From: Caldifarciminota bacterium
GTDB taxonomy: Bacteria > Hydrothermota > UBA3072
Assembly: GCA_023131835.1 (NCBI GenBank)
Contig: JAGLZA010000128.1
Span: forward strand, 1 to 33,669
Length of the DNA: 33,669 nucleotides
Direction of reading: 5' to 3'
Of the stretch, positions 1 through 33,669 are shown piece after piece. Position 1 is the first letter of the stretch. The number at the start of each line of letters is the position of its first letter. The notes beneath the pieces were generated by a model that saw nothing but the letters and a program-made list of their open reading frames with translations, ran no database searches and was not told the DNA's origin. The position numbers were made by a program, and so were the translations under genes.

Positions 1-49
1 GTCTTTGTGGTGAACAATCTTCATTCTTCAATTGGAGCGAAGCGACTTG
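1..49 (+). repeat. Dispersed intergenic repeat, GAGCGAAGCGAC module (partial copy)
   Basis: The first 47 bases match 21760-21806 almost exactly: a GTCTTTGTGGTGAAC word followed by TCTTCA and TTGGAGCGAAGCGACT. Related copies of the GGAGCGAAGCGAC word lie at 21673-21685, 23354-23366 and 33589-33601. The copy is cut by the window edge and ends just before the candidate promoter of the ATPase operon. Confidence 0.85.
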
Positions 50-59
50 TCCTCCCCAC

Positions 60-87
60 TTGACTTTTTTCCTTTTGGATTTATTCT
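60..87 (+). promoter_or_regulatory. Candidate sigma70-like promoter of the V/A-ATPase operon
   Basis: TTGACT at 60-65 and TATTCT at 82-87 (4/6 to consensus) are separated by 16 bases. The predicted start point near 94 lies on a GTG at 95. It is the only plausible promoter upstream of the long, gap-free ATPase gene string. Reading by eye only. Confidence 0.45.
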
Positions 88-94
88 TTACTTT

Positions 95-232
95 GTGAAT
101 ATTCCTACAATCGTTTTACTCTGGTTCTTTGTATTTATAAGAGCAATTATCTTCGTCGGGATAGTGTGTTATATCGTTATTGAATTCAGGAGGTTCAAGA
201 AGAGGAGAGAAGATAATGATAAAGGGGGTTAA
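95..232 (+). CDS. Possible small hydrophobic membrane protein upstream of the ATPase genes
   Basis: I do not recognise this ORF. The open frame extends back to a TTG at 32, but that part is repeat DNA and lies upstream of the candidate promoter, so the GTG at 95 is the more likely start if the gene is real (45 residues). The peptide has one or two hydrophobic segments rich in Ile, Val and Phe, then a basic, charged tail (RRFKKRRED). It overlaps the subunit H gene by 17 bases. No Shine-Dalgarno sequence precedes it; the GTG coincides with the predicted transcription start, so translation would be leaderless. Small hydrophobic proteins do occur at the heads of ATP synthase operons, but nothing in the sequence proves function. 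It may be a chance ORF. Confidence 0.28.
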   Translation: MNIPTIVLLWFFVFIRAIIFVGIVCYIVIEFRRFKKRREDNDKGG

Positions 233-527
233 GGAGGTTCTTTCAATAGAAAGAAATGCAAGAAAAGTCTTGCAGGATGCTGAGAAGGAAGCTGAGAAGA
301 TAAGAAGAGAGGCTGAAAAGGAGAGTAAGGGAATTATAGCCGATGCAAAGAAGGAAGCGAGATCCATAATTGAAGGATATAGAGAACGGATAACTAATGC
401 TCGAATAGATGAGAAGAGGGATATTGAAAAGGAATCAGAAGACCTTGAGAAGGAGTGGAAGAATCGATACGAACTCATCAAGGATAAATTACTGAATAAA
501 CTTATAAAAGGATTGTTAAAGGACTAA
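216..527 (+). CDS. V/A-type ATPase subunit H (G)-like peripheral-stalk protein
   Basis: Short (103 residues) and almost entirely charged helix, with alternating Glu/Lys/Arg and Ala (for example AEKEAEKIRREAEKE), as expected for the coiled-coil peripheral-stalk subunit H/G that pairs with subunit E. The frame is open back to a TTG at 180, but the ATG at 216 has an AGGAG at 203-207 and gives a normal N-terminus. The stop is followed directly by the ATG of subunit C. First certain gene of the ATPase operon; methanogen and Thermus operons also begin with this subunit. Sequence conservation in this family is low, so the call rests on length, coiled-coil character and position. Confidence 0.8.
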   Translation: MIKGVKEVLSIERNARKVLQDAEKEAEKIRREAEKESKGIIADAKKEARSIIEGYRERITNARIDEKRDIEKESEDLEKEWKNRYELIKDKLLNKLIKGLLKD

Positions 528-1394
528 ATGTACTACTCAGTTTACCCGAAACTCCGCGCCATATATTCTATACTCCCCACTTCAGAGGAAATAGGAGTCC
601 TCATTAAATCACACGGGCTATCTGGATTCAATAGTTATATCCGAAGTATGAATTTACTGAAAAGATTCCCTATTGAAAAGTACAATATGCCAAGACACTT
701 AACACATATTTCCTTTGAACTATCAATCTCAGTCCAAAAACGACTTTCTGGTTCTTCATCCGCATTCTTTGAAGCATACAGAAGGATCTATGAACTCAAA
801 GATATAAAATCAATCCTCCGTGGCGGCAGAGGATACTACTGCTTTTTTTTGGAAAAAGAAGATATAAACATTGAAGACCTTAACGCTCTTCTGAAGGATG
901 GATTCTGGAAGAATGCATGGAAGAAGGGATATTCCAGGTTCAAGGATACAGAAAGGATAGTTGATATAGAGATTCAACTGGATCAACATTATTATTATTC
1001 ACTTCTTGAAGCTGCCTCTGGACTTCCACAATCGGAAAGAGAAGAAACCAGGGAGCTCATACTCTTTCTTATCAATCTTACCAACAGAAACTGGATTTAT
1101 CGCTTGAAGAAATATTATAAGATGGAGCCTTATGAACTGAAGAGGTTTTTGATACCAGAAGGAGAAGTTTGTCAGAGGATAGAAGATGAAGAAGGAATCA
1201 AAAGAGAGGAAATGATAAAGGAATTCTATCGTTTATTCTATAAGGATTTCAAGATGAGAATGTTTACGATGAGGTCCATCCTTGCATTCTTCTTACTGCT
1301 CGATATGAAGATTGACCAATTACTCTCGATCTACTATGCAAAATTGATGCATATCGAAGAGGAAAGAATTAACAAAATAGCAGGAATGATTTAA
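528..1394 (+). CDS. V/A-type ATPase subunit C (AC39/d family)
   Basis: A 288-residue, mostly helical soluble protein, the size expected for subunit C, the funnel that couples the central stalk to the membrane ring. The final part (FTMRSILAFFLLLDMKIDQLLSIYYAK) resembles the family ending, where the chain tells the enzyme to contact the ring, and the family-typical alternation of short helices is visible. It starts on the base after the subunit H stop and ends one base before subunit I, so translation is probably coupled. In Thermus and methanogen operons subunit C lies after E; here it sits second, which is unusual. Identification rests on size, character and context as well as weak sequence resemblance. 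Confidence 0.85.
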   Translation: MYYSVYPKLRAIYSILPTSEEIGVLIKSHGLSGFNSYIRSMNLLKRFPIEKYNMPRHLTHISFELSISVQKRLSGSSSAFFEAYRRIYELKDIKSILRGGRGYYCFFLEKEDINIEDLNALLKDGFWKNAWKKGYSRFKDTERIVDIEIQLDQHYYYSLLEAASGLPQSEREETRELILFLINLTNRNWIYRLKKYYKMEPYELKRFLIPEGEVCQRIEDEEGIKREEMIKEFYRLFYKDFKMRMFTMRSILAFFLLLDMKIDQLLSIYYAKLMHIEEERINKIAGMI

Positions 1395-1395
1395 T

Positions 1396-3288
1396 ATGTG
1401 GGTTCCGGAATTAATGTCTCGATTTCTCCTCGCAACGACCAGAGAAGACCTTACTGAAGTTCTTGAATTCTTTGGCCGCGAAGGTAAGTTCCATGTGGTT
1501 GAATTTACGGATGAAAATCTTTTAGAACCCAAATATGGAGAAACCTATCAAAACCTGACAGAACAGAAAGATAGAATTGAAAGCATTATCGAATACTTTG
1601 ATGTAAATGTTAAAAGAGAATCTTTTGTCCATGCTGTGGATGCAACTGAGGTAGCAAAAGAAGCAGGAGAGTTCTTAAATGAATTCCAGGTAGAGTTGGG
1701 TAAGAAGCAGGAAAGGCTAAAGGAACTAAAGACCTCAGAGACAGAACTCAATATCATAGCAGAACTTCTTGCACTCTTTCCTGATTCTGATGCGTCCATT
1801 CAGGATCTTGGTGAGAATAGGTTCTTGAGGGTCTTGGGAGGGATCATACCGGTTGAAGAGAAAGAAAATCTCCTGGAAGTGATAGAGGGCATGGATTTTC
1901 ATTTATATTTTAGACCTCCTCAAATAGATAGAATTCCGGTAATGATCTTCTATCCTGCCGAAGATGAGGAAATGCTTAATAAGATCTTAAAACAGGTCCG
2001 TTTCAACAGGGTTGAAGGGTTTAATCTGTTGGAAGGTTCAATTTCAACACTTAAGGATTCTATTGAAATAGATTTCTGGGAGATAAAGGAGGAGAGGGCA
2101 ACTATTCAGGGTTCCATTCGTGAGATGGGAGAGGATGTTGAAGAGAGGATATTGGGTTTGAGGAGGGATGTGGATGTTTCATTAAAAGAATTACAATGGG
2201 TAAATAGGATGGCCAGAACAGAACAGGTTTTCTTTATTGAGGCATACTTGCCGAGCAGAATGGTTTCTGAAATAAAGGAAAGGGGAAAAGAACTTAACCT
2301 GTATATCATCGAGGAGGAACTTATAAACAGAAGGAGTAAAAACGCAGAGAAGGCTCCTACAAAACTCAATAATCTCTCTTTGTTCCGACCATTCGAATTC
2401 CTTATCAAGACCTATGGTATTCCTTCATATAGGGGAATTGATCCGACCATCCCAACAACCATTACCTTCCTCCTGATGTATGGTATTATGTTTGGTGATT
2501 TCGGACACGGATTGGTTCTTATTCTTTTGGGTATCGGTTTATGTTTTATTCGCTTATTAAGAAAATATGCGCTGTTCCCAATTGTAATGGGGTTTTCCTC
2601 TGTTATATTTGGAATCCTATTTGGGGAATTCTTTGGAATGCATCCCTTTGATCCTATCTGGTTTTCTCCCTTTGAAAATACAGAGAAAGCAATGCTTTTT
2701 GCAATTTATCTCGGGATTGGAATGATAAGTGTTGGATTTATAATACGGCTTATTGAGGAGGGTTTGAACGGGGATAAGGAAGAACTGTTCCTTTCAGGGG
2801 AAGGTTTACCAGGCTTTATATTCTATCTGTCAATAATTCTTCTGGCTTTTTCTCTGTTAAATAACCTATCTAAAAAAGTAATCATCACAGAAGCCTGTGT
2901 TACCGCGATAGCAATTCTCATCGTTGCTCTGGGTAAGCCCATAAAGGAGGCAATTTCAAAGGGCTTCAATACAAGTTATCTTCTTATATCTCTGGGCGAG
3001 GTGATACATCTATCGCTTGCTATGATTTCCAATACCCTTTCATTTATTCGGGTTGCTGCATTCAATATAGGCCATGTAATTCTTACCATCTCTATAATCA
3101 CAATAGCTGATATGATGGGTGAGATGGTTGGTGTCGGAAAATATTCTACACTCATTACCGGGCATCTTTTCATTATTGCCCTTGAAGGAATGATAGTTTT
3201 TATACAGGCACTCCGTTTGGAATATTATGAGTTTTACTCACGATTCTTTAAGAAGGGTGGAAAACTATATAAACCAATAAAGATATAA
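1396..3288 (+). CDS. V/A-type ATPase subunit I (a subunit, membrane stator)
   Basis: At 630 residues this has the two-part layout of subunit I. About 345 cytosolic residues with coiled-coil stretches bind the peripheral stalks, and about eight membrane segments follow. The family motif around YGIMFGDFGHGLVL opens the membrane part. NTLSFIRVAAFN (about residues 546-557) contains the essential stator arginine, Arg552, that faces the rotating ring. The end ALEGMIVFIQALRLEYYEFY is also diagnostic. It works with subunit K to pass ions across the membrane. It starts at an ATG immediately after subunit C; a GGGAGG upstream of subunit K follows its stop. Confidence 0.97.
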   Translation: MWVPELMSRFLLATTREDLTEVLEFFGREGKFHVVEFTDENLLEPKYGETYQNLTEQKDRIESIIEYFDVNVKRESFVHAVDATEVAKEAGEFLNEFQVELGKKQERLKELKTSETELNIIAELLALFPDSDASIQDLGENRFLRVLGGIIPVEEKENLLEVIEGMDFHLYFRPPQIDRIPVMIFYPAEDEEMLNKILKQVRFNRVEGFNLLEGSISTLKDSIEIDFWEIKEERATIQGSIREMGEDVEERILGLRRDVDVSLKELQWVNRMARTEQVFFIEAYLPSRMVSEIKERGKELNLYIIEEELINRRSKNAEKAPTKLNNLSLFRPFEFLIKTYGIPSYRGIDPTIPTTITFLLMYGIMFGDFGHGLVLILLGIGLCFIRLLRKYALFPIVMGFSSVIFGILFGEFFGMHPFDPIWFSPFENTEKAMLFAIYLGIGMISVGFIIRLIEEGLNGDKEELFLSGEGLPGFIFYLSIILLAFSLLNNLSKKVIITEACVTAIAILIVALGKPIKEAISKGFNTSYLLISLGEVIHLSLAMISNTLSFIRVAAFNIGHVILTISIITIADMMGEMVGVGKYSTLITGHLFIIALEGMIVFIQALRLEYYEFYSRFFKKGGKLYKPIKI

Positions 3289-3301
3289 TAGGGAGGTATT
3301 T

Positions 3302-3673
3302 ATGAATAGTTTTAAAGTCAAAATTGAGCGGTTGAAAACACTGAACACCGGTTTAAGAGTTGCTGCATTGATACTTGTGCTTCTTGGTATAATTGTTCTT
3401 GTTACTCCTTTTTCCCTCTTTGGTGCAGAAGAGGAAGTGAGTCAAGTAGTTGGCGAAAAAGCTACAGCATGGGCTTTCCTTGCAGCGGGCTTCTCAATTG
3501 CTGTAGCTGTTTTAGGGGCAGGGATTGCGCTTTCCAAAATTGGACCTGCTGCTATGGCTGCCCTTGCAGAAAAGCCAGAGATTATGGGTACTGCTATCCT
3601 CTTTGCAGGTCTTGCAGAAGGACTTGCCATCTGGGGACTTATCGTAGCAATTCTTATCTTAGTTAAGGTATGA
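3302..3673 (+). CDS. V/A-type ATPase subunit K (c ring, proteolipid)
   Basis: 123 residues. An N-terminal hydrophobic segment (about 18-41) is followed by one helical hairpin (about 55-80 and 96-121). The ion-binding carboxylate is Glu106 in FAGLAEGLAI. The loop SKIGPAAMAALAEKPE is characteristic. The hairpin is a single unit, so the ring would be built from 2-helix repeats plus an extra N-terminal helix or cleaved leader, as in Thermus subunit L. I see no Gln or Thr/Gln set in the first hairpin helix of the kind that binds Na+ in Enterococcus NtpK, so proton coupling is more likely; this is inference. A good GGGAGG lies 5' of the ATG. The end overlaps subunit F as ATGA. Confidence 0.95.
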   Translation: MNSFKVKIERLKTLNTGLRVAALILVLLGIIVLVTPFSLFGAEEEVSQVVGEKATAWAFLAAGFSIAVAVLGAGIALSKIGPAAMAALAEKPEIMGTAILFAGLAEGLAIWGLIVAILILVKV

Positions 3674-3972
3674 AGATAAAGGTTATAGGTGATGAGTTCA
3701 CCTGTCTTGGGTTCAATCTTGCAGGAGTTGATACAGTGGTTACTATGGACAGAGAAACGGTTGATGTGGAATTCGAAAAGTCCCTGCAAGATGAGGAGAT
3801 AGGACTCATATTCATAACAGAGAAGGAGGCCGATCTCATCAGGGATAAGGTCGATAAACAGAAGACCGAAGGTAAAATGCCCCTGGTTGTAGAGATTCCT
3901 TCTAAGGTTGGATGGAGAGAAAGAGGCAGGACATTGCAATTGATAAAACGCGTTTTATCTATAGAAGTATGA
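3670..3972 (+). CDS. V/A-type ATPase subunit F (central stalk)
   Basis: 100 residues, the usual size for subunit F. The fold signature is present: an N-terminal KIKVIGDEFTCLGFNLAGV strand-helix, GLIFITEKEADLIRD in the middle and PLVVEIPSKVG near the end. With subunit D it forms the rotating shaft. It overlaps subunit K upstream and subunit E downstream through four-base ATGA junctions, so translation is coupled. In most archaeal-type operons F follows C and precedes A; here it precedes E. Confidence 0.95.
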   Translation: MKIKVIGDEFTCLGFNLAGVDTVVTMDRETVDVEFEKSLQDEEIGLIFITEKEADLIRDKVDKQKTEGKMPLVVEIPSKVGWRERGRTLQLIKRVLSIEV

Positions 3973-4550
3973 AGAAAGGCATAGAGGATTTAGAGAAGAA
4001 GATAATAAATAAGGCAAATGAGGAAGCAGAACTGGTTGTATCCAGAGCAAAGAAGGCAAGGTTACGCATACTAAAGGGAGCAAAGGAAGAGGCAAAGGAA
4101 ATAGAGGAGGAGGCTAAGAAAAAGGGAGAGGAATTTTTCGAGAAAGAAAAGAGAAGGATAATCTCGGAGAAGAGAATTGACGAAAAGAAGGAGATTCTTT
4201 CTGTGCGTCAGAAAGTTCTGGATCAACTCGCATTGGATATGGAACAATGTCTCCTTGAGATGCTAAAAAGAGAGGAAATGAGTGAATGGATAAAATCAAA
4301 GTGTGAGGAAATAATAGATAAGGAAAGAGAAAAAATGGTTCTTGTGACCAGAGAGAAAGATAAGGAAATATACGAAAAAATAGTAAAGAAAATTCATAAT
4401 CTAATGGTAGGGGTTGAGCCAATAGAGACAGGGTTTCTTCTCCGCTGCGAGGAGTGCGAATATGATTTTCGTTTCAATGTCATCTCTCAGAATGTCATTC
4501 ACAGGAACAGAAAGATAATTGTTTCAATGTTGGGAGAAAATAGTGGGTGA
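3969..4550 (+). CDS. V/A-type ATPase subunit E (peripheral stalk)
   Basis: 193 residues. The first ~90 form a highly charged coiled coil, followed by a compact C-terminal domain ending in DFRFNVISQNVIHRNRKIIVSML, matching subunit E, the partner of subunit H. The frame is open further upstream to an ATG at 3912, but that lies inside subunit F. The ATG at 3969 forms an ATGA overlap with the F stop, gives the usual start (MKKGIEDLEKKI) and is preferred. Its 3' end overlaps the subunit A start by eight bases. Confidence 0.9.
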   Translation: MKKGIEDLEKKIINKANEEAELVVSRAKKARLRILKGAKEEAKEIEEEAKKKGEEFFEKEKRRIISEKRIDEKKEILSVRQKVLDQLALDMEQCLLEMLKREEMSEWIKSKCEEIIDKEREKMVLVTREKDKEIYEKIVKKIHNLMVGVEPIETGFLLRCEECEYDFRFNVISQNVIHRNRKIIVSMLGENSG

Positions 4551-6303
4551 AGGGGTCCTTTACAGAATTTCAGGTCCTATCGTAGTATCAAGGAAGACAT
4601 CGGGTCTTAAGATGAACGAAGAGGTCAGGATAGGGGATGAGGAACTCATTGGTGAAGTGATAGAGATAAACGGGGAGGAAGCAGTAATTCAGGTGTATGA
4701 AGAAACAACGGGAATCAGTCCAGGAACAAGAGTCTCTGGCACAGGTAATCCAATATCGGTGGAATTGGGTCCTGGTCTAATTGGCTGCACATTTGATGGT
4801 ATCCAACGACCACTTGTCGTTATAAGAAAAGAGCAGGGTATTTTTATCAAGAGAGGGCTAAACCCCAAACCATTATCCAGGGACAGGGAATGGGAGGTGG
4901 ATATTCACTTGAAGAAAGACGATTTGGTTGTTCCAAATACCATAATTGGAGAGGTTGAAGAGACATCCCTTATCAGACATCGTATTCTCATTCCCCCGGG
5001 AGTATATGGTAAGGTGTTAGAGATAATAGAATTACCAGGATATAGAGTAGAGGATACGATCTGTATTATAGAAGATAAAGAGGGTGAAAGAAGAGAGGTT
5101 AAACTCTTCCACACATGGCCGGTTCGGAAAAAGAGACCCTTTATTGAAAGACTTCCCCACGAAGAGATACTGTTTACCGGTCAGAGGGTAATCGATTCCA
5201 TCTTTCCCCTTGCCAAGGGAGGGGTTGCTGCAATACCTGGAGGGTTTGGCACAGGAAAAACGGTAACTCAACACGCTCTTGCCAAGTGGGCTGATGCAGA
5301 TATTATCATATATATTGGTTGTGGGGAGAGGGGAAATGAGATGGCGCAGGTCCTGGAAGAGTTTCCTAAACTCAAGGACCCAAGGTCCGGGAAATCCCTT
5401 ATGGAAAGGACTATCCTTATTGCAAATACCTCCAATATGCCTGTTACCGCGAGGGAATCCAGTATATATACAGGTATTACTATGGCAGAGTATTTCAGGG
5501 ATATGGGTTATGATGTAGCGCTTATGGCAGATTCAACTTCCAGATGGGCAGAGGCTCTCAGAGAGATATCTGGTAGAATGGAAGAGATGCCAGCTGAGAG
5601 GGGTTATCCTGCCTATTTAGGCTCAAGACTTGCAGGGTTCTATGAACGAGGCGGAAGGGTAAAGGTTACAGAAGACAGAATAGGTTCTGTCTCTGTGATT
5701 GGCGCAGTTTCACCTCCGGGAGGAGATTTTTCAGAGCCTGTAACCAGCCACACAAAGCGTTTTGTTCGCACATTCTGGGTCCTTGATAAGGATTTGGCGT
5801 ATGCAAGGCATTATCCTGCAATATCCTGGACCAATTCATATTCAGGCTATTTTGAAGAGATTGCAAAATGGTGGGAGGCTAAAGATATACCTATTCGTAG
5901 CCTTCGTATCAGAGTAATGGAGACACTCACGGTTGAGACTCACCTGCGTCAGATAGTCCAAATGGTAGGAGAAGGTGCACTTCCCGAGAAAGAGAGATTA
6001 ACCTTAAAGGAAGCAGAACTCATCAGGGAGGGATTCCTTCAGCAGAATGCCCTATCACCGGTGGATGCATATTGCAGCCCTGAAAAGCAATATAGAATGC
6101 TGAAGATTATACTGGATTTTGGTGAGCGCGCGCGGGATCTCTTAGAAAGGGGACTTCCATTGTTTAAGATTATAGAACTACCGATATTTTCTGAATTGAA
6201 ACGGATGGGCGTAGAGATTGAAAATAAAGAGATAGATAAATTTGATAAATTGGCTGAAAGGGTAGAGAAAGAATTTGAAACCCTGAAGGAAGAATATGGA
6301 TAG
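4543..6303 (+). CDS. atpA: V/A-type ATPase catalytic subunit A
   Basis: 586 residues. The Walker A loop GGFGTGKT is at about 233-240. The catalytic Glu262 lies in GCGERGNEM. The A-subunit-specific non-homologous insertion is recognisable from [14 protein letters not shown] and HTWPVR. ATP hydrolysis or synthesis takes place here. I chose the GTG at 4543 because a GGGAG at 4532-4536 is correctly spaced and the resulting N-terminus ([15 protein letters not shown]) fits the family; an in-frame TTG at 4519 would add residues encoded inside subunit E. The gene overlaps E and B by eight bases each. No intein is present at the P-loop, a site where some archaeal A subunits carry one. Confidence 0.97.
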
Positions 6304-7672
6304 TATATACCATAAGAGACATATAGGGGCACAGGAATTAACAGGTCCCATCCTTATTGTGGAAGGTGTGGAGAATGTGGGTTTTGGTGAGTTGGTCCTG
6401 ATTGAGCAGGGTGATATAAATAGACTTGGGAGAGTCCTTGAAGTGGCTGGGAATCGTGCTGTATGCCAGGTTTTCGCTGGAACTTCTGGTATTGACAGGG
6501 AGAAGGTTCGGATTCGATTTACCGGTTCCCCAATGACCCTTCCTGTATCGGAAGAGATGATTGGGAGGGTATTCGATGGTCTCGGCAGACCAATTGATGG
6601 TTGTGGTGAGGTTATAGGTGAGGAAGAAAGAGATGTTAATGGTAACCCTTTGAATCCGGATGCACGGGAATACCCCCGGGAGAATATACTCACTGGCATA
6701 TCAGCAATAGATGGACTCACCACATTGATTCGTGGACAAAAACTTCCGATATTCTCAGGTGCAGGATTGCCCCATAATGAGATAGCAGCTCAGGTTGTCA
6801 ATCAGGCAAGGATTTCGAAGGAGGAGGATTTTATTATCATATTTGCGGCAATGGGCATAAAGGCCGATGATGCAGATTTCTTTATGAGAAGATTTGAAGA
6901 GGGTGGTGCTTTAAGCCGCCTTGTTACATTTATTAATCTTGCGGATAGCCCATCAGTGGAACGACTCATAACTCCGAGATGTGCATTAACAGCAGCAGAG
7001 TATCTTGCATTTGATAAAGGTAACCATGTTCTCGTTATAATGACCGACCTCACAAATTATTGTGAGGCATTGCGTGAAGTAGCCTCAGCGATGGGAGAAG
7101 TCCCTTCAAGAAAGGGTTACCCCGGATATCTATACAGTGACCTTGCTACTCTGTATGAACGAACCGGAAGGGTGAAGGGTAGGGAAGGTTCCATTACCCA
7201 GATACCGATACTAACTATGCCTAATGACGATATCACCCATCCTATCCCGGATCTTACAGGATATATCACCGAGGGGCAGATTGTTCTCTCAAGAGAATTA
7301 TATCAGAAAGGCATCTATCCCCCAATAGATATTATGTCATCCCTGTCAAGATTGATGAAGGACGGCATAGGGGAAGGACGGACAAGGAAAGACCATCCTG
7401 ATCTCTACAGTCAGTTATACGCATCCTATTCTCGAGTTCAGAGGGTCCGCTCTCTTGCATCAATAATAGGCGAGGATGAATTATCTGAGGTGGATAGAAA
7501 TTATCTTAAGTTTGGAAAAGACTTTGAAGGGAAGTTCCTTAATCAGGATAAGACAGAGAGTCGGTCCATTGAGGAGACTCTGAATCGTGGATGGGAAGTT
7601 CTTATGAATCTTCCGGAATCCGAGCTTGTCAGGCTATCAAAAGAGGAAATTGAAGAATACAGGAGTAAGTAG
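6296..7672 (+). CDS. atpB: V/A-type ATPase regulatory subunit B
   Basis: 458 residues, close to the family norm of about 460. The degenerate nucleotide loop [17 protein letters not shown] replaces a Walker A motif, as expected for the non-catalytic B subunit. [22 protein letters not shown] and [30 protein letters not shown] are hallmark stretches. The ATG lies inside the last codons of subunit A and is preceded by an AAGGAAG. Its stop shares one base with the GTG of subunit D. Confidence 0.97.
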
Positions 7673-8277
7673 TGGCTATAGCACCCACCCATAGCAATCT
7701 TCTGAAGTTAAAAAAGGAATTAGGGATAGCCAGAGAAGGATACAGCCTCCTGGATGAAAAGAGGGAAGTTATGATAATGGAACTTATGGGTAATATACAC
7801 GGTTTTAAAAGGATGGAAGAGGACTTAACAGAAAAGTTAAAGGAAGCATATATTGCACTGGAAGATGCTGTGGTTTCTATGGGGAAGGATAACTTGAGGA
7901 AATTTTCTAAAACAAAGGAGCAGCCCTATGTGGATATCCGGATGAGATCGATTATGGGTATTCCAGTTCCGGAACTAATGATTGATATTCCTGAAGAAGG
8001 ATGTTATGCATCTCTTGAATCAACTGACGAGAATTTTGACCTTGCGTTGATGAATTTCAAAGAGGTATTAGAGATCGCAGTTCAGTGGGCAGCAAGGGAG
8101 GCTCTATTATGGAAGTTGGGTTCAGAGATTAATAAGACGCAGAAAAGGGTAAATGCACTTGAGAATCTATTCATTCCTGAATATGAAGAAGATATAAAGC
8201 GGATAGAGGAATCTCTGGAAGAGGAAGAAAGGGAAGAGTTCTTCAGGAGGAAAAGGTTGAAAGGAAGGGGGTATTGA
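7672..8277 (+). CDS. V/A-type ATPase subunit D (central shaft)
   Basis: 201 residues. The N-terminus APTHSNLLKLKKELGIAREGYSLLDEKREVM is the classic subunit D signature, and the protein is a long antiparallel coiled coil with the hinge region in the middle. With F it forms the rotor axle. The GTG start overlaps the subunit B stop by one base, and the stop shares a base with the ATG of the next gene, a universal stress protein. This is the last true ATPase gene of the operon. Confidence 0.96.
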   Translation: MAIAPTHSNLLKLKKELGIAREGYSLLDEKREVMIMELMGNIHGFKRMEEDLTEKLKEAYIALEDAVVSMGKDNLRKFSKTKEQPYVDIRMRSIMGIPVPELMIDIPEEGCYASLESTDENFDLALMNFKEVLEIAVQWAAREALLWKLGSEINKTQKRVNALENLFIPEYEEDIKRIEESLEEEEREEFFRRKRLKGRGY

Positions 8278-8714
8278 TGAAAAAAATCCTATTGTATATC
8301 GTATCCGGAGAGATGAGGGCATCCTGGGACAGGGCTATTGAGCTCAGTAAGAGTCTTTCTGCCAGCCTGTTTGCCCTATTTATTGTGGATCAAGAGATGG
8401 TAAAAAAGGTTTCAAAACTCAGAGGAACTAATGAGGTCGATACTGCAATAGAGATAGAAGAAGAAGGCTGGAAGTATTTATATTATCTTGAGGAAAAAGC
8501 TGTAGATAATGGGGTAAGGACAGCTCTGTTTCTAAAGGAGGGTAACCCGATAGATATAATCCGGAGTTTTGTAAAGGAGAAAGAGGTTGAACTGCTTGTT
8601 GTGGGATATAAGCAAGGCGCAGGGAGAGAAGGGTGGAAGTATGGGAGGATAGTAGAACAGTTGATCGAACATGTCCCATGTCCGGTTCTCATTGAAAAAG
8701 AGGGAGGGAGATAA
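8277..8714 (+). CDS. Universal stress protein (UspA family)
   Basis: 145 residues. The fold signature is visible: KKILLYIVSGE start, GNPIDIIRSFVKEKEVELLVVGY in the middle, and IVEQLIEHVPCPVLIEKE at the end. The ATP-binding motif is only partly kept: GYKQGAG then GWKYGR, with Arg in place of the usual Ser/Thr after the last Gly, so nucleotide binding is uncertain. The ATG at 8277 is preferred over the TTG at 8274, since the latter adds only one residue. It directly follows subunit D and overlaps the next gene by one base, so it is co-transcribed with the ATPase. A regulatory or protective link to the ATPase is inference. Confidence 0.85.
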   Translation: MKKILLYIVSGEMRASWDRAIELSKSLSASLFALFIVDQEMVKKVSKLRGTNEVDTAIEIEEEGWKYLYYLEEKAVDNGVRTALFLKEGNPIDIIRSFVKEKEVELLVVGYKQGAGREGWKYGRIVEQLIEHVPCPVLIEKEGGR

Positions 8715-9166
8715 TGATAGAAGAACTGTTAGACGAGGATTTAATTCTTATCGTAGATGAGGTAGAGGACAAATTCAAGTTGATAGAGATGATGGTTGAT
8801 AGGACATTAAGCAAGGGTTTAATAATGACGAGAGAACCTATCATGGAGAAGATAAGAGAGAGAGAAGAACTGGAGAGCACGGGTGTAGTGGAAGGGATAG
8901 CAATACCCCATGCGCGCACTGAAGCTGTTAAGGACCTACTCCTGGTGGTAGCAATTGTTAAAAAGGGTCTGGATTTTCAATCATTGGACGGAAAACTCGT
9001 GTCCATTGTATTCTTGATCGTTGCACCAGAGGAGGCCAAGAAGAACTATATCAATGTCCTGGCCCGTATATCACGAATGTGCCGTCAGGAGGAATTCAGA
9101 TCTGCCTTAAAGGAATCGACCTTACCCTCCGAGATACTGGAGGTCATAAGGGAATATGATATGTGA
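8714..9166 (+). CDS. PTS EIIA domain protein, fructose/nitrogen type
   Basis: 150 residues forming a single EIIA type-2 domain. The phosphorylatable His66 lies in GIAIPHARTEAV. The middle (LLLVVAIVKKGLDFQSLDGKLVSIVFLIVAPEEA) and the C-terminal helix are typical. No EIIB, EIIC, HPr or EI gene is in the window, so it is more likely a regulatory EIIA(Ntr)-like protein than part of a sugar transporter. It is the last gene of the ATPase operon, one base overlapping the stress-protein gene. A phosphorylation-dependent input into energy metabolism is an attractive guess but not shown. No clear terminator follows. Confidence 0.85.
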   Translation: MIEELLDEDLILIVDEVEDKFKLIEMMVDRTLSKGLIMTREPIMEKIREREELESTGVVEGIAIPHARTEAVKDLLLVVAIVKKGLDFQSLDGKLVSIVFLIVAPEEAKKNYINVLARISRMCRQEEFRSALKESTLPSEILEVIREYDM

Positions 9167-9191
9167 GGAGTGTTAACCGTTTTCGCCACTG

Positions 9192-9228
9192 TTTTTTCAC
9201 CACAAAGACACAAAGGACACAAAGAAGA
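9192..9228 (-). repeat. Dispersed CACAAAGACACAAAGGACAC repeat
   Basis: This is the reverse complement of the TTTGTGTCC / TTTGTGTC / TTTGTGGTG word seen at 21739-21772. It is a degenerate 8-9-bp tandem array. Orientation is opposite to the copies near 21.7 kb. Confidence 0.8.
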
Positions 9229-9329
9229 TTTATGTGTTGGTCAGTTGGTAAGTTAGTGGGAGAAAGGGGATAAGAACAATACGTCAGGATGTTTGGAAAT
9301 GTAGGGGCAGGTCTTGGAGGCTGTCTCGT

Positions 9330-9370
9330 AATGTCATCGCGAGGGATGAAGTCCCGAAGCAATCTCATGA
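9330..9370 (+). repeat. GTCATTGCGAGG / GAAGCAATCTC interspersed repeat
   Basis: About 41 bases beginning ATGTCATCGCGAGG and ending GAAGCAATCTCATGA. A second copy is at 23272-23312, and reversed, decayed copies are around 33096-33141 and 33195-33223. The same kind of element is widespread in many bacterial genomes. Confidence 0.75.
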
Positions 9371-9385
9371 TTGCCTTGTAAATAA

Positions 9386-9416
9386 ACCCCGTTAGATGCT
9401 TGCTATCTAACGGGGT
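9386..9416 (+). repeat. Perfect 12-bp hairpin
   Basis: Arms ACCCCGTTAGAT (9386-9397) and ATCTAACGGGGT (9405-9416) flank a seven-base loop, GCTTGCT. No T tract follows, so it is not a standard intrinsic terminator. It resembles the other perfect palindromes of the intergenic DNA. Confidence 0.85.
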
Positions 9417-9528
9417 AAAGGGTTTGCTACGCTCCCTGCTGTCGCTCGTAAAGACAGAACAGGGTTTTGACCCAGCCTTCAAGGGTTACCCATACGAAAA
9501 AATGATGAAATTCCAGAATATTTTTATA

Positions 9529-9556
9529 TTGACAAACTATATAAAATTATTATAAT
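9529..9556 (+). promoter_or_regulatory. Strong sigma70-like promoter of the M28-like gene
   Basis: TTGACA at 9529-9534 and TATAAT at 9551-9556, both full consensus, with a 16-base spacer. The predicted start near 9563 leaves a leader of about 100 bases before the ATG at 9664, the longest leader among the genes here; I see no recognisable riboswitch in it. Confidence 0.75.
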
Positions 9557-9663
9557 TTAATTAATAAGAAGCACACAATTTATACACATTTTAGATTAAA
9601 AGTGAAGGAAAGAGTAGAAATATATAGAATTATAAAGTGAAATAAGTTCCAAAAAAGGGGGGT

Positions 9664-11739
9664 ATGATGATTATTATTTTGGTTCTTTTTTCCTATAGTG
9701 AAGTTTCCTATGAGCCTACTATTGACTCTATTATTTCTCAGGTAGACAGTATAGAATTGATGAAGTGGGTCAGGGAGATATCAGGTGAGGATAGTATATT
9801 CTTTTTAGGAGATTCCACCCTTATTCTTACAAGGTGGTATGACACATACGATATGAGTAAGGCAGAGGACTATCTCCTTGAATATTTTCAATCCATAGGG
9901 CTTGAGGCTTATAAACGAGTTTATTGGGTGCCTCATTGGAGATGGCCAGAATGGTATTACGAGTATTGGTCAGGTGAGTATACGGGGCATATTTTTTCTG
10001 ACACTTTATGTTACCTTGTATCGACCGATAGTCTCCTCTATTACACCACTAATAATGGCTACCTCTGGGTAAAGATGAAACAGTTGCCAATTGAGCCATA
10101 TGGGGTTCATAATCCCGCTCCAGAGACATTGTATATCTTTTCAAATGCAGGACAGGTCTATTTCTCATCCGATGGAGGTGAAAATTTTGAGGAGCGAGAT
10201 TCTCTATTACCTTCCAGTATTCAGGATATGTATTTTATAACAGGGAAGAAGGGGTGGATATTGTCAAACTTAGGAGTTGTAGGCAGGACGGACGATGCTG
10301 GAATGACCTGGGATACTGTGAATACAGGGGTTCCGGTAACGCGAGATATCTTTTTTGTCGATTCTTTAGAAGGTTGGTTCTGCGGATATTTTGGGAAGAT
10401 ATATCATTCATCAGATGGGGGAGAGGTATGGAATCAGCAACCTTCACCAATCAGTGGTAATTTCCATGGAATATTCTTTATGAATGCTGATACAGGATGG
10501 ATATGTGGTGATAATGGCGCACTCCTCCGAACTGTGGATGGAGGAGGCATCTGGGAGGATATTAGCTTTTCCACTGCTAATTTCAGAGAGGTATATTTCA
10601 GGACGGTGGATGAAGGATGGATAGGAGGGACTAATGGTAGTCTTTATTTTACCCCAGATGGAGGATTGAACTGGCAAGAGATAGAAAGTGCTTCTTCAAT
10701 AATCAATAGCATATACGAGAGTGATAATAATATCTACATTGGCGGGGTGAGAGATTTTATCATAATGGTAGATAGTGATTATGTTGATATGCAATCGTAT
10801 TTACCTAATGCAGTATGTAACATTGTAGCTGTTCAGCCTGGTGTAGTCCATCCTGAGACAACAGTGATAATAGGGGGACATTGTGATGCAGTTTCTTGCG
10901 GCAACGATCCAAGCGATACAATAAATTATATCAGGTGTCCTGGTGCCAATAACAATGGGACAGGGGTTGGCGCTGTAAAGGAGGCGGCTAAAATTTTATC
11001 CCAATACAATTTTGAGTACTCCATTGAATATGTACTCTGGGGAGCAGAGGAGAGTGGTTTTTTTGGTAGTCGATATTATGTTGATAATGCTGTGAGCATA
11101 AATAAGCCTATTAAAGGCGTCATTGATGTAAACGAACTTGGGTATGATACAGTAGGGACGTATGACATACATATTGTGACAGATTCAAATGGAGTAGATT
11201 TTGCACATCTTGCGATAGATATTATATCTTTATATTCATTACCCCTTAATATCGCAGCACTTGATACAACTGATGGTTTTGTAAGTGATATAACTATGTT
11301 TTGGGATAATGGATATAGCGGTATTTTCTTTGAAAATAATGATCTTAGCCCGAGCGATTGGACACAGTATGATACTGTAGGAGAAATTAATGTTGATTTT
11401 TATTACAACTTTACAAAACTTGCTTTAGCAGAACTTGCCTACCTGGCAAAACTTGTTGAAACAGGAGTTGGAGATAATGACCTTAACAGGATTAGTATAA
11501 ACATAGAAACCCCAATAATTGGTAACAGGATTTTATTTTCAGTATCAGGTATAAATAATAGACAGGTGAAGATTGAATTATACGATATAGCGGGAAGAGG
11601 GATATTTGATATATTTGAAGGGAGGATAATGGGTAAGAAAGATTTTTATATAGAGAAAGACTTCCATTCAGGAGTGTATTTTATAAGATTAAAAACTAAA
11701 GGGGAAACATTCTCAAAGAAAGTGATAATTCTTAAGTGA
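9664..11739 (+). CDS. Secreted M28-fold (aminopeptidase-like) protein with inserted propeller; probably not a normal zinc peptidase
   Basis: 691 residues with a short hydrophobic N-terminus (about 1-12) that could be a signal peptide. Residues ~20-95 resemble the N-terminal part of M28 proteins. Residues ~110-375 hold four to six YCF48/BNR-like propeller repeats, each around a GW and a SSDGG or TVDGG turn. The M28 core follows (~395-600): GGHCD (His406, Asp408), GANNNGTG, WGAEESGFFGS (Glu462/463), VIDVNELGY and SDITMFW. Compared with Aeromonas aminopeptidase, the bridging Asp is Asn430, the second Asp ligand is Asn490 and the last His is Ile543, so the two-zinc site looks dismantled. The C-terminus (~608-691, ending SGVYFIRLKTKGETFSKKVIIL) is a type-A (T9SS-like) sorting domain. 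A GGGGGG precedes the ATG; a second ATG follows at once. It is a single-gene unit. Confidence 0.85.
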   Translation: MMIIILVLFSYSEVSYEPTIDSIISQVDSIELMKWVREISGEDSIFFLGDSTLILTRWYDTYDMSKAEDYLLEYFQSIGLEAYKRVYWVPHWRWPEWYYEYWSGEYTGHIFSDTLCYLVSTDSLLYYTTNNGYLWVKMKQLPIEPYGVHNPAPETLYIFSNAGQVYFSSDGGENFEERDSLLPSSIQDMYFITGKKGWILSNLGVVGRTDDAGMTWDTVNTGVPVTRDIFFVDSLEGWFCGYFGKIYHSSDGGEVWNQQPSPISGNFHGIFFMNADTGWICGDNGALLRTVDGGGIWEDISFSTANFREVYFRTVDEGWIGGTNGSLYFTPDGGLNWQEIESASSIINSIYESDNNIYIGGVRDFIIMVDSDYVDMQSYLPNAVCNIVAVQPGVVHPETTVIIGGHCDAVSCGNDPSDTINYIRCPGANNNGTGVGAVKEAAKILSQYNFEYSIEYVLWGAEESGFFGSRYYVDNAVSINKPIKGVIDVNELGYDTVGTYDIHIVTDSNGVDFAHLAIDIISLYSLPLNIAALDTTDGFVSDITMFWDNGYSGIFFENNDLSPSDWTQYDTVGEINVDFYYNFTKLALAELAYLAKLVETGVGDNDLNRISINIETPIIGNRILFSVSGINNRQVKIELYDIAGRGIFDIFEGRIMGKKDFYIEKDFHSGVYFIRLKTKGETFSKKVIILK

Positions 11740-11880
11740 AATTTCTTCATCTATTTACTCATTCACTCATGAAATCAGGAGAGATTTCCTATCCCTGATA
11801 TTGACTTCAGTTTATTCATACTACTTCCATTTTTTAAAGATACACCCCCGACGATAAACCGCAGACAGGCATTCTTATCC

Positions 11881-11950
11881 TCTGAACACAAAAAATAATT
11901 AAGGGGGTGGTTGGGCTCTGCGTTAATCTGCGGTTAAAAAAAGGTGGTGG
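11881..11950 (+). repeat. Promoter-proximal intergenic module, GGGCTYTGYGT family
   Basis: An AT-rich lead (ACAAAAAATAATTAA) is followed by GGGGGTGGTTGGGCTCTGCG, then CTGCGGTTAAAAAAAGG. The same layout occurs at 14645-14770, 15945-16018, 19995-20098 and 22139-22237. Here it ends about 17 bases before the -35 box of nifS. Confidence 0.7.
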
Positions 11951-11966
11951 GGAGGGGTATTAATAC

Positions 11967-11996
11967 TTGACGTTTATCTTTTATTACTTATATTAT
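11967..11996 (+). promoter_or_regulatory. Candidate promoter of the nifS-nifU-nadA unit
   Basis: TTGACG (11967-11972) and TATTAT (11991-11996) with an 18-base spacer. The predicted start near 12003 leaves about 84 bases of leader before nifS. No IscR-type site is recognised by eye. Confidence 0.6.
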
Positions 11997-12086
11997 ATTG
12001 AGGAAAATTGATAGAATGATAATCAACTATGGGTATCTATTTTTTCTTCGGTTTGGTGTTTTTAATAAAATTCAGGAGGTTTAGAA

Positions 12087-13250
12087 ATGGGTGGTTTTAT
12101 ATATCTTGACCATGGATCCAGTACTCCAACTGATCCGAGAGTAGTAGATGCAATGATTCCTTATTTTAATAAGTTTTATAGCAATCCCTCAAGTGTCTAT
12201 AAATTTGCGAAAGAATCCAATGAGGCAAAAGAGAATGCCAGAGAGAAGGTAGCAAAATTACTGAGTGCCAATCCTGAGGAGATTGTTTTTACCGGGGGTG
12301 GTACAGAAGCAGACAATTTTGCGATAAAAGGCGTTGCTTTTGCCAACAGTAAAAGGGGTAATCATATAATAACCTCAAAAATAGAGCATCATGCAGTACT
12401 CAATACCTGCAAATGGCTTGAATCTCAGGGGTTTAAGGTTACGTATGTTGGGGTTGATAAATATGGAGTGGTTGATCTAAACGAACTCAAAGATGCAATT
12501 ACTGATAGGACAATCCTGATAACGATTATGCATGCAAATAATGAGGTGGGAACGATTGAACCGATACAGGAGATTGCTGAGATTGCGAAACAAAAGGATA
12601 TCTATCTACATACCGATGCAATTCAAACAGTTGGAAAGATGTCTGTAGATGTGAACGAACTTGGTGTCAATCTTCTATCTCTTTCTGGGCATAAGTTTTA
12701 TGGCCCCAAGGGTGTTGGTGCTCTTTTTATTAAGAAGGGAGTCAAGATTGATTCCTTACTGCATGGTGGTTACCATGAACGCAACAAACGAGCAGGAACT
12801 GAGAACATCCCGGGTATTGTTGGGCTCGGTAGGACCTGTGAGATAGCTATGGAGGAGGCTGAAGAAGAAGAAAATAGGATAAAAACTCTAAGGGACAGAT
12901 TAGAGAAGGGGATAACCGAAAAGATAGATGATATAATAATAAACGGCCATCCTGAGAGGAGACTCAAAGGGACGCTTAATCTCTGTGTAAAGTATATTGA
13001 GGGAGAATCAATGCTGCTTCAGTTAGATTATAATGGGATTGCTGCATCGAGTGGCTCTGCCTGCACATCTGATTCTCTAGAACCTTCTCATGTGCTTACT
13101 GCAATGGGGATTCCTCCTGAGGTAGCCCATGGTTCTCTCAGGTTTACTCTTGGTCGTGAAAACACTTCTGGGGATATAGATAGGGTATTAGAGGTTCTTC
13201 CATCTATTGTTAAAAGACTACGTGAGATGTCACCTCTTCGCAAAGATTAA
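12087..13250 (+). CDS. nifS: Cysteine desulfurase, NifS/IscS class I
   Basis: 387 residues of a fold-type I PLP enzyme that releases sulfur from L-cysteine as a persulfide for Fe-S cluster assembly. Visible are the HGSSTPTDPRV start, EHHAVLNTC around the cofactor-stacking His, the PLP lysine Lys203 in SGHKFYGPKG, and the sulfur-accepting Cys326 in SSGSACTSD. Cys and loop length fit the NifS/IscS rather than the SufS group. AGGAGGT at 12075-12081 supports the ATG. It is followed after 11 bases by the scaffold gene nifU and then nadA, whose product needs a 4Fe-4S cluster. Whether it serves general or dedicated cluster assembly cannot be told here. Confidence 0.96.
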   Translation: MGGFIYLDHGSSTPTDPRVVDAMIPYFNKFYSNPSSVYKFAKESNEAKENAREKVAKLLSANPEEIVFTGGGTEADNFAIKGVAFANSKRGNHIITSKIEHHAVLNTCKWLESQGFKVTYVGVDKYGVVDLNELKDAITDRTILITIMHANNEVGTIEPIQEIAEIAKQKDIYLHTDAIQTVGKMSVDVNELGVNLLSLSGHKFYGPKGVGALFIKKGVKIDSLLHGGYHERNKRAGTENIPGIVGLGRTCEIAMEEAEEEENRIKTLRDRLEKGITEKIDDIIINGHPERRLKGTLNLCVKYIEGESMLLQLDYNGIAASSGSACTSDSLEPSHVLTAMGIPPEVAHGSLRFTLGRENTSGDIDRVLEVLPSIVKRLREMSPLRKD

Positions 13251-13261
13251 AAGGAGATAAT

Positions 13262-13639
13262 ATGGTATATTCAGAAAAAGTAATGGAGCATTTTATGAAT
13301 CCCAGGAATGTGGGAGAGATAGAGAACGCAGATGGAATTGGTGAGGTTGGGAATCCAGTTTGTGGGGACCTTATGACGCTCTATATCAAGGTTCAAGATA
13401 ATGTAATAACCGATATAAAGTTTAAGACCTTTGGATGTGGAGCTGCCATTGCAACATCATCTATGATAACAGAACTCGTCAAGGGTAAAATGATCGAGGA
13501 GGCACTAAAGATAACGAATAAAGATGTAATTGAAGGATTAGACGGTCTCCCTCCCATAAAGATGCATTGTTCCTTGCTGGCAGAGGAAGGATTGAAAGCG
13601 GCAGTCGAAGATTATAGAAAGAGGAAGGAGAATAAATAA
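13262..13639 (+). CDS. nifU: Fe-S cluster scaffold, NifU N-terminal/IscU type
   Basis: 125 residues, a single IscU-type scaffold domain on which clusters are built from NifS sulfur. The three ligand cysteines are present: Cys34 in NPVCGD, Cys59 in FGCGAAIATSSM and Cys103 in MHCSLLAEEG, plus the assisting Asp36. The domain ends there, so the Nfu domain of full-length NifU is missing; a separate Nfu protein is encoded at 19053. It starts 11 bases after nifS with an AAGGAG before the ATG, and so is in the same operon. Confidence 0.96.
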   Translation: MVYSEKVMEHFMNPRNVGEIENADGIGEVGNPVCGDLMTLYIKVQDNVITDIKFKTFGCGAAIATSSMITELVKGKMIEEALKITNKDVIEGLDGLPPIKMHCSLLAEEGLKAAVEDYRKRKENK

Positions 13640-13668
13640 AGTCTCCTCTTGCGAGTGGGGTTTAGCAA

Positions 13669-14577
13669 ATGAATATTGATAACATCGAAGAAGAAATCAG
13701 ACGATTAAAGAAAGAGAAAAACGCAGTCCTGCTTGTTCATAATTACCAGAGGCCTGAGGTTCAGGATATTGCAGATCTCCTTGGAGATTCATTGGGCTTA
13801 TCAAAAAAGGCCGCAGAAACAGATGCAGATATGATAATATTTTGTGGTGTCCGGTTTATGGCGGAGACTGCAAAGATACTATCCCCTGAGAAGAAAACCC
13901 TCCAACCGAGAAAAGAGGCTGGCTGCCCTATGGCGAATATGGTGACAGCCGAGGATGTGCGGAGATTGAAGACAGAATATCCGGATGCCAGAGTAGTCTC
14001 CTATGTAAATACAAATGCGGATGTAAAAGCAGAATCCGATGTCTGCTGCACTTCTGCAAATGCCATAGAAGTAGTGAAGAATATTGAAGCAGAAAGGGTA
14101 ATCTTCGTTCCTGATAGAAACCTTGGCTCGTATGTTCAGAAATTTGTTAATAAGGAGATGATATTATGGGATGGCTATTGCTATGTTCACGAGAACATAA
14201 CAAAAGAGGATGTTCTCAAGGCAAAGGAGAAATTCCCCGATGCTCTTGTTCTTGTTCATCCTGAGTGCAATCCCCCTGTTATTGATGAGGCCGATGAGGT
14301 TCTCTCGACTGGTGGCATGGTGAATTTTGCTAAGAAGTCCGATAAAAGGAGATTCCTTATAGGAACTGAAGAGGGTATTATGTATCGTTTAAAAAAGGAG
14401 AATCCGAAAAAGGAATTCTATCCTGCAGGAAAGCCCAGGGTATGCTGGGATATGAAATTAACTACCATTTATGATGTTTATCTCGCACTCGAAGAGGAAC
14501 GTTTTTCCATCGAACTCTCGAAGGAAATTATGATCTCTGCCAGAAAAGCATTGAATGCAATGCTCAAATATACCTGA
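13669..14577 (+). CDS. nadA: Quinolinate synthase NadA
   Basis: 302 residues, as in the short NadA enzymes of thermophiles and clostridia. It condenses iminoaspartate with dihydroxyacetone phosphate to quinolinate in NAD synthesis, using a 4Fe-4S cluster. The three cluster cysteines fit: Cys86 in AGCPMANM, Cys171 in WDGYCYVH and Cys259 in PRVCWDMKLTT. The N-terminus VLLVHNYQRPEVQDIADLLGDSL is diagnostic. It lies 29 bases after nifU, so the operon couples cluster supply to a cluster-dependent enzyme. NadB and NadC are not in the window. Confidence 0.97.
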   Translation: MNIDNIEEEIRRLKKEKNAVLLVHNYQRPEVQDIADLLGDSLGLSKKAAETDADMIIFCGVRFMAETAKILSPEKKTLQPRKEAGCPMANMVTAEDVRRLKTEYPDARVVSYVNTNADVKAESDVCCTSANAIEVVKNIEAERVIFVPDRNLGSYVQKFVNKEMILWDGYCYVHENITKEDVLKAKEKFPDALVLVHPECNPPVIDEADEVLSTGGMVNFAKKSDKRRFLIGTEEGIMYRLKKENPKKEFYPAGKPRVCWDMKLTTIYDVYLALEEERFSIELSKEIMISARKALNAMLKYT

Positions 14578-14644
14578 AAGTAGCTACCAGCCAAACAGCA
14601 TACAGCAATTAGCTAAGATATATTTCTATGTTCTATCTCTTCTC

Positions 14645-14770
14645 TTTCTCGAATCACAAAATTCCAAGGTGGCAGGGGGCTCTGTGTCCTCTAAAATACA
14701 AAAATTAAAGGGGAGTGGTTGGGTTCTGTTCTCAGTGCCCTCTGTGGTTAAAAAATGGGGGGAAGGGTAT
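14645..14770 (+). repeat. Two partial copies of the GGGCTYTGYGT module
   Basis: The first copy has CACAAAATTCCAAGGTGG then GGGGGCTCTGTGTCCTCT. The second has ACAAAAATTAAAGGGG then GTGGTTGGGTTCTG and CTCTGTGGTTAAAAAATGG. They are in direct orientation and belong to the family at 11881, 15945, 19995 and 22139. Confidence 0.65.
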
Positions 14771-14774
14771 TCCA

Positions 14775-14806
14775 ATTTAACTATTTAACCATTCAACTAT
14801 TTAACT
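14775..14806 (+). repeat. 8-bp tandem array, ATTYAACT family (4 units)
   Basis: Units ATTTAACT, ATTTAACC, ATTCAACT and ATTTAACT lie head to tail. A near-identical four-unit array is at 21863-21894 and a related one at 16069-16100. The shared flanks TTCCA and AATTCC suggest that the array and flank moved together. Confidence 0.85.
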
Positions 14807-14887
14807 AATTCCCTTTGCGTGCTTTATATTTATATTCCTTTGTGAACTTTGCGAGAAGAATGGATTGGGGTGAGAAAGATTTACTTA

Positions 14888-14916
14888 TTGACAGAAAACA
14901 ACAAAGTTGATATAGT
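14888..14916 (+). promoter_or_regulatory. Candidate promoter of the membrane protein/Cdd1 unit
   Basis: TTGACA (14888-14893) and TATAGT (14911-14916, 5/6) with the optimal 17-base spacer. The predicted start near 14923 gives a leader of about 70 bases. Confidence 0.65.
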
Positions 14917-14993
14917 GATAACGGAAATAAGTATGGAATAGACATACCTATTCCTTACTGAGTTGAGAGGAATTTTTTAACAGGGAGGGTATA

Positions 14994-15347
14994 ATGCTAT
15001 TTTGGGCTGTTATTATTGGTGCTGTAGTAATGGTGATATTAAAACATATTCCTATGCTTGGAATCATAATTGCAGGTTTTATCGCAGGATTGATTGCACA
15101 GGGAAAGGGGAGAGGTGCACTGGCTGGATTCTTGAGCGGCACAATTACCGGTATAGCAGCTACAATTCTCTTTGCAGGTATTGGTGGTGTATGGGGAGGG
15201 TTCTTCGGTGGTCCGCCCGGAGCAATATTAGGAACAATACTGGGAGCAGTCACCGGTGGGAGTATTTTTATTGCTTCGCTCTACTATGGTATCCTTGGCC
15301 TGATAGGTGGCTTCCTTGGCGGTCTCTTCAGGGGTCGAAGAGGTTGA
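14994..15347 (+). CDS. Glycine-rich integral membrane protein of unknown function
   Basis: 117 residues and almost wholly hydrophobic, with about four predicted membrane segments rich in Gly (GIIIAGFIAGLIAQGKGRGALAGF, then GIGGVWGGFFGGPPGAILGTILGAVTGG, shown here only as patterns of GxxxG). It ends in a short basic tail, RGRRG. Gly-zipper spacing suggests tightly packed helices. The composition recalls DUF5518-like small membrane proteins, but I would not assign it to that family without a search. GGGAGGG upstream supports the ATG, and a good promoter precedes it. An overlapping frame at 15002-15355 is open but reads as a shadow. The Cdd1-like gene follows after 29 bases. Confidence 0.75.
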   Translation: MLFWAVIIGAVVMVILKHIPMLGIIIAGFIAGLIAQGKGRGALAGFLSGTITGIAATILFAGIGGVWGGFFGGPPGAILGTILGAVTGGSIFIASLYYGILGLIGGFLGGLFRGRRG

Positions 15348-15376
15348 AGTTGTGAAAGGATTTTTGTGAAGATTCT

Positions 15377-15670
15377 ATGAGGGAATCGATCGGTAAACAT
15401 TTACAACTTATCCCTGGAGTTGGTGAAAAAACCGCCAAGGATTTGTGGAATCTAGGTTATCGTTATCCACGGGAACTAAAAGACCATGATCCTGATGAAC
15501 TTTATTTAAGACTTTGCGATATCAAAGGCAGGTGTGTTGACCGTTGTGTTCTTTATGTTTTTCGCTGTGCGGTATATTTTGCATCGACAAATGTCCTTGA
15601 TCCTGAACTCCTAAAATGGTGGAACTGGACGGATAAGAAATGTGGGCTTGAAAAAACATCAACTGTATAG
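15377..15670 (+). CDS. Cdd1-type helix-hairpin-helix protein
   Basis: 97 residues. The helix-hairpin-helix at about 11-30 (LIPGVGEKTAKDLWNLGY) and the segment VDRCVLYVFRCAVYFAS followed by DPELLKWWNWTDKK match the Pfam family named Cdd1 (pathogenicity locus), originally seen next to the Clostridioides difficile toxin locus. The family occurs widely in environmental bacteria and has no settled function; the motif suggests nucleic-acid binding. Five Cys residues are present, which could bind a metal, but this is speculation. It is probably co-transcribed with the preceding membrane protein gene. Confidence 0.85.
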   Translation: MRESIGKHLQLIPGVGEKTAKDLWNLGYRYPRELKDHDPDELYLRLCDIKGRCVDRCVLYVFRCAVYFASTNVLDPELLKWWNWTDKKCGLEKTSTV

Positions 15671-15762
15671 ACTGACTACCCTCAAAATTTTTATTGGCGA
15701 TTTTGCCTAAAGTAGTAATTGCAACTATTAACACAGTGTCTTAAAACCGTGGCTAAAAAACT

Positions 15763-15816
15763 GAGTTCATGGGGTTCGTGGAGTTCGTTGGGTTCGTGGA
15801 GTTCATTGGGTTATAT
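15763..15816 (+). repeat. 9-bp tandem array, RRGTTCRTK (6 units)
   Basis: Six head-to-tail 9-mers: GAGTTCATG, GGGTTCGTG, GAGTTCGTT, GGGTTCGTG, GAGTTCATT and GGGTTATAT. A five-unit relative lies at 33031-33075. The period is a multiple of three, which makes open frames on both strands (EFVGFVEF and its antisense NELNEPNE), but there is no start signal or family support for a protein. Confidence 0.9.
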
Positions 15817-15876
15817 GTGATATGTGATAAGGGTTCAAGGGTAAGAATAAAAACAGTGAAGAAACCGCGGCATTAT

Positions 15877-15911
15877 CAGCATACAGCATACGGCAAACAG
15901 CCAACAGCGTT
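15877..15911 (+). repeat. 7-bp tandem array, CAGCATA family (5 units)
   Basis: Units CAGCATA, CAGCATA, CGGCAAA, CAGCCAA and CAGCGTT. A shuffled version (CAGCCAA, CAGCATA, CAGCAAT) lies at 14588-14610, just after nadA. Confidence 0.8.
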
Positions 15912-15944
15912 TAGATAAAGAAATGAATATCCTTTCGATGTTTT

Positions 15945-16018
15945 TCGCTCTCTTAAATTATAAATTAAATGGGTGGTGATGGGATCTGCGTTTATCTGCG
16001 TCCTCTGCGGCTTATTTT
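15945..16018 (+). repeat. GGGCTYTGYGT module, copy upstream of the nucleoside transporter
   Basis: Shows the family layout: CGCTCTCTTAAATTATAAAT, then GGGTGGTGATGGGATCTGCG, then CTGCGTCCTCTGCGG. Closest to the copy at 19995-20098, which shares AATTATAAATT and GTGATGGG. Confidence 0.7.
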
Positions 16019-16068
16019 AGCATTTTGGATTTAGGGATTGGGATTTAGTTTTATTTTTTACCTGATAA

Positions 16069-16100
16069 ACTAATTAACAAATTAACCAATCAACTAATAC
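16069..16100 (+). repeat. 8-bp tandem array, ACYAATYA (4 units)
   Basis: Units ACTAATTA, ACAAATTA, ACCAATCA and ACTAATAC. Same period and unit number as the arrays at 14775 and 21863, with a related word. Confidence 0.75.
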
Positions 16101-16151
16101 ACTCAGCGTTCATCTGCGGTTAAAAAAAGGGTAGTGTGACTATTTTGATTC

Positions 16152-16179
16152 TTGACATAGAAGATTATTTAAGTAAAAT
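16152..16179 (+). promoter_or_regulatory. Promoter of the nucleoside transporter unit
   Basis: TTGACA (16152-16157) and TAAAAT (16174-16179, 5/6) with a 16-base spacer. The predicted start near 16186 is only about three bases before the ATG, and no Shine-Dalgarno sequence is present, so the mRNA is probably leaderless. Confidence 0.65.
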
Positions 16180-16188
16180 AACAATGTT

Positions 16189-17499
16189 ATGGATATTTAT
16201 AATCTGATTAGTTTCTTTGGGATTTTTGTTCTGATCGGTATTGCCTGGTTACTTTCAACTAATAAAAGGAATATGAACTGGCGGGTGATATTATGGGGCA
16301 TTATACTTCAGTTGTGTATTGCGTTGTTTGTCTTTGTCTTCCCTGGTGGTAGTAAATTATTTTTATTCTTAAATGATTTCGTAGTAAGGGTTCTGGATTC
16401 TGCTACGGCTGGCTCGAAGTTTGTTTTCGGAAGACTTGCTCTTCCGCCGGGACAGGTAAGCGAGGCTGGAGAAAAATCAATTGGTTTTATCCTTGCATTC
16501 CAGGCTTTCCCAACAATTATATTTTTTTCAGCCCTGATGTCGATACTATATTTCTTTAATATTATGCAATGGACACTCAAAGGGTTTGCCTATGTGTTTA
16601 CGAAATTGATGAGGATTTCAGGAGCTGAATCTCTATGTGCTGCCAGTAACATCTTTGTAGGGATTGAATCAGCCCTGACTATTAAGCCGTATCTTAGCAG
16701 GATGACCCGCTCAGAACTTTGCACCATTTTGACAGTAGGGATGGCAACGGTTGCTTCAAATGTTCTTGCTGTCTACGTTTTTAGCTTGCAGGAGCAATTT
16801 TCTACCATTGCCGCCCATCTAATTTCAGCCTCTTTCCTTTCGGCACCAGCAGCCCTTATAATGGCCAAGGTCATAATGCCGGAGTCCGGAATCCCGAAAA
16901 CTCTGGGAGAACATGTAGAGATACATTATGAAAAAGAAACCAATATATTTGAGTCTATTATAAACGGAGCAAATGCAGGTGTAAAGTTAATTGTTGGTAT
17001 TGTAGCTCTACTCATAGCGGTTTTAGGCCTGGTTGCCCTGCTTGATTTAATCCTTGGAGTATTTGGGGGGAAATTAAATGCATTTTTAGGAACAGGCATT
17101 GACTGGACTCTTAAGGGTCTTCTGGGTTATATCTTTTATCCCTTTACCCTGATTCTGGGTGTTCCCCCTTCTGATGCAGGTATAATTGCACAGATAATCG
17201 GGGAACGGTCAATTGTTACCGAAGTGCCGGCTTATCAGGACTTAGCCATTGTAATGAGTAAGGGGTTACTCCAGCATCCGCGTTCTGCTGTAATTGCTAC
17301 ATATGCTCTATGTGGATTTGCCCATATTGCTTCGATGGCAATCTTTGTTGGTGGCGTTTCAGCGCTGGTCCCAGAGAAAAGACAGGTTTTAGCAAGAGTT
17401 GGTTTTAGAGCACTTATTGCTGCAACACTGGCTTGCCTGATGACAGCCTGTGTTGCCGGAGCGTTTTTTATAAAGGGATCACTTTTGTTTGGTGGCTAA
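16189..17499 (+). CDS. Concentrative nucleoside transporter (CNT/NupC family)
   Basis: 436 residues with about ten membrane segments. It imports nucleosides with Na+ or H+. Family landmarks include the ALPPG segment after the third helix, ICAAS-like ESLCAASNIFVGIESALTIKPYL, MATVASNVLAVYV, LISASFLSAPAAL and the ALCGFAHIASMAIFVGG ending. The ATG at 16189 lies almost at the predicted transcription start and lacks a Shine-Dalgarno sequence. Downstream genes for an aldolase (after 33 bases) and a nitroreductase suggest a catabolic or salvage operon; with the NCS2 permease at 20142 it points to nucleoside and base salvage. The coupling ion cannot be read reliably by eye. Confidence 0.93.
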   Translation: MDIYNLISFFGIFVLIGIAWLLSTNKRNMNWRVILWGIILQLCIALFVFVFPGGSKLFLFLNDFVVRVLDSATAGSKFVFGRLALPPGQVSEAGEKSIGFILAFQAFPTIIFFSALMSILYFFNIMQWTLKGFAYVFTKLMRISGAESLCAASNIFVGIESALTIKPYLSRMTRSELCTILTVGMATVASNVLAVYVFSLQEQFSTIAAHLISASFLSAPAALIMAKVIMPESGIPKTLGEHVEIHYEKETNIFESIINGANAGVKLIVGIVALLIAVLGLVALLDLILGVFGGKLNAFLGTGIDWTLKGLLGYIFYPFTLILGVPPSDAGIIAQIIGERSIVTEVPAYQDLAIVMSKGLLQHPRSAVIATYALCGFAHIASMAIFVGGVSALVPEKRQVLARVGFRALIAATLACLMTACVAGAFFIKGSLLFGG

Positions 17500-17532
17500 A
17501 ATCAATCCTTTTGAACTAGGAGGAAGGTTCTT

Positions 17533-18294
17533 ATGAAAAACGATTTGAAAGCAAAATTACAAAATGGTGAGAAAACCGTAGGTGCCTGGGTGACAATACC
17601 TCATCCGGATATTTCAGAGGCACTTTCCACTCTCCCCTTTGATTGGTTCGTATTTGACCAGGAACATTCCACTCTTGACGATCAACTCACTCAACAACTT
17701 ATGCAGGCGATGAAGGGGAAGAAGGTTACGCCGCTCATCCGTGTAGCATGGAATGATCCTGTTCTTATAAAGAAAGCTCTGGATACAGGAGTTTATGGCA
17801 TTATTGTGCCCTGGATTAACAGTAGAGAAGATGCCATTAAGGTTGTAAGAGCCTGTAAGTATCCACCTGATGGTATAAGAGGTTGTGGCCCAAGAAGGAC
17901 GATCCTTCTTGATCCGGATTATCTAAAGACCGTGAATGATGAGATTCTTATTATAGTTCAGATAGAGACAGAAGAAGCTGTAGATAATGCGGAAGGTATC
18001 CTGTCGGTAGAAGGAGTAGATGCCTTTTTTGTAGGGCCCTTTGATCTTTCGGCTTCAATGGGTCTTATGGGACAGATCACGCATGCCAGGGTTCAAGAGT
18101 CTATAAATAGAGTTTTTGAAGTTGGAAAGAGATTGGGTGTAGTATCGGGTATCTGGCAGGGTGCTGGAATGGAGATAAAGGAAAGACTAAACGAAGGATG
18201 GCAGATGGTAGCCCTTGGGATGGACATAAACTTTCTTATGGATGGTGCCCAAAATGCCCTTATGGATGGCGGCACTAAAAATCTTCAAGATTAA
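17533..18294 (+). CDS. HpcH/HpaI-type class II aldolase
   Basis: 253 residues of the pyruvate-dependent, metal-assisted HpaI aldolase/citrate lyase family, which cleaves 4-hydroxy-2-oxo acids to pyruvate or glyoxylate-type aldehydes. Visible are FVFDQEHSTLD (catalytic His), TPLIRVAWNDP (substrate Arg), a GIIVPWINSREDA stretch, VQIETEEAV (metal Glu) and FFVGPFDLSASMG (metal Asp). A strong GGAGGAAGG precedes the ATG. It lies 33 bases after the nucleoside transporter gene and may act on a sugar acid derived from pentose or nucleoside breakdown; the substrate is not determined by sequence. Confidence 0.92.
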   Translation: MKNDLKAKLQNGEKTVGAWVTIPHPDISEALSTLPFDWFVFDQEHSTLDDQLTQQLMQAMKGKKVTPLIRVAWNDPVLIKKALDTGVYGIIVPWINSREDAIKVVRACKYPPDGIRGCGPRRTILLDPDYLKTVNDEILIIVQIETEEAVDNAEGILSVEGVDAFFVGPFDLSASMGLMGQITHARVQESINRVFEVGKRLGVVSGIWQGAGMEIKERLNEGWQMVALGMDINFLMDGAQNALMDGGTKNLQD

Positions 18295-18367
18295 ATCCTA
18301 CTGAATGATTGAAGAAATATACGGATTTTGAGGGTTAAATAGAGCACAGTAACAGGAGGAAAACACT

Positions 18368-18880
18368 ATGGAAGTAAAAGAGGCAATAAGGGAAAGAAGG
18401 AGTGTGAGGGCTTATGAACCGAGGGATATACCGGAAGATGGCCTGAGTAAGATTCTTGAGGCTGCCCGACTTGCTCCCTCTGCAAGGAACAGGCAAGCCT
18501 GGAAGTTTATAGTCGTTAGGGAGCAACATCTGAGAGAGGAACTTGCCCGTGCATCTGCTGCTCAGGATTTTGTGGGAGAAGCGCCTGTTGTAATAGTTGC
18601 GATAGGTCTTGACCCTGAATATATTATGAGATGTGGGGTCCCGGCGTATGCAGTGGATCTGGCTATAGCCGTGGATCATATGACCCTTCAGGCAGTAGAG
18701 TTGGGTCTGGGCAGTTGCTGGATAGGAGCATTCTATCAGAATGAGGTAAAAAAGATACTGAATATTCCGGATAGATACAAGGTTGTAGCCCTTCTTCCAA
18801 TTGGCTACCCAAGTGCTTCTCCAGGTCCTAAAAATAGAAAATCCCTGGAAGAGATAGTATGTTATGAAACATTCAAATGA
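18368..18880 (+). CDS. Nitroreductase family FMN oxidoreductase
   Basis: 170 residues. The N-terminus EAIRERRSVRAYEPRDIPED with ARLAPSARNRQAWKFIVV is the FMN-binding signature; GLGSCWIGAFYQNEVKKIL and VALLPIGYPS complete the domain. It acts as a cytoplasmic NAD(P)H-dependent flavoprotein on an unknown substrate. AGGAGG lies nine bases before the ATG. The 73-base gap after the aldolase gene has no evident promoter or terminator, so it may belong to that operon. Confidence 0.9.
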   Translation: MEVKEAIRERRSVRAYEPRDIPEDGLSKILEAARLAPSARNRQAWKFIVVREQHLREELARASAAQDFVGEAPVVIVAIGLDPEYIMRCGVPAYAVDLAIAVDHMTLQAVELGLGSCWIGAFYQNEVKKILNIPDRYKVVALLPIGYPSASPGPKNRKSLEEIVCYETFK

Positions 18881-18949
18881 ATATATTATATTGAAGATAG
18901 CTATGAGTAATAACCAGAGGGGGTTGGAGAAGAAAATTAAAGTAGACGC

Positions 18950-19031
18950 TGAGTACTTTGGGTCTCTGTGGCAAATCCTTTCCTACAAAACAAAAATTTC
19001 TTCTCTGTGTACTCTGGGTCTCTGTGGCAAA
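18950..19031 (+). repeat. Direct-repeat pair upstream of nfu
   Basis: 26-base copies at 18950-18975 and 19006-19031 differ at two positions; both end GGGTCTCTGTGGCAAA. The DNA belongs to the CTCTGTG word family. Its reverse strand reads as a peptide with TETQSTQRR, a motif seen in many spurious ORFs from such repeats. Confidence 0.85.
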
Positions 19032-19052
19032 AAATAGATAAAGGAGGAATAA

Positions 19053-19274
19053 ATGCTTGAGCAAGTTAAAAAGGTTTTAGATAGGGATGTAAAACCTGTG
19101 CTAAAAAGTCATGGGGGAAGTGTGAAACTTATCAGTGTATCTGAAGATGGAGTAGTCAAGGTTAAACTCACAGGAGCATGCCATGGTTGCCCTCTGGCAC
19201 AGCAGACATTGGTGGGTTTTGTTGAGAGAACCATAAAGGCTAAGATTCCAGAGGTGAAGAAGGTCGTTATATAA
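19053..19274 (+). CDS. nfu: Nfu-type Fe-S cluster carrier (NifU C-terminal domain)
   Basis: 73 residues, a stand-alone NifU C-terminal domain that carries and delivers 4Fe-4S clusters as a dimer. The start KVLDRDVKPVLKSHGGSVKLISV and the CxxC motif (CHGC, about 43-46) in TGACHGCPLAQQT identify it. AAGGAGG lies just upstream of the ATG. It complements the scaffold-only NifU at 13262. It ends two bases before the stop of the convergent VIT-like gene, without a terminator between. Confidence 0.95.
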   Translation: MLEQVKKVLDRDVKPVLKSHGGSVKLISVSEDGVVKVKLTGACHGCPLAQQTLVGFVERTIKAKIPEVKKVVI

Positions 19275-19276
19275 AG

Positions 19277-19756
19277 TCATTGCATAAAAATCGTTCTAAT
19301 CAATACTCCAACATAATAGGTTGCAGTAATAACCAGAACAGCAATCAAAAGGTGTTCTATTACCACTTTCCAGGCTTTTACTCCTTGCACTCTAGCAAGG
19401 TAAAAACTAAAAATACCTAACAGGGATAATCCAAAAGATACAGATACAATAATTGCTGTGTGAAGGGGAAGTAACAACACAGGCACAACAAATGTGATGG
19501 CGAAGATGAATTTTGAAATAAAGGTAGAGAATGTAGATTCCCATATCTCTTTTTGTGTGTGCCTATTTTCTGATTCCTCAGAGATATGAATACCCAGGGC
19601 ATCTGAGAAAGCGTCAGCAATTGCTATTGTTAGTATACTACCAACGACGGCAAGTTTTGAGTGTGTCCCTGAATAAATACCCACCATTAATCCGAGTGTT
19701 GTGATTATCCCGGAGGTCAAACCGAATGAGAGGCCTGTTTTTAACGAATGTTTCAT
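19277..19756 (-). CDS. VIT1/CCC1-like metal (Fe/Mn) transporter
   Basis: 159 residues with five likely membrane segments. The FGLTSGIITTLGLMVGIYSGT stretch and the acidic IADAFSDALGIHISEESE helix match the VIT1/CCC1 family, which moves Fe2+ or Mn2+ out of the cytoplasm or into storage compartments. It is shorter than the typical 220-240 residues; the cytoplasmic metal-binding domain between helices 2 and 3 appears to be missing, as in small prokaryotic variants. GGAGGG lies upstream of the ATG on the minus strand. A perfect palindrome at 19782-19804 sits in its promoter region. Confidence 0.8.
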   Translation of the reverse strand: MKHSLKTGLSFGLTSGIITTLGLMVGIYSGTHSKLAVVGSILTIAIADAFSDALGIHISEESENRHTQKEIWESTFSTFISKFIFAITFVVPVLLLPLHTAIIVSVSFGLSLLGIFSFYLARVQGVKAWKVVIEHLLIAVLVITATYYVGVLIRTIFMQ

Positions 19757-19781
19757 CTTAAGTTTAATCCCTCCTTATGAT

Positions 19782-19804
19782 TTCTATATTGCATCAATAT
19801 AGAA
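19782..19804. promoter_or_regulatory. Perfect palindrome, candidate operator of the VIT-like gene
   Basis: Arms TTCTATATTG (19782-19791) and CAATATAGAA (19795-19804) are separated by CAT. On the minus strand it lies between a TTGACT (-35-like, about 19818-19823) and the ribosome-binding site, so it would cover the -10 region. This is where a metal-dependent repressor would act; it does not match the Fur or DtxR consensus by eye. Confidence 0.5.
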
Positions 19805-19872
19805 TAGTCTTAAAAAGTCAATGTTTTTACCGAATTGAATACCTCTAAAAATTTCATGCCAGGACCCTTTCT

Positions 19873-19900
19873 GTAGGGGCGTTCAATTGAACGCCCCTAC
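19873..19900. repeat. 28-bp perfect palindrome
   Basis: GTAGGGGCGTTCAA followed directly by its reverse complement. No T tract. It belongs to the family of intergenic palindromes that share the outer GTAGGGGC/CCTAC but differ in the inner stem. Confidence 0.9.
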
Positions 19901-19910
19901 CATTGCATTT

Positions 19911-19948
19911 TTTGCGCGAAATTTGCAGAGGCAATTCATGAATTGCCT
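19911..19948 (+). repeat. Palindrome module with TTTTTGCGCGA lead
   Basis: TTTTTGCGCGA is followed by a perfect 20-bp palindrome, AGGCAATTCATGAATTGCCT (19929-19948). The same module is at 33323-33360. Confidence 0.85.
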
Positions 19949-19994
19949 ATACTCCTCCCTTTGCGTTCTTTGCGAGAAAAAAGGAGGGTGTAGG

Positions 19995-20098
19995 GCTTTT
20001 CTACTTGAATTATAAATTTAAAGGGGTTGTGATGGGCTTTGTGTCCTCAGTGTCTTTGTGTTTAATCTCTGGGGGGTGGAGGGGATTCCCTATTGACA
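19995..20098 (+). repeat. GGGCTTTGTGT module that carries the permease -35 box
   Basis: Runs in parallel with 22139-22237: GGGCTTTTCT, an AT-rich stretch, GGGGTTGTGATGGGCTTTGT, CTTTGTG, TTAATCTCTGGGGG, then TTCCC and TTGACA. The -35 box of the downstream promoter is the right end of the module. Confidence 0.75.
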
Positions 20099-20121
20099 TC
20101 CTTTTTTCTTTTTTATATACT
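20093..20121 (+). promoter_or_regulatory. Promoter of the NCS2 permease gene
   Basis: TTGACA (20093-20098) and TATACT (20116-20121, 5/6) with a 17-base spacer. The predicted start near 20128 leaves a short leader with AAGGAGG at 20131-20137. There is no room for a purine riboswitch. Confidence 0.75.
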
Positions 20122-20141
20122 TTTCAAAAAAAGGAGGCATT

Positions 20142-21455
20142 ATGGATTTTTTTCGCTTGAAGGATAATGGAACGACCCTGAAAACTGAAGCAATTGCAGG
20201 TATAACCACCTTTATGACTATGTCCTATATAATTTTTGTTCAACCCGCTATCTTATCCCATGCTGGAATGAATTTTGGGGCTGTTATGATGGCGACCATT
20301 ATATCTTCAATAATTGCGATTCTTATTATGGGTCTTTATGCAAATTACCCTATTGCTCTTGCACCTGCTATGGGGGAAAATTTTCTCTTTGCATTTACTA
20401 TTGTGCTTGGTATGGGTGTAGCCTGGGATAAGGCACTTGGTATTGTTTTTATCTCCGGAATCCTGTTTATTATACTTACCCTATTAAAGGTAAGAGAATC
20501 GGTTATAAATAGTGTTCCTGAGGGTTTAAAAAAAGCAATTGCAGCAGGTATAGGAATTTTCATCACCTTTATAGGACTCCAATGGTCTGGACTAATAGTA
20601 AAGAGTCCGGCAACAGGTGTTGCCCTTGGTGATGTCTCAACAAACTTTGTTATACTCTTTCTTATTGGTCTTATCGTTATGTTTTTCCTTATTGCAAAAA
20701 AGATAAAGGGTGCAATTCTCCTTGGTATTATTGCTACAGCGATTATTGGTATACCTATGGGTATAGTAAGATTTCAAGGGTTTGTGTCAGCTCCGCCCTC
20801 CATTTCTCCGACATTTTTTAAACTGGATATTCTTGGGGCACTCCGATGGGAGTATATCACTCCCATTGTTGTGCTTTTCCTGCTTGACTTCTTCGATACA
20901 GTGGGAACACTGATAGGCGTTGGTTCACATGCGGGTTTTTTAAGGGATGGTAAACTACCCAGAGCAGGAAAGGCTTTAATGGCAGATGCAATAGGCACGG
21001 TTGCAGGAAGTCTTCTGGGTACTTCCACTGTTTCGAGTTATATTGAGAGTGCTGCTGGAGTAAGTGAGGGTGGAAAGACAGGACTGTCAAATATGTTCAC
21101 TGCACTCTGCTTTCTCCTTGCAATATTCTTTTATCCGGTTGTTAAAGCCATAGGCGGAGGTTTCTCTGTTGGTGAGGTTGTTTATTATCCTGTGATTGCA
21201 CCTGCACTGGTAATCGTTGGTTGTCTTATGATAAAGAGCATTGCTGGTATAAAATGGGACGACCCAACAGAGAGCATTCCGGTTTTTCTTACGCTTATTG
21301 GTATTCCGTTGACATACAGCATATCTGATGGCATGGCATTTGGCTTCATTTCCTATCCACTTATGAAGCTATTTGCAGGTAGAATAAAGGAAGTCTCTCC
21401 TGTTATGTGGGTGTTATTCGCAATCTTCGTATTCAGATTTATTGCTCTTCCTTAA
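20142..21455 (+). CDS. NCS2 purine/nucleobase permease, AzgA/PbuG type
   Basis: 437 residues with 12-14 membrane segments. The AzgA-branch motifs are visible: TEAIAGITTFMTMSYIIFVQP near the start, ALAPAMGENFLFAF, and FLLDFFDTVGTLIGVG and TSTVSSYIESAAGVSEGGKTG in the core. It imports hypoxanthine, guanine or adenine, probably with protons. It is a single gene between a strong promoter with a short Shine-Dalgarno leader and a clear terminator at 21484. Together with the nucleoside transporter at 16189 it indicates active purine salvage. Confidence 0.93.
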   Translation: MDFFRLKDNGTTLKTEAIAGITTFMTMSYIIFVQPAILSHAGMNFGAVMMATIISSIIAILIMGLYANYPIALAPAMGENFLFAFTIVLGMGVAWDKALGIVFISGILFIILTLLKVRESVINSVPEGLKKAIAAGIGIFITFIGLQWSGLIVKSPATGVALGDVSTNFVILFLIGLIVMFFLIAKKIKGAILLGIIATAIIGIPMGIVRFQGFVSAPPSISPTFFKLDILGALRWEYITPIVVLFLLDFFDTVGTLIGVGSHAGFLRDGKLPRAGKALMADAIGTVAGSLLGTSTVSSYIESAAGVSEGGKTGLSNMFTALCFLLAIFFYPVVKAIGGGFSVGEVVYYPVIAPALVIVGCLMIKSIAGIKWDDPTESIPVFLTLIGIPLTYSISDGMAFGFISYPLMKLFAGRIKEVSPVMWVLFAIFVFRFIALP

Positions 21456-21483
21456 ATCAGCGTATCTAACAATTGTTCAGATG

Positions 21484-21516
21484 TCGGGGCGTAGTGTTCC
21501 TACGCCCCGATTTTTT
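21484..21516 (+). terminator. Rho-independent terminator after the NCS2 permease
   Basis: Stem TCGGGGCGTAG (21484-21494), loop TGTTC, and CTACGCCCCGA (21500-21510), followed by TTTTTT (21511-21516). The stem is perfect over 11 bp. It lies 28 bases after the permease stop. Its GGGGCGTAG/CTACGCCCC core also resembles the dispersed palindromes, so a repeat may have been recruited as terminator. Confidence 0.85.
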
Positions 21517-21528
21517 GCGTTTTACAAA

Positions 21529-21556
21529 GCGCAGAGCAAGCTCTGCTACTCCAAAA
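21529..21556 (-). repeat. GCAGAGC palindrome module, inverted copy
   Basis: These 28 bases are an exact reverse complement of 33291-33318. The core GCAGAGC-AA-GCTCTGC can fold with 7-bp arms. Confidence 0.9.
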
Positions 21557-21567
21557 TCTGCGAATGA

Positions 21568-21616
21568 ATGGTTGGGTGTAGAGGTGATAACAAAAACATT
21601 ATTTTTCTTTGTGTCC
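21568..21616 (+). repeat. 49-base dispersed repeat, copy 1
   Basis: Contains GAGGTGATAACAAAAACATT and TTTCTTTGTGTCC. It differs by one base from 21704-21752. A third copy is at 33620-33668. Confidence 0.9.
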
Positions 21617-21657
21617 TTGTGGTGAAAAAAGGGATGAGGGGATAGGGCATTTTGCAC

Positions 21658-21753
21658 TCTGCAATCTTCAATGGAGCGAAGCGACTATCTCTGTGTTTAA
21701 AAAATGGCTGGGTGTAGAGGTGATAACAAAAACATTATTTTTCTTTGTGTCCT
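21658..21753 (+). repeat. Long dispersed repeat (includes 49-base copy 2)
   Basis: About 95 bases from CTGCAATCTTCAA through GGAGCGAAGCGACTATCTCT to TTCTTTGTGTCC. It matches 33573-33669 with one single-base gap and one substitution, the highest long-range identity in the window. Confidence 0.9.
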
Positions 21754-21759
21754 TTGTGT

Positions 21760-21806
21760 CTTTGTGGTGAACAATCTTCATTTTTCAATTGGAGCGAAGC
21801 GACTAT
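21760..21806 (+). repeat. GTCTTTGTGGTGAAC / GAGCGAAGCGACT module
   Basis: Matches the first 47 bases of the window with about one substitution. It follows directly on the preceding repeat, so the modules are chained. Confidence 0.9.
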
Positions 21807-21862
21807 CTGTGTCCTCTGTGTCTCCGTGTTAAAAAATGGGAAGAAGGGAAAGGGAAATTCCA

Positions 21863-21894
21863 ATTTAACTATTCGACCATTCAACTATTTAACT
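21863..21894 (+). repeat. 8-bp tandem array, ATTYAACT family (4 units)
   Basis: Units ATTTAACT, ATTCGACC, ATTCAACT and ATTTAACT. Same order and flanks as 14775-14806, with two substitutions in unit 2. Confidence 0.85.
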
Positions 21895-21939
21895 AATTCC
21901 TTTTGCTTCCTTTGTATTCTCTCTTGAGAAATTTTAAAT

Positions 21940-22045
21940 AAACCGTGCAGGAACCGTGGCTGAAAATGGAATGGCGGGGGACTTTCGACAGATGACTCTT
22001 AACTCACAACTCTATCTTAATCAGTGAGAATCAGTGTCAAAAAAT
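21940..22045 (+). repeat. ACCGTGG / GACTTTCGACAGATGACTC module
   Basis: About 106 bases, roughly 90% identical to 33426-33532. It contains a 7-bp triplet, GACTCTT, AACTCAC, AACTCTA. A short relative of its left end (AAAACCGTGGCTAAAAAA) occurs at 15743. Confidence 0.85.
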
Positions 22046-22138
22046 AAAGGGTCAAGGAGTCAAGGATTCAAGGGGTCAGGGGTTCTGCGTTTATCAGCGT
22101 TCATCTACGGTTAAAGAAGGTAGAGGGGTAGTGTGCTT

Positions 22139-22237
22139 TTCTTCTCTCGGATTACAAAAATCAGGGGTGGTGAAGGGCTTTGTGTACTTTGTGCCTCTGT
22201 GGTTAATCTCTGGGGGAAGTGGATTTTTCCCTTGACA
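22139..22237 (+). repeat. GGGCTTTGTGT module that carries the GTPase-gene -35 box
   Basis: Parallels 19995-20098 across its length: TTCTCTCGGATTACAAAAAT, GGGGTGGTGAAGGGCTTTGT, GGTTAATCTCTGGGGGAAGT, TTTTTCCC, then TTGACA. The right third also occurs at 23373-23413. Confidence 0.75.
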
Positions 22238-22259
22238 CTTTTTTATAGCGGATTATCTT
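22232..22259 (+). promoter_or_regulatory. Promoter of the TGS-GTPase gene
   Basis: TTGACA (22232-22237) and TATCTT (22254-22259, 4/6) with a 16-base spacer. The predicted start falls on the ATG at 22266, with no Shine-Dalgarno sequence; a leaderless mRNA is likely. Confidence 0.6.
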
Positions 22260-22265
22260 TAGAGT

Positions 22266-23225
22266 ATGCCTGCTAATCTACCGCGTATATATTATAAAAA
22301 GGAAGAGAACCTGCGTTTTGCGCAGAGTCCTGAGGAAAAGATTCCAATCCTGAAAGAGATGCTTGCAGTGATGCCCAAACATAAAGGTACGGATAACCTG
22401 CGGGCTGATCTCAATGCCAGGATTGCAAAACTAAAGAAAGAGGCACGCAAGAAACCGCAGATCCAGAGGATGGATTTGTATACCGTTGCAAAAGAGGGGA
22501 TAGGTCAGGTTGTCTTGATGGGTCCACCAAATTCCGGGAAGTCTACAATCCTTTCCAGGCTTACCAATGCCAGTCCGGATATAGCTGCATACCCTTTCAC
22601 CACCCAGAAACCAGATGTAGGTATGATTGAATACGAAAATGTTCAGATACAATTAGTTGATACCCCTCCTTTATATGGAAACTTTCATCCTGCATGGCTG
22701 CTTGCCCTTGGACGTTCAAGTGACATACTTGTTGGTGTTATAAATTGCGCTAATAATTGTGAAGAACCGTTGAATCGATTGTTAGAACGGTTTGAAGAAG
22801 GTAATATGTTTCTTCAGTCAAGGGACTTCTATAGGGGAGACGAACTTATGCCAAAACCAGGTCTGGTACTTGTAACCAGTGCAAGAGAGGATTGTCTTTC
22901 TTTTCTGAAAGACAAATATGGAGAGAGGTTGGATATTATAGAGTTTTCCCTTGATGCACCTCCGGACCCCATAAAGAAGAAAATTTTTAATTCTCTGGGT
23001 GTTTTAAGGATATATACGAAGGCTCCAGGAAAAGAACCGGATTTCAGTGAACCAGTAGTTCTGGAAAAGGGTTCAACTGTGTTAGAGGCTGCCTATGAGA
23101 TTCACAAAGACATTGCTGAGAGATTGAAATATGCTCGTTTATGGAGGGACGATAATAAACCAAAACAGGTAGGAGCCACTCAGATTCTGCAGGAAGGGGA
23201 TGTAGTAGAATTCCATAACAGGTAA
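22266..23225 (+). CDS. DRG/Obg-like GTPase with C-terminal TGS domain
   Basis: 319 residues. A basic helical N-terminus (1-75) precedes the G domain: G1 GPPNSGKST (86-94), a G2-like YPFTTQKPDVGMIEY and G3 DTPP (132-135). The C-terminal ~70 residues form a TGS domain (LRIYTKAPGKEPDFSEPVVLEKGSTVLEAAYEIHKDI, then GDVVEF). Such proteins are ribosome- or RNA-associated. The expected G4 motif NKxD is replaced by TSARED (204-209), so guanine specificity may be weakened. The gene is a single unit with its own promoter and probably a leaderless start. Start choice: ATG at 22266, the only good candidate. Confidence 0.88.
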   Translation: MPANLPRIYYKKEENLRFAQSPEEKIPILKEMLAVMPKHKGTDNLRADLNARIAKLKKEARKKPQIQRMDLYTVAKEGIGQVVLMGPPNSGKSTILSRLTNASPDIAAYPFTTQKPDVGMIEYENVQIQLVDTPPLYGNFHPAWLLALGRSSDILVGVINCANNCEEPLNRLLERFEEGNMFLQSRDFYRGDELMPKPGLVLVTSAREDCLSFLKDKYGERLDIIEFSLDAPPDPIKKKIFNSLGVLRIYTKAPGKEPDFSEPVVLEKGSTVLEAAYEIHKDIAERLKYARLWRDDNKPKQVGATQILQEGDVVEFHNR

Positions 23226-23271
23226 ACACTGTGGGTTGTTAGCTGAGGCTGGGGCATAATGCTACCACTAC

Positions 23272-23312
23272 AATGTCATTGCCAGGAGCGTTAGTGACGA
23301 AGCAATCCCTGG
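23272..23312 (+). repeat. GTCATTGCCAGG / GAAGCAATCCC interspersed repeat
   Basis: Begins ATGTCATTGCCAGGAGCG and ends GACGAAGCAATCCCTGG. It is the better-preserved partner of 9330-9370. Confidence 0.8.
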
Positions 23313-23327
23313 GTGGAGAGGAATTTT

Positions 23328-23413
23328 GCACTTTGCATTCTTCATTTTTCACTGGAGCGAAGCGACGTGCCTTTGTGGTTAATCTCTGGCGGAAGTGAAT
23401 TATTCCCTTGACA
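23328..23413 (+). repeat. Chained repeat modules ending in the envelope-operon -35 box
   Basis: TTTTGCACTTTGCATTCTTC and GGAGCGAAGCGAC (shared with 21645-21685 and 33551-33601) are joined to CTTTGTGGTTAATCTCTGG and TTATTCCCTTGACA (shared with 20056-20098 and 22197-22237). Confidence 0.75.
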
Positions 23414-23436
23414 TTTCTCTCACTCTAATGTATTTA
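23408..23436 (+). promoter_or_regulatory. Candidate promoter of the nine-gene envelope operon
   Basis: TTGACA (23408-23413), with a weak TATTTA at 23431-23436 after 17 bases in an AT-rich stretch (TATTTATATA). The -35 box is shared with a repeat module. The predicted start is near 23443, with GGGAGGG before the ATG at 23467. Confidence 0.5.
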
Positions 23437-23466
23437 TATAGTTGGAATAAAAAGATGGGAGGGCTT

Positions 23467-24855
23467 ATGAATGTAAAGAAAATTTTACTATGGCTTCCTT
23501 TTATACTGAACGCAACGACTTTTTCATTTGGAATGATTCCATCGCCACAGATAGCAGGGGATAGTTTTTTTGTCCAGATAAATGCATATGATCCTGAGGA
23601 TTTTAATGGATTCGGAATTATCTCAGTGCGTCCCTTACCGTCATATATGGAAGTGATAGGGGCGAGTAACAACAGAGTAGAGTTCGCCAATGGTGTGTGG
23701 AGTGGATATGTCCGAATCTTTCGTACAGCAGATTCTGTCCATTTGAACTGTACAGAGTATGGTCATAGTGATATAAACCTGAGTAATGTATTCTCGGTTC
23801 TTTCGAATTCTCCCGAGCGATTACAGATACTCCTTCCGGGTGAATTTTCAGATCCTGGTAATACCGCAGGTAGTGGAAGATATGGGGCGCCTGCGTCAAT
23901 AATTGCAGGTAGAGATACGCTTGCAGAGATATATCTTACTGATCACTGGTGGAACCCTGTCGGTTCCGGCAATGATGAAGTATATATTACCTGTAATAAT
24001 CCATTCCCAATATTGCCTTTTCCTGCTTCTATGAATGCGGGTTCTCTGCAGGTTAATTATAATTTGAGGACTGCCCAACAGAATAATTATATATATGTTC
24101 ATCATAATCCTGCTGGAGTTGACACCTTTATTTCTGATACAAGCAGTGCATTCGAGGTGATTCCTGGAGACTTCTCACGTTTGCTGCTTACCGTTCCGGG
24201 AGAGGTTCTTCTCCCGGGTGATACCCTACAACAACCTTCAGCCACAAGATATCCGGGTGTTGATGGAGAACCATCATTACAGACTGCAGGAGTGAGTTTT
24301 CCTGTTGCTGTGTATGCTGTAGATAATTGTTGGAATGTTGTAAGTACAGCTCCTCCGGACATTGTCAGGATTGAGGCTTACAGATTTTCATCGCTCACTC
24401 AGACTGGAACCCTGATTAATGGGATTGCTGATTTTTCTATTGTTCCCACCACAGGAGGTATCGTACTCGTACTCTGGGCTACTGATACTACTGATATATC
24501 TATAGAAAATTCATATAATGTTCTGGTTAATGTCTCCGGAGGTGGTGAGGAATTGGAGGAACGAATAGTCAACTTCCCCAATCCCTTTGGAAGGAATAAT
24601 ACATACACCACTATCCATTATTATCTAAACGAAGATGCCGATGTATTGCTTAGAATATATGATAAATTTGGCAACCTTGTTTGGGTTTATGAAGGACAGG
24701 GACAGGGAGGAGAGCAACCTAATACAGTCAGATGGGATGGAGTTACTGTTGATGGTGAAAGAGTTGCTTCGGGAATCTATGTTCTTTGTATAAGAGCAAC
24801 GAATCGAACCAAAACTGTTGCTGAATATAAAAGAAAGATTGCTGTTATAAGATAG
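23467..24855 (+). CDS. Secreted surface protein with two Ig-like repeats and a FlgD-like C-terminal domain
   Basis: 462 residues. A signal peptide (MNVKKILLWLPFILNATTFSFG) is followed by a variable β-rich region and two related repeats of about 110-120 residues. Each opens LQILLPGEF or LLLTVPGEV, then a DPGN/PGDT turn and a DHWWNPV or DNCWNVV strand. The C-terminal ~85 residues (NFPNPFGRN start, NTVRWDGVTVDGERVASGIYVLCI) are a FlgD/Ig-like sorting-type domain. The frame extends back to a GTG at 23395, but that lies upstream of the promoter; GGGAGGG at 23458-23464 supports the ATG at 23467. It is the first gene of the envelope operon and is probably exported or anchored at the cell surface. 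Function is unknown. Confidence 0.8.
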   Translation: MNVKKILLWLPFILNATTFSFGMIPSPQIAGDSFFVQINAYDPEDFNGFGIISVRPLPSYMEVIGASNNRVEFANGVWSGYVRIFRTADSVHLNCTEYGHSDINLSNVFSVLSNSPERLQILLPGEFSDPGNTAGSGRYGAPASIIAGRDTLAEIYLTDHWWNPVGSGNDEVYITCNNPFPILPFPASMNAGSLQVNYNLRTAQQNNYIYVHHNPAGVDTFISDTSSAFEVIPGDFSRLLLTVPGEVLLPGDTLQQPSATRYPGVDGEPSLQTAGVSFPVAVYAVDNCWNVVSTAPPDIVRIEAYRFSSLTQTGTLINGIADFSIVPTTGGIVLVLWATDTTDISIENSYNVLVNVSGGGEELEERIVNFPNPFGRNNTYTTIHYYLNEDADVLLRIYDKFGNLVWVYEGQGQGGEQPNTVRWDGVTVDGERVASGIYVLCIRATNRTKTVAEYKRKIAVIR

Positions 24856-24863
24856 GAGGAAAG

Positions 24864-26219
24864 GTGAAGCGAATAATCAGGTTCTTTCTTCTTGGACTAT
24901 TCTTGACGGGTTTGGCTTATGGTGAAGGTGTGGGAGGATCGTCCGGGGAGTTATTAAACTTTGGCGCCGGGGCAAGGGTGATGGGGATGGGAAGGGCTGG
25001 GACTGGTCTTTCAGATGATGCTTCTGCCCCCTATTACAATCCTGCAGGACTCTACCAGATCAATCCCCAGGAGATTCTCTTTATGCACACAATGCTTTTT
25101 ATGGGGATAAGTTATGATTATCTATCATACATCCATCCTACTGAACGCTTTGGTTCCTTTGGGATTTCCTTTGTACAGGTGCGAACCCACGGGATTGAGG
25201 ATAGAGATGTAACCAATGTCCGAATAGGTTCATTTGACGAATCAGAGATGGTTGCTATCCTCACTTATGCGAAGAATATCGGAAGCCTTGTCTCTCTGGG
25301 CGCGAATTATAAGGTGGTATACCACACAATCTCCCACTGGAGTAGCCTTGGACAGGGATTGGATTTTTCTACGCTAATTCTGCCAAATAAACCATTATCA
25401 GTTGGATTGATGTTTAAGAACATTGTAGCACCCAAACTCACATTGGATACAGAAGAAGATGTCTATCCCTTTATAATGAGAGGTGGACTGAGTTATAAGA
25501 CCCTTTCTGATAAACTCACGGTATGTACAGATATGAGTTGGTCTAAGTATCGAGGGATTTTATTATTTGGAGGTATGGAATATTGTGCACATCGATATGC
25601 AACCCTTCGTTTGGGTATGGATTATAACTATCTTACCCTTGGTGTTGGATTTAACATACCTTTACCCCAATATACAATAAAGGTTGACTATGCCTATCAA
25701 CATCATTACGCTGCAGGAGGATTGGTATCACCAACCCAAAATTTCTCCATATCAGTGGACTTTGGTGGTTTTCGCGCAAAGCTGCATCCGGAACGCCCGG
25801 TCTTCTCTCCTGCTGCTTATGGAGGAGAAAACATTCTATGGCTACAAAAAGAGGTTTCAACAAGGGAAAAGATTAGAAAATGGCAAATCTTGATAAATAA
25901 CTCCTGGGGTGAGGTAATCAGGATTTATAAGGCCTGGGGAGACATCCCCGCAAGGCTCTACTGGGATGGAAGGGATGAGACAGGGAATATAGTCCAGGAT
26001 GGGACATATTACTACCGTATTATTGTGACAGATGAGACAGGACGTTCTTATTCCTCGGAAGGTAAACTTGCTACAGTGAAGACAAAGGGTCCGGAAGGGA
26101 GAGTGCTCTTTGAAGAGCAAGAGGATACTCTGGAAGCAATACCGGATACACTTATTCAATTTGAAGAGACGGAAAAGAAAGACGTGGAGGAAAAATCAGA
26201 GGAAGAGAAGGAGCAGTAA
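24864..26219 (+). CDS. PorV/UPF0164-like outer-membrane barrel fused to a FlgD-like domain
   Basis: 451 residues. After a signal peptide (to about Gly20), the segment LNFGAGARVMGMGRAGTGLSDDASAPYYNPAGL is the diagnostic start of PorV/PorQ/UPF0164 barrels, and alternating strands run to about residue 310. Residues ~325-400 form a FlgD-like Ig domain (WQILINNSWGEVIRIYKAWG, then LYWDGRDETGNIVQDGTYYYRI). The last ~45 residues are an acidic Glu/Lys tail. A GTG start with AGGAGG overlapping the previous stop is clear. Known PorV proteins help release T9SS cargo; fusion to a FlgD-like domain is less usual. The tail is likely periplasmic or disordered. Confidence 0.83.
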   Translation: MKRIIRFFLLGLFLTGLAYGEGVGGSSGELLNFGAGARVMGMGRAGTGLSDDASAPYYNPAGLYQINPQEILFMHTMLFMGISYDYLSYIHPTERFGSFGISFVQVRTHGIEDRDVTNVRIGSFDESEMVAILTYAKNIGSLVSLGANYKVVYHTISHWSSLGQGLDFSTLILPNKPLSVGLMFKNIVAPKLTLDTEEDVYPFIMRGGLSYKTLSDKLTVCTDMSWSKYRGILLFGGMEYCAHRYATLRLGMDYNYLTLGVGFNIPLPQYTIKVDYAYQHHYAAGGLVSPTQNFSISVDFGGFRAKLHPERPVFSPAAYGGENILWLQKEVSTREKIRKWQILINNSWGEVIRIYKAWGDIPARLYWDGRDETGNIVQDGTYYYRIIVTDETGRSYSSEGKLATVKTKGPEGRVLFEEQEDTLEAIPDTLIQFEETEKKDVEEKSEEEKEQ

Positions 26220-26221
26220 TT

Positions 26222-29089
26222 ATGCGGTTTCTTGTGAACGGCTTTTTGATAATCATAGGTTTTCTTCTTCCTGTTCAATCCCTTCTGGGAATAACTCCTG
26301 AGGCGGCCGAGGCTTTCAGGATTACATCTGATTTATTCAAAGACCACGAATATGAAAGAGCTAAAGAACTCTTCAATTCCCTCCTGGGCGAGATGGAGGA
26401 ATATCGGGGAGAGGCATTGTACAGGATTGGAGAGTGTGATTATAACCTCAGGAATTACGACAGAGCCATAGAGAATTTCAGGAAAGTGTGGGAAGAATAT
26501 AGGGATACCTATCTTGCACCAGAAGCTCTCTACGGCTTAATACTATCCTATATTGCTTCAGGAAACTTTCGGGAAGCAGAGGAGATTCTTTCTAAACTAA
26601 TCTCAAGATATCCTGGATATAAAAAGGCAAAGAAAACCTTGCTTGCAGAAGCGATTCTCTCTTTCGAAAAGGGCAATTACCCTGAGGTTGTAAAGAAACT
26701 GGAGAATATAGATACAAAAGAGGCGCTCTTCTATAAAGCCAAGTCCTATTTCTCTATGAGTAAGGCTATTGAAGCCCTATCGCATTTCAAAAAACTCACT
26801 GAGGATTATCCTGACAGCCCTTTGGCACAACATGCCTACTACTATATGGGTGATGTTCTATTCTTTTCCGGAGATTATGAGGGCGCTCTATATAAATATA
26901 ATATCTTTCTTGATAAGTATCCCTATAGTGAATTAAAGGATTATGCTAAGTATAAATTAGCGGTATGTTATTTTAATAAAGGGGATTACTCTAAAACTAT
27001 GGGACAATTAAAGCCCATTCTAAACAGCCCTGATAATTTCCTTGCTGCTCATAGTAGTCTTCTCTTTGCAGAGAGTCTTTTAGGGGTTGGGGAATTTGAT
27101 GAGGCATTAAGGATATTTACCAGGGTTATATCGAACTATGCCAATCTAAAGGTCAGTGCAATGGCAGATCTAAGGATGGGTGAGACATTTCTTGAGAAGG
27201 ATGACACGGTGCAGGCAAGGATTGTTTATCAGCAAATGGCATCGCGATATACATCCGGGGAATTCGGAGGGTTTGGGGACTATCTTGCCGGTGCTCAGTT
27301 ATTCGAGGAAGAAGATTTCTTCCAGTCAAAGAATTATTTTACACGCATATTGAAGAACTACAGTGGGTCAGATTTTATTTGTCCGGCCACGGCTATGCTT
27401 ATCCGAACCTATAATAAGATGGGGGATTACGAATTATCTATTGCTTTGGGTTCCCGTCTATTAAAGGATATTGATTGCAGTAAAAAAAGGATATGGAAGG
27501 GAAGGGCTATGTTCCACCTTGCAGAGGCATACTATATCAAGTCCCGGTACAAGAAGGCAAAGGAGCTCTACAGGGAGGTAACCGAGCAGTTCAATATTCC
27601 TGAACTTATGAGTCCTGCCCTGACTGCTCTTGGTTGGTGTCTTCTTCATGAAGGGAGGTATGATATTGCAGAGAAACAATTCAAGAAAGTATTAACAGGA
27701 TATTCAAGGGATACTACATCCTTTATCTGTAGTCTTTTGGGAGAAGGAGTGGTCCTGTATAATAGAGGAGAATACAAGGATGCATTGGATTATTTTGAGA
27801 GGGTTCCGGATATTTCCCCTGAGAAATCACTTGCTGCAAAGTCGATATTCTATGCGGGGAAATGTTATTATAATCTTGAATATTACAGGCAAGGAATAGA
27901 AGGATGGGAGAGGGTTCTTTCTGAATACCATGATACAGAGATGGCAGCAAATGCTGCATATCAGATTGGACAGACATATTTCCAGGCCTTAAAATATGAT
28001 CAGTCAATTGCTTATTTCAGGTTGCTCATCAAGGACTATCCGGAATCTCCCCTCGTTCTAAAATCTCAAATAGCACTTGGTCATTCATATTACAACAGTC
28101 AGGATTATCAGTCTGCAGTTAGGGAGTTTTCAAAATTTCTCTCATTATATCCTGAAGATACTATTTATTCACAGGTAAGGTCTTCCCTTTCACTGGCATA
28201 CTATATGTTGGGACAGGAGGACAAAGATGCCTTAAAGGAGTTTATAAAACGTTTTCCAGGAGATCCAAAGGCTGCCCTTGCGCAATTTAATCTGGGCGTT
28301 GATGCCTACGACAAAGGTGACCACGAGGTAGCAATTGAGGAATTCAGGAAGACGGTGGTTGACTTTCCTGAGACAGAGTATTCTGAGAAGGCTCAAATAA
28401 ATATTCTGAAATGTTATGAAGATATGGAGAATCATGAGAAAATGGCAAAAGAGGCTGAACAATTTCTTGAATATTTTCCGAAGAGCAAGAAAGTCCCCCT
28501 TGCATTGTTCTATAAAGGTATGGGTTATTTCTATCTGAATGATTATGAGAAGGCAATTAAAGCCTTCAAAAGCATTGCAAGAGAATATCCTGAAAGTGAG
28601 TATGTGTCCTGTGCAAGGTACAACCTTTCACAATGTTATAAAAAAATGGGGGAGACAGAGAGAGCAGTGGGCGAATTAAAAACCTATTCAAATTCCGGGG
28701 AAGGCAGCGAATTTAAGGGTCAAATATTATCAGGTGCTGTCTATCAGGAGCAGGGGGATTACGGAAAGGCGTTGAATATCTATTCGGAGATTAAGCCAAC
28801 CAATCTAAAAGAAAAAGCCGAACTCTATTCGCGAAAGGGCGAGTGCTGTGTAAAACTGGATAAGATAGAGGTGGCAATTGTGGAATATAAGAGATTGCTT
28901 CCACTCAATCTCAAAAACAATAAATACCAGATGAAGGGTTTAGCCGAACTTGGAGGTTTATACGAAGGGAAGAAAGATATCCAGAAAGCGATAAAAACAT
29001 ATTCCCGACTCCTTGAGATAACAACCGATGAAAGTGTTATTTCTACTGTCAGGGAAAGGTTGGAATATTTGAAGTCCAGGGGAAGATAG
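26222..29089 (+). CDS. Very long periplasmic TPR protein
   Basis: 955 residues. The N-terminal hydrophobic segment (FLVNGFLIIIGFLLPVQSLLG) is a signal peptide. The rest is about 22-24 tetratricopeptide-like repeats, for example EALYRIGECDYNLRNYDRAIENF and AAYQIGQTYFQALKYDQSIAYF, ending with KKDIQKAIKTYSRLLEITTDES. Repeats with the D-Y/E-x-A-I-x-x-F/Y-x-x-L pattern and YP-S/G spacing resemble YbgF/CpoB and BamD-type periplasmic TPR proteins. It starts two bases after the barrel gene and ends directly at the next gene. It likely acts as a scaffold between the outer-membrane and inner-membrane parts of the operon's complex. Confidence 0.88.
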   Translation: MRFLVNGFLIIIGFLLPVQSLLGITPEAAEAFRITSDLFKDHEYERAKELFNSLLGEMEEYRGEALYRIGECDYNLRNYDRAIENFRKVWEEYRDTYLAPEALYGLILSYIASGNFREAEEILSKLISRYPGYKKAKKTLLAEAILSFEKGNYPEVVKKLENIDTKEALFYKAKSYFSMSKAIEALSHFKKLTEDYPDSPLAQHAYYYMGDVLFFSGDYEGALYKYNIFLDKYPYSELKDYAKYKLAVCYFNKGDYSKTMGQLKPILNSPDNFLAAHSSLLFAESLLGVGEFDEALRIFTRVISNYANLKVSAMADLRMGETFLEKDDTVQARIVYQQMASRYTSGEFGGFGDYLAGAQLFEEEDFFQSKNYFTRILKNYSGSDFICPATAMLIRTYNKMGDYELSIALGSRLLKDIDCSKKRIWKGRAMFHLAEAYYIKSRYKKAKELYREVTEQFNIPELMSPALTALGWCLLHEGRYDIAEKQFKKVLTGYSRDTTSFICSLLGEGVVLYNRGEYKDALDYFERVPDISPEKSLAAKSIFYAGKCYYNLEYYRQGIEGWERVLSEYHDTEMAANAAYQIGQTYFQALKYDQSIAYFRLLIKDYPESPLVLKSQIALGHSYYNSQDYQSAVREFSKFLSLYPEDTIYSQVRSSLSLAYYMLGQEDKDALKEFIKRFPGDPKAALAQFNLGVDAYDKGDHEVAIEEFRKTVVDFPETEYSEKAQINILKCYEDMENHEKMAKEAEQFLEYFPKSKKVPLALFYKGMGYFYLNDYEKAIKAFKSIAREYPESEYVSCARYNLSQCYKKMGETERAVGELKTYSNSGEGSEFKGQILSGAVYQEQGDYGKALNIYSEIKPTNLKEKAELYSRKGECCVKLDKIEVAIVEYKRLLPLNLKNNKYQMKGLAELGGLYEGKKDIQKAIKTYSRLLEITTDESVISTVRERLEYLKSRGR

Positions 29090-29635
29090 ATGAAGAATAA
29101 ACGAAGTCATTTAATACCAAAGGAGGTTTTTCGATTACGCATTATAAACACCCTTATTGGTATTCTTATAGCATTAATCGTAGTTTTGATACTATTTGCT
29201 ATAAGTCTCTTCTATTGGGTTCCGGCAGGAAGACACATCTTTTCAGAGGGGGGGTTGAATTCTCCTGCTGGACAAAATATAATCCTGGCCGGAAAGATAT
29301 TGATTGGTCTAACTCTTTTCCTTGCTATTATATTATTCTGGTCTGTCTATCTCATCGGTTCAAGATTCCTGGGGCCATTGATTCGGCTAAGCATGGATAT
29401 AGAAGAATTGGGTAGTGGAGAGAAACCAGAAGAACTGCGGTTCAGAGAGGGTGATGAGTGGGAATTTCACTCTTTAGCAGTTTCCCTCAATGAGGTCTTC
29501 GGGGAATTTGGGGAATTTAAGGAGATAGAGGAAGAGATTATAAAATTCAATGATATGTTGGAGAAAAAGAAAAAAAAGCCAAAGGAAGCGGTTACTTTTA
29601 TTAAGGAACTCACAACCAAACTAAAAAAGGAGTGA
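29090..29635 (+). CDS. HAMP-like inner-membrane protein without an output domain
   Basis: 181 residues. Two membrane helices (about 19-44 and 66-90) enclose a short external loop. A HAMP-like stretch follows (FLGPLIRLSMDIEELGSGEK, REGDEWEFHSLAVSLNEVF), then a charged coiled coil ending KELTTKLKKE. No kinase, cyclase or chemotaxis domain is present. It starts on the base after the TPR gene and lies four bases before the TolQ-like gene. A role as a membrane adaptor passing a conformational signal to the motor is possible, but is inference. Confidence 0.7.
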   Translation: MKNKRSHLIPKEVFRLRIINTLIGILIALIVVLILFAISLFYWVPAGRHIFSEGGLNSPAGQNIILAGKILIGLTLFLAIILFWSVYLIGSRFLGPLIRLSMDIEELGSGEKPEELRFREGDEWEFHSLAVSLNEVFGEFGEFKEIEEEIIKFNDMLEKKKKKPKEAVTFIKELTTKLKKE

Positions 29636-29638
29636 ATA

Positions 29639-30286
29639 ATGGCAGGGATAAGTTTTTTAACCCTTTTGAAAACGAGTTGGGCAATAGATTTGCTACTTGT
29701 ATTTTCCATTGTTGCCCTTGCTGTTATATTAGAGAGACTCTGGGCATACCGACAGTTGAGGATAGATGAAGGAAGATTGTTGAAAAGGGTCCAGGGAGCG
29801 TTAAAGAAGGGTAATATAGAGGAAGCAATCTATCTCTGTGAGGCGGCCAAGAACCCCCTTGCAGAGATTTTTATAGTTGGAATAAGGAACAGGAGGTTGC
29901 CAAGAGAGGACATTTCTGATCTTCTGGATGGTGCTATTATAGAGGCTAAGACATTCCTTGAAAAGAGGAATGTCGCTTTAAGCACTATCAGTTTTATTGC
30001 TCCTCTGCTTGGACTCCTTGGAACTGTTCTCGGTATCATACGGGCTTTTCATGACCTTGCTGTATCAGGTGCTGGTGGCCCCTCGGTTGTGATGGCAGGA
30101 GTTGCTGAGGCATTAGTTTCTACAGCGATAGGGATTATTGTAGCAATACCTGCAGCTATCTTCTACAATTTCTTTATGAATAATGTAAAGGGAATTCTGA
30201 CGAAGATAGAATCTACTACCAGGAAATTTCTCACCTTTTTGAATCTCACATTCGAAAAAGAGAGGATAATTAATAAGGTTTTATAA
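29639..30286 (+). CDS. TolQ/ExbB/MotA-type ion-channel subunit
   Basis: 215 residues with three membrane segments. The motifs PLLGLLGTVLGIIRAF and AEALVSTAIGIIVAIPAAIFYNFF place the two conserved Thr positions of the ExbB/TolQ channel. With ExbD-type proteins it would use the proton (or sodium) gradient to drive movement in the periplasm. It directly precedes two ExbD genes and a tonB-like gene. It is about 30 residues shorter than E. coli ExbB, mainly at the N-terminus. Confidence 0.93.
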   Translation: MAGISFLTLLKTSWAIDLLLVFSIVALAVILERLWAYRQLRIDEGRLLKRVQGALKKGNIEEAIYLCEAAKNPLAEIFIVGIRNRRLPREDISDLLDGAIIEAKTFLEKRNVALSTISFIAPLLGLLGTVLGIIRAFHDLAVSGAGGPSVVMAGVAEALVSTAIGIIVAIPAAIFYNFFMNNVKGILTKIESTTRKFLTFLNLTFEKERIINKVL

Positions 30287-30706
30287 ATGAATAGGAATGC
30301 CATTTTTGAAAGTGAGATAGAAAATGCCGTAGGGAGGATCCCCATTACTCCTATGATAAATGTGGCTCTTCTTCTGGTTCTATTCTTTATGATGTCTGCT
30401 CCGGCTATCTTTATGTCGGGAATAAAGGTTAAGAGTCCCTCTCTTACGACCGAGCCAGGAACAGAGGCTACAGAGTTAAAGGTGAATATATACATAGATG
30501 CAGAAGGAGATCTCTACCTGAATGAAGAATTGATCCAATGGGATGAATTTAGCCAGAGGGTGGCGGAACTCCTTGCGAGAAGCACAACAAGAATTGTGGT
30601 TGTAAGTGCTGCCCCTCATATTCCCATTCAGAAGGTCGTCACCGTCCTTGATATCGCAAGACAAAAAGGGGCATTGAAACTGGCTTTGCTACGGAGGAAG
30701 GAATGA
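30287..30706 (+). CDS. ExbD/TolR-like protein 1, Asp to Asn variant
   Basis: 139 residues with one membrane helix (about 25-45) and a periplasmic ExbD domain. The position that in ExbD/TolR carries the essential Asp (PLVDV) reads PMINV here: Asn25, codon AAT at 30359-30361. The other features of the family, including INVALLLVLFFMMSAP and the C-terminal IPIQKVVTVLDIARQKGALKLALL, are intact. It follows the TolQ-like gene without a gap and overlaps the second ExbD by four bases. A second ExbD with a normal Asp suggests a heteromeric rotor or linker pair in which only one subunit binds protons. Confidence 0.9.
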   Translation: MNRNAIFESEIENAVGRIPITPMINVALLLVLFFMMSAPAIFMSGIKVKSPSLTTEPGTEATELKVNIYIDAEGDLYLNEELIQWDEFSQRVAELLARSTTRIVVVSAAPHIPIQKVVTVLDIARQKGALKLALLRRKE

Positions 30707-31113
30707 GACGGAAGAGTGCTCTGGAAGGAGGACAAAAGGAAGCAGATATAATGATAGTTCCACTTGCCGATGTGAGTTTTACAATATTAATAACACTAAT
30801 GGTATTAACTCCGGTTTTGCTCCTTACTTCTAAACTTCATGTTAATCTCCCTGTAGCTGCAACAGTAGAGCCTCCTCAGGAGAAGAATATAAGTATTACC
30901 ATTACTTCTGATAATGTAATATCTGTGAACAATGTAATCGTATCTCGTGAAGAACTGCCGAATGTTTTGGAGGAAACAATCAGAAAGAATCCAAAAAGAT
31001 TGATATACATTAGAGCGGATCAAACTACCCGGACGGATGCAGTGATGACGATTATTGGTCTGGTAAAGAGATTGGGTGCAGAACGGATATCCATCGCAAC
31101 TATCCAGAGGTAA
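30703..31113 (+). CDS. ExbD/TolR-like protein 2, canonical Asp
   Basis: 136 residues. The membrane helix begins IMIVPLADVSFTILITLMVLT with the conserved Asp23. The periplasmic domain (ISITITSDNVISVNNVIVSREEL, then IYIRADQTTRTDAVMTIIGLVKRLGAERISIAT) is a standard ExbD fold. It starts in an ATGA overlap with ExbD 1 and its stop shares a base with the tonB-like ATG. Paired ExbD proteins with one TolQ are known from the AglRQS motor of Myxococcus and some TonB systems. Confidence 0.93.
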   Translation: MRRKSALEGGQKEADIMIVPLADVSFTILITLMVLTPVLLLTSKLHVNLPVAATVEPPQEKNISITITSDNVISVNNVIVSREELPNVLEETIRKNPKRLIYIRADQTTRTDAVMTIIGLVKRLGAERISIATIQR

Positions 31114-32081
31114 TGATGCTCAAATTAAATAATTACGGTTTTTATGATAGGAAAATACTTACCTCTATTATTCTGTCATTGCTTATACACTCTGCCGTAT
31201 TCTGGTTTACAAGCCAGAGAAGTAAAGCAAGAATAATTACAAGGATAGATAATGTAGAATTCATTGATGAGACTTCTCCTGCATCCTTTACCCCAACTCT
31301 ACCAACAAAGAGTGTTTTTCAGGCAATAAAGGATAGGTTCAAAAGGAAAAAGGAAGTCAAGGAATTAGAAATGAACGAGATTACAAAGATAGTTCGCTCC
31401 CTGCCTCCTGTACCTGGAGTGAACCAGGAGGAAGGGATAGCTCTTGATGGGAAACAACTGGATCGCTCTCAGGCAAAGGGTATAGACCTGGATAAATTTG
31501 ATAGAATGGAAGGTCAAAAAGGAGGTGTTACAGAGGTAATCAGAATTGCCTCTTCCGGTGAACAGAAGGGGTCAGAGGATATACTTAGTAAGGCACCAAT
31601 AAAGATAGACAAAAAGGAAAGGATTCATTCTGAAGCCCCTGTTGGACTATTCTCTTCTCCGGGCAGTGGAGGGGAAGTGGACCTCGAGAGGGTTCCAACA
31701 GAAGCGATAGATAAAAGTTATAAGGAATTTACGGAAGAAAAGAAAGAGAAGGTCCGTTTGAGGAAAATTCCCTCTGTGGGTAAGGCACATATTAAGATTA
31801 CAGGGCCACTTTCTAAAAGAGGACTCAAATACAAGCCACTACCTGCTTATCCGGAATGGGCGGCAAGAGAGGGAATATCAGCAATAATTAAACTACAGAT
31901 AATGGTGAATCCTGATGGGACAGTCAAGCCAGGCATCTTTGTTTTGTGCACCTCTGGTTATGGCTCATGGGATAGGGCTGTAATTGATTTTATTAAGAGA
32001 TGGCAATTTGCTCCTCTAAGTGATGATGAGCGTCAGATTGTTCAAACCGGAATCATAATAATAAAATTCGTTTTGGAGTAG
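31113..32081 (+). CDS. TonB-like energy-transducing protein
   Basis: 322 residues. One N-terminal membrane anchor (LTSIILSLLIHSAVFWFTS, about 16-34), a long charged linker of about 190 residues that is not Pro-rich, and a C-terminal TonB domain. In the TonB domain, LPAYPEWAAREGISAIIKLQIMVNPDGTVKPG carries the YP and G motifs, and RAVIDFIKRWQFAPL follows. It would transmit force from the TolQ-ExbD motor to an outer-membrane partner. The next gene encodes a FlgD- and OmpA-like protein, and the PorV-like barrel lies in the same operon; no TonB-dependent receptor with a TonB box is nearby. ATG at 31113 or 31116. Confidence 0.88.
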   Translation: MMLKLNNYGFYDRKILTSIILSLLIHSAVFWFTSQRSKARIITRIDNVEFIDETSPASFTPTLPTKSVFQAIKDRFKRKKEVKELEMNEITKIVRSLPPVPGVNQEEGIALDGKQLDRSQAKGIDLDKFDRMEGQKGGVTEVIRIASSGEQKGSEDILSKAPIKIDKKERIHSEAPVGLFSSPGSGGEVDLERVPTEAIDKSYKEFTEEKKEKVRLRKIPSVGKAHIKITGPLSKRGLKYKPLPAYPEWAAREGISAIIKLQIMVNPDGTVKPGIFVLCTSGYGSWDRAVIDFIKRWQFAPLSDDERQIVQTGIIIIKFVLE

Positions 32082-32083
32082 AG

Positions 32084-32950
32084 ATGAAAAAAATACTTTT
32101 ACTTTTATTTTTTACTGTTCTCAATCCTTTAGGACTTCAATCCCAGGAGGATGTTAGGGAAGAGGTTATAAAGGGGAAATACAAGGGAAAGATCGAGGAA
32201 AAGAAACCTGAATCAGAACTCACCTATGATATATTTGAGGTTGTTGAATCCTATGGTCCCCGGGGTAGTCATATCTATGATGAAGAGATTAAGGAACATT
32301 CTGAGATTGCGGCAACTCCACTTCCAAGACTGGTAAGCGAACAAGTTAGAAAACCCTGGTTTCATAGAATTATTACCCCACCTATAGCTATCTTCCATCC
32401 AATTTATAAAGAAGCTGTGCAGAATTGGGAATTAGTTATAACAGATGCTACAGGCAAGGTATTCCGAACATTCTCTAACAAGGGAAGGCCTCTGGGGAAT
32501 ATTGAATGGGATGGTAGGGATAGAGAAGGCAGTATGCTTGATATAGGGACCGATTATTCATACTATGCAACTGCTGTGGACCAATTGGGTAATACCTCTA
32601 AGATATTGGGTGGCAAGATAAGGATTCCCGGAATATACTGGAAGGAGGAGTTGAACTCCATTGTGAGACTGGATGGAAGGGTTATATTCAAGGAGAATTC
32701 TCAAGAGTTGACCAGGGCAGGAGAAAGATTACTCCTGGAGGCTTCTGATCTCGTCAGGAAGGATATTAAAAAACGTCTAAGGGTAGTTGTATATTCGCGA
32801 AAGGAAGACCTTTCTTTGAAGAGAGCAAGGATTGTGGGAACATTCCTCCTTGATAGAGTAATTATGCCTATTAGTATGGTGACCACCATCGCGGGTTATA
32901 AGTCAGTAGGAGAAGATAAGACAGATCACATAGATATCATAATCCGTTAA
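32084..32950 (+). CDS. Secreted protein with FlgD-like and OmpA/Pal-like domains
   Basis: 288 residues. A signal peptide (MKKILLLLFFTVLNPLGLQS) and a linker are followed by a FlgD-like Ig domain (about 105-190: WELVITDATGKVFRTFSNKG, IEWDGRDREGSMLDIGTDYSYY). The C-terminus is an OmpA/Pal-like domain (about 195-288: VRLDGRVIFKENSQELTRAG, DLSLKRARIVGTFLL, DHIDIIIR). Arg247 in SLKRARIV matches the peptidoglycan-binding Arg, but the GHTDxxG loop before it is shortened, so the partner Asp is not obvious. Last gene of the operon, three bases after the tonB-like gene. No Lipo-box Cys is present, so it is not a typical Pal lipoprotein. GGAG precedes the ATG. Confidence 0.82.
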   Translation: MKKILLLLFFTVLNPLGLQSQEDVREEVIKGKYKGKIEEKKPESELTYDIFEVVESYGPRGSHIYDEEIKEHSEIAATPLPRLVSEQVRKPWFHRIITPPIAIFHPIYKEAVQNWELVITDATGKVFRTFSNKGRPLGNIEWDGRDREGSMLDIGTDYSYYATAVDQLGNTSKILGGKIRIPGIYWKEELNSIVRLDGRVIFKENSQELTRAGERLLLEASDLVRKDIKKRLRVVVYSRKEDLSLKRARIVGTFLLDRVIMPISMVTTIAGYKSVGEDKTDHIDIIIR

Positions 32951-32973
32951 AAAGAATCAAGCTCGGTACTTGA

Positions 32974-33004
32974 CCCCAGTGAAATAGTTACACATTTCAC
33001 GGGG
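32974..33004 (+). repeat. Imperfect hairpin after the envelope operon
   Basis: CCCC-A-GTGAAAT pairs with ATTTCAC-GGGG around the loop AGTTACAC (one bulged A). It lies 24 bases after the last stop. There is no T tract, so it is not a clear intrinsic terminator. Confidence 0.55.
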
Positions 33005-33030
33005 CAGGCAGTGTGACATTAAGGTTTATT

Positions 33031-33075
33031 GAGTTTGTTGAGTTCATAGAGTTCGTGGGGTTCGTAGGGTTGGAA
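33031..33075 (+). repeat. 9-bp tandem array, RRGTTYRTR (5 units)
   Basis: Units GAGTTTGTT, GAGTTCATA, GAGTTCGTG, GGGTTCGTA and GGGTTGGAA. Same word and period as 15763-15816. Confidence 0.85.
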
Positions 33076-33095
33076 ACCCAGCACAGAACCCTTCC

Positions 33096-33223
33096 GAGAT
33101 TGCTTCACAGGGGTCAAGCAGGAAGAGGAGTTCGCAATGACAATTGTATTGGGAAGAGCGAAGATGTCATACTGATCGAACAACGAGCTTATTGTAGTTG
33201 CTTCGCTCCTTGCAATGGTTATT
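33096..33223 (-). repeat. Reversed, decayed GTCATTGCGAGG-type repeats
   Basis: 33096-33141 runs GAGATTGCTTC to TTCGCAATGAC and 33195-33223 has GTTGCTTCGCTCCTTGCAAT, both inverse in sense to 23272-23312. The internal sequence is diverged. Confidence 0.6.
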
Positions 33224-33264
33224 CCAACCGCTTCTCGTGGCATTGAGGTTTATTCACAATAGAC

Positions 33265-33413
33265 CAGGGGGTAAGCCCCTGTGCAGTTATTTTTGGAGTA
33301 GCAGAGCTTGCTCTGCGCTTTTTTTTGCGCGAGACTTGTAGGGGCAATTCATGAATTGCCACTACTTCGTTTTCGAAGAAATTCGTTCCAATATTTTGCG
33401 ACAGGGATGTCGC
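33265..33413. repeat. Cluster of four different palindromes
   Basis: CAGGGG/CCCCTG with 5-base loop (33265-33281); GCAGAGC/GCTCTGC (33301-33316); GGCAATTCATGAATTGCC (33343-33360, perfect) after a TTTTTTGCGCGA lead; GCGACA/TGTCGC with 4-base loop (33398-33413). The second is an exact inverted copy of 21529-21556 and the third repeats 19911-19947. Confidence 0.85.
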
Positions 33414-33425
33414 TCCTACATTATA

Positions 33426-33532
33426 AAACCGTGAAGAAACCGTGGCTAAAAATGGGATAGTGGGGGACTTTCGACAGATGACTCTTGACTCACGACTCTA
33501 TCTTAATCAGTGAAAATCTGTGTCTAAAAAAT
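33426..33532 (+). repeat. ACCGTGG / GACTTTCGACAGATGACTC module, second copy
   Basis: About 107 bases, roughly 90% identical to 21940-22045, in the same orientation. Differences are mostly transitions. Confidence 0.85.
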
Positions 33533-33572
33533 GAGTGGAGATGGGAGGAATTTTGCATTTTGCACTTTGCAT

Positions 33573-33669
33573 TCTGCAATCTTCAATTGGAGCGAAGCGA
33601 CTATCTCTGTGTTTAAAAAATGGCTGGGTGGAGAGGTGATAACAAAAACATTATTTTTCTTTGTGTCCT
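33573..33669 (+). repeat. Long dispersed repeat, second copy (includes 49-base copy 3)
   Basis: Nearly identical to 21658-21753. Cut by the window edge in the TTCTTTGTGTCCT word. Confidence 0.9.

Follow-up and report, generated by a model that had tools for sequence, protein, structure and literature searches.

A conserved envelope operon with a single-aspartate ExbD pair in two little-known bacterial phyla

What kind of machine is encoded by a run of genes that joins an ExbB/TolQ ring protein, two ExbD paralogues and a TonB-like transducer to PorV-, FlgD- and OmpA-like proteins, and how could its motor work with a proton-binding aspartate in only one of the two ExbDs? We examined these questions for a locus in the window, by which we mean the whole stretch of 33,669 nucleotides that was analyzed. 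The results support the conclusion that eight to nine neighbouring genes, kept across two little-known phyla, encode a proton-driven envelope-spanning machine, although its single-Asp pair is at odds with current models, which need an Asp on both axle halves.

Gene content and conservation of the operon

An earlier note on this DNA had claimed nine tightly packed genes. All nine open reading frames were found on the forward strand between positions 23467 and 32950, with successive gaps of 8, 2, 0, 3, 0, -4, -1, and 2 bases. The features are as follows.

Gene 1, 23467..24855 (+): secreted protein with signal peptide, Ig-like repeats and a C-terminal FlgD_ig/T9SS-tail-like domain (domain search)
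Gene 2, 24864..26219 (+): outer-membrane barrel of the PorV/PorQ family that carries a C-terminal FlgD-like domain and an acidic tail (NF033709, FlgD_ig/CHU_C)
Gene 3, 26222..29089 (+): periplasmic TPR protein of 955 residues with signal peptide (family scans)
Gene 4, 29090..29635 (+): membrane protein, likely HAMP-like, restricted to the window's WOR-3 clade (7 loci; iterated profile)
Gene 5, 29639..30286 (+): ExbB/TolQ, with MotA/TolQ/ExbB domain (Pfam, 105 bits)
Gene 6, 30287..30706 (+): ExbD1, Asp-less ExbD/TolR protein (PF02472)
Gene 7, 30703..31113 (+): ExbD2, ExbD/TolR protein with the Asp retained (PF02472)
Gene 8, 31113..32081 (+): TonB-like force transducer (TonB_C, E 3e-11)
Gene 9, 32084..32950 (+): periplasmic protein with FlgD-like Ig domain and OmpA-like domain without the DAP-binding loop (Pfam, structure prediction)
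Terminator-like element, 33301..33316 (+): hairpin and subsequent T run, downstream of the operon (pattern match only)

The domain identities first proposed from the letters of the sequence were confirmed for eight genes. The exception is gene 4, for which the HAMP-like assignment is only likely: it had no significant Pfam match, and its iterated profile reached an Elusimicrobia protein just below the Pfam HAMP cut-off. Gene 2 scored 105.9 bits against the PorV/PorQ family NF033709 (cut-off, 90) and has a FlgD/CHU_C-like C terminus; the predicted structure of this PorV-FlgD protein was too poor to use (pLDDT, 46). The repeats of gene 3 are YbgF/BamD/PorW-like, with YbgF matched in the family scans. 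Both ExbDs scored 75 to 79 bits against PF02472, matched ExbD/TolR in the PDB, and have the transmembrane helix and periplasmic domain of the ExbD/TolR fold. In ExbB, Thr129 (30023-30025) and Thr162 (30122-30124) are the equivalents of the pore residues T148 and T181 of Escherichia coli ExbB, and both were invariant in all 89 operon ExbBs examined. The gene 8 product combines a TonB_C domain with an SHLS-type transmembrane motif, as in Ton transducers, including Ser22 and His26 of the motor-binding motif. The motor-binding His of the S-x3-H region lies in the transmembrane segment of 96 of 106 operon TonBs and was not found in the predicted segment of the other 10. Gene 9 gave a FlgD_ig match and a weak OmpA match (E 0.02), with the OmpA fold supported by structure prediction and Foldseek.

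The gene order proved to be conserved when relatives were searched, as the earlier note had proposed. Among the 147 genomes of the phylum to which the window belongs (WOR-3/Stahlbacteria), approximately 90 were matched by a gene 9 profile. The operon is absent from over a third of the phylum, and its distribution is patchy even inside one genus (present in genome G127 and absent from G128). ExbB, ExbD, ExbD, TonB and FlgD/OmpA genes occur together in 74 of 81 phylum loci, and 54 of these 81 have the full string of secreted protein, PorV, TPR, motor, TonB and FlgD/OmpA, the gene 1 position included. A shorter form is present in Elusimicrobiota, where PorV is absent from most loci; the outer-membrane partners thus vary between phyla. 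The genomes are nearly all metagenome assemblies. The preservation of gene order over dozens of them rules out chance. Together with the non-uptake character of the locus described below, this order supports the original view of one trans-envelope machine.

A single aspartate in the ExbD pair

ExbD, TolR and MotB proteins carry an essential proton-binding Asp at the site that is occupied in ExbD1 by Asn25 (codon AAT, 30359-30361). ExbD2 keeps Asp23 (codon GAT, 30769-30771) and is therefore the only one of the two axle subunits with a protonatable Asp. This arrangement is the rule for the operon: among 103 operons with two ExbDs, 77 have exactly one Asp, 25 have both, none has neither, and 1 was unreadable. 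In control loci, the Asp is kept in 79 of 80 ExbDs, and the sole exception belongs to the same operon type. Asp-less helices rarely offer a substitute, as 70 of the 77 have no other acidic residue and the remaining 7 have one at least 12 residues further on.

ExbD1 and ExbD2 are old paralogues that form separate clades (split support, 98). Which paralogue lost the Asp differs between lineages: ExbD1 did so in the clade of the window, ExbD2 elsewhere. A swap in gene order as the source of these two patterns was rejected, since the two clades remain separate; true ExbD1/ExbD2 order swaps were seen only at loci L126-L128, where both Asp residues are kept. When all ExbDs are placed on one tree, the losses amount to four changes, three of them forced by well supported branches, and the mutual exclusion of Asp loss consequently rests on few events, with only three to four independent losses. 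Since then, the site of the loss has undergone at least 12 changes among C, G, N, A, S and T, with no reversion to an acid. The Asp-less ExbD is under purifying selection, with dN/dS values of 0.03 to 0.17, similar to those of its partner. These values and the consistency over dozens of genomes led us to reject a pseudogene or an assembly error as the cause. Four WOR-3 operons with both Asp residues lie inside single-Asp clades on the TonB plus FlgD/OmpA tree, while their ExbDs branch outside; we read these as operons in which the motor genes have probably been replaced.

Seven operons, from three families, encode a fusion of the Asp-less ExbD1 with a second ExbB and also contain a free ExbB and ExbD2. 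This fits a ring with one ExbD1. Genes 6 and 7 overlap by 4 bases, which is compatible with coupled synthesis.

A proposed one-site motor

The axle Asp has been described as absolutely required (PMC12905483), and in models of MotAB, ExbBD and TolQR the axle consists of two identical subunits, with Asp protonation swapping every 36 degrees (PMC9389320). The same review considers tenfold symmetry almost certainly universal and treats as undecided whether AglQ and AglS, as examples of paired axle proteins, heterodimerize (PMC9389320). We think it probable, on the evidence of the genes and their evolution, that the operon encodes a proton motor of the 5:2 type, with one ion site and an axle formed by an obligate heterodimer of ExbD1 and ExbD2, and that this motor drives a trans-envelope force-transducing machine. 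ExbB would form the pentameric ring, and the single protonatable Asp of the heterodimer would provide one ion-binding site instead of two. Protons passing the ExbB threonines would make the ring and the axle turn against each other, with a predicted five 72-degree advances and approximately five protons per turn instead of ten. The Asp-less subunit would occupy the second axle place and could be free for another role, for example, keeping the transducer or the periplasmic end in place. We give about even chances to the further proposal that this is a natural one-site 5:2 motor, which spends five ions on the five 72-degree advances of each turn and which evolved more than once through Asp loss from either paralogue.

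It is also conceivable, but doubtful, that the Asp-less ExbD stays outside the ring, with ExbD2 homodimers as the motor and ExbD1 homodimers forming a nonconducting regulator or scaffold with ExbB. The good conservation of the Asp-less copy itself and the presence of two ExbBs in some operons would suit such a division. However, exactly one Asp is retained whichever paralogue lost the other, and the 4-base gene overlap, compatible with coupled synthesis, also weighs against it. Judging from 5:2 structures (PMC12905483), a homopentamer of the fused ExbB-ExbD1 would bring five ExbDs to a two-helix pore, so that mixing with free ExbB would be needed. Alternatively, each ExbD could form a homodimeric motor of its own.

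Evolution has in this operon run the one-site experiment across a phylum, with one Asp always kept and the other dispensable. If the one-site motor is real, neither a two-site turnstile nor ten-step symmetry would be required for force generation. A real heterodimer would offer a natural system for studying the working half-cycle, the number of protons per turn and the role of the freed subunit. No earlier description of the operon or of a single-Asp pair was found in the open-licence literature, and a 2025 survey of force transducers mentions neither WOR-3 nor FlgD. The operon also points to a previously undescribed machine of the envelope in two phyla of which few members have been studied.

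Candidate tasks and comparison with known systems

In the proposed machine, the TonB-like protein would dock on the ring and pass force on to an assembly at the outer membrane. This assembly would comprise the FlgD/OmpA-like and TPR proteins, joined in WOR-3 by the PorV-FlgD barrel. The task of the machine would most likely be to export, seat or move surface proteins that bear FlgD-like tails, of which the gene 1 product would be one. Of the roles suggested earlier, surface-protein export and motility remain candidates, whereas outer-membrane tethering has been weakened.

Like type IX secretion (T9SS; SprA-PorV, GldKLMN), the operon has a PorV-family barrel and FlgD/T9SS-tail domains. It is possible, if rather unlikely, that ExbB-ExbD1-ExbD2-TonB replaces GldLM and drives an SprA-like translocon with PorV. 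SprA_N-family proteins occur in 137 of 147 phylum genomes, and the window's genome has an SprA homologue (G000:C490) that is 65% identical to a protein above the SprA_N cut-off and that had no sequence match in the PDB. The GldM profile matched 0 of 147 genomes, but it also matched no control genome, leaving the search without a positive control. However, dozens of genomes have SprA without the operon, PorV is lacking in most Elusimicrobiota operons, and only one of approximately seven PorV-family genes in the genome lies in the operon. The motor encoded in the operon is ExbB/ExbD/TonB rather than GldLM.

A gliding or surface-motility motor similar to Myxococcus AglRQS-Glt, whose transducer would pull outer-membrane adhesion proteins relative to the wall, appears unlikely. 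Both systems have one TolQ-like and two TolR-like proteins with TPR, TonB-like and outer-membrane partners (PMC3169522, PMC9389320). The patchy presence within one genus suits an accessory trait, and HAMP-like and response-regulator genes adjoin some copies (loci L016 and L006). In contrast to the operon, the conserved Asp is kept in both AglQ and AglS (PMC9389320), and the Agl-Glt cluster is without FlgD/OmpA or PorV; for Glt families, the NCBIfam scans showed nothing beyond a marginal TPR match to GltE.

Tol-Pal-like constriction of the outer membrane at division, with gene 9 as Pal, gene 8 as TolA and gene 3 as YbgF/CpoB, is improbable, and we rejected a Tol-Pal variant. The TolQ-like, TolR-like and TonB/TolA-like proteins, the YbgF match of the TPR protein and the OmpA fold of gene 9 are shared features, and ExbB is nearest to TolQ in the PDB and NCBIfam. 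However, TolB is absent from the operon and had no match in the window's genome, while it is encoded separately in 31 phylum genomes, many of them operon carriers. The DAP-binding loop HTDxxG was not found at the OmpA-domain position of the gene 9 proteins, and a lipobox was found in 1 of 109, that of the window having neither; there is thus no lipoprotein Pal or peptidoglycan-binding motif. The absence of the operon from much of the phylum also argues against this role. An ordinary TonB uptake locus, the case named beforehand as refuting, is very improbable and was rejected: TonB-dependent receptor plugs occur in 147 of 147 genomes, but no receptor gene was seen in the operons, and the same genome has two other canonical ExbB-ExbD(-ExbD)-TonB loci.

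The claim that the operon matches no textbook system therefore holds, given the lack of TolB and of a Pal-type peptidoglycan motif. The PVC TPR-TolQ-TolR-TolR-vWA clusters (PMC12204202) are similar in having a TPR protein, one tolQ-like gene, two different tolR-like genes and an SHLS-motif transducer, but this transducer ends in vWA instead of TonB_C, FlgD/OmpA is absent, and no single-Asp pair has been reported. With the Ton and Tol 5:2 motors, the operon shares an ExbB/TolQ ring protein with both pore threonines, the ExbD/TolR fold and the Ser/His motor-binding motif of TonB; it differs from them in its other outer-membrane partners and in its two ExbDs, apparently an obligate pair, of which one is Asp-less.

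The operon and its distribution

The window lies in a metagenome assembly of 3.9 Mb (G000, the window's genome; contig C33). Among named organisms, it is most closely related to Candidatus Stahlbacteria and WOR-3 bacteria. The nine packed ORFs at 23467-32950 were as the earlier note described them, with intergenic gaps of -4 to +8 bases, and domain searches supported the contents proposed for all genes except gene 4, for which "HAMP-like" is only likely.

Domain search results for the operon at 23467-32950
Gene 1: FlgD/T9SS-like tail
Gene 2: PorV family and FlgD
Gene 3: TPR
Gene 5: ExbB
Genes 6 and 7: two ExbD (ExbD1, ExbD2)
Gene 8: TonB
Gene 9: FlgD and weak OmpA

The window also carries a V/A-type ATP synthase operon (528-8277; subunits C, I, K, F, E, A, B, and D), followed by genes for a universal stress protein and PTS EIIA.

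A gene 9 alignment matched 95 of the 147 genomes of the window's phylum (WOR-3/Stahlbacteria) at E<=1e-6, and a broader one matched 99 at E<=1e-5, about 90 of these below 1e-25. Eighty loci were fetched and their gene order was assigned by profiles; counts are for the window plus one locus per genome, each taken once (n=81). The order ExbB-ExbD-ExbD-TonB-FlgD/OmpA was conserved in 74 of the 81 loci, preceded by the TPR gene in 67, with PorV as well in 60 and gene 1 too in 54; loci short of the full string mostly ended at contig ends. The core from TPR to FlgD/OmpA is also present in Elusimicrobiota, where PorV is missing from most loci and several have instead an FlgD-repeat protein of approximately 1,000 residues in which the OmpA peptidoglycan motif is intact. 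Such FlgD/Ig-repeat proteins, with an intact peptidoglycan-binding OmpA domain, occupy the place that PorV-FlgD has in WOR-3; one is encoded at L016:6938-9997, and loci L223, L227, L233, and L236 have genes like it. The operon also occurs in G149 and its relatives, which form a third, small group, and its distribution is patchy even inside one genus (present in genome G127, absent from G128). Two records titled Marinifilum sp. (L007) and Clostridia bacterium (L023) have loci that are close to the loci of Desantisbacteria-like and diderm candidate-phylum genomes, and these record titles are probably wrong. The machine is real and conserved.

A proposed motor axle with a single aspartate

The axle Asp, which is D25 in ExbD of Escherichia coli and D23 in TolR, has been described as an absolute requirement (PMC12905483). 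The window's ExbD1 has Asn in its place (PITPMI[N]VALL; AAT, 30359-30361), and ExbD2 has Asp (MIVPLA[D]VSFT; GAT, 30769-30771). Across 103 operons, one copy had the Asp in 77, both in 25, and neither in none, with one (L240) unreadable. The residue pairs were D,D (25), D,C (21), D,G (19), N,D (14), and D,A (13), and more rarely D,S (4), S,D (3), D,N (2), and D,T (1). Among control ExbDs, taken beside ExbB in other phyla and from the two other motor loci of the window's genome, 79 of 80 kept the Asp, the sole exception (L023) being of the same operon type.

The operon's ExbD1 and ExbD2 copies split into two clades (support of 98). In the window's clade of WOR-3, it is ExbD1 that has lost the Asp; in the other WOR-3 clades, ExbD2 has lost it. 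A tree including Elusimicrobiota and other loci needs four changes, three of them forced by well-supported branches, and the replacing residue changed at least 12 times later. Four WOR-3 two-Asp motors (L126, L127, L128, and L132) are nested in single-Asp clades of the TonB plus FlgD/OmpA tree, three of them ordered ExbB-ExbD2-ExbB-ExbD1; their motor genes have apparently been replaced.

Asp-less copies had dN/dS values of 0.03 to 0.17, about equal to those of their partners (13 close pairs); between the window and locus L004, identity was 77% for ExbD1 and 69% for ExbD2. In seven operons from three families, Asp-less ExbD1 is fused onto the C terminus of a second ExbB, and free ExbB and ExbD2 are also present. 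These natural fusions (L119 to L125) have 358 to 368 residues (e.g., L119:3784-4890, minus strand). Given the known membrane topology of the two proteins, both sides of the join lie in the cytoplasm. A five-to-two complex would then contain a single fused ExbB together with four free ones. Both pore threonines were invariant in 89 of 89 ExbBs, and the E176 equivalent varied. On our reading of the sequences, proton conduction is constrained and a single Asp suffices. Strong comparative evidence makes a heterodimeric, single-site axle the best reading of the pair.

Transducer, gene 9, and the outer-membrane task

The S-x3-H of the motor-binding SHLS motif lies in the TonB transmembrane segment, and 96 of 106 operon TonBs have a His within this segment. 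The FlgD and OmpA-like parts proposed for gene 9 held up: its AlphaFold model (pLDDT of about 90 across most of residues 110 to 270) has PDB matches both to FlgD, the flagellar hook cap, and to peptidoglycan-binding domains of the OmpA/MotB type. The DAP-binding HTDxxG loop is absent from its OmpA domain, so the gene 9 protein probably does not act as an anchor to peptidoglycan; among 109 proteins checked for the loop pattern, the 14 loose hits listed all lay outside the DAP-binding loop.

Of the export, motility, or tethering suggested earlier, tethering is now less likely, and the outer-membrane task would be either surface export or movement, the sequence being compatible with both. SprA-family proteins were found in 137 of the 147 phylum genomes, and the window's genome has an SprA homologue and about seven PorV-family genes. 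A T9SS-like surface-export role for the operon is plausible but not necessary, since many genomes with SprA lack the operon. No GldM was found in phylum genomes in a search run without a positive control. The window genome's 1,802-residue SprA-family homologue (G000:C490:14068-19464; L248) is not matched by Pfam's SprA_N, and Pfam-based T9SS surveys may therefore undercount the phylum. One candidate cargo for the SprA-like system is an M28 peptidase (window 9664-11739), a secreted protein that carries BNR-like repeats and, at its C terminus, a tail of the T9SS type. In loci from Elusimicrobia and Desantisbacteria-like genomes, response-regulator genes lie 3' of the gene for TonB or for FlgD/OmpA (L016:13557-14503, L006:3208-3576, and L007:13555-13923), L016 adding a HAMP-like membrane protein; these neighbors hint that the motor may be under signaling control.

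Relation to known systems

No published description of the operon or of single-Asp pairs was found in the open-licence literature, and as far as could be checked there, the machine is undescribed. One TolQ with two different TolR-like proteins is known from PVC clusters with vWA transducers (PMC12204202) and from AglRQS, in which AglQ and AglS are both described with the conserved Asp (PMC9389320).

Follow-up and report, generated by a model that had tools for sequence, protein, structure and literature searches.

Paired ExbD subunits with a single transmembrane aspartate between them: a conserved, recurrent trait that suggests an asymmetric Ton-type motor

The window, i.e. the whole stretch of 33,669 nucleotides that was analysed, comes from a Caldifarciminota bacterium whose assembly comprises 537 contigs and whose nearest named relatives are Candidatus Stahlbacteria and candidate division WOR-3 metagenome-assembled genomes (MAGs). 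It carries an operon of eight genes:

24864..26219, + strand: PorV/PorQ-family outer-membrane protein (NCBIfam NF033709, 105.9 bits, cut-off 90)
26222..29089, + strand: large TPR protein, 955 aa (Pfam TPR families)
29090..29635, + strand: 181-aa membrane protein (counterparts only in the loci L037 and L243)
29639..30286, + strand: ExbB/TolQ-type channel subunit (Pfam MotA_ExbB, PF01618, 105.2 bits; aligned with ExbB of 5sv0)
30287..30706, + strand: ExbD1 (Asn25 replaces the proton-binding Asp; AAT at 30359-30361)
30703..31113, + strand: ExbD2 (Asp23 retained; GAT at 30769-30771)
31113..32081, + strand: TonB-like protein (Pfam TonB_C, PF03544, 43.9 bits; TIGR01352 above cut-off)
32084..32950, + strand: FlgD-Ig-like protein (Pfam FlgD_ig, 25.2 bits, below the cut-off of 27)

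The operon shows the features of a TonB system, namely a TonB C-terminal domain (PF03544) in combination with an S-x3-H motif, here SLLIH, within the N-terminal membrane segment of the TonB-like protein. The ExbB retains the equivalents of Thr148, Thr181 and Glu176 in the alignment, and the polar threonine ring is thus present. The exbD1 gene lies directly 3' of the ExbB gene and its stop codon overlaps the start codon of exbD2 in the string ATGA. The ExbB and both ExbDs obtain their best NCBIfam scores against TolQ and TolR models, all below cut-off, and neither TolB nor Pal was recognised among the eight genes with Pfam and NCBIfam. The 181-aa protein gave no match in the same two collections, and the FlgD-Ig-like protein has, by eye only, an OmpA-like C-terminus. 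The genes for the PorV/PorQ-family, TPR, ExbB, ExbD1, ExbD2, TonB and FlgD-Ig-like proteins all recur in the two nearest relatives (L037 and L038), the last of them again downstream of TonB. Among nine wider loci, one of which (L245) ends early at a contig edge, the TonB and FlgD-like genes recur in 9/9, the TPR gene in 7/9 and the PorV/PorQ-like gene in 5/9.

The two ExbDs differ at the position of the proton-binding aspartate. ExbD1 (ATG at 30287) has AAT as codon 25, i.e. Asn25 in the context PMINVALL, and ExbD2 (ATG at 30703) has GAT as codon 23, i.e. Asp23 in the context PLADVSF. Both score far above the Pfam ExbD (PF02472) cut-off of 25.4 bits, with 78.7 and 75.5 bits, respectively, and in a phmmer comparison with solved structures 'pminv' of ExbD1 and 'pladv' of ExbD2 align on the same 'pfidv', which holds Asp25 of E. 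coli ExbD. The transmembrane aspartate that marks the family is present in ExbD2 and missing from ExbD1, itself an ExbD homologue; the codons and the alignment confirm what an earlier note on this DNA had read from the letters. A sequencing error at the AAT codon is ruled out, because the Asn is common to independent MAGs: two of these, with ExbD1 proteins that are 77% and 71% identical to that of the window, also read PMINVALL. Other relatives, in families f9, f24, f18, f10, f17 and f5, have Asn or Ser at the ExbD1 site. As the Asp-less ExbD1 is more alike between relatives (77 and 71%) than ExbD2 (69 and 63%), it is, judged by these identities, not decaying. In a model built from a three-row alignment the predicted periplasmic domain of ExbD2 matches solved ExbD (best E 2.5e-06), and the ExbD1 model, made from such an alignment, was poor (mean pLDDT 43.8) and was left unused. 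Elsewhere in the same genome contig C500 carries a second, divergent ExbB-ExbD-ExbD-TonB set in which both ExbDs have the Asp (SMADIAFLLL type), and the unpaired ExbD on contig C251 has it too.

ExbD1 was searched in 60 genomes, with matches in 54, and an ExbD1 alignment in 390 genomes, with matches in 202 at E 1e-16; the site was then read by fetching the loci and aligning every ExbD. WOR-3 loci from the larger search were taken when the ExbD1 match was at about E 1e-32 or better, and weaker ones were omitted except L035 (an unpaired ExbD, with Asp). The sample from outside WOR-3 consists of 20 stretches from the 390-genome search, all matches in the small phyla of genomes G288, G262 and G354, and, for each of the phyla of G318 and G210, the 30 best loci. 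The pairs are therefore a sample of best matches and no census; L246 was left out, and L037, L038, L042 and L043 were omitted from the counts as copies of loci already included.

Within WOR-3, 92 loci from 89 genomes were obtained, of which 91 have two ExbDs (the other, in G106, has a single ExbD in view, with Asp). Exactly one Asp is found in 87/91 of these pairs, two in 4/91 (G021, G032, G059 and G120) and none in 0/91, and the one-Asp pattern is more than chance. In one WOR-3 clade it is ExbD1 that has changed, to Asn or Ser, and in another it is ExbD2, to Cys, Ala, Gly, Asn or Ser. Taken over all 162 distinct ExbD1/ExbD2 pairs, 107 have one Asp, 55 have both and 0 have neither, and both are kept in 50/70 pairs outside WOR-3 as against 5/92 inside. 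The 20/70 one-Asp pairs outside WOR-3 read 12 times D/N, three times N/D, three times D/A and twice D/S. A single genome (G395; loci L161, L165 and L169) contains three paired systems, in which the ExbD2 site reads Asn, Ser and Ala, respectively, instead of Asp. As a control, all 32 distinct unpaired ExbDs from the same fetched loci have the Asp. The alignment of many pairs that the earlier note had proposed as a check thus reveals a trait that is both conserved and recurrent. The same note had held that relatives with Asp in ExbD1 would speak against its asymmetric reading. Such relatives do exist, in 69 WOR-3 operons, yet in all 69 it is then ExbD2 that is without Asp, and the asymmetric reading is therefore strengthened.

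ExbD1 and ExbD2 form two mirror clades in a tree. For 161 of the 162 pairs (all but L001, the divergent one from the window's own genome) a concatenated tree was built without the Asp columns, and the fewest changes on it that account for the site are 2 in ExbD1 and 4 in ExbD2; on a more careful tree of 54 representatives they are 2 and 3. Parsimony counts switches without direction, and loss was assumed because the Asp is general in the ExbD family. In AU tests, with groups set by trait and not by tree, a single clade was rejected for the ExbD1-lost rows (p-AU 0.024) and for the ExbD2-lost rows (p-AU 0.0002), from which it follows that loss of the Asp was repeated and could affect either subunit. 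On the 161-row tree each of the seven loss groups examined is monophyletic. Among the 69 pairs of the WOR-3 ExbD2-lost clade the lost site underwent at least seven changes among Gly, Cys, Ala, Asn and Ser, and the Asp of ExbD1 underwent 0 changes over 15.6 substitutions per site. For the WOR-3 clade without the ExbD1 Asp (18 pairs, including that of the window) the corresponding figures are at least two changes, and 0 for the partner Asp over 5.75 substitutions per site.

Other features vary along with the number of aspartates. The helices of ExbD1 and ExbD2, compared without the site itself, have a mean identity of 0.67 in two-Asp pairs (n=54) and group means of 0.24 to 0.35 in one-Asp pairs (n=107), a divergence such as would be expected after the roles had become fixed. 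In ExbB, which was usable for 148 pairs (13/161 pairs lacked a usable one), the equivalents of Thr148 and Thr181 are present in 148/148. The Glu176 equivalent is Glu in 46/46 two-Asp pairs and has been replaced in 32/102 one-Asp pairs, by Val, Ile, Thr or Gln, in about eight changes on the tree; the corresponding Fisher value of 1.7e-06 ignores relatedness and is not readable as a probability. Tests on independent pairs (one Asp versus Glu176 loss, and ExbD1 versus ExbD2 loss) gave no significance, with too few events. The families concerned are f15, f22, f23, f27 and f31, and f5, f10, f17, f18 and f24, all of them one-Asp systems. By its place relative to T178 we matched this residue to E. 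coli TolQ E173, which, in passages of the source, lies at the entrance of the proton channel and is lethal when changed to Ala (PMC12583513). Because the Glu176 equivalent is lost in 32/102, some one-Asp motors could conduct differently, or not at all.

In eight loci (L024, L026, L027, L028, L032, L034, L067 and L083; families f5, f10 and f17) a single open frame of 363 to 377 codons encodes an ExbB with ExbD1 joined to its C-terminal end. The fused ExbD1 has Asn or Ser at the site, and in 8/8 an unfused ExbB gene lies immediately upstream. A pore with room for two helices would be overfilled by five fused copies, and a natural and possible reading of this lineage is thus a mixed pentamer in which a single ExbD1 is tethered. 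A crude scan for internal starts, which covered 7/8 fused junctions, found a string resembling a ribosome site before two adjacent ATGs in L032 and before one TTG in L034, and flagged no such upstream string at the other five; in L032 and L034 a separate ExbD1 could possibly be made from the fused gene. A different order, ExbB-ExbD2-ExbB-ExbD1, is found in three two-Asp WOR-3 loci (G021, G032 and G059), and in the two-Asp relatives L017, L020, L025 and L239 the genes are interleaved as ExbB-ExbD2-ExbB-ExbD1-TonB, with an ExbB for each ExbD. The neighbourhood as a whole is common to a two-Asp system (L240) and to one-Asp systems, which points to much the same machinery with a different axle chemistry.

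Rotary models for Ton, Tol and the flagellar stators, as set out in parts of two papers, let the proton channel switch to and fro between two essential aspartates, each step using one proton and covering 36 degrees (PMC12215075, PMC12905483). If the axle consists of ExbD1 and ExbD2 there is one site and therefore no alternation; on that same assumption the two alternating protonatable aspartates of 5:2 motors are absent from 107/162 pairs, the window's included. The reading that we favour, with a confidence somewhat better than even, is that ExbD1 and ExbD2 form an obligate heterodimer that has a single proton site, in an asymmetric 5:1:1 Ton-type motor, of which we infer the heterodimer, the use of protons, the rotation and the step size. 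The operon would then encode a Ton-type proton motor with two specialised axle subunits that sit together as a single heterodimer inside the ExbB pentamer. In the window only ExbD2 would carry the protonatable Asp, and ExbD1, as a permanently neutral partner, would complete the axle, pack the pore and help in the coupling to TonB. Protons would pass by way of the single Asp and the threonine ring of ExbB and, if the axle turns, about one would be spent per 72 degrees (about five per turn), whereas two sites in alternation would use one for every 36 degrees (10 per turn). We take the residues, their conservation, and the loss in either partner and never in both as support for this one-site heterodimer, together with the invariant Asp of the other partner, the constant Thr ring, the Asp in all unpaired ExbDs, the diverged helices, the fusions, the ATGA overlap and the common neighbourhood. 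An Asn at the site has been used in MotB to mimic the protonated state, according to passages of a review (PMC9389320), and a subunit with Asn, Ser or Ala may therefore be viewed as a partner fixed in the 'protonated' state. Evidence to the contrary comes from AglRQS of Myxococcus, where D28N in AglQ is enough by itself to eliminate proton conductance (parts of PMC3858216 and PMC9389320), and one Asp is thus insufficient there; a one-Asp motor may be workable only once further changes have arisen, of which the helix divergence in one-Asp pairs could be an example. Of the asymmetric heterodimer that the earlier note had proposed, one protonatable site per pair stands as a well-supported, conserved and recurrent trait, and the complex itself is what we infer from it; the note's other suggestion, a purely structural subunit, is compatible with the data.

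The evidence can also be read in other ways. If the subunits formed separate homodimers, ExbD2:ExbD2 would be an ordinary two-Asp motor and the Asp-less ExbD1 would form homodimers of its own or a competing, non-conducting complex, which would tune the number of motors or plug idle ExbB pentamers. The parts of the literature covered describe structures with homodimers, an Asp-less homodimer could serve as a stopper, and the three two-Asp relatives with one ExbB per ExbD (G021, G032 and G059), whose gene order could represent two separate motors, count against a one-site heterodimer. Nevertheless we consider separate homodimers unlikely. One full ExbB was counted in each of the 137 unfused paired loci (these include the three interleaved loci, whose second ExbB, upstream of ExbD2, extends beyond what was fetched), a subunit that only competes would have no need to pair with whichever subunit retains the Asp, in either direction, and the ATGA overlap suggests coupled output of exbD1 and exbD2. 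Somewhat less probable still is a device without continuous rotation, in which the ExbD1:ExbD2 pair would rock or act as a gate and each pull on TonB would take one proton cycle. The rotary models in the available part of a 2025 Ton/Tol paper alternate two Asp, an alternation that a single site breaks, and some of the one-Asp pairs do without the Glu at the channel entrance; on the other hand, the Thr ring and the remaining Asp are invariant. Turning, rocking and gating of a one-site motor would look alike at the level of sequence.

That one Asp merely became surplus after duplication of exbD, and was lost by neutral drift with the mechanism unchanged, seems very improbable to us. The lost site does wander among small residues, and one ExbD2-lost pair outside WOR-3 keeps its helices 0.68 identical (by eye, the D/A pairs of family f221 are of this kind), as if loss had come first. 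Both aspartates are often retained, however (in the proportions given above for pairs outside and inside WOR-3), and even a neutral loss would imply a working one-Asp axle. An adaptation of ExbD1 to sodium by way of Asn25, which the earlier note had raised, we regard as scarcely credible: orthologues have Ser, the mirror clade has Cys, Ala or Gly, and the helix core is without a relocated acid. PomB-type sodium stators retain the Asp. No relocated acid was found in the helix in 21/21 ExbD1-lost rows, and the stretch examined is free of charged residues in 72/86 ExbD2-lost rows, the other 14 being charged only near its far end. Deamidation of Asn to Asp is ruled out as a general answer, because Ser, Cys, Ala and Gly are also found at the site.

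The putative one-site heterodimer can be compared with the closest known systems. E. coli Ton ExbBD (e.g. 6tyi) resembles the window in ExbB/ExbD sequence homology, Thr ring and TonB partner, whereas its single ExbD forms a homodimer with two Asp, where the window has two ExbDs with one Asp between them. E. coli has one TolR gene. The best scores of the window's ExbB and ExbDs point towards TolQR of the Tol-Pal system, from which the operon differs in having no recognised TolB or Pal. MotB has a peptidoglycan-binding domain. The MotAB and PomAB stators belong, in passages of the review (PMC9389320), to the 5:2 class with an Asp in the helix, like ExbBD, and MotB is there a homodimer with Asp in both chains, unlike the window pair. 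The gliding motor AglRQS of Myxococcus xanthus has one ExbB-like and two ExbD-like subunits, as has the window at 29639-31113, and works, in the parts of the literature covered, with TPR and outer-membrane partners. The window's parts list (one ExbB, two ExbDs, TonB-like, TPR and outer-membrane proteins) resembles the Agl-Glt gliding machinery, a likeness of parts only. Passages of the review predict an Asp in both AglQ and AglS, whereas in the window pair only ExbD2 has one, and state as unknown whether AglQ and AglS form a heterodimer (PMC9389320).

The titles and abstract openings of the open-licence literature, a collection largely outside which fall subscription papers and preprints, returned nothing on paired ExbDs with a single Asp, which is weak evidence of novelty. 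One-Asp pairs suggest that ExbD heterodimers exist, the very case that the passages of the review leave open for AglQ and AglS (PMC9389320), and that there are natural motors that run on a single proton site instead of the two that textbook models require. Only tentatively do we extend this to a recurrent natural class of single-site 5:1:1 motors whose heterodimeric ExbD axle has one permanently neutral subunit, in which the Asp would have been lost in either partner some five or six times, about five protons would be used per turn in 72-degree steps, and one lineage would be hard-wired by fusion of the neutral subunit to one ExbB of a mixed pentamer. As one-site systems are kept across phyla, one-Asp and two-Asp orthologues in the same operon context make the two-Asp assumption directly testable.

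Two further observations concern the remainder of the window. A V/A-type ATPase operon at 180-8277 encodes an AC39-like protein, a 116-kDa I subunit and two alpha/beta-type subunits, together with a 123-aa membrane protein (3302-3673) that is, by eye, c-type-subunit-like and without an obvious sodium ligand set. Directly 5' of the PorV/PorQ-family gene, at 23395-24855, lies the gene for a 486-aa protein with a C-terminal FlgD-Ig-like domain.
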